A DNA stretch of 64,000 bases from NCBI GenBank assembly GCA_902728285.1, contig CACVBU010000028.1:29750-93749 (forward strand), written 5' to 3'. Below the pieces are notes generated by a model that searched no databases, was not told the origin of the DNA, and saw only the letters and a list, made by a program, of their open reading frames with translations. Numbering within the stretch: position 1 is the stretch's first letter; each line of letters starts with the position of its first letter. The DNA is from Clytia hemisphaerica (Eukaryota > Cnidaria > Hydrozoa > Leptothecata > Clytiidae). Below, piece after piece: positions 1-64,000 of this stretch. Position numbers and translations under genes: made by a program.

Positions 1-480
1 GATTGAAAGATCTGTTTTCCTGGGCTCTAGTGTCTTGTTACATTATAATGTAATGTTTTGTGAGATTCTTACATTTTAGCCAATCTATGGTCTAAAATCT
101 CACTTTAAATGTTTTATTTTTACATAAGTGTTCCCGTTTCATATCAGACAAACTTCAGAAGGGATATTCCCGCATCAGTTAGAAGGGTAATTCCCTATAG
201 ATTTCTGAGACCATAAAGAGTATTTTTGTTTTCTTTTATTTCACTTTCGTGTTTGCAAATTGATGAATGATGAATTTTCGACCAAGATTATTTGAAAATA
301 CTACTTAAAACCAGATTACCTTCCTTGATTAATGGATGAAATAGTCGATTTTTGAATTTTTTCGCATTTTGTCAGTCATTCGAGTTCTATTGCAACAACT
401 TTTATAGATCAAAAACAAACTTATTTTTGATATATTTTTTTTATATAAGCGTGAATTGGCTCGATAATCCCAATTCATCA
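1..480. other. AT-rich flank, no gene recognised
   Basis: I see no convincing coding exon, RNA gene or repeat boundary here. The coding relic that follows becomes readable at about 500. Confidence 0.5.
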
Positions 481-1289
481 GTAGCTCGCGCCACTCAGCT
501 CAATTTTCTTAACTCAAATGAGAGAGCCAATCTCCCCACTAACAATCTTAATTGTGAAAGATACCTCGCAAAGTTTGGGTATCTTGCTTCACTTTCTGCA
601 GTGCATTCACAGGAAAAAGGATTAGGGACGATCTAATCTTGTCTGATGTAATGGAAGAAAGAGCAGTTGAGAAATCTACTATTAAAACCATGAAGCTTCT
701 TGATGCTATGGAGCTGTCTTGGTCACAAAGTCAGAAAGTTTTGAATGAAAGAAACACATCAAAGAAAACATCCAATCCAAAAGAAAGCAAAATCAAATGA
801 TTTTAGCGATCCACTTCTAGCGAAATGCAAGCAACATCAAGGTCCATTTACGCCCGTAAGCAAATTAATGGCACTAGTAAAGCAAAAAACACCGGAATTG
901 ATAAATCTTTCTTGAGGCAGGTATGTAGTAGCTTTGCTAATTTCTATCACTTTTGTTTGTTCTCTTTTCCTGTGGATTATTTTTTCTTCTCATGAACATA
1001 GGGTGTATCTATCCATGTTTTCTCTAGGAAGTTCAATATATCAACGCGTGATGCACCCTCGTGACGCTGAAGCTCGCCCACACCTTTACAAAATCAACAA
1101 GACGACTTGAAGTCGAAAATTTCGCCTAGAATTTGAACTGCATGGGAAAAAGAAGAAGTAGAGATTAAAGCTAATCTGAAATCTACTTTACGTCGAGCCT
1201 TGATGAAACAATTTTACAAGAACAAGGAGACTTAAAATCACTAAAAAAATAAGACCAATTTCAGAACAATTGCTGTTTAATTTTCATGA

Positions 1290-1700
1290 TTTGATTCTTA
1301 TAAAGTATATGCTTATAAGAAGAATAAATATGCTCACGTTGTGCACCATCCCTTGTTTACTTTGTAAGAACTAATTACCAAAAAGTATATCACCGTCTGT
1401 CAAGAGTTATTGATTTGATTCTTATAAAGTAAATGCTTATATAAGAAAAGTAAAAATGCTCATACGCCGTCCCTTGTTTACTTTGTAAGAACTAATTACC
1501 GAAAGGTATATCACCGTCTATCAAGAGTTATTGAGTTGATTCTTATAAAATATATGCTTATAAAAAATAAACATGCTAGTATTGTTCGCCATCCCTTGAT
1601 TACTTTGTAAGAACTAATTACCGAAAGGTTTATCACCGTCTATCAAGAGTTATTGAGTTGATTCTTATAAAGTATATGCTTATAAGAAAATAAATAAAAC
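1290..1700. repeat. Tandem repeat, about 122-bp unit, about 3.4 copies
   Basis: The phrase gattcttataaagtatatgc recurs near 1292, 1414, 1538 and 1658. Between recurrences lie near-identical blocks containing ttgtttactttgtaagaac and tatcaccgtctatcaagag. It lies between pieces of the coding relic, so it probably expanded in a former intron or after decay. Confidence 0.85.
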
Positions 1701-2159
1701 ATCAAAACTAAGCTAAAGACACAATAATATATCACGTAATCCAAAGAAAACATACAAAAATCGTCCGTGGTTATACGAGCGCGTAATTTGTAAATAAATC
1801 GATTTTAGTAAGTTCGTCCACCGTATCGAGTACTTTCGTTTTCTAAATTTTCGTCCAATGACACCACCGCCGCCGCTGAATGCCTATCGTAATACTTTCG
1901 CTAAGGCGAAATTAATAAGCTTTCCGAAGAAGATATGATTGAAAATCTTAACCATTATGCTCTCCGATGACAGAGAGACTCGAGATGGTGTTCTGTTTCC
2001 TACTGAGGAGGAAATCATGAATTTGCTCCATGAGAAACAATCAGCTGGTGAAAGTAATAAAAAACAAAATTACGAAGGCGACAAGAAACTTCCAACCGGT
2101 CGCCGTAATCTGGGACAAGAAGGCCATAAGGGAATGGTATATTGGTTTTTTTCTAGATG

Positions 2160-2445
2160 CACCCCTGTCTCAGTGCCCCGGTAGAACTTTTTCCCTCAGT
2201 GGGGATGAAAATGTCTATCATAAATGCCAATGGGGATAGAAAATCTATTGTTTCCATCTCGAAAATTCCAGTGGGGATTGTTTTGGAGTGCAATTTTTTA
2301 TATTCAGTTTTCAATGGGGATAAAATCATAGAGCAATTTCGCAGTGGGGTTGAAATTGTAGGATATTTTTTCCAACGTGGACGATTTTTTGGCCTATTTT
2401 TCCATCGGGGTGGGGGGGGTCCACCGGGTCCGGGACACAGGGGTG
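2160..2445. mobile_element. 286-bp hAT-like MITE with 8-bp TSD
   Basis: The ends are imperfect terminal inverted repeats: CACCCCTGTCTCAGTGCCCC on the left and the complement of CCGGGACACAGGGGTG on the right. An identical 8-bp duplication, TCTAGATG, flanks it at 2152-2159 and 2446-2453. The interior has spaced cagtggggat phrases. Related termini occur near 51300-51500 and 56530-56693. The 8-bp TSD fits hAT, but no transposase is present. Confidence 0.85.
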
Positions 2446-2599
2446 TCTAGATGAAAATGAAGACGGGACTTTTAGAATTGATCACTTGCAAAAAAGGACT
2501 ACACGATCATTTTCAAACTGGGTACGGCCGAGTGGCTACGAGGATATCCAGGACACAGCAGAGGTACAATTTCTACCTATAAAAATTCCAGGGGTGAGA

Positions 2600-4560
2600 T
2601 TTTTCATCAGAGAAACTAACTAACGTTTCAGAAATTCAAAAGACGTTTGACCATATTATTTCAAATCTTTTTAAGTGAAAATGTTCATTAAAATTTCGTT
2701 TTGTTATGAGTTATGCATGTAAATATTCATGTTTTGAGAAATTTGTTGGCAAATTTTAACATTTTAGAATGATTTTTTAAAACGTGTATGTCCCTTGTGT
2801 TTTGAAAATATGTTATCATTTGAATTTATTGTTAAAGGTAAATGTGTAGTTATTGTCAGTAATTTTAAGAAATCAAATTTGTGAGATTTTCACTCTTCCT
2901 TACAAAAGTAGCCAGCACATTTTTTCTTTTCGATTTTTTTGAAAAAAAATGTCATTTCTTACAGGGGGGTTTTCACTTTTACGGTATGACGGGATTACGG
3001 TATTTCATTTATACCGGTATCGGTAAATTGCCTGTTTTTTGTCGGTATTTCGATATTTTTATCAATAAAAAACGGTATTTCGGTATAAAACTATTTACCT
3101 TTTAGTTTCTTCATGTTTTTCATGCAGAAAGAATTTCAAAAAAGATAAGTCTATTCCACTATTTTAACCAGTAAAATTTTCTTGTCATGTCAAAATTGTC
3201 ATGGTGAGGTTATTCAAAATAAGCAAAACTTTACGATATCTAAACAAATATTTTCGTTATTTTTCTGCAGGCGCATTTTTTTAATGACAACTTTTGTGAT
3301 GCAAATACTGCATCCAACGAATGAGTCTAGATAAAATTTTCTCCGTCAGCACTTAATGATATGGTCGTCTCTCCGTATTCACTTATATTGCTACTACAAT
3401 ATAATACACTGATACTAAAGTAACTTAGAGACAGTAAAGGCGGTATTTACTCCTTCAATAATTAGTAAAAGTAGGTAGTTTTAAAAACATCTTGTGCAGC
3501 ATCGAACGATTAAAAAATAACTCACATCATGATGCACATGATGCGTTTTCAGGCAATCTAGGCATTCTAAATTTTAAATTTTTTCTTAGGCGAAACTCTT
3601 AGAATGCCGCACCGGGTACGGCAGGTACGTCACTCGCCGTACCATATTTTTGCCAACAAATGGTCAGTGTTAGATAAAATCAAAAATTGTGTGACCAAGC
3701 AAGGCATACTTGGCTAGCAATAGCGTATTAAGGCCGTTTTTCAATAACAAAGAAGAGCGAAAATTGTCGAAAGATTTTCGCGCTCGCTTTGCTCGCTTTC
3801 TTGTTTTCCATTTATTTTATTTCCTCCCATAGAGGGGCGTTAAACTTTTGAATTTGCGTCCTCTAGTTGCACCACAGCACCACCTCTATGAAGCTTGTGT
3901 TAAAGTCTACGGCTTCTCAGACCATGATTGGCCCAAAACCTCGATTTTTAATTAATTCTCAATATAAAAGACATCTTACGGGTCTGCGAGGAAAAAATTA
4001 TTTGGGGAAAGGCTTAATTTTTCATTTACCTCCCGTAACAAGGAAGTAACTTTGGCGCGACAGGCCTAAAATATTGCTTTATGAAAGCTCAAATAGCTGT
4101 AAAAGAGGCCTTAAAAAGTCGACGCTATCGAGAATAAGGTCACAAAACTAGCAAAAAACTTTATATATTGGCGAAAGTGTTTGGTATAAGAATAGGTCAA
4201 TCTGTTTAAAAGAGACAATAAAAAGGTTAAATTTAGCCCAATAAGGTCACAATCGTTTAACCAAAGATGTAAAAACAAAATTGGTGCGTGAACGTGAAAA
4301 TGTTTTTTTTTTCGCGCGTGAATACGTGAATTGGCAAAAATTTGTGCGTGAATACCTGAATTGAGGGTTGACTGGGGGGCCTCATAAAGTACATTTTTTG
4401 TTTCAAATTTTCCTCGTCCTCGTTATCGTGTGATTACATATACTAATCTTTAAAATTCTTTAAACAAAATGCCTCTAAATCAACCCGAAACGGTTCTTGG
4501 CTACCTCTCTGGTCATCTAAAATCAATTGGCAGCTCGCGTAAATATGAGCAGCACGTAAT
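2600..4560. other. Gene-poor AT-rich stretch
   Basis: No exon chain or TIR element could be defended. A 60-codon open frame at 3867-4049 has no splice context or recognisable motif. Around 2990-3090 there are short repeats of cggtat/ccggtat. Confidence 0.4.
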
Positions 4561-4565
4561 CTCAA

Positions 4566-4800
4566 AGCCATCAGGCTTTTTTGTTTAAAAATAAACCAGC
4601 TGCGATGGAAGCTCCGGCTGAAGAGATTAATAAAAAATGTGAAGAATGAGTTTGTTGAGTTGTGTTAGAATGTTGCCAACAAACTACTAATCAGAAAGCA
4701 AAGTAATAGTTTTATTGTAGAGCGAGTATGAGAAATAATCTTAATGAATAAATAAATCAGCTGGAAGTTTAGCTCTTTTAAGTGATTACACATACACTTT
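4566..4800 (+). repeat. Dispersed repeat, copy 1 (inverted match at 54335-54560)
   Basis: About 230 bp starting at ctgcgatggaagctccggct and running through gagcgagtatgagaaataa to agtgattacacatacac. It matches the reverse complement of 54335-54560 with scattered differences. No coding content is seen. Confidence 0.75.
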
Positions 4801-5265
4801 CTTGCCTAAAAGAACCAACCCAACCCCCCACCCACTTATCCTCGACTAAAAACTTCAAAATTGGAGCTAAAGGAGATAAACATTTAGAAGTCAATATTTC
4901 CAAGTTCTTATGGTAATAAATTCATGTTTTTTTTTTTTTTTTTAACCACCAGCTAGATCCAAATAGCAAATGTCTAAAAAATATGATGTGTTCTGATGAT
5001 AATGTGATAATGATACAAAAAAAAACTCATGAAGTGTTTCATGAAAATAAAAAATTGACTCAGGGAAATTAAGGCCTGTCCAGATTTTTCAAACTTACCT
5101 TCATTTTTTATCACCGTTTCCACTGGTCATAGCATATCACTTCATACATCGAAAGAAGCGTATTGGAGTGTAGATCACTGGAATCGCTGTGCCATAATTA
5201 ATTTTTTCACCCAAAAAAAGATATTAGGCAAAAACCAAAAAATGCTGACGTCAGCAAAACTTAAA
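4801..5265. other. Flank of Penelope element; possible host exon not confirmed
   Basis: Mostly AT-rich, with a poly-T tract at 4927-4943. The last exon of the receptor gene (minus strand) could lie here or further left. A short frame at 5095-5185 on the minus strand has an acceptor-like tag, but its phase does not fit the preceding exon, so I do not call it. Confidence 0.4.
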
Positions 5266-5718
5266 AGAGTACGAAAGAGATTCCGAATAGTGAATTCATT
5301 ATCATAATCTTGATCAGAAAATTGACAACGAATTGATGTTTGATAAAATATCTATATTTCGAGCATAACTTCACTCATCTTTCAGGATTGTAAAATGTAA
5401 AATTACAAAGTTGCTACTTATGTGAAAAATTGGAAAAAAAAAAAAAAAATGCGCTTATTGAAGGCTATTAAAATTGTAAAATGGTTAAAAGACAAGGTCG
5501 TAATAAAAAGTAGTTAAAAAAGGTATAATTCTCTAGAGGCTTTTAGGCCGTTGTTTAAAATAGGTTTCAGTCTTTTGATATGTAAAGCTTCTTTGTATAG
5601 AAGTGATGACCAATTATCACTGGAATCAATTACTGACGTATTATCATTTACGAGATTTATGTAGATGGAGCGAAAATTAGGCTTTCAATACCAAGCGTCA
5701 GGAGGGTAGTTATAAACT
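5266..5718 (-). repeat. PLE terminal repeat, 3' copy
   Basis: The block from gaaagagattccgaatagtg to tgacgtattatcattta is repeated directly at about 8003-8386. It is also found inverted, and slightly longer, at 8388-8841. It includes a poly-A tract and an aaaatgcgctt segment common to all three. Confidence 0.85.
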
Positions 5719-7204
5719 TGACTTCAGAGCACTCCTTCAAATGTTCGAGAACTGCACTCTCCTTCTTTGTAGCATGCTCTGAGCATCGCGTGAATAAATT
5801 CCTCTCCGTTTTGCCGACATAAGAGGCACGACAACCAGGGCAGATAAATCGATAAACAATGTTCGACTTGAACTTCAAGGGTGTTGGGTCTTTCATGTTG
5901 GTGTAGAAGCCAATTTTGTGTGTTGAATAGATTACTCGAAACATGACATTAGTGTCTTTCTTGAGACAAAACTTTAATTTTCTTTTTAATGCAGAAACAA
6001 GTTGTTCTCCTGTCGGGCCAGCGTAAGGGATACGTAACCAGAGTGTTGTCGGTATGGTATTATCAGCGTTGTCATTTTCAGAGTGTCGGGGACTGGTTGC
6101 GGTTTTAATGATTTTGTTGACGGCAAAGCGAGGAAAACCATTCCAAGAAGCGAACTTTTTGATCAGGTTAATTTCATTTTTCAATTTAGCAGGATGACAA
6201 AGTTTGGTGGCACGGTTGGCAAGGCTAGAAATCCATGCTTTTCGGTAAGACCAAGGAGCGTAGCTATCAAAATTTGTATATAAGCCAGTGTTTGTATCTT
6301 TTCTAAATATAGATAGACCATCTGGTGCAATCTCAAGATCTAAGAAGTGCGGTGTTTCATCTTCAAATTTGTCAACTGTAAATTGAAGATTTTTATCAAA
6401 TTTGTTAAGGGAGCAATGAACTTTATCGATATCTACTGGACGAATGACAAGGAGTGTATCATCAACGTATCTTGAGTAAAACTTTACGATACCAGAATCA
6501 ATATAAGGTTTAATGACAGATTGTTCGAGTTCTGTCATTATGATATTTGCTAGTACAGGGCCAAGTGAACTTCCCATACTAACACCATCTAACTGTTCAT
6601 AGAGAATGTTGTTTGCTGAAAATACGGTTTTTTTACATGTGTCTTGAATTAATTTTCTGAGTGTGTTTTTTGAGATTTTAGTTTGTAACAAGTTCTTGTT
6701 ATAAATTCGATCGATAATGATGTTTATTGTTTTAGATAAGGGTACGTTAGTGAATAAAGAGGTTACATCAAACGATACAAAGACATAACCATCGTCAAAA
6801 AGTTCTTTTGGAATCTGTTTGATTTTTTCGGCAGCATCGAATGAATCTTTAAGTGTGTAGTCATTGACAGTTAAAGGATTAAGGAGGTTAGTGAGATATT
6901 TACCAACAGAATAATGTGTTGTTCCAGTGGTATCAACGATTGGTCGAAATTTAGGTAAGTGTTCATACTTTTTATGGATTTTTGGTAAACCATGAGCTCT
7001 GGCTGGCTTTGCATTTTTCGGTCTCATATCTTTGTATTCATTTTCATCGATTTCATTACGATTAAGTAGGGTTTTGAGGTAACGTTGAATGCTGGTAAGT
7101 CTAGAAGCAGTTGGATCGACATTCACTTTACGAAATTTGGCTTTGTCAGCAAACAACGAATCGATGGAATTTTGGTAATCGGCTATGTCAATCAAAGATG
7201 CCAT
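5657..7204 (-). pseudogene. PLE reverse transcriptase plus GIY-YIG endonuclease, frame-shifted
   Basis: About 515 codons encode the catalytic part of a PLE polymerase. RT motifs are clear: FVSFDVTSLFTNVP near residue 140, MGSSLGPVLANIIM near 210, and the catalytic YVDDTLLV near 246. The C-terminus has a zinc-like CPGC and a GIY-YIG core, RASYVGKTERNLFTRCSEH, with a conserved glutamate region. The ORF runs into the terminal repeat and ends there. Its upstream part is in another frame (7188-7994). At about 7195 the usual PDKGNG motif runs into a stop, consistent with a single lost base. The family is thought to prime at DNA ends or telomere-like breaks. This copy looks recent, with one frameshift and otherwise open. 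Confidence 0.9.
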
Positions 7205-7994
7205 TCCCTTTGTCGGGTTTCAAAATAGCGATTGATTTGCGAAGATTCTTTATCAATTTAATGTGTTTAGAGTCTTTGAAAATTTGACGATCATCGATAT
7301 TAATATAATTAAAAGCAAAACCTCGGAGTAAGTTTTTAGCTCTTTCAACGGAATAATGGCCATTTTTCAAAACTTTCGAACGGTACAGCTGATTCCAAAG
7401 TTCTTCTGCAACAACAAAAGTTTCGGTATCTTTGGGTTGTTTAGCAAGACCATGGTTTAAACCGAATCGTAGCGTTTCATACTCGTCTTCAGATAAGGTG
7501 TGCGAAGATAAGTTAGTGATTATAGTGTTAGGATTTTTTGAGATACCATTCAGACGGTCACGTTCTTTTATCATTAAATCAAGTTTGTGGTTAAGTTTGT
7601 CACGAATAGGTTTGATAAATTTATTGACGCCAATTTTAATTGAATGTTCAATAACAAACTTCCTCATAAAAGTAGCATTACTGTTCAGAGTTTCACGTTT
7701 AGTAAAAAACACTGTCTTGATTTCACGAATTTGTTTGCGTTTCGTTATAATTTCGTCAAGGAGAATACGTCTTTGATATTTTCGTTTCGATAATTGGTCA
7801 AGGTACTTCGTGTTCTTCCAGCGTACAAATTTTGGGAAAACGTTTTGGTCACGACAGTTAATAAGAAAATTTAAGCTTGCCTCGTATCGTTTAAGTTTTT
7901 TCTCCAGTCTTTCCACAGTGGTAGCAATTTTGTAAAGATTTTCATCAGCAGCTCGGAGATTAATCCAAAAACCATTACCAGCTGATAACTTCAA
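7188..7994 (-). pseudogene. PLE ORF N-terminal part
   Basis: This 268-codon frame is lysine- and arginine-rich with a predicted coiled-coil stretch near residues 25-100 (VERLEKKLKRYEASLNF). It ends in LRKSIAILKPDKGNGIFD, the canonical start of the PLE RT core. The next frame continues it after a one-base slip at about 7195. Together they make one polyprotein of about 780 residues, a normal PLE length. Its 5' end abuts the direct terminal repeat at 7995. Confidence 0.85.
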
Positions 7995-8387
7995 ATAAAA
8001 GAGTACGAAGAGATTCCGAATAGTGAATTCATTATCATAATCTTGATCAGAAAATTGACAACGAATTGATGTTTGATAAAATATCTATATTTCGAGCATA
8101 ACTTCACTCATCTTTCAGGATTGTAAAATGTAAAATTACAAAGTTGCTACTTATGTGAAAAATTGGAAAAAAAAAAAAAAAAAATGCGCTAATTGAAGGC
8201 TATTAAAATTGTAAAATGGTTAAAAGACAAGGTCGTAATAAAAAGTAGTTAAAAAAGGTATAATTCTCTAGAGGCTTTTAGGCCGTTGTTTAAAATAGGT
8301 TTCAGTCTTTTGATATGTAAAGCTTCTTTGTATAGAAGTGATGACCAATTATCACTGGAATCAATTACTGACGTATTATCATTTACA
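7995..8387 (-). repeat. PLE terminal repeat, 5' direct copy
   Basis: Nearly identical to about 5275-5655 in the same orientation. The poly-A length differs slightly, so the copies have diverged or slipped. It joins the inverted copy at 8388 within a few bases. Confidence 0.85.
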
Positions 8388-8841
8388 TAACTACCCTCCT
8401 GACGCTTGGTATTGAAAAGCCTAATTTTCGCTCCATCTACATAAATCTCGTAAATGATAATACGTCAGTAATTGATTCCAGTGATAATTGGTCATCACTT
8501 CTATACAAAGAAGCTTTACATATCAAAAGACTGAAACCTATTTTAAACAACGGCCTAAAAGCCTCTAGAGAATTATACCTTTTTTAACTACTTTTTATTA
8601 CGACCTTGTCTTTTAACCATTTTACAATTTTAATAGCCTTCAATTAGCGCATTTTTTTTTTTTTTCCAATTTTTCACATAAGTAGCAACTTTGTAATTTT
8701 ACATTTTACAATCCTGAAAGATGAGTGAAGTTATGCTCGAAATATAGATATTTTATCAAACATCAATTCGTTGTCAATTTTCTGATCAAGATTATGATAA
8801 TGAATTCACTATTCGGAATCTCTTTCGTACTCTTTTAAATT
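8388..8841 (+). repeat. PLE terminal repeat, inverted copy
   Basis: The reverse complement of 5266-5718, including the last codons of the ORF region (ctacataaatctcgtaaatg). With 7995-8387 it forms a hairpin of about 390 bp per arm, a common PLE insertion by-product. Confidence 0.85.
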
Positions 8842-8844
8842 TCA

Positions 8845-8900
8845 GCCAAATCACACCATTTTTGAAGTCTTCAGGTAGCCCTAAAGTCTTTTTGACAGAC
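8845..8900 (-). repeat. Partial unit of the 155-bp dispersed/tandem repeat
   Basis: The string atttcagccaaatcac...atttttgaagtcttcagg...gccctaaagtctttttg matches units of the tandem array at 45100-45790. The PLE interrupts it. A short (tgacagacagac) run follows at 8893-8912. Confidence 0.65.
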
Positions 8901-8971
8901 AGACAGACAGACACATTGTCAGATTCTAGCTCAACTGAAGTTGATGATGGAGTGTTTTTTATTTTACTTAC

Positions 8972-11900
8972 CTTGTAAGTATTAGCTTGTTCCTCTCTAC
9001 GACACACAAAGTCGCAACCATCCTATAAATGAACAGTAAAGAATTACTTGAAATTTTGATCAAGTTTCAATAACCGGTTTAAGATCAATGCGTACCAAAA
9101 CCGAACCTAATTTTTTCATCTGATCCTTATGAGGCCATTGGTTACCTATTAGGAGCCTGTTGATGTTGATCAAAGAAACTTCTTTACCTAAAACTTTCGA
9201 AGAGCATGCACGGCATCGAAAATGAAATAATTTCTATTTTGACTTTGAGTAACAGGGTAAATCTAATAGACGATATCGGATTTAGATAAATGCAATGCAT
9301 TCTGGTTTCTAGGGACTCTCACAGGAATTATAATAGATCAATAATAATAGATTATAATTCCTTTGAGAGTCCCTAGAAACCAGAATGCATTGCATTTATC
9401 TAAATCCGATATCGTCTATTATCCGCAAAAGAATGAGTTGAACAATAAAGGGTTACTCGAAGTAGAATGAAAGCAGACGATTAAATGAATTATAAAAGAA
9501 GATTAAATGACATGAAAATGATCAATACAACTTACTGCTGACATATTTCCAACTTTTCTCCAGAAAGGGAAATTTGGAATCTGGTCGAAGCCTTTAGCTT
9601 TTGCAATAAAACGTTGATATAAAAATCCGAAAACCAAATACGCAGTGAACACTGATATCACTCTAAAAAAAATGAAAGATGAACATTTCTTAATATGGTT
9701 GTCTCAATTTTTTTCGCAATTTTGTTGAAGGTGACTCTTATTTGCAGTGTGCCAGCTTTTGGTAAATTCACTAAAAGGCTCTGAAGGAAATATTTTGACA
9801 TTTTTCGGGACGTTTGAATACGCAATTTTAAGATTATCCAGGACAAGATTGCACAAAGCAGAACAAATCAAGGGTTTTTGAGACAAATCTCAAAAGGGAA
9901 TAAAGCCATGTAACAATAGAATAACCGTTTTGACTAAGTGGTGGCTAAGTAGGGGGGGGGGGGGGCCAAGTAGTGTAACCATTAAAATGGGACGTTGAAA
10001 ATAGCTATAAAAGATATAAACATAATAAAAAATATAACATAAATTTTGGACAGAGAGTGCAAAAACTCCATAATAACAAACAGGGGAGGTTCGTGTGCAA
10101 CTTACATGATAACGAAGATTGCTCCACCACTGAGTTTTTTTCTTGGTACACAAGCAGCAGGATGGTTGTATTCAAACAAAAAATAACATCTTCGTGCTGT
10201 TTCTTTACCATTCTTTGCTGTTTCTTTACCATTCTTTGCTGCTTCAGTTTCATACCTCTCCTCCTCGATTAAACGCATCGTTGGCTCCTTTGAAAATAAA
10301 TAACAAACACTTTAAATGAAAACTTCTTCTTTAGCCATTAACCTGCATTAACTGTTGTTGACATCGACCGAGTGGTCACAGCAATTGCCAACCATATCTG
10401 TTATCACTTGATTTCTAAACGACAGAATATGCCACCGAAAAAATAGCTTTCAAAATCGGACCCTTACAGTGCAGCCCTGGCCGTGGCCAGCCCACTCAAA
10501 ACGTTTCAATTTTTTTTCAAACTGCCGGTGAACAAGCTTTGACCATTGATTTTAGTCAATTTGAGGGTGCTGATTTGGAATTTGAATGTTACCAAGCTTA
10601 AAAGCCCGCAGTTTTTGCGGAATTTTTGATTTTTTGCGTTTTTAGGCAAAATTGTAAGCCCTGGAAATTGATGATAAAATTTTCGGGGGTCTTCAAAATC
10701 AAAAAATATCTATACCACGTGATAGAGCTCTTCATACTGAGCAAAAAAATGTATTATGTAAAAGTCTGAACTTTTCTAGATCAAAAGTTGATTTTTGTGG
10801 TAGAAAAAGTGCTATAATTTTTGCATAAATTATGCAGGTTGTGAGAAAATTCCCTGTTTTCAATCAATTTTTGACTACAAAAACTCGCATAACTTAAATG
10901 AGTGCGAGTCAAAACGATAAAGATACATCAGATTTTTACTGTCAGATTTGCAATTCAGTAGTGTATTCAGATAAAAGAAGACCCTTATAGTTCAATTTAT
11001 CAAAAGTACACCCTTACAGTGCATTTCGAGGGTCTCGAAGAACCCACCCTTAAGGGCAGCACATGCCGTGGGTCGGACTATATTATGAGTCCCCCCCGGA
11101 TATATTACGACGGATACCAACAATTATATAGTGTTCAAACTTCTTTACCTCCCCTTTGTCTTCGCAGCGAACATTGATCCAGGATTCCTTAGGAGCATTG
11201 TCACAATGACTGTGATATGATTCTCCTTCACGATACATTATAAACATCCAATCCTCTGAGAAGAATGTACAAAAAAAGGCTGAATAGGATTCTGGTAACA
11301 AGAATATATTATAAATGACTCCATAGGCTCCATAGATATTTACGAAATTATGATGAATCGTATTATTAAAACTCTCTTCCCAATGCTATTTCTTTAAGCT
11401 CAAATTTTCTAAGGAAATATTTGACGGTTTGAGCTTATAGAAATAACATATGAAAATTTCTTCAAACAATTATTAGTAATAAATAATCTTTCTTATGGAT
11501 TGAAGAGTTGCATTTCTTCTGAATACAGAATCACATATATGTTAGTAGGGCCAAGCCTGGGGTTCCGTGACATCTTTTATACGACCTAGCCATTTTATAG
11601 TCCATTCCAAAGAACAGTATATTACAAGATATTTTTGAGAGGGAGGACGCGGATTAGGCCCGGGAATAATGACATAGATATAGTGACACAATAGGCAAAA
11701 CTGCAAGGGAAAATAAGGGGTAGAGAAAATAGCTTATTTTCAAAAGTCAAAATAGTTTAATGCAATGTTTAAATAATATATGCAAATATAATACATACCT
11801 CCACCAACAAGAGACGAGTTTTTGTATGTTCCCAAAAAGTGTTCTTCTATTTGCTTGCCATTGCCTTCATCGATATCCCTTTGTATGACAGGATATTTTG

Positions 11901-12743
11901 CTCCACAGAAAGCAATGGTGTAATCATATTCCTCTTCTTTATTATTGACACGAACATGTTTGTGACGAAGGGTCACACTAAAGAAAATTAAAAATGATAA
12001 TTTACTGACATAATTAATAATGATAATTTAATGACACTCAAATGAAATGAATTATCCTGATGACATGAAATAAGTACTTTAATGGGATAAACTTTCGCGG
12101 ATTTCGCAGATTTGGGTCTCATCCGCGAAAATTGGCGAAATTAAGTCCCAATGAAAATTTGGAAGGGCACCATTCGCGAAAAATTTAAACAAAAACTCAA
12201 AATATGTCAAATAAATACTTTTTGAATGTTTAGTGGCATCAAAGGATCGCTAATAATGCGTATTTCAACAACCAAAATGCATGATTTGACAGTAAAAGTC
12301 ACAAAATCGTGAAAATATTGCCACCCAATAATGCCACCCGCGAAATTAAGTCCCCACGAAATTTTTTAATTTCCCGGATAAGCCCAACCGCGAAATTTAA
12401 CCCCCGCGAAAGTTTATCCCATTAAAGTAGTCAAAAATTTAGGGTGGCAATGTCTAAAGATTTATTTATTCAAGCAAGTATGAAACACTATGTAGCAATT
12501 TAAAAATAGATTAGTTCCTTTTTCTTGATATTTATAGGTACTTCCGTAAGGTGACTAAGTAATTGAGGAATTCGCGACTTACAAGTTATCGGCTTTTACC
12601 ATTTCATGAAATCTTCCTTGAACATCGAAATCTCCTGATATTGAATGAACTCGGGTTGGACAATTGTATTTATTTTCACTTTCAGCATGACATAACAAAA
12701 TTGATCCCAAAAGTAGAGTAGTGATGCAGATTGTTATTTTCAT
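8972..12743 (-). CDS. M6PR: Cation-dependent mannose-6-phosphate receptor-like, six exons, 3' end not found
   Basis: Type I receptor for sorting lysosomal hydrolases between Golgi and endosomes (family role). Exons (minus): 12743-12583, 11977-11799, 11255-11149, 10287-10106, 9662-9536, 9022-8972. All have GT donors, AG acceptors and matching phases, giving 269 codons. Residues 1-20 are a signal peptide (MKITICITTLLLGSILLCHA). The lumenal MRH-type domain has cysteines at about 28, 78, 131, 144, 183 and 195, the motif NSSLVGGEDWMFIMY (107-121) and HC (130-131). A CYFLFEY motif starts at 183, followed by a transmembrane helix at about 204-224. The tail keeps FPFWRKVGNMSADGCDFVCR (241-260), near the family pattern. 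Exon 4 has a duplicated 21-bp unit giving a repeated AKNGKET. The expected final exon with an acidic dileucine end was not located. Introns hold several MITEs. Confidence 0.9.
9264..9421. repeat. 158-bp near-perfect palindrome in receptor intron 5
   Basis: The arms begin TAATAGACGATATCGGATTT and mirror at CGTCTATTA (9413-9421). The pairing continues almost to the centre (aggaattataat versus attataattcct), leaving about 16 unpaired bases. It is probably a snap-back MITE and could extrude a cruciform or fold in the pre-mRNA. Confidence 0.9.
12077..12427. mobile_element. 351-bp MITE, TA target duplication, in receptor intron 1
   Basis: TIRs CTTTAATGGGATAAACTTTC and its complement end at 12427. 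Flanking TA dinucleotides lie at 12075-12076 and 12428-12429, so Tc1/mariner-like mobilisation is likely. The interior repeats the phrase cgcgaaattaagtcc and has no ORF. Confidence 0.85.
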
Positions 12744-13069
12744 TTTTATTTCTATTTACACTATAAAATCAACAGTCAAAGTGTACCTCTTGTTTGTCAT
12801 AGAATCATTATCATATATAGCCAGAGGATCTGGCTTTGACTCTTTTGTTTATAAACCCAGGGGGTTGGTACATAGTTGTAGGGACCGGTGCTGGGTGGGT
12901 TATCAAAAATGACGTGTGAAAATGACCTTGTAGCACGTGGTACTAATTTGTGGTCCTTTTGAAGGTACCAGGTGGTGGTCTAATGAATGATTTCTGAGCT
13001 ACGAGTTTGTCCTTGGTGTAAAGTGAATCATGCTGAGCCTTCTTTTTCATAAAAAGTTTCTCTCTTTAA
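12744..13069. other. Upstream flank of the receptor gene
   Basis: This 5' flank probably holds the promoter, but I see no element that I can assign with confidence. Confidence 0.35.
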
Positions 13070-13772
13070 AACTAATTTTCTCGAAATCTAAAAATCTAAA
13101 AAGAACATTCCTATTTCATTGGAAAGTAGAAAGATAAACTTAAATTTTGATGGGTCATTTTTTAAATTCGATTTACTAGATCAATGTTCAATTAAATAAA
13201 AAAGTTACTTTCTGAAAGTGCTCAAAAGCGCTAAAAATCGACCTATCAAATTAAAAAGAAGCATAATTGCATGATACATCATTATCTTCGTTTCAGTCAT
13301 TGAAAATGATAAGGTTGAATTTCAATAAAAGGCAGAAAATTCGTTGAAAAAGGCAAAAAAATCATAAATTCATATAAATAGATCAAATATGGGTTTCGAG
13401 ATACATCCAGCCTTACATAGACTTTATCCAATCTAAAACAAAAAATATAACAAACTTTCGGTAAAAGTAAATTAAAGTGATTTTGATGAAGATTTTAAAC
13501 CCTTTAAGTTTCAAATTTATGTGTTTAATTACTGAAAAACGCTTTTAAACATGTAAAGGCTATTGCAATTTGCCAATTTTAATATAAAAATCTGATAGGT
13601 CGATTTTCAACGTTTTCGAGTACTTTCTGAAAGTAACTTTTTTATTCAATTGAGAATAACTTTTGATCTAATGAATCGAATTTAATAAATGACCCATCAA
13701 AATCTAAGTTTATCTTTCTTCTTTCCAATGAAATAGGAATGTTTTTTAAATGTTTAGATTTCTAGAAAATTA
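13070..13772. repeat. About 700-bp fold-back element
   Basis: The left arm (about 13075-13250) runs from aaatctaaaaagaacattcc through ttactttctgaaagtgctc to aatcgacctatca. It is the inverse of the right arm (about 13590-13770: tgataggtcgatttt through atgaaataggaatg). Arms are about 170 bp and imperfect, with a central spacer of about 340 bp. No TSD was resolved. Confidence 0.85.
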
Positions 13773-13984
13773 GTTTGAAAATAAGTAAAATTTTTGATTT
13801 TATATACATCTTTGCATGAAATAAAACATTTCATTTAATTTCAAACAATCACAAACTAACTTTCAGAAACTTATTTTTCATCTACCCAAAGTCCTGTCCT
13901 TTTTCTACACTTTGTGCAGAAAAATGGGAATCTTATGGCATAAAAACGGTATATATGTGAAGAAATCATTTGGGTGGCAGAGCA

Positions 13985-14115
13985 GCATATGCATTTCGCT
14001 CTTATTGGGACTCGTCGGCACTGCGTACTGCACCCTGGCTGGCCAGATCGATTTAGCCAGCATCTCTAAACCACAAATCACTTGTGGTTCAAATTGAGAA
14101 AATAATGGACAGAAG
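13985..14115. repeat. Dispersed MITE-like repeat, copy 1
   Basis: This segment shares cggcactgcgtactgcaccctgg, a ggttcaaattgaga phrase and gaagggaaattccctagaa with 26822-26930. It is a non-coding dispersed repeat. Similar closing text (gggaatttccct) occurs near 46115-46130. Confidence 0.7.
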
Positions 14116-14935
14116 GGAAATTCCCTACAGAATTCTTTGACTCTTTTGGAACCAAGCTTTACCATCTCAAGAGGGGGAAGAGCCTCAACACGGACCTTCT
14201 TTTTGGCACCCATGACCTCTCAGTAGCGAGTTTATGTGTTTGAGATAAATCGTGGGGGAACGGTATAAAGCAAAGTTGACATGTCATCCAATCAGATCGC
14301 GCGATTTCACTTTCGCTTTCTCTAGTCCAATAAGACTGCGGGATTTGAGTCATGTGACATCTCTATTAAAAAACCCGCGCAAATTAAAATAGAAATACAG
14401 GAGGTCACACTACTGGCTACAGGAACTGTAAGCAAGCAATTAAGGCCAATATTTTTGGTTTTTCTGAAGGACAAAGGGTATAGGAAGCTTTACTGAAAGA
14501 GGGATAAGGCTGGGACAATCTATTTAAAAGATATGGACAAAAAAGGGCACTTTTTTGAGTGATAATTAAGATTTTACTTAGAACTTTAATTCTCTTACCC
14601 CCGTCTCGGCCCCCCTTGATATGAGCAAAGGAACCATGTTGGCCACCCCTACTGAGAATTTCAGATCAAAACAAACAAGGAATTAATTCCTGTAACTCAA
14701 AGAAAATTGGAAAAAGCTGGTTTTTGACTGTTTCTGATCCTAAAGTGCTATTTTTTGGTAAAAGCTATGCAATTTATGTTTGGATTTCTAGAAAGCTTAC
14801 CCATTCATTGTTAGTACATTTTTTATTTGAAAGTAATCTCTTCATGGAATAAAAAGATATAGTCAAATCTTGTAGGGTCATTTTTCAAAAATTTTTTGCC
14901 AAATTCGACTTTTGCATTTCGCCATTTTACCCTAC
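14116..14935. other. No gene recognised
   Basis: The open frames here have no motif or splice support. The region reads as non-coding, repeat-flanking DNA. Confidence 0.4.
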
Positions 14936-14939
14936 GCAA

Positions 14940-15115
14940 ACGCACGTGGGTGCGTCCGGTGTTTCTTAATATTTTGTTTCATAAATGTCTGGCGTCCAAA
15001 ATTCCCTGTATGCAACGTCGGACTGACACCGGACTTATTGCGTCCGGTGTAGTGAAAGAATACTTTTTGCCACCGGACAGTCCGGTGCGTCGGCAAAGTC
15101 CTATGAGTCCCAATG
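14940..15115. repeat. Cluster of ACCGGAC/GTCCGGT palindromic motifs
   Basis: Four or more copies of GTCCGGTG or its complement lie within 150 bp, including the dyad accggacagtccggt near 15073. The same motif builds the long inverted ends of the element at 25965-26825. This is probably one end of a related element. Confidence 0.65.
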
Positions 15116-15705
15116 CAATATAGACCTGCGAAATATATTGCTATAAAAAAAAAATATATATGAAGGACAAAATGCATAACGTCGCTTTGCCACCCAAAAC
15201 AGTCAATGTTTATACTCCTATATCAAGAAGATTACAGGGGATTTGCAGTGCGGGCCGATTTTACTCTCATTTTCAGTGGTTTCACTTTCGATAGCAACCT
15301 GTGGCGCAATATTTTTATAGAAAGTGTGCAAAATATTTGATCTTAAAAACTTAAAACTGAACGCAATTTACATTGGAAAACCCTTTTTTACTCAGTTTTA
15401 CTGGATCAATTTTTAGAAAGTGTCTCGGGTGAAAAGTCCTGGGGGCTAACAAAAAATTCATAAATCTTTGGGGGGACTTAAAACTCAGATGGGGGGGGGC
15501 TAACTTTTGCCTGGGACCTAAACCCAGGCTGACGCTATGGAAAGTTTTCCGAATCCCTTTATTTTGATTGAACCAATAAAAAATGAAACTTTTCCATGTT
15601 TCACTTTTTTGCACCAATTCTTCAAAATGAAAATATTTCTTTTATATTTCTTTTATTTTCTTCTTTTATTCAATGATTTTTACGGCACTTTGTTTCAAGA
15701 CAATC
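15116..15705. other. No gene recognised
   Basis: AT-rich sequence with a 19-bp A/T stretch near 15147 and a short G run near 15491. Open frames here show no domain. Confidence 0.4.
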
Positions 15706-16859
15706 TAACTCTTGCTAGGGTAGATCGTCAAATGGCAAAGTCCAAAAATTCAAAGTGTAATATTTTTTGTGAAAATTTAATCTATTGTAAGACATTTTGC
15801 GCAATTTTTAACCTCCTAGGTCAAAAATCCAGCATTCCCCAGGGGGGTCTTTGATTCGCACTATAGCGAAAAATGAGTAAAAATGGCATTTTTTGCCCAT
15901 TTTAAGACTATAAAAGGCCAGGAAAGGGTCAAAATGGTTTCTAAATGGTGTCTTGTACTAATATTCAACATAAAAAGACAAAATAACCCCAGCGAAATCG
16001 CTCAATGTTTCAATTTCAGGCTAAAAATGCTGATTTTCTCCGATTCTGGGTAGCAAAATGCATGAAAGCAGTATTTTAGAGGACCCACAACTTTTACACT
16101 AGTTAAGGTACACACTTGAAATTTTCAGCAATGAAACACTTCAGAGAAAGCTCCAGGAAAAATTAATCTTGAGTTTTCAAAAATTTCCTATAAATCCATA
16201 ATGGCGCCCTAGAAATTGAGTTTTCATGCTAAATGCCAATATTTCAAGCTAAAACTTGGTTTTCTTGGGCTAAAATCTCAAAAATATTTCAAATGATGTC
16301 CTGAAATTTTTTGGTGTTGAAAGTATTCTGGAAATACTCTTGGAGAACCAAAATGGTTTGGGTCAGAAATTTGCCCAAGTCTGCCATTATAGTATTGCAT
16401 TTCCAACTAAAACGCAATATTTAGAGTTTAAAGTCTAATTTTCTCAGGCTAAAATCTCAAAACTGATTTCAAATGGTGTCCTGAAATTTTTTGGTGTTGA
16501 AAGTATTCTGAAAATACTCTGGGAGAATCTAAATGGTTTGGGTCAGAAATTTGCCCTAGTCTGCCATTATGGCATTGCATTTCCAACTAAAACATGATAT
16601 TCAGAGTTAAAGTCTGATTTTCTCAGGCTAAAATCTCAAAAATGGTTTCAAATAGGGTCCTGAAAATTTTTGGTGTTGAAAGTATTCTGGAGGATATACT
16701 TTGGGAGAACCAAAATGGTTTGGGTTAAAAATTTGCCAAAGTCCGCCATTATGGAATTGCATTTCCCACTAAAACGCAATATTTAGAGCTAAACTCTTTT
16801 CAGGCTAAAATCTCAAAAGTGGTTTCAAATAGGGTCCTGAAATCTTTTGGTGTTGAAAG

Positions 16860-17117
16860 TGTTAAATAGGTATTTACCAACCTAGTGATTGCTGATCCTT
16901 GCTTGACCGGATGCAATATAAACCAATATAATAAGTCTTCACCAACAGAAGACTTGATGAACACAATCCAACTTGAACCAACACAAGAATCAATATGAAC
17001 GATGATCAATATCAATTGATCCAAATACCATTTACAGAATACACATAAAGCCCCACTGGCTATCATATATTATTGTTTATCACTTTGTATTATTCATCTA
17101 TAAGGTAGAGATTAACA
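16860..17117. mobile_element. Solo LTR (258 bp) with 5-bp TSD
   Basis: It interrupts a 178-bp repeat unit precisely. It begins TGTTAAATAGG and ends AGATTAACA (TG...CA), with the 5-bp duplication GAAAG at 16855-16859 and 17118-17122. These are the hallmarks of a solo LTR left by recombination between two LTRs. There is no internal coding sequence. Confidence 0.85.
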
Positions 17118-17631
17118 GAAAGTATTCTGGAAATACTCTGGGAAAACCAAAATGGTTTGGGTCAGAAATTTGCCAAAGTCTGCCATTATGGAATTGTATT
17201 TTATTCTAAAACACAATATTTTGAGTAAGCTTGAGTGTTCTTCCTAAAGAAATAAAATTCATAATGGCAGACTTTGGCATATAATATGTCCATTGTGAAC
17301 CACTGTGATTTTCCTTGAGTGTTCCCAGAATACTTTCAAAAGACTTCAGGACCAAAAGATTTCAGGACCCTATTTGAAACCATTTTTGAGATTTTAGCCT
17401 GAGAAAATTATAGACTTTATCTCTAAATATCACGTTTTAGTAGGAAATGCAGTACCATATTGGCGGACTTAGGCAAATTTCTAACCCAAACAATTTTGGT
17501 TCTCCCAAAGTATATCCAGAATACTTTCAACACCAAAAAATTTCAGGACCCTATTTGAAACCACTTTTGAGATTTTAGCCTGAGAAAATCAGACTTTAAC
17601 TCTAAATATCGCGTTTTAATGGGAAATGCAA

Positions 17632-18551
17632 CGGTTAGTGTAAAACACAGGTCACAGGTCACGGGTCACAGGTCACAGGTCGGTCACAGGTCATACAAAT
17701 TACAGACCAGAAAACTGTAACACACTCGTAAAATACAACTCATGACATAAGGTCCTGAAAATATTATATGTAATGGAAATATAATATCAAAATATGTCAT
17801 TTACAAGACTTAAACGACAAATCATCAACCCCAAATATTGACAACAAATGACACTTAAATTATGTAAATAATGGCGTTATCTCAAAGTATGAGGTTTTGT
17901 CCACCAATTAACATCAAAATATTTTTCATGCATAATAGGATGCTGACGCTGCAAGTGGATATATATTAACAGGTTTTGAAAACATTAAATACTCCAAGAG
18001 AGCTGTTTTAGAGATATGAAAATAGTGACGTCATTTTATCAAAAATACAAAGCAGGGGATAAAAATATTGAAACATTTATAAAATATAATCCCATTGATG
18101 CTATTTTCATCAATTCTTGTTATCATACCCAAGGTGATGCATGAGATAAAATGAGATATGACATAGTGATTGTGTAATAGATATTTTCCTGTTAGGGGGC
18201 CGTTTAAAGCAAAAGGTGAGATCAATGTTTTTTAATACGTATTCTTTGTATTTAACATTACGTAATATGCATATAACATTGAAAAGATAATTTTTATTAC
18301 ATGTGTGATGTAGGTGTAATATATAATACAAGTATTACAGGTCCGTGTTATACACGGCATAAAACGCGAAAGCACGTGGATAGATTTTTGGCTTTAAAAT
18401 AGTTCTAGTTCAATAAAATATATTTGGAATTATATTTTTGACATTAACAACTGTTTTTCAAACATTTTTTTTGTGTTTTACAGTACTTGAAGCTGACCTG
18501 TCAACACTGACCTGTGACCTGTGACCTGTGACCTGCGTTTTACACTAACCG
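17632..18551. mobile_element. TIR element with heptamer arrays, copy 1 (9-bp TSD)
   Basis: It starts CGGTTAGTGTAAAACAC and ends with the complement of CGGTTAGTGTAAAACGC. Directly inside each end are tandem heptamers AGGTCAC: about six on the left and four to five on the right, some variant. The TSD GAAATGCAA is exact at 17623-17631 and 18552-18560. The interior is AT-rich with no coding sequence. A ggtccgtgttatacacggc segment near 18341 is matched in inverted orientation inside copy 2 near 60232. The 9-bp TSD suggests a Mutator-like mechanism, by inference. It is nested in the fold-back's right arm. Confidence 0.92.
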
Positions 18552-19257
18552 GAAATGCAATACCATAATGGCAGACTTGGGCAAATTTCTGACCCAAACC
18601 ATTTTGATTCTCCCAGAGTTTTTCCAGAATACTTTCAACACCCAAAGATGTCAGGACACCATTTGAAACCATTTTTGAGATTTTAGCCTGATAAAATCAG
18701 ACTTTAACTCTAAATATTGCGTTTTAGTGGGAAATGCAATACCATAATGGCAGACTTTGGCAAATTTCTTACCCAAACCATTTTGGTTCTCCGAGAGTAT
18801 TTCCAGAATACTTTCAACACCAAAATATTTCAGGACACCATTTGAAACCATTTTTGAGATTTTGGCCTGAGAAAACCAAGTTTTAGCTTGAAATATGGGC
18901 ATTTAGCATGAAAACTCAATTTCTAGGGCGCCATTATGGATTTATAGGAAATTTTTGAAAACTCAAGTTTGATTTTTCCTGGAGCTTTCTCTGAAGAGTT
19001 TCGTTACTGAAAATTTCAAGTGTGTATCTTAAAAAGTTTAAAAGTTGTGGGTTCTCAAAGATGCTGCTTTCATGCATTTTGCTACCCAGAATCGGAGAAA
19101 ATCAGCCTTTTTACCTTGAAATTGAAACATTGAGCGATTTCGCTGGGGTTATTTTGTCTTTTTATGTTGAATGTTAGTACAAGACACCATTTAGAAACCA
19201 TTTTGACCCTTTACTGGGCTTTCATAGTCTTAAAATGGGCAAAAAAATGCCATTTTT

Positions 19258-20137
19258 GGACAATCTCAAGTCAATGTCGCCTAAGAAATAGTTAAAATTT
19301 TTTTGAGGAAAAAGTGGAAAATTTACATTATTGGCCATAAAATCTTCATTTTTTATCTAAAAAGGTTGAAATTTTGAGGGATGGTCATAATTGATGGCTT
19401 ATACCCAAAAATGAAAAAAAAACTTGAAAAAGGTTTCTTATTGGAGGTTAATTTGACAATTTATAGACTCTTGTTAACCTCAAAATATAGAGACCCTCAT
19501 TGTATTATCGGGGAAAAAATTGTTAGGCAGTTATCAAAAAGGCTTCAAATATCAAGCTTGGCTAAAAAAGGTTAGAGATTTCCCACAAGAAAGGTGGAAT
19601 TCATGAGGTTAAAAAAATGGTAATAAGTAACCTCACATTCTTAACCATATCTTCTGCTAGCATGTGTGTTAGGTTATAGGACAAAAATAAAATGATACTA
19701 GAAGCTTAGATCGATAGGGTTTTTATAAAATTGACAATGTGAAATAACCTCAAATTTTACACCCTACTTGAAATATTGACCTCATTTTTCCAGCCTTATC
19801 TTGTTGCCCAATCATTAAATAGTAAAACCCAATCATTTATTTATGCTTTAACCTCACATTTCATACCAATTTCGGGCCATCTTTAAGGACCATTAGGTTA
19901 ACCTCTGAGCCATTTAACCTCATATTCTTAACCCTACTTTGACCAATAATATCTCTTTAAATTCAACACTTAACCTCTATAATGTATATATCATTGTGAT
20001 CCTGAATAAATTTTGCGTTAGCATGTAAAGTAGCAAATAAAAATAAGTTAACCTCATTTATTTATCCTTTGTTAAAGACAAAAAAGTTCTTTTGAAAAAG
20101 TTAGGCGATTTTTGGGGGTTTTGACTTGAGATGGTCC
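19258..20137. mobile_element. 880-bp TIR element with dispersed TAACCTCA motifs
   Basis: The ends GGACAATCTCAAGTC and GACTTGAGATGGTCC form about 15-bp imperfect TIRs. The uninterrupted sequence in the other fold-back arm has five Ts at this point. Here there are five plus four, so the TSD is TTTT (19254-19257, 20138-20141). The interior carries about ten aacctca motifs, mostly in one orientation, and no ORF above 64 codons. Confidence 0.8.
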
Positions 20138-20316
20138 TTTTACTCATTTTTCGCTTTAGTGCGAATCAAAGACCCCCCTGGGGAATGCTGGATTTTTGAC
20201 CTAGGAGGTTAAAAATTGCGCAAAATGTCTTACAATAGATTAAATTTTCACAAAAAAATACTACACTTTGAATTTTTTGACATCATGCTAAAAATGGTAG
20301 TTGACGATCTACCCTA

Positions 20317-20525
20317 TGCTTGCACCAAATTCCCGCTCTCTTCAATAAATTGAAGAGGAAAAAAACCTAAGCCTTAGGATCAAAGATTAAAACAAATATA
20401 TACTGAGCAGCAGGAGTACAAAGGGAATGAGACAGTGACTGGAGACGTCCCGACAGTATGTAGTTGTAGTATAATGAGGATATTTGCCTCGCCTAGTATG
20501 AACTATATACACTATATACATTTCA
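20317..20525 (-). repeat. Gypsy element LTR (209 bp)
   Basis: It begins TG (20317) and ends CA (20525) in plus orientation. On the minus strand it is preceded by a polypurine tract, aaaaagggggagaga (20526-20540), the expected 3' LTR position for the gypsy pol relic above it. It abuts the end of the giant fold-back directly. The partner 5' LTR is not in the window. Confidence 0.7.
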
Positions 20526-22336
20526 TCTCTCCCCCTTTTTAGAATAGTAATCCGTCCGGTTTCGGGTCTTTCAGTCCGTGCTTTATTACAGATTTACTTG
20601 CCTCTGGATCGTTGCCGCACTCTTCTTTCTCTTCGTGGACGTCCATTGTTGATCGGCTGTTGGATTTCGTCCTCTTCAGGTTCGTTGTATTGAATGGTTT
20701 CGTCCGAGTCTGACTCTCTCTCGTCGCTTGATGATGTGGGAGTCGGCGATGTTGATTGTCTATGTCTCTCTGTTGATCCTCTCAGCTTCTTGAAATGTGT
20801 AATATGTCGTTTGATGATGCCTGTGTCATTCTCTGTGGTGACTTGACTCCCGTTGATGGGTGATGATGACGTATGGTTTCGGATCGTAGGGTGGCGTGAT
20901 TTTGTTTTTTCGTTGTTGTCGACAAAGTAAAGGCTCTGCTGTTAAAGGGTGGTCCGTTGTCGCTTCAGAGTTTGTAAGGGATGCCAAAGTTGGTTAGGAT
21001 CTTGTCAATTGCTGGGATGACAGCTGTTGCAGATGTGGACGATACTATCTCTACCACTGGAAATTGAGAGTAGAGACATTGAATGACCAGTACATATTCC
21101 TTGCTTAGTAACTGGCCAAAAAGATCAGCTCAAAGATTCTCCCATGGTCCATTTGGTATCTCCGTCATTTTGTATAGTTCTTGTTGTCGGGTGTTGGTGA
21201 CAGCTAGGCTAGGCTATTGATCTCAATTTGGTTAGTTTTGACATGTCTTGAGAGGTAGTTGGCTGTATTGGCTGCTCCACCTGGTTTATTGTATTTTGTA
21301 GTTGTAACCTTGTATCTTTAATCAATGCGTGAGAATTCTGTGTGCCGGTTCTGTTTGATAGGTGGAGTAGAGTGGAACCAGAGGTTTGTGATTGGTTAAA
21401 ATGGTGAATTCGGGTAGTCCATAAAGATAGATGTAGTTTTTTGTTACTCCGAACTGGATTGCTGCACTCTCTATTTCGATCTGAGAGTACCGTTGTTCTT
21501 GTGGTGTTGCCGAGCGACTGTCATATCGAACGACTTGATACTGTTTGGTTTTTGGATCCATCTTTGTTAGGATGCTGGCTAGTCCGGTTTTCTTGGAGCC
21601 ATCAACGATAAGTTTAGTTTTTTGGTCTGGGTCTACGTAAGCCATGACAGGTGTTTGACAAAGCGCTTGTTTGATGTCATCGAAAGCACCCTGACATTCA
21701 GTCGTCCTGTAGAATTTTGCACCTTTTTTTGTCATTGCTTGTAGTGGTGCCGTTTTGTTTGAAAAGTCTGGGATGAAATATGAACTAAAATTTGCCATTC
21801 CGGGGAACAATATAATTGACTTCTGCAATGGTTGTGGGTCGTGGTGTGCTGAGAAGCGCTGCTACTCTATCCTCTGTTGGCTCTACATCGTCAGCTGAAA
21901 AGACGACACCAAAGAATTATATTTTCGGTTGGAAGAATATGCACTTACAGTCTTGCAGGCGTTGCAAAACCGCGATAAGTGCCAAGTTGTGTTCTTCAAC
22001 TGTTTTTCCATGTACCAAAATGTCATCATAAATATTTCTAACACCTGGAATGTCAGTTAAAGTTTGGTGGATTTCCTCATGGAATACTTCAGCTGCTGAA
22101 TTGATTCCAAACATCAGTCTGCTTGATCAACGTAGTCCTCTGTGGGTGTAGAAGGTGGTTATTGGTCTTGAATTTGGGTTGAGCTCCATCTGCATGTATC
22201 CATGTTTCATGTCTAATTTGGTGAAGTGTTTTGCTCCATTGAGTTCGTATCGAAGCTCTTCTACGGTTGGAATGACGTGTCTTGTGCGTTTGATTGCTGT
22301 GTTTGCTGTGGTCATGTCGATGTTCATGCGAATCAT
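20526..22336 (-). pseudogene. Ty3/gypsy pol relic: RT, RNase H and degraded 3' part
   Basis: Minus-strand pieces read in pol order. 22336-22127 carries RT text ELNGAKHFTKLDMKHGYMQM. 22114-21917 carries FGINSAAEVFHEEIHQTL and the catalytic region NIYDDILVHG (YDD). 21828-21322 carries the RT/RNase H connection (FPGMANFSSYFIPDFSNKTA; later the RNase H part with LTNHKPLVPLY). Frameshifts separate the pieces, and the integrase region (20550-21300) is too decayed to read with confidence. The pol N-terminus continues at 25320-25135, beyond an inserted LINE. Not functional. Confidence 0.85.
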
Positions 22337-22786
22337 TTCATTTCATTTCATTTCATTTATTAATATTTAAAGAGGAGCATACATCAGTTAAATAAATAAA
22401 AATTTACAACTGCTATCAATGTCACTCAAATTGTACACTCGCTTCACATCACACCTCAAGACTCACACTCAAGATAAAAATTAGATAAAATGACATAAAT
22501 ACTAAAAATAAATACTATTATAAATTGATAAAATCTAAAATCTAATGTTTTCGAAAGATTGAGTTTAGTCTAAGAATATGCATCAAAGGATGAGCATCGT
22601 AGTCAAAGTGGCAAGAAAGGCTGAGAGACTAGAGGTGTGAGACTAAGACTGAGATGTGTAGTAAGAAGATGCATACCTGCTAAATTCCGCGAAACACACA
22701 AAAATGGCTAAATCGCGAAATTAAATTCCGCGAAATTCGATTTTTTTTCTTCTTTTATTTTGTTGTTATTGATTTTATTGGTATTA

Positions 22787-23500
22787 CAGGGCTGCAAATA
22801 AATATTTTTAGTCAATCGGACATCATGTCCGACAGAAATGAAATCCTGATGGTCAAACTCAAAATCCTGTCGGTCATTCAGTGTATATTTTTTTAAAGTT
22901 ACGGAGAAAGCGAGTAGGAAAAATAAAAGTTACCTTTGAACAGTTTGTTACTGTATATAACAGAGAAATTGATTCGATAAAAGTGATCTTAGAAACACCC
23001 TTGGAAGTTACGAAGAAAGCAAGTTGATAAAAGTTAAACTTAGAAACACTACTCTTGAAAGTTAAGAAGTAAGCAAGTTGATGAAAATGGTCTTAAGAAA
23101 ACTCTTGAAAGTTACAAAGAAAGCAAATTGATAAAAGTGATCTTAGAAACAAAGAAGGTTACGAAGAAAGCTAGTTGACAAAAGTAATTTAGAAACATCC
23201 TTAAAAGAGTTACAAAGAAAGCAGGTTGATAAAAGTGATCTTAGAAACAAAGAAAGTAACGAAGAAAGCAAGTCGATAAAAGTTAACTTAGAAACACCCT
23301 GAAAGCTACAAAGGAACCGAGTATTAAAAGAATAGGCTAAGTAAGAGACAGGGGTGTAAGAGATTTATTTTCAACTCTCAAGTTAATGGTTTGTTCCTTT
23401 TTTCATTCGGACATCATGACCGATACAAAAGATTTTCAGTCGGTCAAATAGCTTTTTCAGTCGGACATTGACCGATGACCGAGGCTTATTTGCAGCCCTG
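22787..23500. mobile_element. 714-bp TIR element, CAGGGCTGCAAATAA ends, 13-bp flanking duplication
   Basis: Left end CAGGGCTGCAAATAAATA; right end TTATTTGCAGCCCTG. Subterminal tcggacatcatgtccgac motifs occur at both sides. The direct flanks are identical over 13 bp, TTTATTGGTATTA, at 22774-22786 and 23501-23513. CAGGG ends recall hAT, but hAT duplicates 8 bp, so the class is open. The interior is a tandem repeat with no ORF. Confidence 0.85.
22895..23330. repeat. Tandem repeat of about 50 bp, about nine units
   Basis: Units carry gttacgaagaaagcaagttgataaaagtgatcttagaaacaccc with variation, and fill most of the surrounding TIR element. Period and phrase are visible by eye; the exact copy number is approximate. 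Confidence 0.8.
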
Positions 23501-24080
23501 TTTATTGGTATTACCAAAAAAGATGATCTTTAAAAAAAAATTGATCTTTAAGCATGTAACGTGTATTTTTTATCAAATATGAACAATCATAAACAACTCC
23601 GTGATGCTTAAAACTTAAAAGTTAATCTAAGTTGATAACTTCTGACTCTTTAAGTGAGCAACCTTCTTCTTCTTTAGTTTGACAGGCTGAGATCCATTTG
23701 AAGTTTATCTTAGAATAAGATTATCATAGAAACATTCATATTTGGTGTTATTATTTTGTTGTTAAAGTTTGTTAATGTGAATGAAATATGTCTTGCAATC
23801 GATGAAAAACATTTTCTCTGTAAAAAAAATTCTTTTGAAATTTCTCAATCCCGAACATAAATTCCGTGAAACTTTTGAAATCGGCTCATTCACGAAATCG
23901 GCTCATTCTCATTCCTCGAAAATTTCTTTCCTTAAGGTAGTAGAGAAGCTAAAAACTAGAGTAGGATAGATAATTTGAAGAGCTCTTAAAAGAAAAAGCA
24001 ATACAAAGATATTGCTTAAACTTTCAGGTGCGTCTGATCATGGCGTAAGAAAAATCCTTAGAAGAAATTGTTTTCCTAAC

Positions 24081-24911
24081 TTAAATTGGTAAATCATTAA
24101 AAAGTTTAGCTCCACTATATTTGAAGCTTTGTTTTCCAAGTTCGAGTTTCATTTTTGAGGTCTCAATCAGATACCCATTGTTCCTTGTTTTAGTATGTTT
24201 TCTCAGCTTAAAATAACCGTTTAGGTTTGAACAAGATTCATTATCAATCGAGCTTTTAATCAAGTTTAGTGCTTCTGCATGGATCAAGTTGAGTATGGAT
24301 GGAATACGTTTCCCCGTCAGTCGATGAGCTCTAGATTCAAGAGATTTAAACTGCTTCTTCTGAGTTTCGGTGTATGTCAGCTTGATCGGGCCTCTGTACG
24401 TCAGAATTGGAACAGTCATCATGGTGAAAATAGAATAGGCTGCATCTTTAGTGAGGTAAGAACGGAGTTTTTGGAGAAGTCTCAGTCGACTGGATGCTGT
24501 TTTGTAGAGGTATCGTTATCGAAGGTTTTTTTTAAGTTTCAGATTTGGATCAACTTTGTTTCCGAAATATTTGTATTCCTGTACGTAATTAATTTGTTGG
24601 CCTCTGTAGAAAACATTAAGGATTTTGTCAATCATTGAGAGACGTTTAGCTGTCCCAAAGAGCATAGTTTCCGTCTGTCCCTTTTTAAAGTTAGCGATCA
24701 ATTCGTTGTTGTCGAAGTATTCAGAAACTTTATTCAAGTCGTGATTCAGATCACTTTCGATTTGCGTTTTCAACTTTCCGTTGCAGTATATTACGGTGTC
24801 GTCTGCGTACATGATGACTTTTGATTTCTCTAAACATTCTGGGAAATCGTTGGATAAGATTAAAAATAGCAGAGGACCTAGTATAGATCCTTGGGGTACG
24901 CCAGTGAACAA
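24081..24911 (-). pseudogene. LINE reverse transcriptase, C-terminal half, frame-shifted
   Basis: 24911-24516 holds the RT palm (GVPQGSILGPL, MYADDTVIYCNGKL) and part of the thumb. 24422-24081 continues after a frame break with the usual C-terminal pattern (QKKQFKSLESRAHRLTGKRI ... GNKLWNDLP-like). The upstream sequence to about 25100 remains readable in part. It belongs to the non-LTR group, near jockey/CR1-like by eye. Confidence 0.85.
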
Positions 24912-25134
24912 CGGTTGTTTGTTTGATAGCGAGTTGCTGATACAGACTTGTTGATTTCTATTAAATAGGTAACTTTTAAACCATTTCAGTTCTATGTCGG
25001 AGATCCCGTATTCTTGAAGCTTTTGCAGTAGAATAGCATGACCAACGGTGTCAAATGCTTTTGTCAGATCGATGTAGACAGTTCCTACTAGTTCTCCTTT
25101 GTTGATCGAAGATCTAATGTCATCAAACAGTAGG

Positions 25135-25320
25135 GCACTAACGACACTATCTGTGTCGGGTCTGCTTTCGGTGTGAGGACGACGTTTGACATCCAGTCTG
25201 TTGGTCCTTCTACTGTTTCAATTACTCCAAAGTCCTCCAACTCGTCTAGTACGTTGTCAAACTTCTCTCGTTTTGCAACAGGGGGGGTGCAGACACAGGG
25301 TACTGGCCGGGCCATTCGTC
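25135..25320 (-). pseudogene. Gypsy pol, RT N-terminal piece
   Basis: It encodes ARPVPCVCTPPVAKREKFDN and LEDFGVIETVEGPTDWMSNV, the classic segment just before the gypsy RT core. The reading resumes at 22336 after the LINE insertion. No gag, protease or 5' LTR was found to the right, so the element is 5'-truncated. Confidence 0.85.
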
Positions 25321-25960
25321 GCCAAATGTACTACATAAACATAAACTCAAGCTGAAAAATCACCAGCGAAGATAAAAAAATAATCCTTATTCAGCTGACG
25401 GTAAATTATTCTCCTGGGAATCCAGCCAAATGATCAAATCACTGAACCCCCTGATTTACAGCGGCTTTTGAAAGATGTGATCATGTGTGACGTCATAATT
25501 ACTGCTTTCAGTTTGCCTGTTTTGAAAGTTGAAATTATCTAGAATTCTCATTCTAAAACAAGATGGAGTGAGAAAAGCACGTCTTTTGCTTTGGACGAAA
25601 GGTTGTAAATTCTGGTTGATTTTAGGGTTTTATCTTATCTTATGTCATTTACTTTAATTAGTAGAGGCTTCTTCAATGTTTGGGGAAGGTAAGTCCTGTA
25701 AAAGTTATTTGTTTTTCGGTGGAAAAAAGTGTTTAAAAAAGCATTTTTTGTGCTCAAGGTTTATTTTTCTTCGCAAATTTTTGTCTTCAATCTTAAATAG
25801 ATGAACGAGTATTTGACTGATGGTTATGATTTTTTCTCAGAACATAGAAAAAACTATTCAGGAACTTAGACCTTTTTACAGAATTTCAAAAAATCTGTTA
25901 GTTCTGGAGATATATTGAAAAGTTTAGAAGTGGGTAGTTCGCGTTCGTGTTTCGCGTTCC
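25321..25960. other. No gene recognised
   Basis: AT-rich sequence. A gtaagt at about 25690 follows a short open stretch, but there is no matching acceptor or protein sense. Confidence 0.4.
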
Positions 25961-25964
25961 CAAA

Positions 25965-26825
25965 CCAAATGCACGTGCACCGGACTGGTCATGTCCGGTG
26001 TTTTGATTGTCCGGTGGGAAAAAATATCCTTCTCCGACACCGGACATTCCGACTTCCTTAAGTCAGTGTAGACCTAAAGCTCTAAACCAGCATCTAATAA
26101 CATGAAAACCAGAATATATGATTCTTCAATGGGAATCAAAACTATAAAGTGCACTTACAAACATTAATTTGTCAGATCTAACAAAATTAATAACTGCACT
26201 GTCATCATTGACAATAAACCAAACGATTTTCTTTCAAGAGCCTTGCAAACATTCCAACAACTTCCATCGAAATGATCTATCACAGCTCAGTCTACCATTT
26301 TTAGCGCGGTCCGAGGATTGAGCCGAGAACGCTCCGCGAACTCCTGCGCGGGTGAAAAACTTCAATCTGTCAATTATTTTCTCAAGCGAAGAGTACGCGA
26401 AGCGATTCTAGCTTTACGATAGTGCCGCAGGTCATCAATGGATAGTATTCAATTATCATTATCCCTTTATTTTCATTCCTAGAACTTTTGCAAAAAAAAG
26501 GAAAAATAGAAAAGTTGTATTTTTTACTGCTCTATTCACATACTGAATTTGAAAGATCTTCTATGTAGCATTTTTTGCAAACGTCAAAAAGCTGATTTTT
26601 GTCCCGTCTTTTACATTTTAGCGACTTTGGCTTAAGTGCTTGAGTGCAGCATAGGGTACATCAAAGTCCACCAAACATGCGATTCCCGTAATTTTTGTGT
26701 GAAGAGTTAGGTCTACACTGTAAGTCCGGTATAGTAAATTGACCGGTGGTAAAAAAAATCTCATTTTACACCGGACTTTCGCCTGTCCGGTGTTCGTTAA
26801 GTCCGGTGTGTCTGCAGGGTCCTGC
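25965..26825. mobile_element. About 860-bp element with long inverted ends rich in CCGGAC dyads
   Basis: The left end (25968-26078) and right end (26703-26825) are imperfect inverted repeats of about 110 bp. Each has several GTCCGGTG/CACCGGAC motifs and a shared inner boundary (cagtgtagacctaa versus ttaggtctacactg). The middle 600 bp is unlike either end and has no coding sequence. TSDs were not resolved. Confidence 0.75.
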
Positions 26826-26935
26826 CCTGGACTCATCAGCAGCACTGTGTACTGCACCCTGGGCCTGGTTGATTGTGGATCAAACTGAGAGTAGAGAAGT
26901 GGACTGAAGGGAAATTCCCTAGAATATATCTTCAC
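26822..26935. repeat. Dispersed MITE-like repeat, copy 2
   Basis: It matches 13985-14115: gcactgtgtactgcaccctgg, gatcaaactgagag and gaagggaaattccctagaa. Here it directly joins the CCGGAC element, so the two may be parts of one composite. Confidence 0.7.
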
Positions 26936-27050
26936 CTTAGATTTGAGGTTTGAGATCTGCTGCCTTCAACTTTTCCCAGTTAAGTTGGCGCAGCTCCGGC
27001 GTAACATTTCCCTCCTTTCCAGACCAGACAGAGACTGGATGTTTAGCTAT

Positions 27051-28230
27051 CGGCAAGTACAAAAACGCCTACTACCTACTACTTAATACTTACTACCTAC
27101 TACTTACTACCTACTATAAAATAGCTCAAAACGGCTCGAAATTACCTTTAAAATATTCAGCATGTTAAAATTAGCAAAATCTGAAACTTTGGGTGGTAAA
27201 AAAGTTAAAACTTCTTCTTTTATCGTACTTTGAAGACTTCAAAATATTTTCTCTCTTTTATTTTGTTTATGACTTTTTCCCGCGCTTTTTCTATAAAGTT
27301 TACAGACGCACGTCTTCGTAGAAGAGATAAATATTTCCTTTGCACACTTATTTATTCATGTCAGTTTTATTTATAAGAATCGATCAATCTAAAAAGTTAA
27401 AATACTTTAAGTAAGTAGAGCCCTATGTTTTACTGGGTACTAGCTGAAAATCCTTTGACATGTCTTTGACATTTATTGTTATTGACAAAATGACCCTTTT
27501 GAACCAAACTATTGACAGGGTCGTTAAATATGACCTTTGTAGACTTCATTTTATGTAGCAAAAATTCTTATTGTGCTCAATAAGATGTTTTCAATATCGC
27601 AAGGTAGAAATTTTCAGTAGGAAAATACTACAAAGAGCTGTTTTAGAGGTGTCAATTTGACCATGTCAAAGTATTGACGAAATGAAATTTTTGATAAAAA
27701 TATTGACCCAGTTAATGAATATTAAAAGCTTCGCAAACCAATTCCAAGAAATAATATTTTGGCAACATTTGATATGATGTAGATCATACAATAGGATAGA
27801 GATAGATTGACCCCCATTTATATTACAGAGCCTTTTTTAGACATTTACGTGTATTCTTATCGTCTTATAATAAGAGTCATAAGAGGGAGTATGCTAGGAA
27901 AAAGGAAAGTTCTTATAATAAGAGTCAAGTAGGTTTAGTAAAAAGAAAAAGCAAGATAATGGCCTTTTGTTTTATACTTCAGTATACTTATATGAGGCGA
28001 AGAGAATATTTACTCACCACGTAAATATGCTAAATATTCTTTTAGATAACACTTTTTTCAAGTAAATATAAAGCAAAGACTTAGTGTGTTAGCATTCAGA
28101 TATTACAAAACCATTTTTTTTAGAATATAGAGATTTCGAACAAGCGAAGGAGAGTTCTGGTCTGTAAAGTATACTAACTGAGTAGGTAGTAAGTAGTAAG
28201 TAGTAGGTAGTAGGCGTTTTGTACTTGCCG
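27051..28230. mobile_element. TIR element with CTACTAC heptamer arrays (10-bp TSD)
   Basis: Left end CGGCAAGTACAAAAACGC; the right end is the complement of CGGCAAGTACAAAACGC. Both are followed inward by tandem heptamers CTACTAC/TTACTAC (about seven on the left, five to six on the right). The TSD GTTTAGCTAT is exact at 27041-27050 and 28231-28240. The 1180-bp interior is AT-rich with no coding sequence. The terminal box shares the pattern CGGnnAGTnnAAAACGC with the elements at 17632 and 60017, but the heptamer differs. Confidence 0.92.
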
Positions 28231-28984
28231 GTTTAGCTATATAGCCGCTATAGCTCAAATTAAACGCCTTCGCAGAGAAATCGACGCATGCGAAGGAATT
28301 ATAAAAAGTAGTCGTGACTTTGAGGATCACCTTAAGAAACAGCTTGAAGATAAGGACGCAGATCTCCAACTCTTGAAAAATGATTTGAAAGCTGACCCCG
28401 GCCTGCATACACTCGAGTTTGCTGAAAAGAAATTCGAACGAAAGCTTGACGAATTCAAGGACAGTATCCTGTCAACAATAAAGAACGAATGCCAACAAGC
28501 TATGAAATCGTATTCAGAAGCCACAAAATCTGCTCTCCCTCAACAACCGACGAGTGACACGAGCGGAATCAAACTTGCTATTAAACAAGCCAGAGACGAA
28601 GAGATCGCTCTTGAGATGGAGAAGAGGAGAGAGCCACGAACATCATCGTTCACGGAATAAAAGAAGAAGAACAGGTATGCGATAATAGTGACAAAAATAA
28701 TCATACTAGGGACTGTGAATGGGCTGATCAATTAGTTAAGGATTTACATGTTTCTTCTAAGATCAAAAAAATATTTAGAATAGGTAAGAAACCAAATCGT
28801 CCACTGTTAAATTGCCTCGATAGTGAAGATGATAAACTTAAGATCATGGGAAATCTCCCATCACTTAAAGGTAACGATACTTATAAAGGCATAAGTATCA
28901 CAGAAGATCTATGTAGGTCCCAACGTGAAAAGTATAAAGAGCTATCACAACAGGCGAAAGACCTAAATGATGACCTAGAAACCG

Positions 28985-30026
28985 CAGGGGGGGGGTCAAC
29001 ATTTATAATACCAACCCATAGCCCAAAAACCTGACTTTTGACCTTTTGAGCTAAGTTAACACCACCACCCCAAAATTGGTATCGATACCAACTTGAAAAT
29101 CATAATTTTCAGAAAAAGGGGGGACCCACCCCCTTATTTTGGTATCGATACCAACTTGAAAATCATAATTTTCAGAAAAAAGGGGTACCCACCCCCTTAA
29201 TTTGGTATCGATACCAACATGACTTTTTGAATTTGACAAAATATCATGGGACCCACCCCCTAATTTAGTACCAATACCAATCTGACAAATTTGAGTTTAA
29301 AACTGTTTAAAGGGAACCCAGCCCCTCCCACACAAACAGGGTACTAAGAGAAACTTCAAAAAGACTCATTTTTGAAATACTCTTTCTTCAACACAACACA
29401 AAAAATGTCATATGCTAAAATAGAAAATGACTGAAAACTGACAATATAATAAAAACAAACCCAATGAAGCTAGCAAAATCAATCTGAATCGATATTATCT
29501 GAATATAATTGATGTGCAAAATCTAGGAAAAGCTATTATAAGTACATAATTCTAGAACAGAATAGACTCACTCATTACCAAATGCTATCACAGAAAAAAT
29601 GCTTTTGCTTCAGGCTTGATCAAAAATAAAACTTGAAAATATCAAAAAAGTCCAAAATAAACAAACTTCAAAGTCATTTAAACTTATTACTCATTTACAG
29701 TCATTATACTCAAAAGCTAAAACAAATCCAATTGAAACCTGTTTAGACTGATGTGTACCCCGGGGTATTTTCTAGCTATAAGGGCAAAAATTAGGAAAGT
29801 TTTGCTGTCATTTTGATATGGATACCAACTTTCTGAATCATATTATTTAAAAAAAGGAGTACCCACCCCCTATTTTGGTATCAATACCAACTGAGGATAA
29901 CTCTTTTTTCTAAAAAAAGGGGGACCCACCCCCATCAATACCAACTTGACTTTTCAGACTTTTAAAGGAAAAAAAGACACCACCACCCGGCTATGGGTCT
30001 GGTATCTGGATGTTGACCCCCCCCTG
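28985..30026. mobile_element. 1042-bp TIR element, CAGGGGGGG ends, 7-bp TSD
   Basis: Ends CAG(G)nTCAACAT (nine Gs on the left, eight on the right), then inverted ataccaaccc.atagcc phrases. The TSD GAAACCG is exact at 28978-28984 and 30027-30033. The interior has repeated blocks with the dyad GGTATCGATACC followed by aacttgaaaatcataatttt and aaaaagggggacccaccccc. No transposase is present. CAGGG ends suggest hAT, but the TSD is 7 bp. Confidence 0.9.
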
Positions 30027-30163
30027 GAAACCGATGAATTTATTTATCGGGTTCGAGGATCGTCAAAAAACGGCTTCGACATAAAGAAGGTGTACAACAA
30101 AACACAAAAACGATACAACAACCCTATCAATCAATAAAACCGATCGATAACGATAACGACAGC

Positions 30164-33113
30164 TTGAATAAAAACCCACCTAACAAAAACGATTCAAAAA
30201 ACACAACCACAACAATTAGTGAACTTACTATCATCTACACAAATGCAGACCAAATGACATCTAAGAAGAAAAACGAACTTTTAAAGCACGTTGCTGCTGA
30301 ACAACCTCATATAATTGCGATCACCGAAGTCAACACCAAACGGATCTCTGAGAGAAAAGATCAAGACTACTCAATTGAGAATTATTCTACACCATATAAA
30401 ACTAACATAGGAATACAAAAAAGAGAGGAATCATCATTCTAGTCCACAAGTCTATTGATCACCTCATCCTACAAATACAAACGAAAGTTGAATTTGAAGA
30501 GACTTGTCTATTAGAAATTGCAATGGAGAACAAAGACACCATGTTACTCGGATGCCTTTATAGAAGCCCGACAAAAACTGAAACAAATATCTTTGATGAA
30601 AATAACAAGAACATGAATAAGCTCATAAAAGATCTCTGCCTAAATCCGAAATACACTCATATATGTCTTATAGGTGACTTTAACTATAAGAAAATCGATT
30701 GGGTCCATTGGTCCTCACCTTGTGAAGAAGATAGCGACGAGGAGAAATTCCTTGATGCTTTAAGAGACTGTTTTTTATACCAACATGTCCTTGAGCCGAC
30801 ACGGCGACGAGGCACCGACAAACCATCAATACTCGATCTCATCCTTACAGGGGAAGAAAATCAATTTCCGAGATAAAATACCTTGCCCCACTCCATCTCA
30901 GTGATCACAGTGTCCTCTCCTTTAAATTCTATGGTTATTTCACAATTAAAAATGAGCTTGATAGATATCAATACAGCAAAGCCAACTACCAGTTTATGAG
31001 ATCTCATCTAAGCCATATCAATTGGTCTATCGAATTCATCAAAAATTCGATTGAATTAGATGTGAATGAGAGTTGGGACCTATTCCTAAAACAAATGATC
31101 GAGCTCCGAAACCTCTATGTGCCACTTACCCACAATAAGAACAACCTGTCAAATCAAAGAAGGAAAGGGAAGCATCCCTTAGATCCAAAAATTTGTCAGA
31201 TAATTAAAGAGAAACGTAAGGCGCATAGAAAATGGATCATCTCACTTCAAAATGACAACACTGAGAGACGTAGAAGGGAGTACGTAAGATGGCGCAATGC
31301 CGCTAATAGTGCCCTGACTCGCTCCAAGAGAGAGTTCGAAAAAAAGATCAGCGAACAATCAAAAACAAATCCAAAAAGATTCTGGAAATATGTACGCAGC
31401 AATCTGAAAGCAAGAACGGGAATACATCCTCTCCTCGAAAACCCTAATAATGAAAATTCGATCAAATATGATGATAAAAGTAAAGCCAACATACTCCAGA
31501 GCCAATTCTGTAGTGTCTTTACATGTGAGCCACTTGAACAACTCCCTGAATTCCATTCCAGGACGGATAAAGAAGTAGAGATAAATATACTAACTGAAAC
31601 TATTAAAAAGGAGCTCAAGGCGTTAAATCCAAACAAATCCATGGGGCCAGATGAACTTCACCCAAGGATGCTCAAGGAGCTCGCTGAATATATGCAGAAC
31701 CGCTCTTCTTATAATGACAAATCTCTCAACGAAAGTTGTCTCCCAAACGACTGGAAGCATGCTAATGTATCACCTGTTTACAAAAAAGGAAACAAAAATA
31801 TAGCTGAAAACTACCGTCCGAATAGTCTGACATCCATTGTGTGTCGAATGATGGAAAAGATTCTTAAAACACATATTATGTCACATCTAGAGCAAGAGAA
31901 ACTGCTTTCTAACAAGCAACATGGTTTTATCAATCGCCGATCAACAGTAACACAACTGCTAAACTATCTAGATGTGTGTACCGAAGACATTGCTAACGGC
32001 AAAGCTGTTGACGCAGTATACTTTGACTTTGCAAAGGCATTCGACTCAGTTCCCCACCAAGGCTCTTAATCAAATTAGAAGCCTACGGAATAAGAAATAA
32101 GTTGCTTGAATGGATCAGATACTTCCTGAAGGATCGATTTCAGATAGTTAAAGTAAATGGAGCTGAATCCGAAAAACAATTAGTTCTTAGTGGAGTACCC
32201 CAAGGTAGTGTCCTAGGGCCTACCCTTTTTGTTCTAAACATCAACGATTTACCAGATTCAATTAAATCACAACTCTTTCTATTTGCTGACGACACTAAAC
32301 GTGTCAATAAAGTAGAATCAATTGAAGATGCACTTATAATCCAGGAGAACATCGATCGACTACAGCAGTGGTCAGATACGTGGCTTTTAAAATTTCATCC
32401 CGACAAATGTCATGTACTAACGTTAGGTAAGCCGAATATAATTAAACATGTACATCAATACACACTCGGAGGAAATTTACTGAAACATGTACAATTCGAA
32501 AAGGATCTCGGAGTTATCTTTGACCAAAATCTATCATTCGACCAACATATATCAAACCAAGTAAAAAAGGCAAACTCAATGGCTGGTCTAATTAGAAGAA
32601 CCTTCACGTATCTCACTCCTGAATTATTCCGTAAACTTTACATAACATTTGTCAGGCCCCACCTAGAATATGCACAAGTCATTTGGTCACCAAAACTAAA
32701 AAAAACACAAAAAACTTATAGAAGGTGTTCAGCGGTGCGCTACAAAAACGGTTGAAACATGTGGACGACTATGTTATGAAAGCAGACTACAAAGAATTGG
32801 AATCCCAAGTCTAAAATATAGGCGTGCGGTAAGTGATATGGTTGAGATCTTTAAACATTTAAATCACTATGAAAAATCGTGTGTTCCTAAGAAATTTAAC
32901 CAACGAATAAGACCAATGAGAACACATAATTCTGAACTGGTAAGAATTTTCGGGAACGATGGTGTCCGTGGACCCCAGAGCAACTCCCTTTACTATCGGG
33001 GCATTCAACAGTGGAATAGCCTACCTGAAAAAGTAGTTAAATCATCTACAATACAAGAGTTTAAAGAAAACCTCGGTCTAGCTTGGAAAGAGAAAATGTT
33101 TGAGTATGATTGA
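30164..33113 (+). pseudogene. LINE ORF2: AP endonuclease plus reverse transcriptase, four frame breaks
   Basis: The endonuclease is spread over 30164-30876 and continues to about 30925. Motifs are IYTNADQMTSKK, IIAITEVNTK, LGCLYRSPTK, ICLIGDFNYKKIDW and, after a frameshift near 30872, LSDHSVLSF. The linker and RT start in 30996-32069 (NPNKSMGPDELHPRMLKEL, WKHANVSPVYKKGN, YFDFAKAFDSVPH). 32102-32755 holds LSGVPQGSVLGP, catalytic FADDTK (in place of the usual YADD or FADDTKL) and VRPHLEYAQVIWSP. 32760-33113 ends with YYRGIQQWNSLPEKVV. Breaks fall at about 30440, 30872, 32066 and 32750. It was a target-primed reverse transcriptase and is inactive here. Confidence 0.9.
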
Positions 33114-33246
33114 AATTGTCACTATTGTTGCATATCTGTTTGAAGTTACCCTTTGTAATAAACCAAACCAATGTATGAGCGATTTATAGAGGCCCATGTG
33201 CTTGCACGGTGGCCTGGAAATCTGTAAAACATTATTATTATTATAT

Positions 33247-33655
33247 ATCTAAAAGTATTACCTACAGTTTTCTGTTCAGTCTGTTATTATTGGAAAAAAA
33301 TTATCTGTTACAGAAAAAGAAACATCCCAACAGCATTTGGAGAAAAAAAATGACGAAATTCAGTTTTATGATACCTTTACAGATTACGAATATTGTCAGT
33401 TTGCGATGCCTTTCTTTCAGGCATCAGGTGGACCAATCTTTCATTCGATCAAATCACTGCTTTGGCTGCAATTTTGAAATAAATGCATACATCAGCATTA
33501 TGTCACGTGTATCCATCATGTGACGAACATGATTTATTTAAAGAGGTAAATATTCCAGACCCAAATAAAATGTTTCCTAAAGCTTAGTCTGTATTTTACA
33601 CCACCATGCTCCTTAGGGTATTTTTTTCTGCAAAAACTACTCCAGTCAGGAACAG
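33247..33655. other. No gene recognised
   Basis: AT-rich, with one ORF overlapping the LINE tail (33209-33523) that I regard as chance. Confidence 0.4.
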
Positions 33656-33659
33656 TCGC

Positions 33660-33775
33660 CTTATTAGGAGACGCCTCCTGATTAGGAGACGTCTCCTGAT
33701 TAGGAGACATGTAGGTCGCTTGGGGTCGCTTGATTAGGAGACCCGTCTCCTAATTAGGAGACATAAAACTTTTAT
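33660..33775. repeat. ATTAGGAGAC / GTCTCCTAAT dyad cluster
   Basis: About six copies of ttaggagac and four of gtctcct lie within 110 bp, giving several overlapping hairpins (cctgattaggagacgtctcc; gacccgtctcctaattagg). It may be a decayed short inverted-repeat element. Confidence 0.75.
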
Positions 33776-33797
33776 CTCAATTTTAAGGGCTTTAGGC

Positions 33798-33860
33798 CCG
33801 GGGGGGGGGGGGGGGGGGGGGTGTGGGGTGGGGGGTGGTAGGGTACTAGGGTTGGTGAAT
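33798..33860 (+). repeat. Long G-run, G-quadruplex-prone
   Basis: A run of over 20 Gs is followed by tgtggggtggggggtggtaggg. Shorter G or C runs occur near 9951, 50630, 57404, 57605 and 59590. Such runs are often unstable or mis-sized in assemblies. Confidence 0.9.
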
Positions 33861-33889
33861 GAGGGGTATGTGCGGACGGGACCTCCGAA

Positions 33890-34115
33890 AACCGACCCTT
33901 AGAGAGACCAAATTTTAGTGAAAAAGTGACCCTTAGAGAGACTTTTTCGAAAAATTTTCCCTGATTTTCAAAGATTTCCTACCCTTAGTGAGACTTTTTT
34001 GTAATTTTTTTCTCTCAAAATCAAAATTTTTTTCTAAAAATGTGATTTTTCCCACCCTTAGAGAGACTACTTTGAAATTGCCTGATTTTTGTAACCCTTA
34101 GAGTAGACTAGCAAG
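33890..34115. repeat. Interspersed acccttagagagact repeats
   Basis: The phrase acccttag(a/t)gagac recurs five times at 40-65 bp spacing, with gattttt/aaattttt spacers. A similar acccttacagtgc pair lies in the receptor intron at 10461 and 11010. Confidence 0.75.
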
Positions 34116-34191
34116 CGTCTGTCTTTCCTTGGACACAGGAACGCGGGAATAGTGCTTATATATAATAAAGAGTTCTTATAAAAAATAGAAA

Positions 34192-34653
34192 TTGCCGCGG
34201 GAGAGTGGATTGGAAAGACAGACTAGTTCCAAACGGTGCATTACGGGATTTTGCTTCAATCTAATCTCAGGCAACGTTCCCTCGAAAAAGAGGGAAGATA
34301 AAATGAATGGACACGGCTTATTTTTTCTTCTATTCTCATCGCAATATTTGAGTTTCTCGGAGTTATGGATGAGAAAAAAAAATATAAACACAAACAGAAA
34401 AACGTGGCGAGGACTTCTCCAACTTCTTTGCAAAACTGAGAAGAGAAGATTTTTAACGCTTTTAAATGTTTATAAACACAGATTTAAACTGTCTTGGCAT
34501 TCTCTATCTGAGATACTTTATTCATACATTGTTTTTGGCTTGGTTGGGACGTTGATATATTCAAAAAACAAACAAACTTTTATATGGATTATACTTTCAC
34601 TTTTTCATGTGATTGTTGTGATTGAAAGATTTTTTGATTATGTATGGTTATAA
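34192..34653 (+). CDS. 153-codon open frame, unknown, possibly chance
   Basis: This is one of the longest frames outside mobile elements. The N-terminal half is basic. The C-terminal 45 residues include two hydrophobic stretches (YSYIVFGLVGTLIYS and WIILSLFHVIVVIERFF), so a membrane exon is conceivable. There is no homologue I recognise and no clear splice partner. It starts next to repeats. Given the AT content, a frame this long could arise by chance about once in a window this size. Confidence 0.2.
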   Translation: MPRESGLERQTSSKRCITGFCFNLISGNVPSKKREDKMNGHGLFFLLFSSQYLSFSELWMRKKNINTNRKTWRGLLQLLCKTEKRRFLTLLNVYKHRFKLSWHSLSEILYSYIVFGLVGTLIYSKNKQTFIWIILSLFHVIVVIERFFDYVWL

Positions 34654-35596
34654 ACATTCATGACATGTTTTAACACTGGCATCTTTGAAATTTTGTTGGC
34701 TTGGTACATTGGTAAATCTATAGTATAAGTGCAGTATTTATGACATTATGACACAGCTGAACACAGATTCCATGACTACATGCAGGATACTTTTTGCAGG
34801 GAATGTTCAATATGTTTATGCTCACATTCATTGGGTAGCAATTCACTGCTTTCTCTATAGTACAAGTTAAACTTGATAACCTTATCCCAGAGAATGTAAC
34901 TCTGAAATGGCTACAGAAATCCTCAAAAATTAAGATGGAAAGTATGGTATTTATATAACATTTTTGGTGGTGCGAAACATGGTGTGGAAATGATGAAAAG
35001 TGAAAGTGGTAATTTGGAGGAATTTAAAAATTGAATGCTTTTTATACGAAAACAATATTCTGACAAGCTGACCAGTGAGACACATCTTGGTTCTATTTGT
35101 GAATGAAAATAACAACATTTTACATTGAGATGACTGGTTTTCTGGGTTTTCGGATGCCCGGCCATTGTTTAGCTGGATTTCACTACCTTGGTATTGTTAG
35201 ATGTACGAGGATGTTTTGGGTTTTCACTACTGGCAGACTTCCAGGGGGCACTTAGGCAAAATTAAGTATGGGGACATGCCGCTGAACAGGGTCCCTTTTT
35301 CAGACTCTAGAGATATATGATAGGGTGCCAAATTTGTACAAATTTTTAAGATAGTAACCCTGACTGGGTCTATTTTGGGTCATTTTAGATAATTTTTACA
35401 GTGAGAATATTAGAAATATTAGAAAATATTTGAATTTTTCGTCTACTTTAAGTCATTTTTGCCACTTTACAGATTTTTTTCGATTGAATCATTTATCGTT
35501 CTGAAATGGTCCCAAATTTACCAAATATTCATATCTCACAGGGTCCACTTTTCAAACTCCAGCGAGGGCACATCCCCGTCGGTCGTCAAGGTTGGT
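34654..35596. other. No gene recognised
   Basis: Non-coding by eye. Around 35576-35600 a gaccgtc/gtcaaggttggtgcccccc phrase resembles the closing part of the dispersed repeat at 50155-50190. Confidence 0.4.
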
Positions 35597-36303
35597 GCCC
35601 CCCTCCCCCGGAGCATACTTCTACCTTGTAATTTTTTGTTGTCCCCTGGTGTTGTTGAACACGTTCAGACTGAAATTTATACCTACTGTGAAAGTCTTTC
35701 AAAACTTATACTGCTTCTAAAATTTATGAAAATTTTGATTGGACTTTTGCCAATTTAAAAACAATCTACTTGGATTTGGAAGTAATTTTATGTAGGTATA
35801 CTATATATAATTTTTATAGCAAAATTGGAGGTCAATATGAACAAATACATATAATTTTATGTTTTGTAAAAGCTGTTGCTTTTTTGAAAATATTTTTCTT
35901 TTTGGCTTCTATAAAAAAAAAAGTTTTCTTATGCCTGCAGTGGCCCCTGATCCCCTGATCTTTTATATTTTTGATGTCGTTTTTCTAAAAAAAAATTCAT
36001 CTTTTTCTTTTGAAAGAGATTTTTCCCCTTATATGAGTATTTTTGTTTTGGAGTACCTAGCTGGTAGGTACAGTTCAGTTTATATTCTTTTCATTCAGAC
36101 AAACAAATCATACTTTTTGTGAATAGTTTTATTTAATAACTCCTTGTCTTGTTGTTGGTATCTTGTTTCAAGTACTTTCAAGTACTTTCAATTTTTTCAA
36201 AATAAAAAAGCTTCTAAATTGACTGATATTCCATTGTACTCACCTTCTTTTATAATACATTAAAATCAAAAAATAATCAGGATGTGAGTTTGTTTTGATT
36301 TGA
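35597..36303 (+). repeat. 707-bp block duplicated across an assembly gap, first copy
   Basis: It is identical, as far as I can compare, to 36328-37034, starting gcccccctcccccggagc and ending gttttgatttga. The two copies meet at a 24-N gap, so this is very likely unresolved overlap or haplotype duplication, not biology. Confidence 0.9.
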
Positions 36304-36327
36304 NNNNNNNNNNNNNNNNNNNNNNNN
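36304..36327. other. Assembly gap (24 N)
   Basis: Run of N between two identical 707-bp blocks. Confidence 1.
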
Positions 36328-37034
36328 GCCCCCCTCCCCCGGAGCATACTTCTACCTTGTAATTTTTTGTTGTCCCCTGGTGTTGTTGAACACGTTCAGA
36401 CTGAAATTTATACCTACTGTGAAAGTCTTTCAAAACTTATACTGCTTCTAAAATTTATGAAAATTTTGATTGGACTTTTGCCAATTTAAAAACAATCTAC
36501 TTGGATTTGGAAGTAATTTTATGTAGGTATACTATATATAATTTTTATAGCAAAATTGGAGGTCAATATGAACAAATACATATAATTTTATGTTTTGTAA
36601 AAGCTGTTGCTTTTTTGAAAATATTTTTCTTTTTGGCTTCTATAAAAAAAAAAGTTTTCTTATGCCTGCAGTGGCCCCTGATCCCCTGATCTTTTATATT
36701 TTTGATGTCGTTTTTCTAAAAAAAAATTCATCTTTTTCTTTTGAAAGAGATTTTTCCCCTTATATGAGTATTTTTGTTTTGGAGTACCTAGCTGGTAGGT
36801 ACAGTTCAGTTTATATTCTTTTCATTCAGACAAACAAATCATACTTTTTGTGAATAGTTTTATTTAATAACTCCTTGTCTTGTTGTTGGTATCTTGTTTC
36901 AAGTACTTTCAAGTACTTTCAATTTTTTCAAAATAAAAAAGCTTCTAAATTGACTGATATTCCATTGTACTCACCTTCTTTTATAATACATTAAAATCAA
37001 AAAATAATCAGGATGTGAGTTTGTTTTGATTTGA
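36328..37034 (+). repeat. 707-bp block, second copy
   Basis: Second copy of the block described at 35597. The same small open frames occur in both and add no gene evidence. Confidence 0.9.
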
Positions 37035-37719
37035 GTGAATTGAATTGTATATCAAAATGTTGCACATAAGATGATAAAACACCTCTCATTTAACAAAATA
37101 AGAACCAAGTTTTCAAAAACGCTTAATTAATTTAATTTAGTTCGGCAATTAGTTTTTCAAGAGTCGCATTAAAAAAAACATAATAATAAAGTGTAAAAAA
37201 AGTACCGAGTTTTGTTTACTTTTTTATTCTAATCCGTGAGAGTGAGTGCTCTGTTTTGAGTGAGCACTCCGCCGCGGTAGAAAAAGCACTCCACCGTTTA
37301 TTTAGTAAATAGCGCCTTTTGGAACTAGTCGTTGTATTCAGAAAACATATAAAAAAATAGATCCCATTGAAAGTTTAATCTGCAGCGAAATACAACGACG
37401 TGGTTTACTAGTCTAGTATTCTTCTAGCGAACGATTTATTATTACCACATGCAGATTTCCTTTGCAAAGCCTTGGTGTTAAGCCTCAAAAATGAAGTAGT
37501 GAAAGAAGAAACTATACTTACTCAAAAAGATTTTCCACTATGTACACACATTTGCCAGCAAGAACTTCAAAGTAGAAAGTCTACTTGACCTCTTAACAAG
37601 AATCAGTCAATACTCTTGGATAGACACGTTTTGAACCATTTTCTCACAAGAGATTTTTTTTCAGTGCTTTCCCTTGTATTTTAGGATACATAATCTCAAG
37701 GACTCATCTCTCTTAAAAA
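37035..37719 (-). other. Mostly non-coding; one weak exon-like stretch
   Basis: On the minus strand, about 37520-37582 reads FYFEVLAGKCVYIVENLFE between an ag and a gagtaagt donor. I could not link it to other exons, so it stays a weak candidate. Confidence 0.25.
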
Positions 37720-37870
37720 TACGAACGGCGAGTTCCAAAAAAATTTTCCACGGCCATGTTTTGGGCATTGTCATTTTGCATTTTTGCGTGCCAAAAATCA
37801 GGAAAAACTAATGAGCCAATCTCAAGAAAAGTTAATAACGAACGAACGAACGAACTGACCATATATTCAT
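37720..37870 (+). repeat. Dispersed gggcattg...acgaacg repeat, copy 1
   Basis: It carries gttttgggcattgtcattttgcat, ccaaaaatcaggaaaaac, gagccaatctcaagaaaag and an (acga/cgaa)n end. The same order of phrases recurs near 44030-44120, 44350-44460, 48240-48340, 49040-49180 and 50040-50140. Confidence 0.75.
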
Positions 37871-38132
37871 ATTTTTCGTGCATAAAATGTGTTTTTTCTG
37901 ACTGATCTACGCAGCAAAACCATGACAAATTATATATTTTCTGTTAGGCTAACTATTCCTGAATTTAAAAATGTAAAAATCCGCTGCGCATACCTACCTG
38001 AATGATAGAAAGGTGCCCAGTAGTAAAACTTCAAATATATTCGCTAGAGGACAGAATCAAGTAAAACAAGGCCAATCTTGGAGGTTCTTGGGTCACTCGT
38101 TAACCAAAAATGGTTAAAAAACAGTCAAAATC

Positions 38133-39112
38133 TAGGTAGCACATAAAAACGTAAGAATACTTCAGATGGTGATTAAAGCATGAAATTTGGCACAGATGAT
38201 CCTTAGAGGGTCTAAAACTTAATTTTAAACAGTAACACCAAATTTTGCCACATGGCCACCTGCCAGATGACGTCATCAGGTGGCTGGGCAAAAAATTATT
38301 TTTTTGAAAATATTCAAAATCTGATGGTTCCAACAGAAAGAGCATGAAATGCTGATAAAAATTGAGGTATAAAACATGCCTTGAAAATCTTCCTATCAAA
38401 AGTTATGGAGGTTGAAAGTTTTTTGATGACGTCATCATAAGCTTTTCCAGGCAAAACTTAAAAACCTCGTAATTTTGGTACAAATTGACCAAATTTCATG
38501 TTTTATACATGAATTCATGTCAAAATTTGAAGTTCCATCTGATGCTTGGGTCTAAACAACATAGGAAGGCTTAACACATCCAAAAAAATTAGTTGGTAGT
38601 ACACTGTGCTCCTGAAGGGAGAACGCTGCGTTGATTTGCCTTGTAAAGCTCAAAATCTAAGTTTTAGTATTCTGTAGGATTTAAAGCTTTTAAATCAATT
38701 TGAACATCGGAATCGGAAAAACCAATGAATTTTGATATGAATTCATGTATATAACATGAAATTTGGTCAATTTGTACCAAAATTACGAGGTTTTTAAGTT
38801 TTGCCTGGAAGGGCTTATGATGACGTCATCAAAAACTTTCAACCTCCATAACTTTTGATAGGAAGATCTTTAAGGCATGTTTTATACCTCAATTTTTATC
38901 AGCATTTCATGCTCTTTCCGCTGGAACCATCAGATTTTGAATATTTTCAAAAAAATAATTTTTTACCCAGCCACCTGATGACGTCATCTGGAAGGTGGCC
39001 GAATTTGGTGTTACTGTTTAAAATTAAGTTTTAGACCCTCCAAGGATCATCTGTGCCAAATTTCATGCTTTAATCACCATCTGAAGTATTCTTACGTTTT
39101 TATGTGCTACCT
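38133..39112. repeat. 980-bp fold-back with nested GATGACGTCATC dyads
   Basis: The left arm (38133-38530) begins aggtagcacataaaaacgta. The right arm (38728-39112) ends tacgttttatgtgctacct. The arms are close to identical, with a spacer of about 200 bp. Each arm holds two tgacgtcatca palindromes, consensus-like CRE sites. No ORF and no clear TSD. Confidence 0.9.
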
Positions 39113-39290
39113 GGCCTCACTACAATCCAATTCCTACGAGTTAGACAATTTCTAACTCAAACTGGACATTACAGGAGGGCTTCACCCACCTAGCCCATGT
39201 CTAGTATACTTGTCATTGGTACTTAAAGGGTTAACGTTTTAATGTTCACAACGTCATTTTTGTAATTAAATTGCCAATAGTGATCAGGTT

Positions 39291-39423
39291 AAGTAAATCG
39301 GTAAAATCACGACGACGAACGAAATTTTAACAGGCTAGTGAGTTTCAACCAATCAAATTTCGTATTTTCACTAGCCTATTACATTTTTCGTCCGTCGTCG
39401 TGATTATCCTGGTATGCTTAACC
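39291..39423. mobile_element. About 130-bp palindromic MITE
   Basis: Left AGGTTAAGTAAATCGGTAAA then atcacgacgacga; right tcgtcgtcgtgattatcctgg then gcttaacct. The centre cactagcc/ggctagtg also pairs. No coding sequence. Confidence 0.75.
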
Positions 39424-39544
39424 TCAGTAATTACTCTTGATAGAATAAATTCAGAAACAACTTATATGTAAAGACAGGTTTTTGTTAAAAGTGTCGAGGA
39501 ACTCAAAACAAAAGTTTTATCTTCAGGTCTCATAACCGATTTTT

Positions 39545-39700
39545 TGATCTGACCATGGTCAGGGCCCTTAACCCAATGGGCACAAACGTCTTTTGGACGT
39601 CCAATGTACGTTTCTAGGACGTCCAAAGGTCTTAAAGCTGTCTATTGAATGTCCATAAGACGTCGCATGCCCATAGGGAAATTATAGAACCTCCACCGGA
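39545..39700. repeat. Cluster of GACGTCC / ACGTCT motifs
   Basis: aaacgtcttttggacgtcc, ttctaggacgtccaaagg and ataagacgtc lie within 110 bp. This looks like a TIR end of a DNA transposon with internal ACGTCC palindromes; the partner end was not found. Confidence 0.5.
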
Positions 39701-40072
39701 GTAGGTCCGATAAGGAAGATGGTCCTCCTTAATGCTGTTAAAGGAGGAGAAGAGAAAACCTCGAGGGGTATTTGAAAATTAGCTGAAAGGAATGACCGAA
39801 GCAGTAGTGTTCTCAGGGGTATCGGAAAATTTGTGTAAGAGAGCAGATTTTTATCTATTCATAATAACATTAAAATATAATCTCAAGTAATGATGTTAAC
39901 AGAGGTTTGCAGATGACAGAACAAAAAGTATCCAGTATTAATAGAGCATTTTAATTGGACCTTCCACAACAGTTTGACTTTTCACATCTTTGACGAAATT
40001 CATCATTCTTTACATATTTCATGGCAAAATATCCCGGAGTTTTTGTATTGTATTTTTTACCCAGCATAGGTT

Positions 40073-40260
40073 ACATCTTTTCGACCGTAGCCACCAATTG
40101 CCGTGCGGGCATTTTTTTTTCCGCTTTATTCCACTAAAACCGTCCCAGTCCTTTTTTCGCACCAATAGACAATAGAAAAATGCGTCAAAAAAGGATTGGG
40201 ACGGTTTTAGTGGGATAAATCGGACAAAAAATGCCCGTGCGACTACGGTCGAAAAGGTGT
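40073..40260. mobile_element. 188-bp snap-back MITE, copy 1
   Basis: Starts ACATCTTTTCGACCGTAGCC, ends GGCTACGGTCGAAAAGGTGT-like (gactacggtcgaaaaggtgt). The arms pair through gcgggcattttttt and ctaaaaccgtcccagtcc. A second copy lies at 47190-47366 with the same ends. Confidence 0.85.
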
Positions 40261-40382
40261 ATTGAAGTCAAACCGAGGAGCTCAATGAACACCATTATAA
40301 ATAGGAGCATTGCCCCCCTCTAGCACTCCTTTGGTGGTGTCACGGACAAGCGAACCAACGCCTTCACAAGAAGAATATATGT

Positions 40383-41395
40383 TCACGCAGGTTTATAAGG
40401 TCGTTCTTCCAACATTTTGTTCTGATCGATACTATCACGAATCCAAAGTTCTGTGATAACCTGAGGCTTGACTCGTTTCGTTCGGATTATTGCACGTATG
40501 TCCTGGAAGGCCAGATCGTCACTAAGTAGACAAAATAGGTCATTAAAATGCAAATCATTAAAATGTAAATTCCAAAATAATGAGAGCTCATCGACCTCAC
40601 TTTAGTGGAATAGTAGAGAAAAATTTTGAAGACTATTATAAGCATTTAGATTTTTCATAATTTTTCTAATTTCAAACGTTACAGCCCCTCGCTGTGAATC
40701 TATTTTGTTCATCCAATTTTTAGCCGTTTAGGGGCGGCGGTAATGAATGGACATTTAGAATCAGCAAATTCTGAATTTTTTCAAACTTCCAACGGCCAGA
40801 ACTCAGTGCAGGAAAAGAAACAGTGGTAAAACAGTGCATATAAAATTTAACGATGAATAATTGTCAAAAATGAATGGGCAGATAGTGAATATTAAGTGCT
40901 CAAATTTTAAGAAAGGTCGGCATCTTTAGAGGAATCTTCCAACCCAGAAAACTCCTGTACCTTTGCGAGAGAAGGATATGTGTAGCTTGATCAATATTTC
41001 GGACAATCGTACCACCATGTAAACAATATTCTAGGCTCACAAATTCCATCATGTTCTAAAAAAATATATTAAATCGAAATAATTAATTAGTTCTTTTGGA
41101 AAATTCCCTCTAAATTTCTAATGTGGTAAGGAAGTCTATGACGCATATTAATTCATTTCATCAGTCAGAATTTGTCATTAAAAATACAGACGATCATCCC
41201 TAATACGAGAGAGTTTGCTCGCTATCTTAAAGGGAAAAACTTCGTGCCTCGAGTAAAAATTTTAACACAATTTCAACTTTAAGGTATTCTATCATAAGTT
41301 TATCAAACAAGACAATTTTTTTCGATATGAAAGATTTAATATGAATGCTGACCTTGTAAGGGTAATTCGGAACCTCCGCCGTTGGTACGAATAGT
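40383..41395 (-). CDS. C-terminal exons of a BRCT protein, probably DNA ligase IV-like
   Basis: Three minus-strand exons join with matching phases: 41395-41353 (LFVPTAEVPNYPYK), 41055-40961 (NMMEFVSLEYCLHGGTIVRN to THILLSQ) and 40521-40383 (DDLAFQDIRAIIRTKRVKPQ, VITELWIRDSIDQNKMLEER, then a TGA stop after YKPA). Acceptors are ccag, ttag and ttag; donors gtcagc and gtacag. The pattern is a BRCT fold: a GG turn, a THILLS strand, and the helix-3 tryptophan in ELWIRDSID. Text and terminal position recall the last BRCT of DNA ligase IV, the end-joining ligase, but this rests on memory. Upstream exons must lie above 43.9 kb, across the palindromic PLE insertion. A different BRCT protein is possible. 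Confidence 0.65.
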
Positions 41396-41663
41396 CTGGA
41401 ATTAGATGAAAAAAATTAATTATCTTATGAAGACAGTAGAGTCTGTGCTGTAACTTGGTCTAATCTCCACATCCCCATCTAATTCAGACATACTTATTTA
41501 GAGAATAAGAATTTTGCTGGTCGGAATTTAGAGGGTGTCACATGTAAGAGGCTAAATATCGGATTAACAAGCAACATGCTGAATGGACCTACCTAATGAT
41601 TAACATCGATGAAAATAAGAAAAAAGTGACAATAATTGTACAAAAATTCAGAATGGAAAAATA
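41396..41663. other. Intron of the BRCT gene, no other feature seen
   Basis: AT-rich sequence between exon 41353-41395 and the PLE insertion. Confidence 0.4.
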
Positions 41664-42008
41664 AAGCTTGTGTGTTTTAAATAATATTTTAATGGTCATT
41701 CTGTATATATTTTTCGTGTAAACAATATTTCGACCTGCTTGGTGCAGGTCTTCGTCAGGTCTAAACAATACAAACGGTTGAAGGCGCTACCTTGACTTTT
41801 TTGACGTCAAAAAAGTCAATGTAGTGTCTTCTCCCTAATGTGCGAGAGCATTGGCTTCCAAAACCTAGGTGTCACATACTGATCATCGTCTAAATTAAGA
41901 CCATGGTCACTATGTGGCGCCGTCTGACGGAATTGGATTTCCAATGCTTCTCGCACTTTTCTATCAAATTTGTTCTCTTCAGTCTTTAAAAGCCTAGCTT
42001 CGTTCCAA

Positions 42009-43014
42009 TTAAGTCTTGGTACAGTCTTTAGCATGGTTAGTTATACCCGAAATGTCCCATTTTTCATCTTCAACGTTCTTTTTGTGTTGGCTGACACGTG
42101 TGGATATCTTTAACCCGGTCTCGCCAACATATCTTTTACCACATTCGCATTCTATCATATACACACCAGGGTGACTGTTAGATGGTAGTCGGCTTTTGTT
42201 CTTAGAAGTTAGCAAAGTTTTTAGATTTGAACCACTCTTGAACACTGTTCTGTACCCAGCATTTCGGAAGGATTTCCTCAGTTTTGGGTTCAGACCAGGT
42301 ATCCAAGGTAATTTAACGATTGGTAGTTGCTCTGGATCATTTCGATTGTCGGTTGTCTGGTTCCTGGTTCTGTCGTAATCGTTTGCGATACGGGTTAAAG
42401 TGTTACGATCATAACCGTTCTCGACAAAGTTATTTATTAAGAAATCAATTTCTTCCTGACGGAATCGGTCATCACAAATTCTGTACGCACGGTTAAGAAA
42501 TCCAGAGAATATACTCTTCAACACCTTTGGGTCATGAGCTGAGTTTAACTTGCACGTTAGTGATCGCATTTTTACGGTGGATTTTCAATTCATAACGGCC
42601 ATTGTTATTTCGAACGTTCACGTCTAGAAAGTTCAAACTTTTTGTTGTATCCTCGGTTTCCATAGTGTATTGGGTGTGTTCATTTTGTTGGTTGAGAATT
42701 TCTTGGAACTTTTCAGCTTGATGGACGGTTTGGAAACGGGCATGGCTATCGTCGACGTAACGAACGAAGGATTTAGGTGCAACAGGAGGATCGTGTGCGT
42801 TGGCTGCTTGAAGTGCGTTTTGTTCATGATATTGTAGGAAAGCTTCTGCGATTACGACCATTAGTGCTAAACCGATCGGTGCCGAATTCTGAAGTCGGTA
42901 CAGTTTATCATTCCACAGGAAGTAACATTTCGATAGACAAAGTTCAATCAAAGTTCGAATGTCTTCAATCGTTAGCTTTGTCCTGTTTGGTAGGTCGTGA
43001 TCGTTTTCAAGCAT
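42009..43014 (-). pseudogene. PLE RT (C-terminal half) plus GIY-YIG, frame-shifted
   Basis: 43014-42532 holds RT text: LYRLQNSAPIGLALMVVIAE (the usual GxxMGSxLSP site is altered to PIGLALM) and catalytic FVRYVDDSHA, then LNFLDVNVRN. 42569-42009 continues in another frame with SNSHPGVYMIECECGKRYVG and ETGLKISTRVSQHKKN, a GIY-YIG nuclease core. It is continued at 42034-41816 (ARLLKTEENKFDRKVREALE). The N-terminal half is missing. It differs strongly from the PLE at 5.3-8.8 kb, so two PLE families are present. Confidence 0.88.
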
Positions 43015-43140
43015 CTGGACGATTATGTTAGTAGCTTCCTCTACAGGTACTGTCGGATAGAGGTTTACTACGTTTACTACGTTTACTTACTTTGTCGAGA
43101 ACGGTTATGATCGTAACACTTTAACCCGTATCGCAAACGA

Positions 43141-43705
43141 TTACGACAGAACCAGGAACCAGACAACCGACAATCGAAATGATCCAGAGCAACTACCAAT
43201 CGTTAAATTACCTTGGATACCTGGTCTGAGCCCAAAACTGAGGAAATCCTTCCGAAATGCTGGGTACAGAACAGTGTTCAAGAGTGGTTCAAATCTAAAA
43301 ACTTTGCTAACTTCTAAGAACAAAAGCCGACTACCACCTAACAGTCACCCTGGTGTGTATATGATAGAATGCGAATGTGGTAAAAGATATGTTGGCGAGA
43401 CCGGGTTAAAGATATCCACACGTGTCAGCCAACACAAAAAGAACGTTGAAGATGAAAAATGGGACATTTCGGGTATAACTAACCATGCTAAAGACTGTAC
43501 CCAAGGACTTAATTGGAACGAAGCTAGGCTTTTAAAGACTGAAGAGAACAAATTTGATAGAAAAGTGCGAGAAGCATTGGAAATCCAATTCCGTCAGACG
43601 GCGCCACATAGTGACCATGGTCTTAATTTAGACGATGATCAGTATGTGACACCTAGGTTTTGGAAGCCAATGCTCTCGCACATTAGGGAGAAGACACTAC
43701 ATTGA
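43141..43705 (+). pseudogene. Inverted second copy of the PLE GIY-YIG C-terminus
   Basis: Open from 43274 and readable from about 43090: VYMIECECGKRYVGETGLK, DISGITNHAKDC, then WNEARLLKTEENKFDRKVRE and a stop at 43703-43705. It matches the minus-strand copy with few changes, but this copy is in one frame where the other slips, so it is closer to the ancestral text. Confidence 0.88.
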
Positions 43706-43754
43706 CTTTTTTGACGTCAAAAAAGTCAAGGTAGCGCCTTCAACCGTTTGTATT

Positions 43755-43800
43755 GTTTAGACCTGACGAAGACCTGCACCAAGCAGGTCGAAATATTGTT
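43755..43800 (+). ncRNA. Weak hammerhead-like hairpin in the PLE end (both arms)
   Basis: CTGACGA (43763-43769), one extra A, a 7-bp stem GACCTGC/GCAGGTC with an ACCAA loop, then GAAA (43790-43793). PLEs are known to carry hammerhead ribozymes, and these are the core strings in the right order. A good helix I and cleavage site could not be paired, and the extra A is unusual, so activity is doubtful. The inverted match is 41728-41759. Confidence 0.3.
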
Positions 43801-43899
43801 TACACGAAAAATATATACAGAATGACCATTAAAATATTATTTAAATTATAATCTACATTCGTATCAAAAGTATGACACTAAAAGCTTGTGTGTTGAATA

Positions 43900-44480
43900 A
43901 TGTAAAATGGTAAAAAGGAATTTCCCCAAATACGAAAATGACTTAAACCATTCAGGCCCAAAAAACCCTATTTTCAAGCAGTTTTTGGCCCAAATTTGCC
44001 CAAAACATTTTCCTTAAAAATCTGGCTCCGTCACATTTTGGGCATTGCCATTTTGCATCATTGTGCAAAAAAACAGAAATAAATTATGAGTCAACATTGA
44101 GAAAAGCTATATTTTCATTATTTGGTTAAAGGGAATTTCCCCAAAATACGAAAATCCGTCTTTTAAGGCAAATAAGAATTTTCCGGGAAAAACCATTTCA
44201 GTCATTCTTTAGAGAATCTTGCCCTCCATCTTTGTACAAAAAATCTGAAAAAAGTAATGACAGGATTTTGCACAAAAAGTCCAAAAAACACTATTTTTAG
44301 GCAGTTTTTGGGCCAAATTTGCCCAAATATTTTTTTTTTCGAAAATCGGGCTCCGTCACTTTTTAGGAATCATCATTTTGCATCATTGTGCCAAAAATCA
44401 GAAAAATCTATTGAGCCAATCCCGTAAAAGCTGGTAACGGACGGACGAACTTGGGTTAATTTAAAGGACCCCCACCGGGG
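43900..44480 (+). repeat. Dispersed repeat family, copies 2 and 3
   Basis: Two successive units carry caaatttgcccaaa, cgaaaatcgggctccgtcac, ttttgcatcattgtg and gagccaat. The second ends agctggtaacggacggacgaac and leads to a gggacc/ggtcc hairpin at about 44465-44495. Confidence 0.7.
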
Positions 44481-44495
44481 AACCCGGGGGTAGGT

Positions 44496-45095
44496 CCAAA
44501 AAACAAACACCCATTCAAATAAACGCCTCCTCCTCTCTAGAATGGGTGTTTTAGAGACAAGTAGCAGTATGGAGGTATACTATGAAGGAAAACTGAGCTA
44601 TACGATGATATTATTTTAGTATTCTAACTGATTTTCACACGTTTCTACATTCCTAAATTGACATATTTGTACTCAAATAATAATGAAAAGGCAAAATATA
44701 GTTCCAGTTCATATTATTTAAGTGGCCTTGGTTATATATTATTTAATAAACGCTCTCTTTTTTTTGAAAGGCCCCTCCTAAAATCCAAACAGTTTAATAA
44801 ACGTGTCACTTTCGGTGATCCATCAATCGCTTTAATTGGTTTTGTTTTTAAATAAGATTGATACACGCTTTTTTTATAAGAATGGTGTAAATCCATTTCA
44901 TCATGGATATTCTTAACTTTTTTAGGAAAATCATTCTAAAATATTCTTACAGCATTTTTAGGTTAGGATCCTAATTCAGAATAGATTTTTAACACTTAGT
45001 ACATACGTCTCAAGCTTAAAATGGCATTTTTGTGAAAGGAGTGAGCCTAACTTGGGGGTTATTGACAATTTATAATTGAAAATGCTTTAAAAATA
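44496..45095. other. No gene recognised
   Basis: AT-rich. An ORF of 65 codons at 44658-44855 shows no motif. Confidence 0.4.
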
Positions 45096-45099
45096 GTCG

Positions 45100-45790
45100 A
45101 ACGTGCGCAACGCACTGGGCTCAACTTCAGTGGCTTCAAATTATTCATAGGCCCAATTGTAGACACCCAGATATTCACCCAATGAACAAATGTGCCAAAT
45201 TTCAACCAAATCCGCCTATTTTGGAGGTCTGTAGGCTGCTCCAAAGCTTTAGCCTCGTTTTCGCAAAAAACTCGTCCCGAGGCCCCAAAAATCAAAATTT
45301 TTGAAAAATGCAAAAAGTACCCCCAGATATTAGCCCAATGAACAAGTGTGCCAAATTTCAACCAAATCCGACCATTTTGGAGGTCTCCAGGCTGCCCCAA
45401 AGTTTTAGCCTCGTTTTGGCGAAAAACTCGTCCCCAGGCCCCAAAAATCAAAATTTTTGAAAAATGAAAGAAACACAATCAGATATTTACCCAAGGAACA
45501 AGTGTGCAAACTTTCAGCCAAATTGAACAATTTTGAAGTCTCCAGGCTGTCCCAAAGTTTTAGCCTCGTTTTGGCGAAAAACTCGTCCCCAGGCCCCAAA
45601 AATCAAAACTTTTGAAAAATGAAAAAAATACCACCAGATATTTACCCAAGGAACAAGTGTGCCAAATTTCAGCCAAATCGAACAATATTTGAAGTCTCCA
45701 GGCTGCCCCAAAGTTTTAGCCTCGTTTTGGCGAAAAACTCGTCCCCAGGCTTCAAAAATCAAAATTTTTGAAATATGAAACATTTTCATC
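45100..45790 (-). repeat. Tandem repeat of about 155 bp, about 4.5 units
   Basis: The phrase tttagcctcgttttggcgaaaaactcgtccc recurs near 45250, 45407, 45560 and 45716, and aaatttcaaccaaatccg before each. The overlapping minus-strand ORFs (for example GASGRVFCENEAKALEQP) are open simply because the unit is open in phase; I do not call them genes. Confidence 0.88.
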
Positions 45791-45799
45791 ATGGACATT

Positions 45800-46225
45800 C
45801 TTATAAAGTGATTTTAAATAGAAGTATTTCCTCGAAACATAACGTTGTTTCAACGTTCATCTAACGTTAATTGGACGTTGTGAACGTTAGAAGATACGTT
45901 ATGTGCCAGCTCAGAGGGGAAGGAAACTAAACTTAGAGATAGTTGAGATAGAATTTAGATGAACTTTAATTTGTTTTTTTTAAGACCACTGCAAGTGATC
46001 TGTCAAAAATTAACATTAGGCACAGTGAAGACAACCATAAGCTTACTGCTTTCTAGTGTCATCGTTTTCGTTGTGGTAGCGAAAAGATAAAAACCACTTG
46101 TGGTTTAACTTATGTCACATTGGGAATTTCCCTAAATGAACTGCGAAGTGTTGTACACGTTTTTTGGGACTAAAAGACAGGTTTTAGTTCGTCCACCCTC
46201 ACTTAAAGGTATGTAGAAGAATTGT
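45800..46225. other. AACGTT-rich stretch and plain flank
   Basis: 45838-45905 has six (a/g)acgtt motifs in both directions (aacgttgtttcaacgttc, ctaacgttaattggacgttgtgaacgttag), probably an end of a small inverted-repeat element. 46085-46135 resembles the dispersed repeat at 13985. Confidence 0.5.
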
Positions 46226-46230
46226 TCCAG

Positions 46231-46395
46231 GTGCTTATTGCATTTTTTTTCATTTTCCCTATATTTCCAAGAATTATTTTTTTGGTTGATAAGGTTCCTC
46301 CATCGTCTGCATGGATTTTAAATGAAACAGCCAAACTCATCATGCTTAAAAGTTGTTGTAAATCCAAAAAGCTAAATAAAAAAGCTATCCAGCAA
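46231..46395 (+). CDS. Internal exon of a membrane protein, possibly sterol O-acyltransferase-like
   Basis: A 55-codon exon, phase 0 on both sides, between acceptor gttccag and donor GTAAGT. It reads VLIAFFFIFPIFPRIIFLVD, then KVPPSSAWILNETAKLIMLK and SCCKSKKLNKKAIQQ. A hydrophobic helix is followed by PPSSA and an amphipathic basic stretch. In ACAT/SOAT enzymes a helix is followed by LPPAS and a segment ending MKxHS. The likeness is suggestive but short. Neighbouring exons are not visible: an N gap starts at 46653. The exon call is firmer than the name. Confidence 0.5.
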
Positions 46396-46652
46396 GTAAG
46401 TCTGTGACCGCAGTTGGAGGCGGCCTGAAGGCTCCTCTTTCGATAGCTATCTACCCGAAGGTAGGGCAGGGTGCCACTTTTTCTCTCTGGATTGCGCCAC
46501 CTACCCTTGATCCTTCTTTTAATTGCTGAGCATCAAGTAGAGAGGCATCAAGTACCATTTTTGGAATCTTTTTGGTACCTCAAGGGAACAAATTTTCGCG
46601 GAACAAATTTTCGCGGTTTTTTGACGAAATTAAATTCCGCGAAAAAGGATTA

Positions 46653-46881
46653 NNNNNNNNNNNNNNNNNNNNNNNNNNNNNNNNNNNNNNNNNNNNNNNN
46701 NNNNNNNNNNNNNNNNNNNNNNNNNNNNNNNNNNNNNNNNNNNNNNNNNNNNNNNNNNNNNNNNNNNNNNNNNNNNNNNNNNNNNNNNNNNNNNNNNNNN
46801 NNNNNNNNNNNNNNNNNNNNNNNNNNNNNNNNNNNNNNNNNNNNNNNNNNNNNNNNNNNNNNNNNNNNNNNNNNNNNNNNN
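46653..46881. other. Assembly gap (229 N)
   Basis: Run of N. The left edge holds ttcgcggaacaaattttcgcgg and gaaattaaattccgcgaaa, similar to the cgcgaaatt repeats at 12100-12420 and 22690-22735. The gap probably covers a repeat. Confidence 1.
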
Positions 46882-47189
46882 AACCACGAGAAGAAAGTCT
46901 TCATCGGTCTAACAAAACATGATTTTAAACTGAGATAGTACAGTCCCGAACTATCGATTAACAACGCCTACAGTATTACAATATTAAGGCCAATTTCAAA
47001 TTAGCCAATCATATATTATTGTAAAATCGCCCTTTGAGCCCAGAATTGGTAATTTAGCCCAGATTTTAAAGGCAAACTAGCCGATAATGAAGAAAACCTG
47101 GATTACGAGGTTGTGGTAAATTCCTATTCAAACATGTCGAAAGCTTGCCGCTTGTGTTTGCAAGAATTGGTTAACAAACGCTCGGAAAT
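46882..47189. other. No gene recognised
   Basis: Short AT-rich flank between the gap and a MITE. Confidence 0.4.
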
Positions 47190-47366
47190 ACATCTTTTCG
47201 CTCGTAGCCGCTAATTGCCGCGCGGGCATTTTTTTGTCCGTTTTACCACCCTAAAACCGTCCTAGTCTTTTTTCGCAATAGAAAAAAGTGTAAAAAAGGA
47301 TTGGATCGACTTTAGGGTGGTAAAAGGGACATGCCCGCGCGGCAATTGGCGGCTAAAAAAAGGTGT
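47190..47366. mobile_element. 177-bp snap-back MITE, copy 2
   Basis: Same ends as 40073-40260 (ACATCTTTTCGCTCGTAGCC ... aaaaggtgt) and the same inner pairs (cgcgcgggcatttttttgtcc / gggacatgcccgcgcggcaa). Good evidence for a repeated family. Confidence 0.85.
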
Positions 47367-47946
47367 ATTGTTGCCAAATGTTGACAAATGGATAAGTTCA
47401 TGTTGAAGAATTAAACGAGTGAAAAGGTTAAAGGACCCTTGAGACAAGCATTTTACTGTTTCTTTTGTTTCAATTTCGACTGATTATTATTTTACGACTT
47501 TTTACGACATTACGACTTGTAAAAATTTAAACTGTTTTCAAGATAGGGCGTGTTTATACATGCTTGACATTTTTAATTGCTTGCAGTATTCCTTTGAGTT
47601 AAAATTATTCAGGACTATTGTTTGGTTTGCCAAAATGCCTAATGATGCCAGCGCGATGGCGTTTGAAATGCCAATTTGAGCGAAGGAATCCCCTTATTTT
47701 GCCCTTCAAATGAAACAAAGGAACCAACAAGTGATACTTTTATGGACCTACCTGGTTATGCATTTAACACATATATAATTGATATCTACGTGAGCATGAA
47801 CGTTAAACAATCATTCAGAACACAAATAGTGACGATTTATTAAAATTAGTCGTTTGTTTCTTACAAAAAAAAACATTTAGAAACCAAAATTTCATGCTCT
47901 TGAAATATTCTTTCATATTCAAGACTTCGTGAGCATAAAAAGACTT
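47367..47946. other. No gene recognised
   Basis: AT-rich; nothing supported. Confidence 0.4.
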
Positions 47947-47949
47947 CTA

Positions 47950-49190
47950 TCTTATCAAAAAATTGAGTAATTTGGCTAAGAACATTGATGTATGCTTATT
48001 AATAGTGATTCTTATAGATAAAGATGCGTTTTTTGAGCTGAAAAGTTTTTTTACAAAAATCTGCTTGATCCATCTTTTACCTACTTTCATGCAAAAAATC
48101 AGAAAAAAACAGCCGTTTTTTGGCCCAAATTTGCCCAAAAACATCTGCTTGATCCATCTTTTACCTACTTTCATGCAAAAAATCAGAAAAAAACAGCCGT
48201 TTTTTGGCCCAAATTTGCCCAAAAACATTTTTTTTCGAAAATCGGGCTCAGTCACATTCGAGGGTTTATAGTTATGCATCTTTGTGCAAAAAATCATAAA
48301 GAATGAAAGAGCCAATCTCGAGAAAAGCTAATACCTAAGTAATTGATAATGTGTTTATAAAAAAATATCGAATTTGGCCAGTTTTTCTATAAAAACTCGC
48401 CAAGCAACCAAAATTTCATGTCTAAACACACATATGCTTCAAAAGTAAGCCCTCGTGAGCAAAAAAACCATCTATCTCATAAAAAGATTGAGTAATTTGA
48501 CTAAGAACATTAATGTATGCTTATTAATAGTGATTCTTATAGATAAACATGCGTTTTTTGAGCTAACAATATGCATCTTTGTGCAAAAAGTCTTAAAGAA
48601 TGAAAGAGCCAATCTCGAGAAAAGCTAATACCTAAGTAATTGATAATGTGCTTGTAAAAAAATATTGAACTTGGCCAGTTTTTCTATAAAAACACGCCAA
48701 GCAACCAAAATTTCATGTCTAAACACACATATTCTTCAAAAGTAAGCCCTCATGAGCAAAAAAAACTTCTATCTCATGAAGAAATTGAGTAATTTGACTA
48801 AGAACATTGATGTATGCTTATTAATAGTGATTCTTATAGATAAACATGCGTTTTTTAAGCCAAATAAATTTTTTTGCAAAAATCTGCTGGAGCCATCTTT
48901 TACCTATGATGGTACCCTACTTTCATGCAAAAAATCAAAAAAATTTAATGATCCAATTTTTCACAATCTCCAAAAAGCCTGTTTTCAGCCGTTTTTTGGC
49001 CCAAATTTGGCCAAAAATTTTTTTTTCTCGAAAATCGGGCTCCGTCACATTTTGGCCAACACCGTTTTGCACCTTTGTACCAAAAATCAAATGATTCCTA
49101 TGATTCAATCTCGAGAAAAGCTGGTAACGAACGGACGGACGGACAGAGGTGAATTTATAGGACCTCCACCCCACCGGGGTAGGTCCAAAA
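47950..49190 (+). repeat. Complex tandem/dispersed repeat block (family copies 4 and 5)
   Basis: There are two levels of repetition. A 93-bp unit (atctgcttgatccatcttttacc ... ggcccaaatttgcccaaaaac) is tandemly doubled at about 48058-48230. A unit of about 300 bp starting gagtaatttg(g/a)ctaagaacattgatgtatgc recurs near 47965, 48490 and 48785. Both lead to gccaatctcgagaaaagct. The last ends in (ggac)n and a gacctccacccc/ggggtaggtcc hairpin at 49161-49187. Confidence 0.8.
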
Positions 49191-49525
49191 AGATATTTGC
49201 AGGTTGTATACAGAGTTTTATCGTTCTACAATTTGAGCTTTACTAAGCTATATTTGCAGGTTTTTTGTCAAGTTTTTTCTATTACGCTATAAAAATTGAA
49301 ATATTTGCCGTAGCTCAAGGGTGGGTTTACATCTAGGAAAGAATCGATTAATGGAAATAACACGACTCTGTTTCATCACGATTCCTTTTTAACTTATAAT
49401 TGATTGAAAGCAATCGTTGTCTACACGTACAAGTTCACGCCTGCTGTTAGCATTGTAAGCTAACAAAGTGTTGTTCTGGGGGTGCGATAAATCTAAGAAT
49501 TTGTTTTTATTTGTTTTTATTCTGA

Positions 49526-49713
49526 AGCCCGGAAAACCCGAGTTACAAAGTTACGTAAATCGAAAACAAAATTAAAAAAAAATAATTCGAGTTACATAAC
49601 GACAAAAAATACCTTTTTTGAGTTAAAAAATTCCCTTGTGACGTCATAATTTGAGACTAATGACGTCACATTCGTCGTAACTCGGGTTTTTGTAACTCGG
49701 GTTTTCTGGGCCT
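49526..49713. mobile_element. 188-bp MITE with CCCGAGTTACAAA ends
   Basis: Left AGCCCGGAAAACCCGAGTTA, right taactcgggttttctgggcct, a TIR of about 24 bp. Inside are tgacgtcataa and atgacgtcac. No TSD resolved. Confidence 0.85.
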
Positions 49714-49979
49714 CCTTTATGCTATGAGTTCATACATACTACTAATTCCTAGATAAAATTTCTCCAAGGAGCTGATAGCTATATCAACAACCTTGCACAT
49801 AATGATGCACGATGTGTGTTGATTTCCGCTAGCATAGCTAACACCTGCACATTTCAATTTGGGTGTTTTCACTCTAGCTGCTTAAAAATTCGGGAACAAA
49901 GGGGTGCACGATCCTTGTAAAAATACCTGTAAAAATTCTATTCTCTTCTTTACTTTCTTTATTTCATCGAAAAAATTCA

Positions 49980-50190
49980 AATATCCTCATTTGCAGGCGC
50001 TTTTTGGCCAAAATTTGTTCAAAACAATTTTTCTTTCGGGCTCCGTCACGATTTGGGTATTGTCATTTTGCATCCCTATGCAGAATTCGGATAAACTATT
50101 AATGGGCCAATGTCGCGAAAGCTGGTAACAGACGAATGGACGAACTAATGGACAAACAAACGGGGCACTGACCTTGACGGCCGACGGGGA
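49980..50190 (+). repeat. Dispersed repeat family, copy 6
   Basis: ggctccgtcacgatttgggtattgtc, tgggccaatgtcgcgaaagctgg, then (gacgaatg) units and a gaccttgacggccgacgggga end. Same phrase order as 49040-49180. Confidence 0.7.
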
Positions 50191-50239
50191 CGTGTCACTG
50201 AAGTTTATTTTGAACAATTTTGATGAATTTCAGGGGTTA

Positions 50240-50360
50240 TTTAAGCAAAGAAACAAAAAATTTCATTTTGACGGGAACTTATTTTGGCGAGTGAGCAAAA
50301 TATTTAATTTTGGCGGGAACTATCCGCCAAAATTAGCTCCCGCCAAAATAAGTTCCCGGT
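50240..50360. repeat. Short inverted repeat with TTTTGGCGGGAACT arms
   Basis: gacgggaacttattttggcg (50269) is mirrored by cgccaaaataagttcccgg (50342-50360), with a second internal pair ttttggcgggaact / agctcccgccaaaa. Probably a small MITE of about 95 bp. Confidence 0.75.
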
Positions 50361-50627
50361 ATATCTGGTATCTGGTAAATTTTGGACCCTGTCAGAGAAA
50401 AAATACAAAAAAATTCCGATTTTCAACCTGAAATTAGCCAAAATGACTATAAGTAGACGGAAAATTGAAAATTTGTTAATTTCCACCCTGAAAATTGTCA
50501 AAAATTACCAAAAGTTGACCTGTCAGATAAAAATCTTGAAAATTATTAAATTTAAGACCCTGTCAGATATCTTCAGAGCCTAAAAAAGGGACCCTTACCA
50601 GCGGCACATCCCCAATTTGCCTAAGTG

Positions 50628-50657
50628 AGTGCCCCCCCCCCCATGCGGGGGGGGGGG
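50628..50657. repeat. C-run/G-run hairpin
   Basis: ccccccccccccatgcgggggggggggg: a near-perfect hairpin with a 2-4 base loop, likely troublesome for polymerase and assembly. Confidence 0.85.
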
Positions 50658-51299
50658 CAATCCAAATCAATCTAACTCAATCCAAATATGGTTTTAGAGA
50701 TGAGACACCCGGAGGAGGCTTTAGGGCAGCTTCAACATCCAAAAGACTTTTAGTGCGTTCAGGTACAGCGTAACCGGCGTGCGACGCCGGGTACCGGCTA
50801 GTTTCTATTATTGAATTGAAAACTAGAAAAACATTTTTTGAATGAATAAAAAGAGAAATAAGAACATCTATCAACATTTTATAAGACATTTACGCTTGTC
50901 GCTCGCTGTGTTTACTTGATGTTTTTCGCGTTTTGGAAGGTTTTTTCTGAGTATAAAGAGGCACAAAATGAGCGAAATAGAATTTAATCTAGAATTTACA
51001 GTGGCCCATATGGAACCTTTAAAATCTTTGATTTACCGGAAAATTGTATCATACAATCTAAATATCGAATTACAGAAGTCATCGAGAAACCAAAGCACTT
51101 AAATCTTTATTTCCACCATCCTGGTGATGGACCACCATATTGACAAATTTTCAAAAAAATTTCATTTTTCTCTAAATAGGACTAAAAAATCAAACTTACT
51201 CCAAAAACTTTATTCCAACGCTTTTGATTGACGATAAGATTTTCTTAGGTCTAAAAAGAGACTGGACCCGGCGACGAAGTTGAGCTCGTCTTTCATACA

Positions 51300-51500
51300 C
51301 CCCCATGTCACAGACCCGCTGGGCACCCCCACCCGCTGAAAAAAAAAGCCCAAAATTTTGTCCCCGGGGAAAAAAACGGGCTAAATTTGCCTCCGGGGAA
51401 TCCCCACTGAAAACTTTTAATTTTTCTAGATCCCCACTAAGTAGCTCTTCAAAATTTTTATTTCCATGCCGGTCCCCACTGAAACTTGAAGATTTTGAGA
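51300..51500 (+). mobile_element. Fragment related to the CACCCC...CCCCACTG MITE family
   Basis: cacccccatgtcacagaccc, then gggaatccccactg, tccccactaag, gtccccactg: the spaced tccccact phrase is the complement of the agtgggga phrase in 2160-2445. Ends are incomplete. Confidence 0.55.
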
Positions 51501-51559
51501 AAACCCCGCTACCCGCCTATGTTAAAAAACATCAACAGAATTTATACAAAACTTTAGTT

Positions 51560-53195
51560 TGAAAACTTATGTTAAAAAACTGCTAACTGCTATTCTATCT
51601 TTGATTAACTCTTAACTGATAATCTTTATCTTTAAGACTGACTGTTCATTGTCAAGCAACTTCATCCAGCCAGCCAATTTTTTTTAACATCCAATTTAGA
51701 TTGTCTACCATATTTGTTTTGATTTTGAAATACCTTTAAATATATATTTTGCACGCTCGCAAGCTAAGCGAAACAAACTGACAGATTTCTTTACCTAAGT
51801 AGACGCGCTCAGCTAGGCTAGAAAATCCCGATTTTTTGTTATGAACATGCCTGTCTAGAATGTGAGATACGGGAAAAACTGTTCACAGTGGTTTTTAAAA
51901 CCTTTGTGCTCTTCATGCAGTTTTATGGAGTTTTGTTGATTAAAATGGGTTGAAAATAGACTTCTGTTGACCCTGAGAATACTTTAATGGATTTTTATCA
52001 GTGTCAGTTTGATGTTTTGTAAACTGTTGTGATTATGATGAAAAGGAAGACAGAGAGAAAACAAACTTGGAAAACTTTGCAAGAAGCTGAGTCCTGAGAG
52101 GGACATGTTGTTTGTCTGGATTTATTTCTACCTCAAGAAAAAAGAACAGTCATAAGACGAAATTTATACAAGGGAGAGAATGGATATTGTCATTGTAGAA
52201 ACTCAAAAATTATGGAAATGATTTGCTTTGAATCTTGTTGTGAGGAATTTTTGGAGGATTTTATTTTGTCCATCATGATACAGCATGACCCATGGCCTGC
52301 AAAATACAACAGCAGCAGAAGCATATGATAGGGCTATCTAGTGACCAACAAAGACAAAATTGTTGAATTGATTGCATATGATACTGAACCTGTCAAATAG
52401 TTCCGATATCAAAGAGATTGTAAACAGACTTCTCAAGACCATGAATGTGATTTTTGTTATCAAAATTATGAATCGGTCAATGATATTGATAATTTGACGT
52501 GCTTCTTCCCAAACTCAGAGCTCAAACATCAAACGGCATTTCTTGAACTAACTTGGGAATATGTTTTAAATTCATTTTTGATGGATTATATTCCTGTTCC
52601 GCTATCATCCTGACATGCATATATACACAAAGTAAAGAAACCCAAGCTATGATTTATAATAAGTACCAAGAATTCATTTGCTTGACTGAGAAATGTTTTT
52701 CATTCTTTTTGGAATTATTGTGAATTATTTTATGTTTTGGCTGGTGTCTCTTGGAATTTTAATGAAAGTGACATAAGGAGAAATAAATGTAGAGGCATTA
52801 TATTACTGTTTTTCTAGTTTTTACATTTTATTTCATATTTAATTTTGTTGAAAAATGTCCATAAGCTTCATTAAAGCTTGATAATAGATTTTTATTTTTC
52901 AAAACAAATGAACAACTTTGACTCAAAAAAGCTTCAACATAACTTTTTTTTTCTCTCACAGAGGTTTTGATATAATAGATTATACACAAAATTTCTAACA
53001 ATTTTCTTTTTCATCTCTTTTGTATATTTTTATGGCTCTCTCCCTTTGTGAGGCTTGTGATATTTTCATGTTTTTTAATAGAAAATGTGTACATTATTGC
53101 TCCGGCCTAGGAGCCTTTAATTCTCTCTTCCGACAAAAACGGTCAAGACATTTTTTTTTTGTTTATCTAATCCGATGATTTATTCCGATTTAATA
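51560..53195. other. No gene recognised
   Basis: Long AT-rich interval. 52020-52400 has scattered exon-like words, but no frame stays open with splice sites. Confidence 0.4.
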
Positions 53196-53600
53196 AAAAC
53201 GGATTATCTGGATTCTGATAATATTGTGATTTGATTGGCCGAAAGTATTTAGAAAAAGATGGCTGCCGAAAGTGGGCTTTAGCTGACTGTGTAGCGAATG
53301 GGCAAATCTCAGTGGAAAATTGATCATTTCCATCATTATTCATGATGTTTTGGACATGATTTATGAGAAGTTTGATGCATACTGGTTCTCTAACAATGTG
53401 GAAAGACTTTGGAGAAATTTTGGCCATGAATCGTCAGCTGATCGAGTGCTTAAATCTTGCATATGGCTAACTTCTCTTCTAGACGCACAAAAACCATAAA
53501 ACTCTGTAACTTGACAATGAAACTTCCAAACACACAGCCATTGGAATTCAAAAGAAAATACTAAAATTACAACATTACAGTGCATTTGAAAACGATCTGA
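53196..53600. other. Overlapping open frames on both strands, unresolved
   Basis: On plus, a frame from about 53298 to 53500 (DVLDMIYEKFDAYWFSNNVE, later ADRVLKSCIWL) ends in a stop. On minus, 53427-53167 is open for 86 codons. Both read somewhat like protein, and neither has a partner exon I can prove. Confidence 0.25.
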
Positions 53601-53610
53601 GTAGTTTTTG

Positions 53611-54300
53611 TGGTGTTATGTGTATGGCTGAAAATGATCATGTTTTGTATTCATCATTATGTTGACTAGCGACCGTTCCTTTTGATTTTTAAACCGACAC
53701 AGATTTTTTACAAACATATCACTATGAGAATTCAATAAAGGATATTAAAGCACAATTCCTGTGTAAATTTGAACAAGAATGGAGAAATTTTTACAGTGTT
53801 ATGGCTGAAAGTGATCGCTTTTGGACTTTGTCGTAACTTCATCGTGGCTGGCGACCGTTCCTTTTGATTTTTCAAACCCGAAACAGATTTTTTTTAAACA
53901 TATCACTATGAGAATTCAGTAAAGGATACTAAAACACAATTCCTGTGTAAATTTGAACAAGATTAGAGAAATTTTCACAGTGTTATGGCTGAATATGATC
54001 ATTTTTGCAATTTTGGACTTTGTTGTAATAGTAATTTCATATCGCGGCTGGCGACCGTTCCTTTTTATTTTTCAAACCCGACACAGATTTTTTACAAACA
54101 TATCACTATGAGAATTCAGTAAAGGATACTAAAACACAATTCCTGTGTAAATTTTAACAAGATCGGAGAAATTTTCACAGTGTTATAACTGAAAATTATA
54201 ATTTTTGGACTTTGTCGTAATTTCATTGGCTGGGGCGACCGTTCCTTTTAAAGATTTTTCAAACCTGAAACAGGTTTTTTCCAAATATACCACTATTTAT
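53611..54300 (+). repeat. Tandem repeat of about 185-200 bp, four units
   Basis: Each unit has tgttatggctgaaaatgatc, gcgaccgttccttttgattttt, acacagattttttacaaacatatc and cacaattcctgtgtaaatttg. Units start near 53611, 53797, 53980 and 54181; the last is truncated. Confidence 0.88.
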
Positions 54301-54334
54301 TACATACACACTATTGTACCATTTTATTTGGTTT

Positions 54335-54560
54335 ATCAAGTGCATGTGTAATCACTTAGAAGAACTAAACTTCCAGCTGGTTTATTTATTCGTTAAGATT
54401 ATTTCTCATACTCGCTCTGCAATAGAATTATTACTTTGCTTTCTGATCTGTTCTGATTAGTAGTTTGTGGGCAACGTTCTAACACAACAAACTCAACAAA
54501 CTCATCTTTTTAATCTCTTAAGCCGGAGCTTCCAGCGCAGCTGGTTTATTATTGTTGAGA
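54335..54560 (-). repeat. Dispersed repeat, copy 2 (inverted match to 4566-4800)
   Basis: Runs from tgtgtaatcacttagaag to ccggagcttccagcgcagctgg and matches the complement of copy 1 with a few substitutions and small indels. Confidence 0.75.
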
Positions 54561-55249
54561 TACCTATTTATTCAAAAAGTGAATGGATTTTAAAAGAAAT
54601 TGTGAGATCTTTTCTTTTTCTATCATAACTTTTTTAGCTATACGGTTTTTAATTTTATAAGCAACGGAGTGCTAAAGGGCTCAGGCCTCAAAATGGCCTA
54701 AAAGCAACTTGGCTTAGGAACTCTAGACCTGAGTATGAAAAACTTTTAAACTACTAGGAAACCCATTACTTTCCTTTCCCACTCTGAAAAGACCCTGAAA
54801 TCTTGCTATATTACGACCAAAAAACTGCTTTTTTACTGTCAATAATTTGAAATTTGAGACCATATTTAGCCAATCTAGAGGGTCCTATTTTCAAAAATTT
54901 TAACAACCATGGTGGCGCCTCCTTAGACACTTATGTAGCCGTTACGTCATCATACCAGAGATACACCACTCTTTTTAAATCCTAAACCCCCCCCCCTGTA
55001 AACGTAATCAAATACAATCGAATCCGAAAAAAGTGGGGTAATATTAAATCGAGAGTCGATTGCTCGATCTTGTACCATTGAGCTAGGCTGCTCATTAGGA
55101 TCATGGTATACAAAATTTACGTCCGAGATCATGAGGACGTTGATCTCATCAAATATATATGGCAACTGTCCTAGGAAAGTAGCCACTCAAATACAGCTTG
55201 TCTATTTCTTGTTATAGCTGTCATGTTAGCAAATAGTTGCTATTCTACC
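54561..55249. other. No gene recognised
   Basis: A 78-codon minus frame (55186-54950) is the only open stretch and has no motif. Its A-box-like ctagctcaatggta is discussed among rejected items. Confidence 0.35.
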
Positions 55250-56340
55250 CGTTCAAGATGAAATGTCTATGTTTGGAAATTTTGGCCGAATGAACTTAGG
55301 GAGGAAATGATATATAAGTAATTCACCTTAATGAGCCTCATTGACCCAATCAAGACTGGGAACACAGTCAGAAATAAAAGGGGGTTTTGTGACATTTCTA
55401 CCTTCTGTCATATCTGATACCATATCTAGTGGAATTTTGAGGTTACCATATCAAAACTTTGAAGAACTCAAGTATAGAAATTTCTCGTGGATTTAGAAGA
55501 AACGCGAATTTAAGAGGTTACTTCAATCCTTAGTAATATGATATGGTTAAATCGAGGTTACCCAAATGAGGTTACCTCATTCTAAAGCTTATAAATCAAT
55601 ACCTACTGAAGCAACATTGCTCAAAATTTAAATATGCCTCAAGTAGGCCTCATTCTAAGCAAAAGCTAATTTGGATTTCTTATAAGCTGTATTTTTGGGG
55701 CTAAATTGAGGTTACCAATTCACAATTTCCATAAACCCCTTTTATCATCTAATTGTCTTCAAAAAAAGTGGATATTTTGTTGGCAATTGGTTTGATAAAG
55801 GTAATAGAAGCTAAATTCATCAAGAAAATTATGACTGATAAACAAAAAGGTTGTATATTTAAGGTTACTCTTGTAGAAAAGCACCATTTTCACTGTAATC
55901 CTGTGTCAAGTTAAAGCCAATAAGGCTATTAATCAAAGATCAATATTATTTGTTTTGCATGACTATAACATCAAATCATAAACTAAATCACATCTCAAGA
56001 TGGATTATTAGAAGTAGAAGAAATCAGAATCATTAAAATTCAAATTTTGATGGGTTTTTGAGGTTACTACAATCCACCGAAAAGTAACCTCAAAAATCAC
56101 ACCAAATCTTCAATATTTTTCGCACCTTTTTTGACCAAGTGTTGCCATGTCAGTATAGAGTATGCTCTCAAGTTTTTAGAGGTTAAAATAATTTTTACTA
56201 AAAGATGTGGTGTTTCAAAGGTTACCCTATAAAAATGATGGTAACTTTAAAAATACCCCATAAAATCTTCCGAAAAATTTATGACGATACCGTGCTAAGA
56301 CATCGACCCTGGGTGTAAAATTTCAAAGCCTAAAAATGAT
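55250..56340 (+). repeat. Block enriched in GAGGTTAC motifs
   Basis: About a dozen (g)aggtta(c) or complement motifs occur, for example 55438, 55517, 55551, 55568, 55709, 55860, 56060 and 56089. They have no fixed spacing, and no TIRs or ORFs were found. The element at 19258-20137 shows the same motif enrichment. Confidence 0.6.
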
Positions 56341-56529
56341 TATTTATGATTTTATTCTAAATTTACCAAAAACTTTCCAAAAATGTCACACAATTTTTGA
56401 CTGTGATCCTGGGTGGGAGGAAAGAAAAATGTTATTATGCATTATGCATCCATATAATTACATAAAGATTGAAATAAAATTGCTTGCTTATCACACTTAC
56501 TGTACTGTTTCAACAAACTTGGAAAAAAA

Positions 56530-56693
56530 AGAAAATTTCGAAATCCCCACTGAAATTTTTATTCTAATTCTGTGTCCCCACTGGTATTTTCTGTCTTTGA
56601 AAAATCCCCACTGGATTTCCAAAGAAAATTTTTTATCCCCGGTGAAATTTTAAAAGCCACCGGGTCACTGAGACAGGGGTGTTTTCATGTAAC
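56530..56693 (+). mobile_element. Fragment of the CACCCCTGT MITE family
   Basis: Repeated tccccactg phrases and a right end ccaccgggtcactgagacaggggtg, matching the right TIR of 2160-2445. The left end was not found. Confidence 0.7.
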
Positions 56694-56870
56694 CTTCACA
56701 GAAAGTACAGTGCGTTTTAAAGAAAGAAGTACATCATATCTCGATAAGCAATGATGGACATCCAAGAAATGGTCTGAATGGTCTGAATGTTTTCGGGGGA
56801 ATCTTCGAGAGATGTCCTTCCCTGTGCTAGTGAGAGTAAGGTCGAATTTTTGTAAATGCTCACAACTTAC

Positions 56871-57035
56871 CCGAGACGAATGATGCCATTGAAGTACAAT
56901 AGACATTCATCAGCAGACTTAGTAGCCAAATCTTGAAAACCACTTATATGACTTGTTCAAGTGACTCAATACTCAATCTCAAATGCACTTCAGGTTCTGG
57001 TAAGCAAGTTCGTCACTTCCAATCATCTCCTTCTG
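56871..57035 (-). CDS. Two candidate coding exons, unrecognised
   Basis: 56931-56871 (acceptor ttttcaag, donor gtaagt) reads LATKSADECLLYFNGIIRLG, a convincing protein-like sequence. 57035-56979 (acceptor gattttag) reads QKEMIGSDELAYQNLKCI and then stops. The first could continue after a 49-bp intron into EGHLSKIPPKTFRPF (about 56821 down). I do not recognise the protein. The second could be a terminal exon of the gene at 58152-59311 by phase. Both are short, so the calls are tentative. Confidence 0.35.
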
Positions 57036-57257
57036 CTAAAATCAATTCATGAAAAACTTGTCAAAACACAAAACAACTCCTAGGGAAAATGACTAATTCG
57101 CAAGAACACATACAATCGTTAATTAACATATTAGATAAATAAGAGGTATCACTAAAACTAAGAATTGACAGTTTTGCTATTTGAAGAGGCTTTTGTACTA
57201 CTGTAAATTTTATTGTGTCATCTTTAATACCCTTTCTTTTCGGAGTTTGGAAGATTA

Positions 57258-57447
57258 CTCTCGGGTACCTAAAAGCCGCCCCCCCCCCCTCGCTTATTAA
57301 TTTTTGGGAAAATGTTTTTGAAAGTTCCCTCTTTTGTCCTAATTCAGCTGTATTAGCCTCCTTTTCAAAAATTTTCCACCCAGGACATTTTTATTCCAAC
57401 CCCCCCCCCCCCCGCTTATTCCAATCCGGCTATTAGGTACCCGAGAG
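57258..57447. mobile_element. 190-bp MITE, TA target duplication
   Basis: CTCTCGGGTACCTAAAAGCC at the left, ggctattaggtacccgagag at the right, flanked by TA on both sides (57256-57257, 57448-57449). C-runs sit inside both ends. Tc1/mariner-like. Confidence 0.88.
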
Positions 57448-57449
57448 TA

Positions 57450-58150
57450 GTATGAGAGCAGTCATCTGTTGCTCATAAAACAACTTCCACATAATATTTT
57501 GTGGACGACTTCGACAAAGAGGTTTCAAATTTCAAGCTAATACAAATAATGTAATCAATATTTGGAGAAATCATTTTAAGCCAATACATAATTATGGGTA
57601 ATAGGGGGGGGGGGGTTGAAAGACATATCTCTTCTCTTCGTAATTTTTGGATTCGGTAAACAGCATATGAGCATGATTTTACAACTTTCGAAAGAAATTA
57701 GAATTGATACAAAATGAACTCATCAGTGGTCATGTTTGTTTATTTGGTACAATCATGGAAGAGGTTTGGAGATGTAGTGAAGTGATCACGAAAGTGGCGA
57801 TGATTAGGAAAGAGCAAGTTATTTTGATAATGATGCATTAACTCGAGTGTTTACAATGACGAAATAAGACTGGGTGATCGTTCATTCAGTAGTAGAATAT
57901 AACCTACTTTTAGAAAATCTGTTACTAAAAGAAATATGATATCCCACTGCGTTGTTTTGAACAGAAACATGAACAGCGTAGTTGGTCGTTAGTTAGATTG
58001 ATTAAATCTATTACTTTGCTTACTGTTGACATTATAATCAATTCGTACTCCATGATACTCAAATGATTGTAAAATAAAAGAGCATTACCGTGATACCAGC
58101 AGGGGTCATTTAACTGTCTTCGCCTATTTTCCCATGTTTGTCGACGTATT
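57450..58150. other. No gene recognised
   Basis: AT-rich, with a 13-G run near 57605. Confidence 0.4.
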
Positions 58151-58151
58151 C

Positions 58152-59311
58152 TTATGAATGTCTATAGAACATTCGCATGACATCCTCTTCAGGCACCAAA
58201 TGATAATACATCCTTTCTTTTATTGTAGGCCAACTGATGTTTATTATCGCATCAGCATTGTGGCTGTCGAGAAAAAGAGAAATGGAAATGCAATAGAATT
58301 CTTTTTATGATTCATTCACAAAAGAAAACATGTCTAAATAGTATGACGTACTTACTTCCGCTTGGCCATGAAAAAGTACAAGTGACGTGAATTCGAATTT
58401 GATTTTAGCATCTTTTCTATGGAGCGCCTGGCACGAAAGAGTATGACAAATTTGTGATGACCAAAAATTCGTATTGGATTTTGCAAAAACCAAAAAAATG
58501 TGACTGTAACCTCAAAATGTTCAGAAAAAAAGTTAATTTGAGATGAAAAGTATCGAAAGGGCTTCGGTTAGCTCGAATTTCCTCACATTTGTCTTGTACA
58601 TTTTCTAAGTGTTCCTGTTTAAGATGGAACTTAGCATTATCTCTTTCCTATGAAAACAAAAGTGCAAAGAAAATGTTGGAAAAGCTTCGTATCCTTCTCT
58701 TTACAACTGTGAACCAATGCTATTTGTTTTATGGTATCATAACCCAGGAAAGCGTTTGAGCTAAACCAAAAGGTCACAAATCAGTGGCGATTAAAATTCT
58801 TTAATACTCTACTTCCTTGTTCTTTTCTTAAAATATCTCAAGAACTGAAAAGATACGACTAAGCTTCGTTTAACAAATACGCCTTAATACAACTAAAGAC
58901 TTTTATGACGGATTTTCAGTGAATTCCGTTTTTTGAATTCAAGTACTTCCCTCATCCACGCATTAGAGAAAGATTGCCAAAAGTCATCTTTTTCTCGTGT
59001 CTCTTGCTCGCAAACTTTCATTACTCTTGAGACAACAATGTATTTAAATAATTTTGACCTTCCATTTTCACTGGAGAAAAGTTTTTATACAATATGCATG
59101 TATTTCAATTTGCTGTTGATCCAAATCCAAAAAGAAAATGGACGTTGTAAAGCATCATAAAATATGAAGTAATTCGTTCATCAAATCTTGACACCAATTA
59201 ACCGTTTTCGTAACAAGCCAATAATTGAAAAATTCATTTTATATAAAATTCAAGCTTGAAATGGTATATTAAGCAATACATACTGCATAACACTCAGGTG
59301 ATGCTGGAACA
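58152..59311 (-). CDS. 3' exons of an unrecognised gene with a charged helical region
   Basis: Five exons join in phase: 59311-59284, 59025-58947, 58647-58511, 58427-58356 and 58263-58152. Together they read FQHHLSVMQVMKVCEQETRE, KDDFWQSFSNAWMRE, then ERDNAKFHLKQEHLENVQDK and CEEIRANRS, and finish NADAIINISWPTIKERMYYH ... FYRHS and a stop. The middle is rich in E, K, Q and R and probably forms a coiled coil, perhaps BAR-like. The exon 58427-58356 has a second open frame (ALHRKDAKIKFEFTSLVLFH) that could be the true one, joining other 3' exons (57035, or 58238). So the C-terminal end is uncertain. Upstream exons were not resolved. Confidence 0.45.
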
Positions 59312-59571
59312 CTGAAAAAATGTCCACACAACATACTGCCTTTTGTCTATGTATGAAAATTAGGGATTAGGGACCCTAGGGATTCATTCCAATACATTTT
59401 TTTTACGATCATTTGTCATTTTTCATTTGATAGCTGACGATTCGAAAAAGATGAAACTAGAAGTACTATAATTCAAATTTTGTTTTTTGTGTACACTGTA
59501 TGTATGAAAATGATCAAGAAATGTGGGATTTCTAAGTTCAATTTGTTATTCTATTTAAAATGGGTACAAAT

Positions 59572-59966
59572 CTAATCACTACCACCCATCCCCCCCCCCC
59601 CCCGTTTCAAATGTAATGTTAAATATTTTCTTCCTGAATGGTGAAAAACATAGAAACCTTCCTCAGGTCTAGACTTCTCAATGAGGCAACTGAGACTGCA
59701 TGAGAGAATGGGATCATTTTTATCATTAGATTGTAAATGATCCACACCATTATCATAAGAAAGAATGCAACTTTGTGGCATCATTAAAAAAATTCTCTGC
59801 AAGTTTCCATGGCTTTCTAATAAAGAAAAGAATTGGAGTAATATATAAAAACAATTTATTGTAATAGAAGAGGGTGGAATGTGCAGTAATTCACGCATGA
59901 AAGGAATTTCATTTTGAAACTTTACCACAAAATTAGTAAATTTCCCTAAATTTACAGTGATTTCAG
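59572..59966 (-). other. 134-codon open frame, status unclear
   Basis: Minus frame from 59976 to 59572 (NRPEITVNLGKFTNFVVKFQ; later SNDKNDPILSCSLSCLIEKS). Its start overlaps, antisense, the plus exon at 59967. An internal tttctttattag could be an acceptor. It may be part of an upstream exon of the gene below or a chance frame next to a C-run. Confidence 0.25.
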
Positions 59967-61327
59967 GCCGATTCAAGTTGTTATCTCTCAGTTTTTGCTA
60001 GAAGTCGAGCCTATTCCGGTTAGTGTAAAACGCAGGTCACAGGTCGCAGGTCGCAGGTCACAGGTCACAGGTCAGTGATGACAGGTTAACTCTAAACAAT
60101 GTCATTGCAGAGGAAAATGTTTGGAAAAGACAAAGAATTATCAAAAACATAATTCTCAAGCAATTTCATCCATATAAAACCATTTCAAACATCAAAATTT
60201 AACCATGTGCTTTTATCGATCTTTCGCAGTTTGCGCCGTGTATAACGCAGACCAGAAAATATTTGAAACCATATTATACGTATAACAGGTATATTACATA
60301 TTGTAATGTTTGTAATGTTATATGATGGTTACATATAATAAAACACATCGCTCTAAAACTAACTTCTCAGAGAACTCACGAGCTTCTGACTGGTGTAATT
60401 TTATATCCAGCCATATTGTTATCATCACATTCGGCATGCTGAATATTTTTGGTGTTTTTCTCTTGTAAGACATGATATTTTGTAATTCTGTCAATATTTT
60501 TGTCAAAAATTGTCATTAAGTCATTAAAATGACAATTGAATAATTAATTAGTTTCATCCTTCTAAAACCACTCTCTTAGGGACCTCACAAGCTTCTGATT
60601 GGTGCCGTTTTATATCCATTCACACTATCTACATCACATTCTGTATTATAAATATTTTTCGTTTTTTTGTCTGTTCTTGCATCATATTTTATGATTCTGT
60701 TAATATTTTTGTCAAAAATTGTCATTAAGACATTAAAATAATAACTGAATAATTAATTAGTTCCATCCTTCTAAAACCACTCACTTAGGGTCCTTGCAAG
60801 CTTCTGTTTGGTGCCATTTTATATCCATTCACACCATCCACATCACATTTTGTATAATAAATATTTTTCTTGCTTTTGTCTTGTTAGGCATCATATTTTA
60901 TGATTTTGTCATTATTTTTGTAAGTAAGTGTCACTATGTCAAAATAGGTTGTTATTCTATTCAATTGTCATTTTATAATATCTAAATAGCATGTATTACT
61001 ATTTTGTAATTTAATGCGCTATGTATTGATGTTATGTTATGTATATGTTATGATCTTTTTTTCTTCCGGTCTGCACTTTGTTGACCTGTGACCTGTGACC
61101 TGCGACCTGTGACCTGTGACCTGCGACCTGTGACCTGTGACCTGCGTTTTACACTAACCGAGCCTATTCTCAGTCACTGGCAAGACGAAGCCTTCATTCG
61201 AATTAGAGAAAAAAAGAGAGTTGAATACATAATACAGTACTCAAAAAGCCAAAAAGATGAAAATAAACAAAAAGTTATAAATATCGTGAAAAAACCAAAC
61301 GCTAAAGGAACTAATGGGAAGGGTTGA
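59967..61327 (+). pseudogene. Terminal coding exon split by a TIR element
   Basis: After acceptor gatttcag the exon reads PIQVVISQFLLEVEPI (59968-60016). The 1144-bp element follows. The text then resumes LSHWQDEAFIRIREKKRVEY and ends in VKKPNAKGTNGKG with a TGA at 61325-61327. Removing the element and one 9-bp duplication restores a single frame of about 70 codons. With the element in place, translation would stop inside the left heptamer array. I do not recognise the protein. If the gene is real, this allele is broken or the element is spliced around. The upstream exons of this plus-strand gene were not found. Confidence 0.5.
60017..61160. mobile_element. TIR element with AGGTCAC heptamer arrays, copy 2 (9-bp TSD)
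   Basis: Both ends are CGGTTAGTGTAAAACGC (right end inverted), followed at once by tandem AGGTCAC/AGGTCGC: six units on the left and nine on the right. The TSD AGCCTATTC is exact at 60008-60016 and 61161-61169. Inside, a unit of about 205 bp is repeated three times (60330-60960: ccttctaaaaccactc, gcttctgattggtgcc, tttatatccattcaca, ttttgtcaaaaattgtcatt). No transposase is present. The right array is open in the frame that enters the exon downstream (repeated TCDLRPV). Confidence 0.93.
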
Positions 61328-62030
61328 ATGAGAATTGAATACTAATTAGAAATCAAAAGATGAAAGCGAAACGTCATTTCATACTATTTTTCTCTGATTA
61401 GTATTTTGTCGGTAACGTCATCAATCGCCTTAACTGACATTTCTTTGCACTTGAATAACTTCTGTTTCATTGATTAATTCATACCATTATTCAAAGATTA
61501 AATGGGAAAAAATAGCTGGATAATATTTGTTACAAAAGACCATTTTTCTTCGGACAGGTACTTATATATGTGTACCTTTGAAAAAAATAAGATGTCTTTA
61601 AGCCAAAGAATAGTGGATGACTTCCTCGAAGTACTTAAAAGAAATTACAGTAGTTGAAACCACATAAACGAAATTCAGAGGGAGAAGTTAGAAGACATCG
61701 CATCATTGCCGTGTGGTTAGACGACTTGCCGTACACGTGCCATAAAAATAACATTGACATCCTTGTCAAAAAAATACTTTTTTACGAAATAGCCTCTATT
61801 CGTCATCAAGGAGAGTAACCAAGCTGGAGATTATTGACTTTTAAACAAATAAATAAAAATAATAGTGAAGAGCCGGTAGTATAAAGTTATTGTTTTATAC
61901 AAGGCGACCGCTGATTGGCTAATCATCTTTTTAAAAGACGTGATTTTGTAAAGCGCGTGAATCATTTACAGTAAGAACATTGACAGCGTCGAGTCGAACT
62001 TTTTCGAGAAATTAATTGATTTATCTGAAA
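61328..62030. other. Intergenic, probably containing the next promoter
   Basis: No motif can be assigned with confidence. 61410-61640 is plain AT-rich DNA. Confidence 0.35.
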
Positions 62031-62038
62031 GACAAGAT

Positions 62039-63374
62039 ATGGCTTCAATCCAAAATTCTTTGATCATGTGAGTAAATTTTCGTGATTTGATTTTGATTTT
62101 GTTGCCTTTTGGTGAAGCGTTTTATACTTTTATAAATGTTTTATACAGTTTTCAAATGGACAAAATTGTCAAGATTACTTTCTAAGGAGTAGCAGCTTGG
62201 TGGTCATTTGTTTGTTTCCTTTAATGACGACAAAAAAAACACAAAAAATGCGTTGCAGCCTATACACAAGAGCGCCGATAGACAGGGCTTACGACTTTTT
62301 GCTTCTATTTTCATTTCAATGTGGTCGAATTATTTGAAATTCACCGCGCTGTTAATTGATCAGAACGGAATCTATGCGCCAATAGAATTTATGAGTAAAC
62401 AACATTTTACTTTGCTGATCGCTTTGCCAACCAATTAAGGCTAGAATTAATTGGATAAAAATAGATTTGCGGTATCCGTTCTTTTAAATGCCAGTCATGA
62501 GAAAATGGTAATCACATACAGCAAGGTCGTGGTGAGGAGTAGTCACACACTTAACAAAGTAACATGGAGTTTCTTTTCCTTTTTAGCTTGGTCTGTATTG
62601 CTGGGATTGTCTCAGGAGGATCACCGCCAAGCTCTTTCAACGTAAGTCAATGATTTCATCTTCACTCATAAGCAAAATCCTGTTAGCGAGCGTGTAGAAT
62701 ATTCAAGAATTGGATTAAAGAGAAGCAAGTTTGAGCAATTCCCGAGTGGTTTTAAAGCTAATTGGAATTATTATCGCCTTCATTCAAGATTTTTTCTTTT
62801 GAGTTTTGAGAAGGCGGAGTTGACAAAAATGTTCGGAAGAAAATGTCTTTCAACAATTTGTCAAGAATTTCGTGCTTTTTCTGACATCATGACATGTAAA
62901 TTGGAAAGAATGCGAAGCGCTTTTGAATGCGTTATTTTTCCCACTTATATTTTGTGAATATAGGGGTTGGATTTAATTAAAGAAACTTTCTGATACCTTG
63001 TGACATTTTCAACACCATGTCATTTCTGTAAATAATATTTTTGTCGGCTCGTATTCTGCCATATAATCGCGTGTCATATTAGACGAAATTGTTCAGGCAA
63101 TTTACTTTCCCGAATTTAATTGATTTTCACACTTTTATGGATTCACAGAAAAAGCCGAATTCAAAATTCAAATCACTCAAAGGGATTTGGCTGGACAACA
63201 TCAGGAACAAAAACCCGACAAATGTGCCGCTCGAGCATCAAACAAGAAGTGACGCAATGCAATTGTATTCTATTCGATCCAAACAAATCGTCAAAGTTAA
63301 AGAAGTCAGCGAAAAAGCCTGGGAACAACCTAACTATGAGTTGACCATGACACCAAAAAGTCGCAGCAGAAGAG
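62039..63374 (+). CDS. First three exons of a secreted precursor protein, unrecognised
   Basis: Exons 62039-62067, 62587-62641 and 63149-63374 join with correct phases (donors gtgagt, gtaagt and gtaatt; acceptors ttttag and ttcacag). The start gives MASIQNSLIILVCIAGIVSG, a clear signal peptide with a probable cut after about residue 20. Then GSPPSSFN, KKPNSKFKSLKGIWLDNIRN, a basic middle (SIRSKQIVKVKEVSEKAWEQ) and TMTPKSRSRRG at the last visible junction. The RSRR site could be a furin cleavage site, so a pro-domain of a growth factor or prohormone is possible. That is inference. About 103 codons are visible; the gene continues beyond the window. Confidence 0.6.
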
Positions 63375-64000
63375 GTAATTATATTCTCGCGTGTTTTGGC
63401 AGCAGACCTCCAAAATGTCCCTGCAACTTAACCAAAACAAAATTTTTCCTAAATTACTAAGGAGCTATTAGGCAAGTTTAATGACCATAATTATCCCTCC
63501 CTCAAAGCATTGTGTTTGTTATTTTGGAAAGTTTCTGCTGGCGTAATAGGAAGTCGTTGAGGTTTGACGTGTGCCATGATTACTCTATTCTTTGCTTGCT
63601 TGTGGAAGAATTTGAAAGAGAATTAAAACACAAAAGAAACAAAAGAAATTTCGTCGAAAGCTTCCTTTCTTTAACTGCGTTGGATGAGCATCATTTTCAT
63701 ATGGTCCTTGACAATTCCTGACCTTTCTTTGGGTCCTTATGCACGGAAACTCATCAGTTATTCTTGTTTTGAAAAAAAAACTGTTCAAATGACGTTCGTT
63801 TCCTATGACAAAGTCACACCTACATATTGAACATTTTAATTTTGTGCTCAATTTGTTTTGAAATTCAACCAAATAAAAAAAATATTGAGCAAAACTATCA
63901 GTTTTTAAGATAACAGCGATGAAAACTTAAAATCTCAATTGACATATTGACTCGAAAAAAATATCTTAGTAGGTTGACGCACCATGTCACTTGTACAAAA
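63375..64000 (+). other. Intron 3 of the secreted-precursor gene
   Basis: Begins with the donor at 63375. ORFs in it (63512-63721 plus, 63872-63585 minus) have no splice sites or motif support. Nothing else seen. Confidence 0.4.

Follow-up and report, generated by a model that had tools for sequence, protein, structure and literature searches.

Three small elements in the window (the whole 64,000-nucleotide stretch of Clytia hemisphaerica DNA analysed here) represent a group of heptamer-ended elements that number in the hundreds in the genome, are small and non-coding, and fall into at least five families (A, B, C, D, and E) with a common end plan. We regard it as reasonably probable that they belong to the foldback kind of cut-and-paste DNA transposon and are non-autonomous (MITE-type), with MULE (Phantom-like) transposases as their most likely movers.

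Three elements in the window

The elements lie where the sequence-only reading had placed them (17632-18551, 60017-61160, and 27051-28230), with inverted boxes, heptamer arrays, and perfect target-site duplications (TSDs) of 9 (A2), 9 (A1), and 10 bp (B), in keeping with the 9–10 bp claimed. The terminal pattern they were said to share is exact in four of the six boxes, and the left boxes at 17632 and 27051 deviate from it. The features are as follows.

17632..18551, no strand: element A2, 920 bp, non-coding, inverted box and array ends, 9-bp TSD
17623..17631, plus strand: A2 TSD GAAATGCAA, left copy
17632..17648, plus strand: A2 left terminal box CGGTTAGTGTAAAACAC, reads ...AAAACAC, not exact
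17649..17693, plus strand: A2 left heptamer array, AGGTCAC/GGGTCAC, one unit shortened, AGGTCA last
17703..17712, plus strand: A2 inner motif CAGACCAGAA
18508..18534, minus strand: A2 right heptamer array, three AGGTCAC, then AGGTCA
18535..18551, minus strand: A2 right terminal box CGGTTAGTGTAAAACGC
18552..18560, plus strand: A2 TSD GAAATGCAA, right copy
27051..28230, no strand: element B, 1180 bp, non-coding, box and array ends, 10-bp TSD
27041..27050, plus strand: B TSD GTTTAGCTAT, 10 bp, left copy
27051..27068, plus strand: B left terminal box CGGCAAGTACAAAAACGC, one additional A
27069..27117, plus strand: B left heptamer array, CTACTAC/TTAATAC/TTACTAC, CTACTAT as final unit
28155..28164, minus strand: B inner motif CAGACCAGAA
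28181..28213, minus strand: B right heptamer array, CTACTAC/TTACTAC, final unit partial
28214..28230, minus strand: B right terminal box CGGCAAGTACAAAACGC
28231..28240, plus strand: B TSD GTTTAGCTAT, 10 bp, right copy
60017..61160, no strand: element A1, 1144 bp, non-coding, box and array ends, 9-bp TSD
60008..60016, plus strand: A1 TSD AGCCTATTC, left copy
60017..60033, plus strand: A1 left terminal box CGGTTAGTGTAAAACGC
60034..60074, plus strand: A1 left heptamer array, five AGGTC(A/G)C, then AGGTCA
61064..61073, minus strand: A1 inner motif CAGACCGGAA
61082..61143, minus strand: A1 right heptamer array, eight AGGTC(A/G)C, then AGGTCA
61144..61160, minus strand: A1 right terminal box CGGTTAGTGTAAAACGC
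61161..61169, plus strand: A1 TSD AGCCTATTC, right copy

Four of the five exact box matches in the window are ends of these elements; the fifth (24764-24780, minus strand) stands without an array, within an ORF that by eye resembles a reverse transcriptase. The ORFs at 5657-8084 and 43061-43705 of the window also look, by eye, like reverse transcriptases with a GIY-YIG-like end and are Penelope-like in appearance.

The window’s A2 and B insertions are found again on C76, with 99.2% and 99.9% identity and identical TSDs; the matching parts are ~16000-18700 and 26000-28500 of the window against L047 and L017 (both C76). The C76 stretch where A1 would be expected (L096), examined for an empty site of the A1 insertion, gave no alignment to window positions 50001-64000, and C76 is either a haplotig or a recent duplication with a breakpoint. 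Since it repeats the A2 and B insertions, the genome-wide counts given below are inflated by allelic or duplicated copies.

Genome-wide tie of the box to the heptamer array

Patterns were counted on both strands of the 417-Mb assembly (951 contigs), with allelic or duplicated copies included. The box CGGNNAGTNNAAAACGC occurred 313 + 306 times versus 14 + 15 for the reversed control, and the box followed by two in-register NNNNYRC heptamers 274 + 273 times versus 0 + 0, so that 547 of 619 exact boxes carry the heptamers in register. Two related patterns, CGGCARGTACAAAAYGC (200 + 183 occurrences in the whole assembly) and CGGTTGGTTCGAAACGC (63 + 64), had control counts of 0. Two outcomes had been named beforehand as speaking against a common family, boxes with no link to arrays and randomly varying TSD lengths, and neither was observed: the tie is as given above, with a control of 0, and the 43 scored TSDs are all 9 or 10 bp. 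Together, the box-array tie and the regular TSD lengths clearly favour a common end plan. The expectation of a conserved box with a variable heptamer was likewise borne out by a near-fixed box, family-specific arrays, and regular TSDs.

When public DNA was searched with a 31-letter box + heptamer pattern, stretches from 33 prokaryote and 2 viral contigs were returned, and in none of the 35 did the period of 7 continue: identity at lag 7 over 42 bases was 0.14–0.46 there versus 0.74–0.91 in the window. There was also no exact inverted partner within the sequence examined around each match. These matches resemble chance and were therefore rejected as relatives.

Families and design of the ends

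Read as CGG, heptamer 1, heptamer 2, and array, the ends of the families are as follows.

Family A: CGG TTAGTGT AAAACGC + AGGTC(A/G)C
Family B: CGG CAAGTAC AAAACGC + CTACTAC/TTACTAC/TTAATAC
Family C: CGG CTAGTAC AAAACGC + AGG-rich units, some of them 6-mers (single element seen)
Family D: CGG CAGGTAC AAAATGC + ATAATGC/ATATTGC/ATAAAAC
Family E: CGG TTGGTTC GAAACGC + AGGA(C/G)(A/G)C

At 17 bp, the box is as long as CGG followed by two array units and for the most part shows their pattern too; heptamer 1 of A (which ends in GT) and that of E (which ends in TC) are the exceptions to NNNNYRC. As the box fits CGG plus two heptamers, the array in effect begins at base 4. Up to the first break, the arrays proper hold 0–10 in-register units. 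Intermediate boxes, CGGCAGGTCY with B-type units, occur as well; at C329:29970 and C456:758086, a D-like heptamer 1 (CAGGTCC/CAGGTCT) stands before a B-type array (CTAATAC, TTACTAC, CTACTAC). Family A splits into subfamilies A1 and A2, which are 67% identical over 283 columns, the copies within them being 94.8–98.8% (A1, n = 7) and 91.3–98.4% (A2, n = 5) identical.

An inner motif, CAGACC(A/G)GAA, lies 54–139 bp from the terminus. Scanned with at most one mismatch in 28 elements taken from 34 of the scored pairs, it marked one end but not the other in 27 of them, and shuffled ends contained it in 31 of 2800 cases. Family D lacks it at the one-mismatch threshold. In further pairs, scanned over the outermost 110 bp of each end, it was found at exactly one end in six of six E pairs and at neither end in four of four D pairs.

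Target-site duplications and nested insertions

Scoring with lengths of 8–13 or 6–13 bp and at most one mismatch allowed, we found a TSD in 43 of the 46 pairs examined (with one mismatch in five of the 43). Family A had one in 22 of 23 pairs, C in its single pair, and E in six of seven, and all 29 are 9 bp long; the 14 from B (nine of 10 pairs) and D (all five pairs) are without exception 10 bp long. Two of the 43 pairs (L017 and L047) are duplicates of window elements, and the three pairs with no TSD are L009, L012, and L101/L102. The length of the TSD is set by family, with no exception among the scored pairs.

One E element is nested in a B copy (L014, 1091-1967, TSD TAAGAGAGA), and this is a true insertion, as the empty site is known: the joined L014 flanks match the B copies L036 and L018 gap-free over 140 and 117 columns, respectively, and over the same stretch the other B copies have two (L019), six (L016 and L056), and 10 (window copy) gap columns. 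Moreover, a D pair is nested in a B pair at C276:1028642-1030675, and its ends have the 10-bp TSD ATTAGAAAAA. These nested insertions, E in B and D in B, give a relative order of family activity.

Array switch between A2 and E

The bodies of A2 and E align over their full length with 669 of 834 positions identical (80%). Their boxes differ at four positions, counted between the E and the A box, and position 4 of the array unit is T in all 201 tallied A units and A in all 61 tallied E units, the latter coming from six elements, with the tally restricted to units that match (A/C/G)GG..(A/G)C. The innermost E unit, on the body side, is AGGTCA or AGGTTA in eight of 12 ends and AGGACAG in the other four; the presence of the switched base in the innermost unit of these four ends counts against the explanation preferred here. 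The difference is best read as a concerted turnover in which the arrays of the two ends changed together and separately from the body, and homogenisation without selection could have brought it about.

Search for a transposase

The autonomous partner expected to exist elsewhere in the genome did not emerge from a comparison of transposase domains with the 426 distinct heptamer-type ends among the matches listed, a few of which are box-only chance matches. For the 91 MULE matches (PF10551), one pair of match and listed end was no more than 5 kb apart, with 0.93 expected by chance, and the gene lies outside a complete element. No FLYWCH match (PF04500, 21 matches) came as close as 15 kb to a listed end; PF20700 (83 matches) gave two pairs within 5 kb, with 0.85 expected, both of which their position or orientation places outside the elements, and PF12762 (68 matches) gave one, with 0.69 expected, in which the match is on the outer side of the end. 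As no transposase turned up between the heptamer-type ends listed, we infer the superfamily from the layout and the TSD, which make MULE the most likely assignment.

The long copies (L009-L015, L055, and L056) do not encode a recognised transposase and were rejected as autonomous copies. L009 contains a Pao-type retroelement ORF, L010 and L011 contain reverse-transcriptase ORFs, and L012, L013, and L015 have no ORF longer than 110 aa; the insert in L014 is the nested E element, and in L055 and L056 the B ends flank DNA whose longest ORFs have no Pfam match. An orphan B end (L032) was set aside as well, there being no second B end within the stretch examined; it is accompanied by a THAP piece, by ORFs that are hAT- and Harbinger-like in appearance (by eye), and by MULE/SWIM-like pieces (also by eye) that match none of the Pfam MULE models. 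FLYWCH+MULE genes exist elsewhere in the genome. The MULE-domain genes of L050-L054, which have no heptamer-type boxes, were discarded as partners. One of these stretches, L050 (C144:802500-808500), encodes ALS2CR8, MULE/ZSWIM RNaseH-like, and SWIM domains, each in a different frame; it may be a host gene.

A 16-bp-array family in the same genome

Another array-ended family, noticed first in L053 next to a FLYWCH+MULE gene, has 16-bp units (GGACAATTCCCCGANC) in inverted pairs ~0.8–5 kb apart (L053, L057-L060; C22, C760, C306, C793). Six pairs of a 16-bp array and a MULE match within 5 kb were found at five loci (C22, C33, C74, C691, and C793) versus 0.07 expected; as C22 supplied the pattern, the independent loci are four. 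Three of these loci (C22, C33, and C793) also have a FLYWCH match. The TSDs, read by eye, are 9 bp in L057 (GCACCAACG) and L059 (GTGTTATTG) and ambiguous, 8–10 bp, in L060. L059 has 16-bp arrays at both ends and broken FLYWCH and MULE frames inside, together with a nested stretch that by eye resembles a reverse transcriptase but whose longest ORF has no Pfam match.

This family resembles the heptamer families in its inverted tandem-array ends and 9-bp TSD (L057 and L059), whereas its unit of 16 bp, its GGTATCC/GAATCCC-like ends, and the MULE genes adjoining it at five loci set it apart. Because its ends lack the heptamer box, the correspondence is one of layout, an analogy and not homology. 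The 16-bp arrays adjoining MULE genes indicate that a transposon with array ends can, in this genome, be a Phantom-like MULE. A 15-bp tandem array (GAAAATTGCCCCCCA) at positions 83-232 of L054, ~1.3 kb from another FLYWCH+MULE ORF, is perhaps a third array-ended Phantom-like family.

Comparison with known systems

The layouts of Tm1, Muta1, and Muta5 show that this kind of end is already known, and the statement that no described family has it was too strong, as foldback-type MULEs combine a terminal motif, tandem units, and TSDs of 8–10 bp. MULE TSDs have been given as 8–11 bp (PMC6446971), a range that holds the 9 bp of 29 and the 10 bp of 14 of our 46 pairs; the terminal inverted repeats (TIRs) consist of a terminal motif and short tandem units in variable number, as in foldback-type MULEs (Phantom).

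Tm1, a Mutator/Foldback (Phantom) element of Meloidogyne, is described as having a terminal CGGTTAA, GGA, units of 13–15 bp, and an inner purine motif, with a FLYWCH+MULE transposase and a TSD of mostly 9 bp (8–10 bp in 45 of 53 elements; PMC3169594). According to that description, it shares with the heptamer elements one end that starts with CGGTTA, an array of variable unit number, an inner motif after the array, and non-coding members (one of 1080 bp), but it differs in its unit length, in the GGA between motif and array, in its end motifs (CGGTTAA / CCTACCC), and in having a known transposase-bearing copy (PMC3169594). The heptamer elements, by comparison, have 7-bp units and boxes that are alike at both ends.

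For Aedes aegypti, subterminal tandem repeats of 9–15 bp are reported in 10 of 12 long-TIR MULE families, among them Muta1, with a 10-bp terminal motif, nine 12-bp units, and more than 300 putative non-autonomous derivatives (PMC5225508). As reported there, Muta1 and Muta5 resemble the heptamer elements in a terminal motif of 8–10 bp followed by nine subterminal units, TSDs of 8–9 bp, and hundreds of non-autonomous derivatives, in which, for Muta1, the unit number varies. Unlike the contiguous heptamers, the 12-bp units of Muta1 are separated by 3–4 bp, and an active autonomous copy of it is known; Muta5 has 15-bp units, and both mix 8- and 9-bp TSDs within one family (PMC5225508). Tetris of Drosophila, described as a non-autonomous foldback element with a TSD of 8–10 bp, was put in Mutator without a transposase copy, as here, but its units are ~220 bp long (PMC4079207). 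Galileo, a foldback element of the P superfamily, also has tandem TIR units, which according to its description contain extra binding sites of the THAP transposase, but it has a P-type transposase and long TIRs (PMC3688188).

Among the titles and abstract openings searched, to which Repbase and most subscription journals did not belong, none dealt with 7-bp units and a heptamer box, and a sequence-string search of open papers returned none of the boxes. The layout itself being known, three features set these elements apart: the 7-bp units are contiguous and keep register with a box that is itself largely of their pattern, one box plan serves at least five families whose units differ, and the length of the TSD is fixed by family. 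The heptamer elements form a real and well-delimited group of foldback-type MITEs, probably of the MULE superfamily.

Proposed mechanism and rival explanations

In the proposed mechanism, each end is CGG with a row of 7-bp units. CGG and the first two units, the near-fixed 17-bp box, would most likely serve cleavage, and the next units (usually 3–9), which are family-specific, are most likely repeated candidate binding sites for the DNA-binding domain of the transposase. The inner motif at one end would give the element its polarity. Binding by the tandem units of Foldback and Phantom ends was termed untested in a 2013 paper (PMC3688188). Beyond this, we tentatively suggest, with rather more doubt than conviction, a two-part end code in which CGG and two near-fixed heptamers cleave while a changeable row recognises; the row and parts of the box would switch together, presumably following a changed protein, while the body persists, and the box subtype would go with a cut staggered by either 9 or 10 bp.

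The heptamer rows might instead be functionless minisatellite expansions, with recognition by the 17-bp box alone. Tandem units readily expand and contract, the unit number is broad (the 0–10 in-register units given above), and a concerted change could equally be homogenisation. However, A, B, D, and E all retain the 7-bp length and stay in register with the box despite their different units (C mixes in 6-mers), arrays stand at both ends, the box too fits NNNNYRC save for heptamer 1 of A and E, and the change seen in all 61 tallied E units is absent from eight of the 12 innermost ones; on balance, we hold this explanation to be unlikely. A host factor, the other reader suggested for the array by the sequence-only reading, seems very unlikely. 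Repeated AGGTCAC amounts to AGGTCA direct repeats with 1-bp spacing, which we take to be a DR1-like nuclear-receptor motif, so the family A array would be a row of such sites; the one open paper matched by a string of the A array concerns PPAR-regulated genes. Among the main array units, however, AGGTCA is confined to A and is missing from those of B (CTACTAC), D (ATAATGC), and E (AGGACAC), which makes a host factor improbable as a general reader.

The same kind of element could also be moved by a non-MULE transposase, such as a Merlin-like or an unrecognised DDE family. This would agree with the lack of MULE and FLYWCH genes inside heptamer-type ends among those listed and with the IS1595/Merlin-type domains in the genome (the 68 PF12762 matches). 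The usual TSD is 8–9 bp for Merlin (IS1016/IS1595), 8 bp for hAT, and 7–8 bp for P, with 7 bp for Galileo; the scored pairs, which have 9 or 10 bp only, do not fit hAT or P/Galileo, and the 10-bp TSDs of families B and D exceed the Merlin range too. The single PF12762 match near a listed end, on its outer side, is close to the number expected, and the combination of arrays and 9-bp TSDs accompanies MULE genes in this same genome. Therefore, a non-MULE mover is quite improbable, and a MULE (Phantom-like) transposase is the mover that we prefer.

Implications

The family-fixed length of the TSD separates 9-bp from 10-bp cutting inside one end plan. With their alignable bodies, differing boxes, and units switched at one position, A2 and E would constitute a natural experiment on the function of the unit. 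If the two-part code is true, families would split by re-coding their ends after a change in the DNA-binding domain of the transposase. DR1-like rows are present in the window at 17649-17693, 18508-18534, 60034-60074, and 61082-61143, and family A arrays occur at hundreds of ends in the genome. By spreading such rows through the genome, family A may be a source of regulatory sites.
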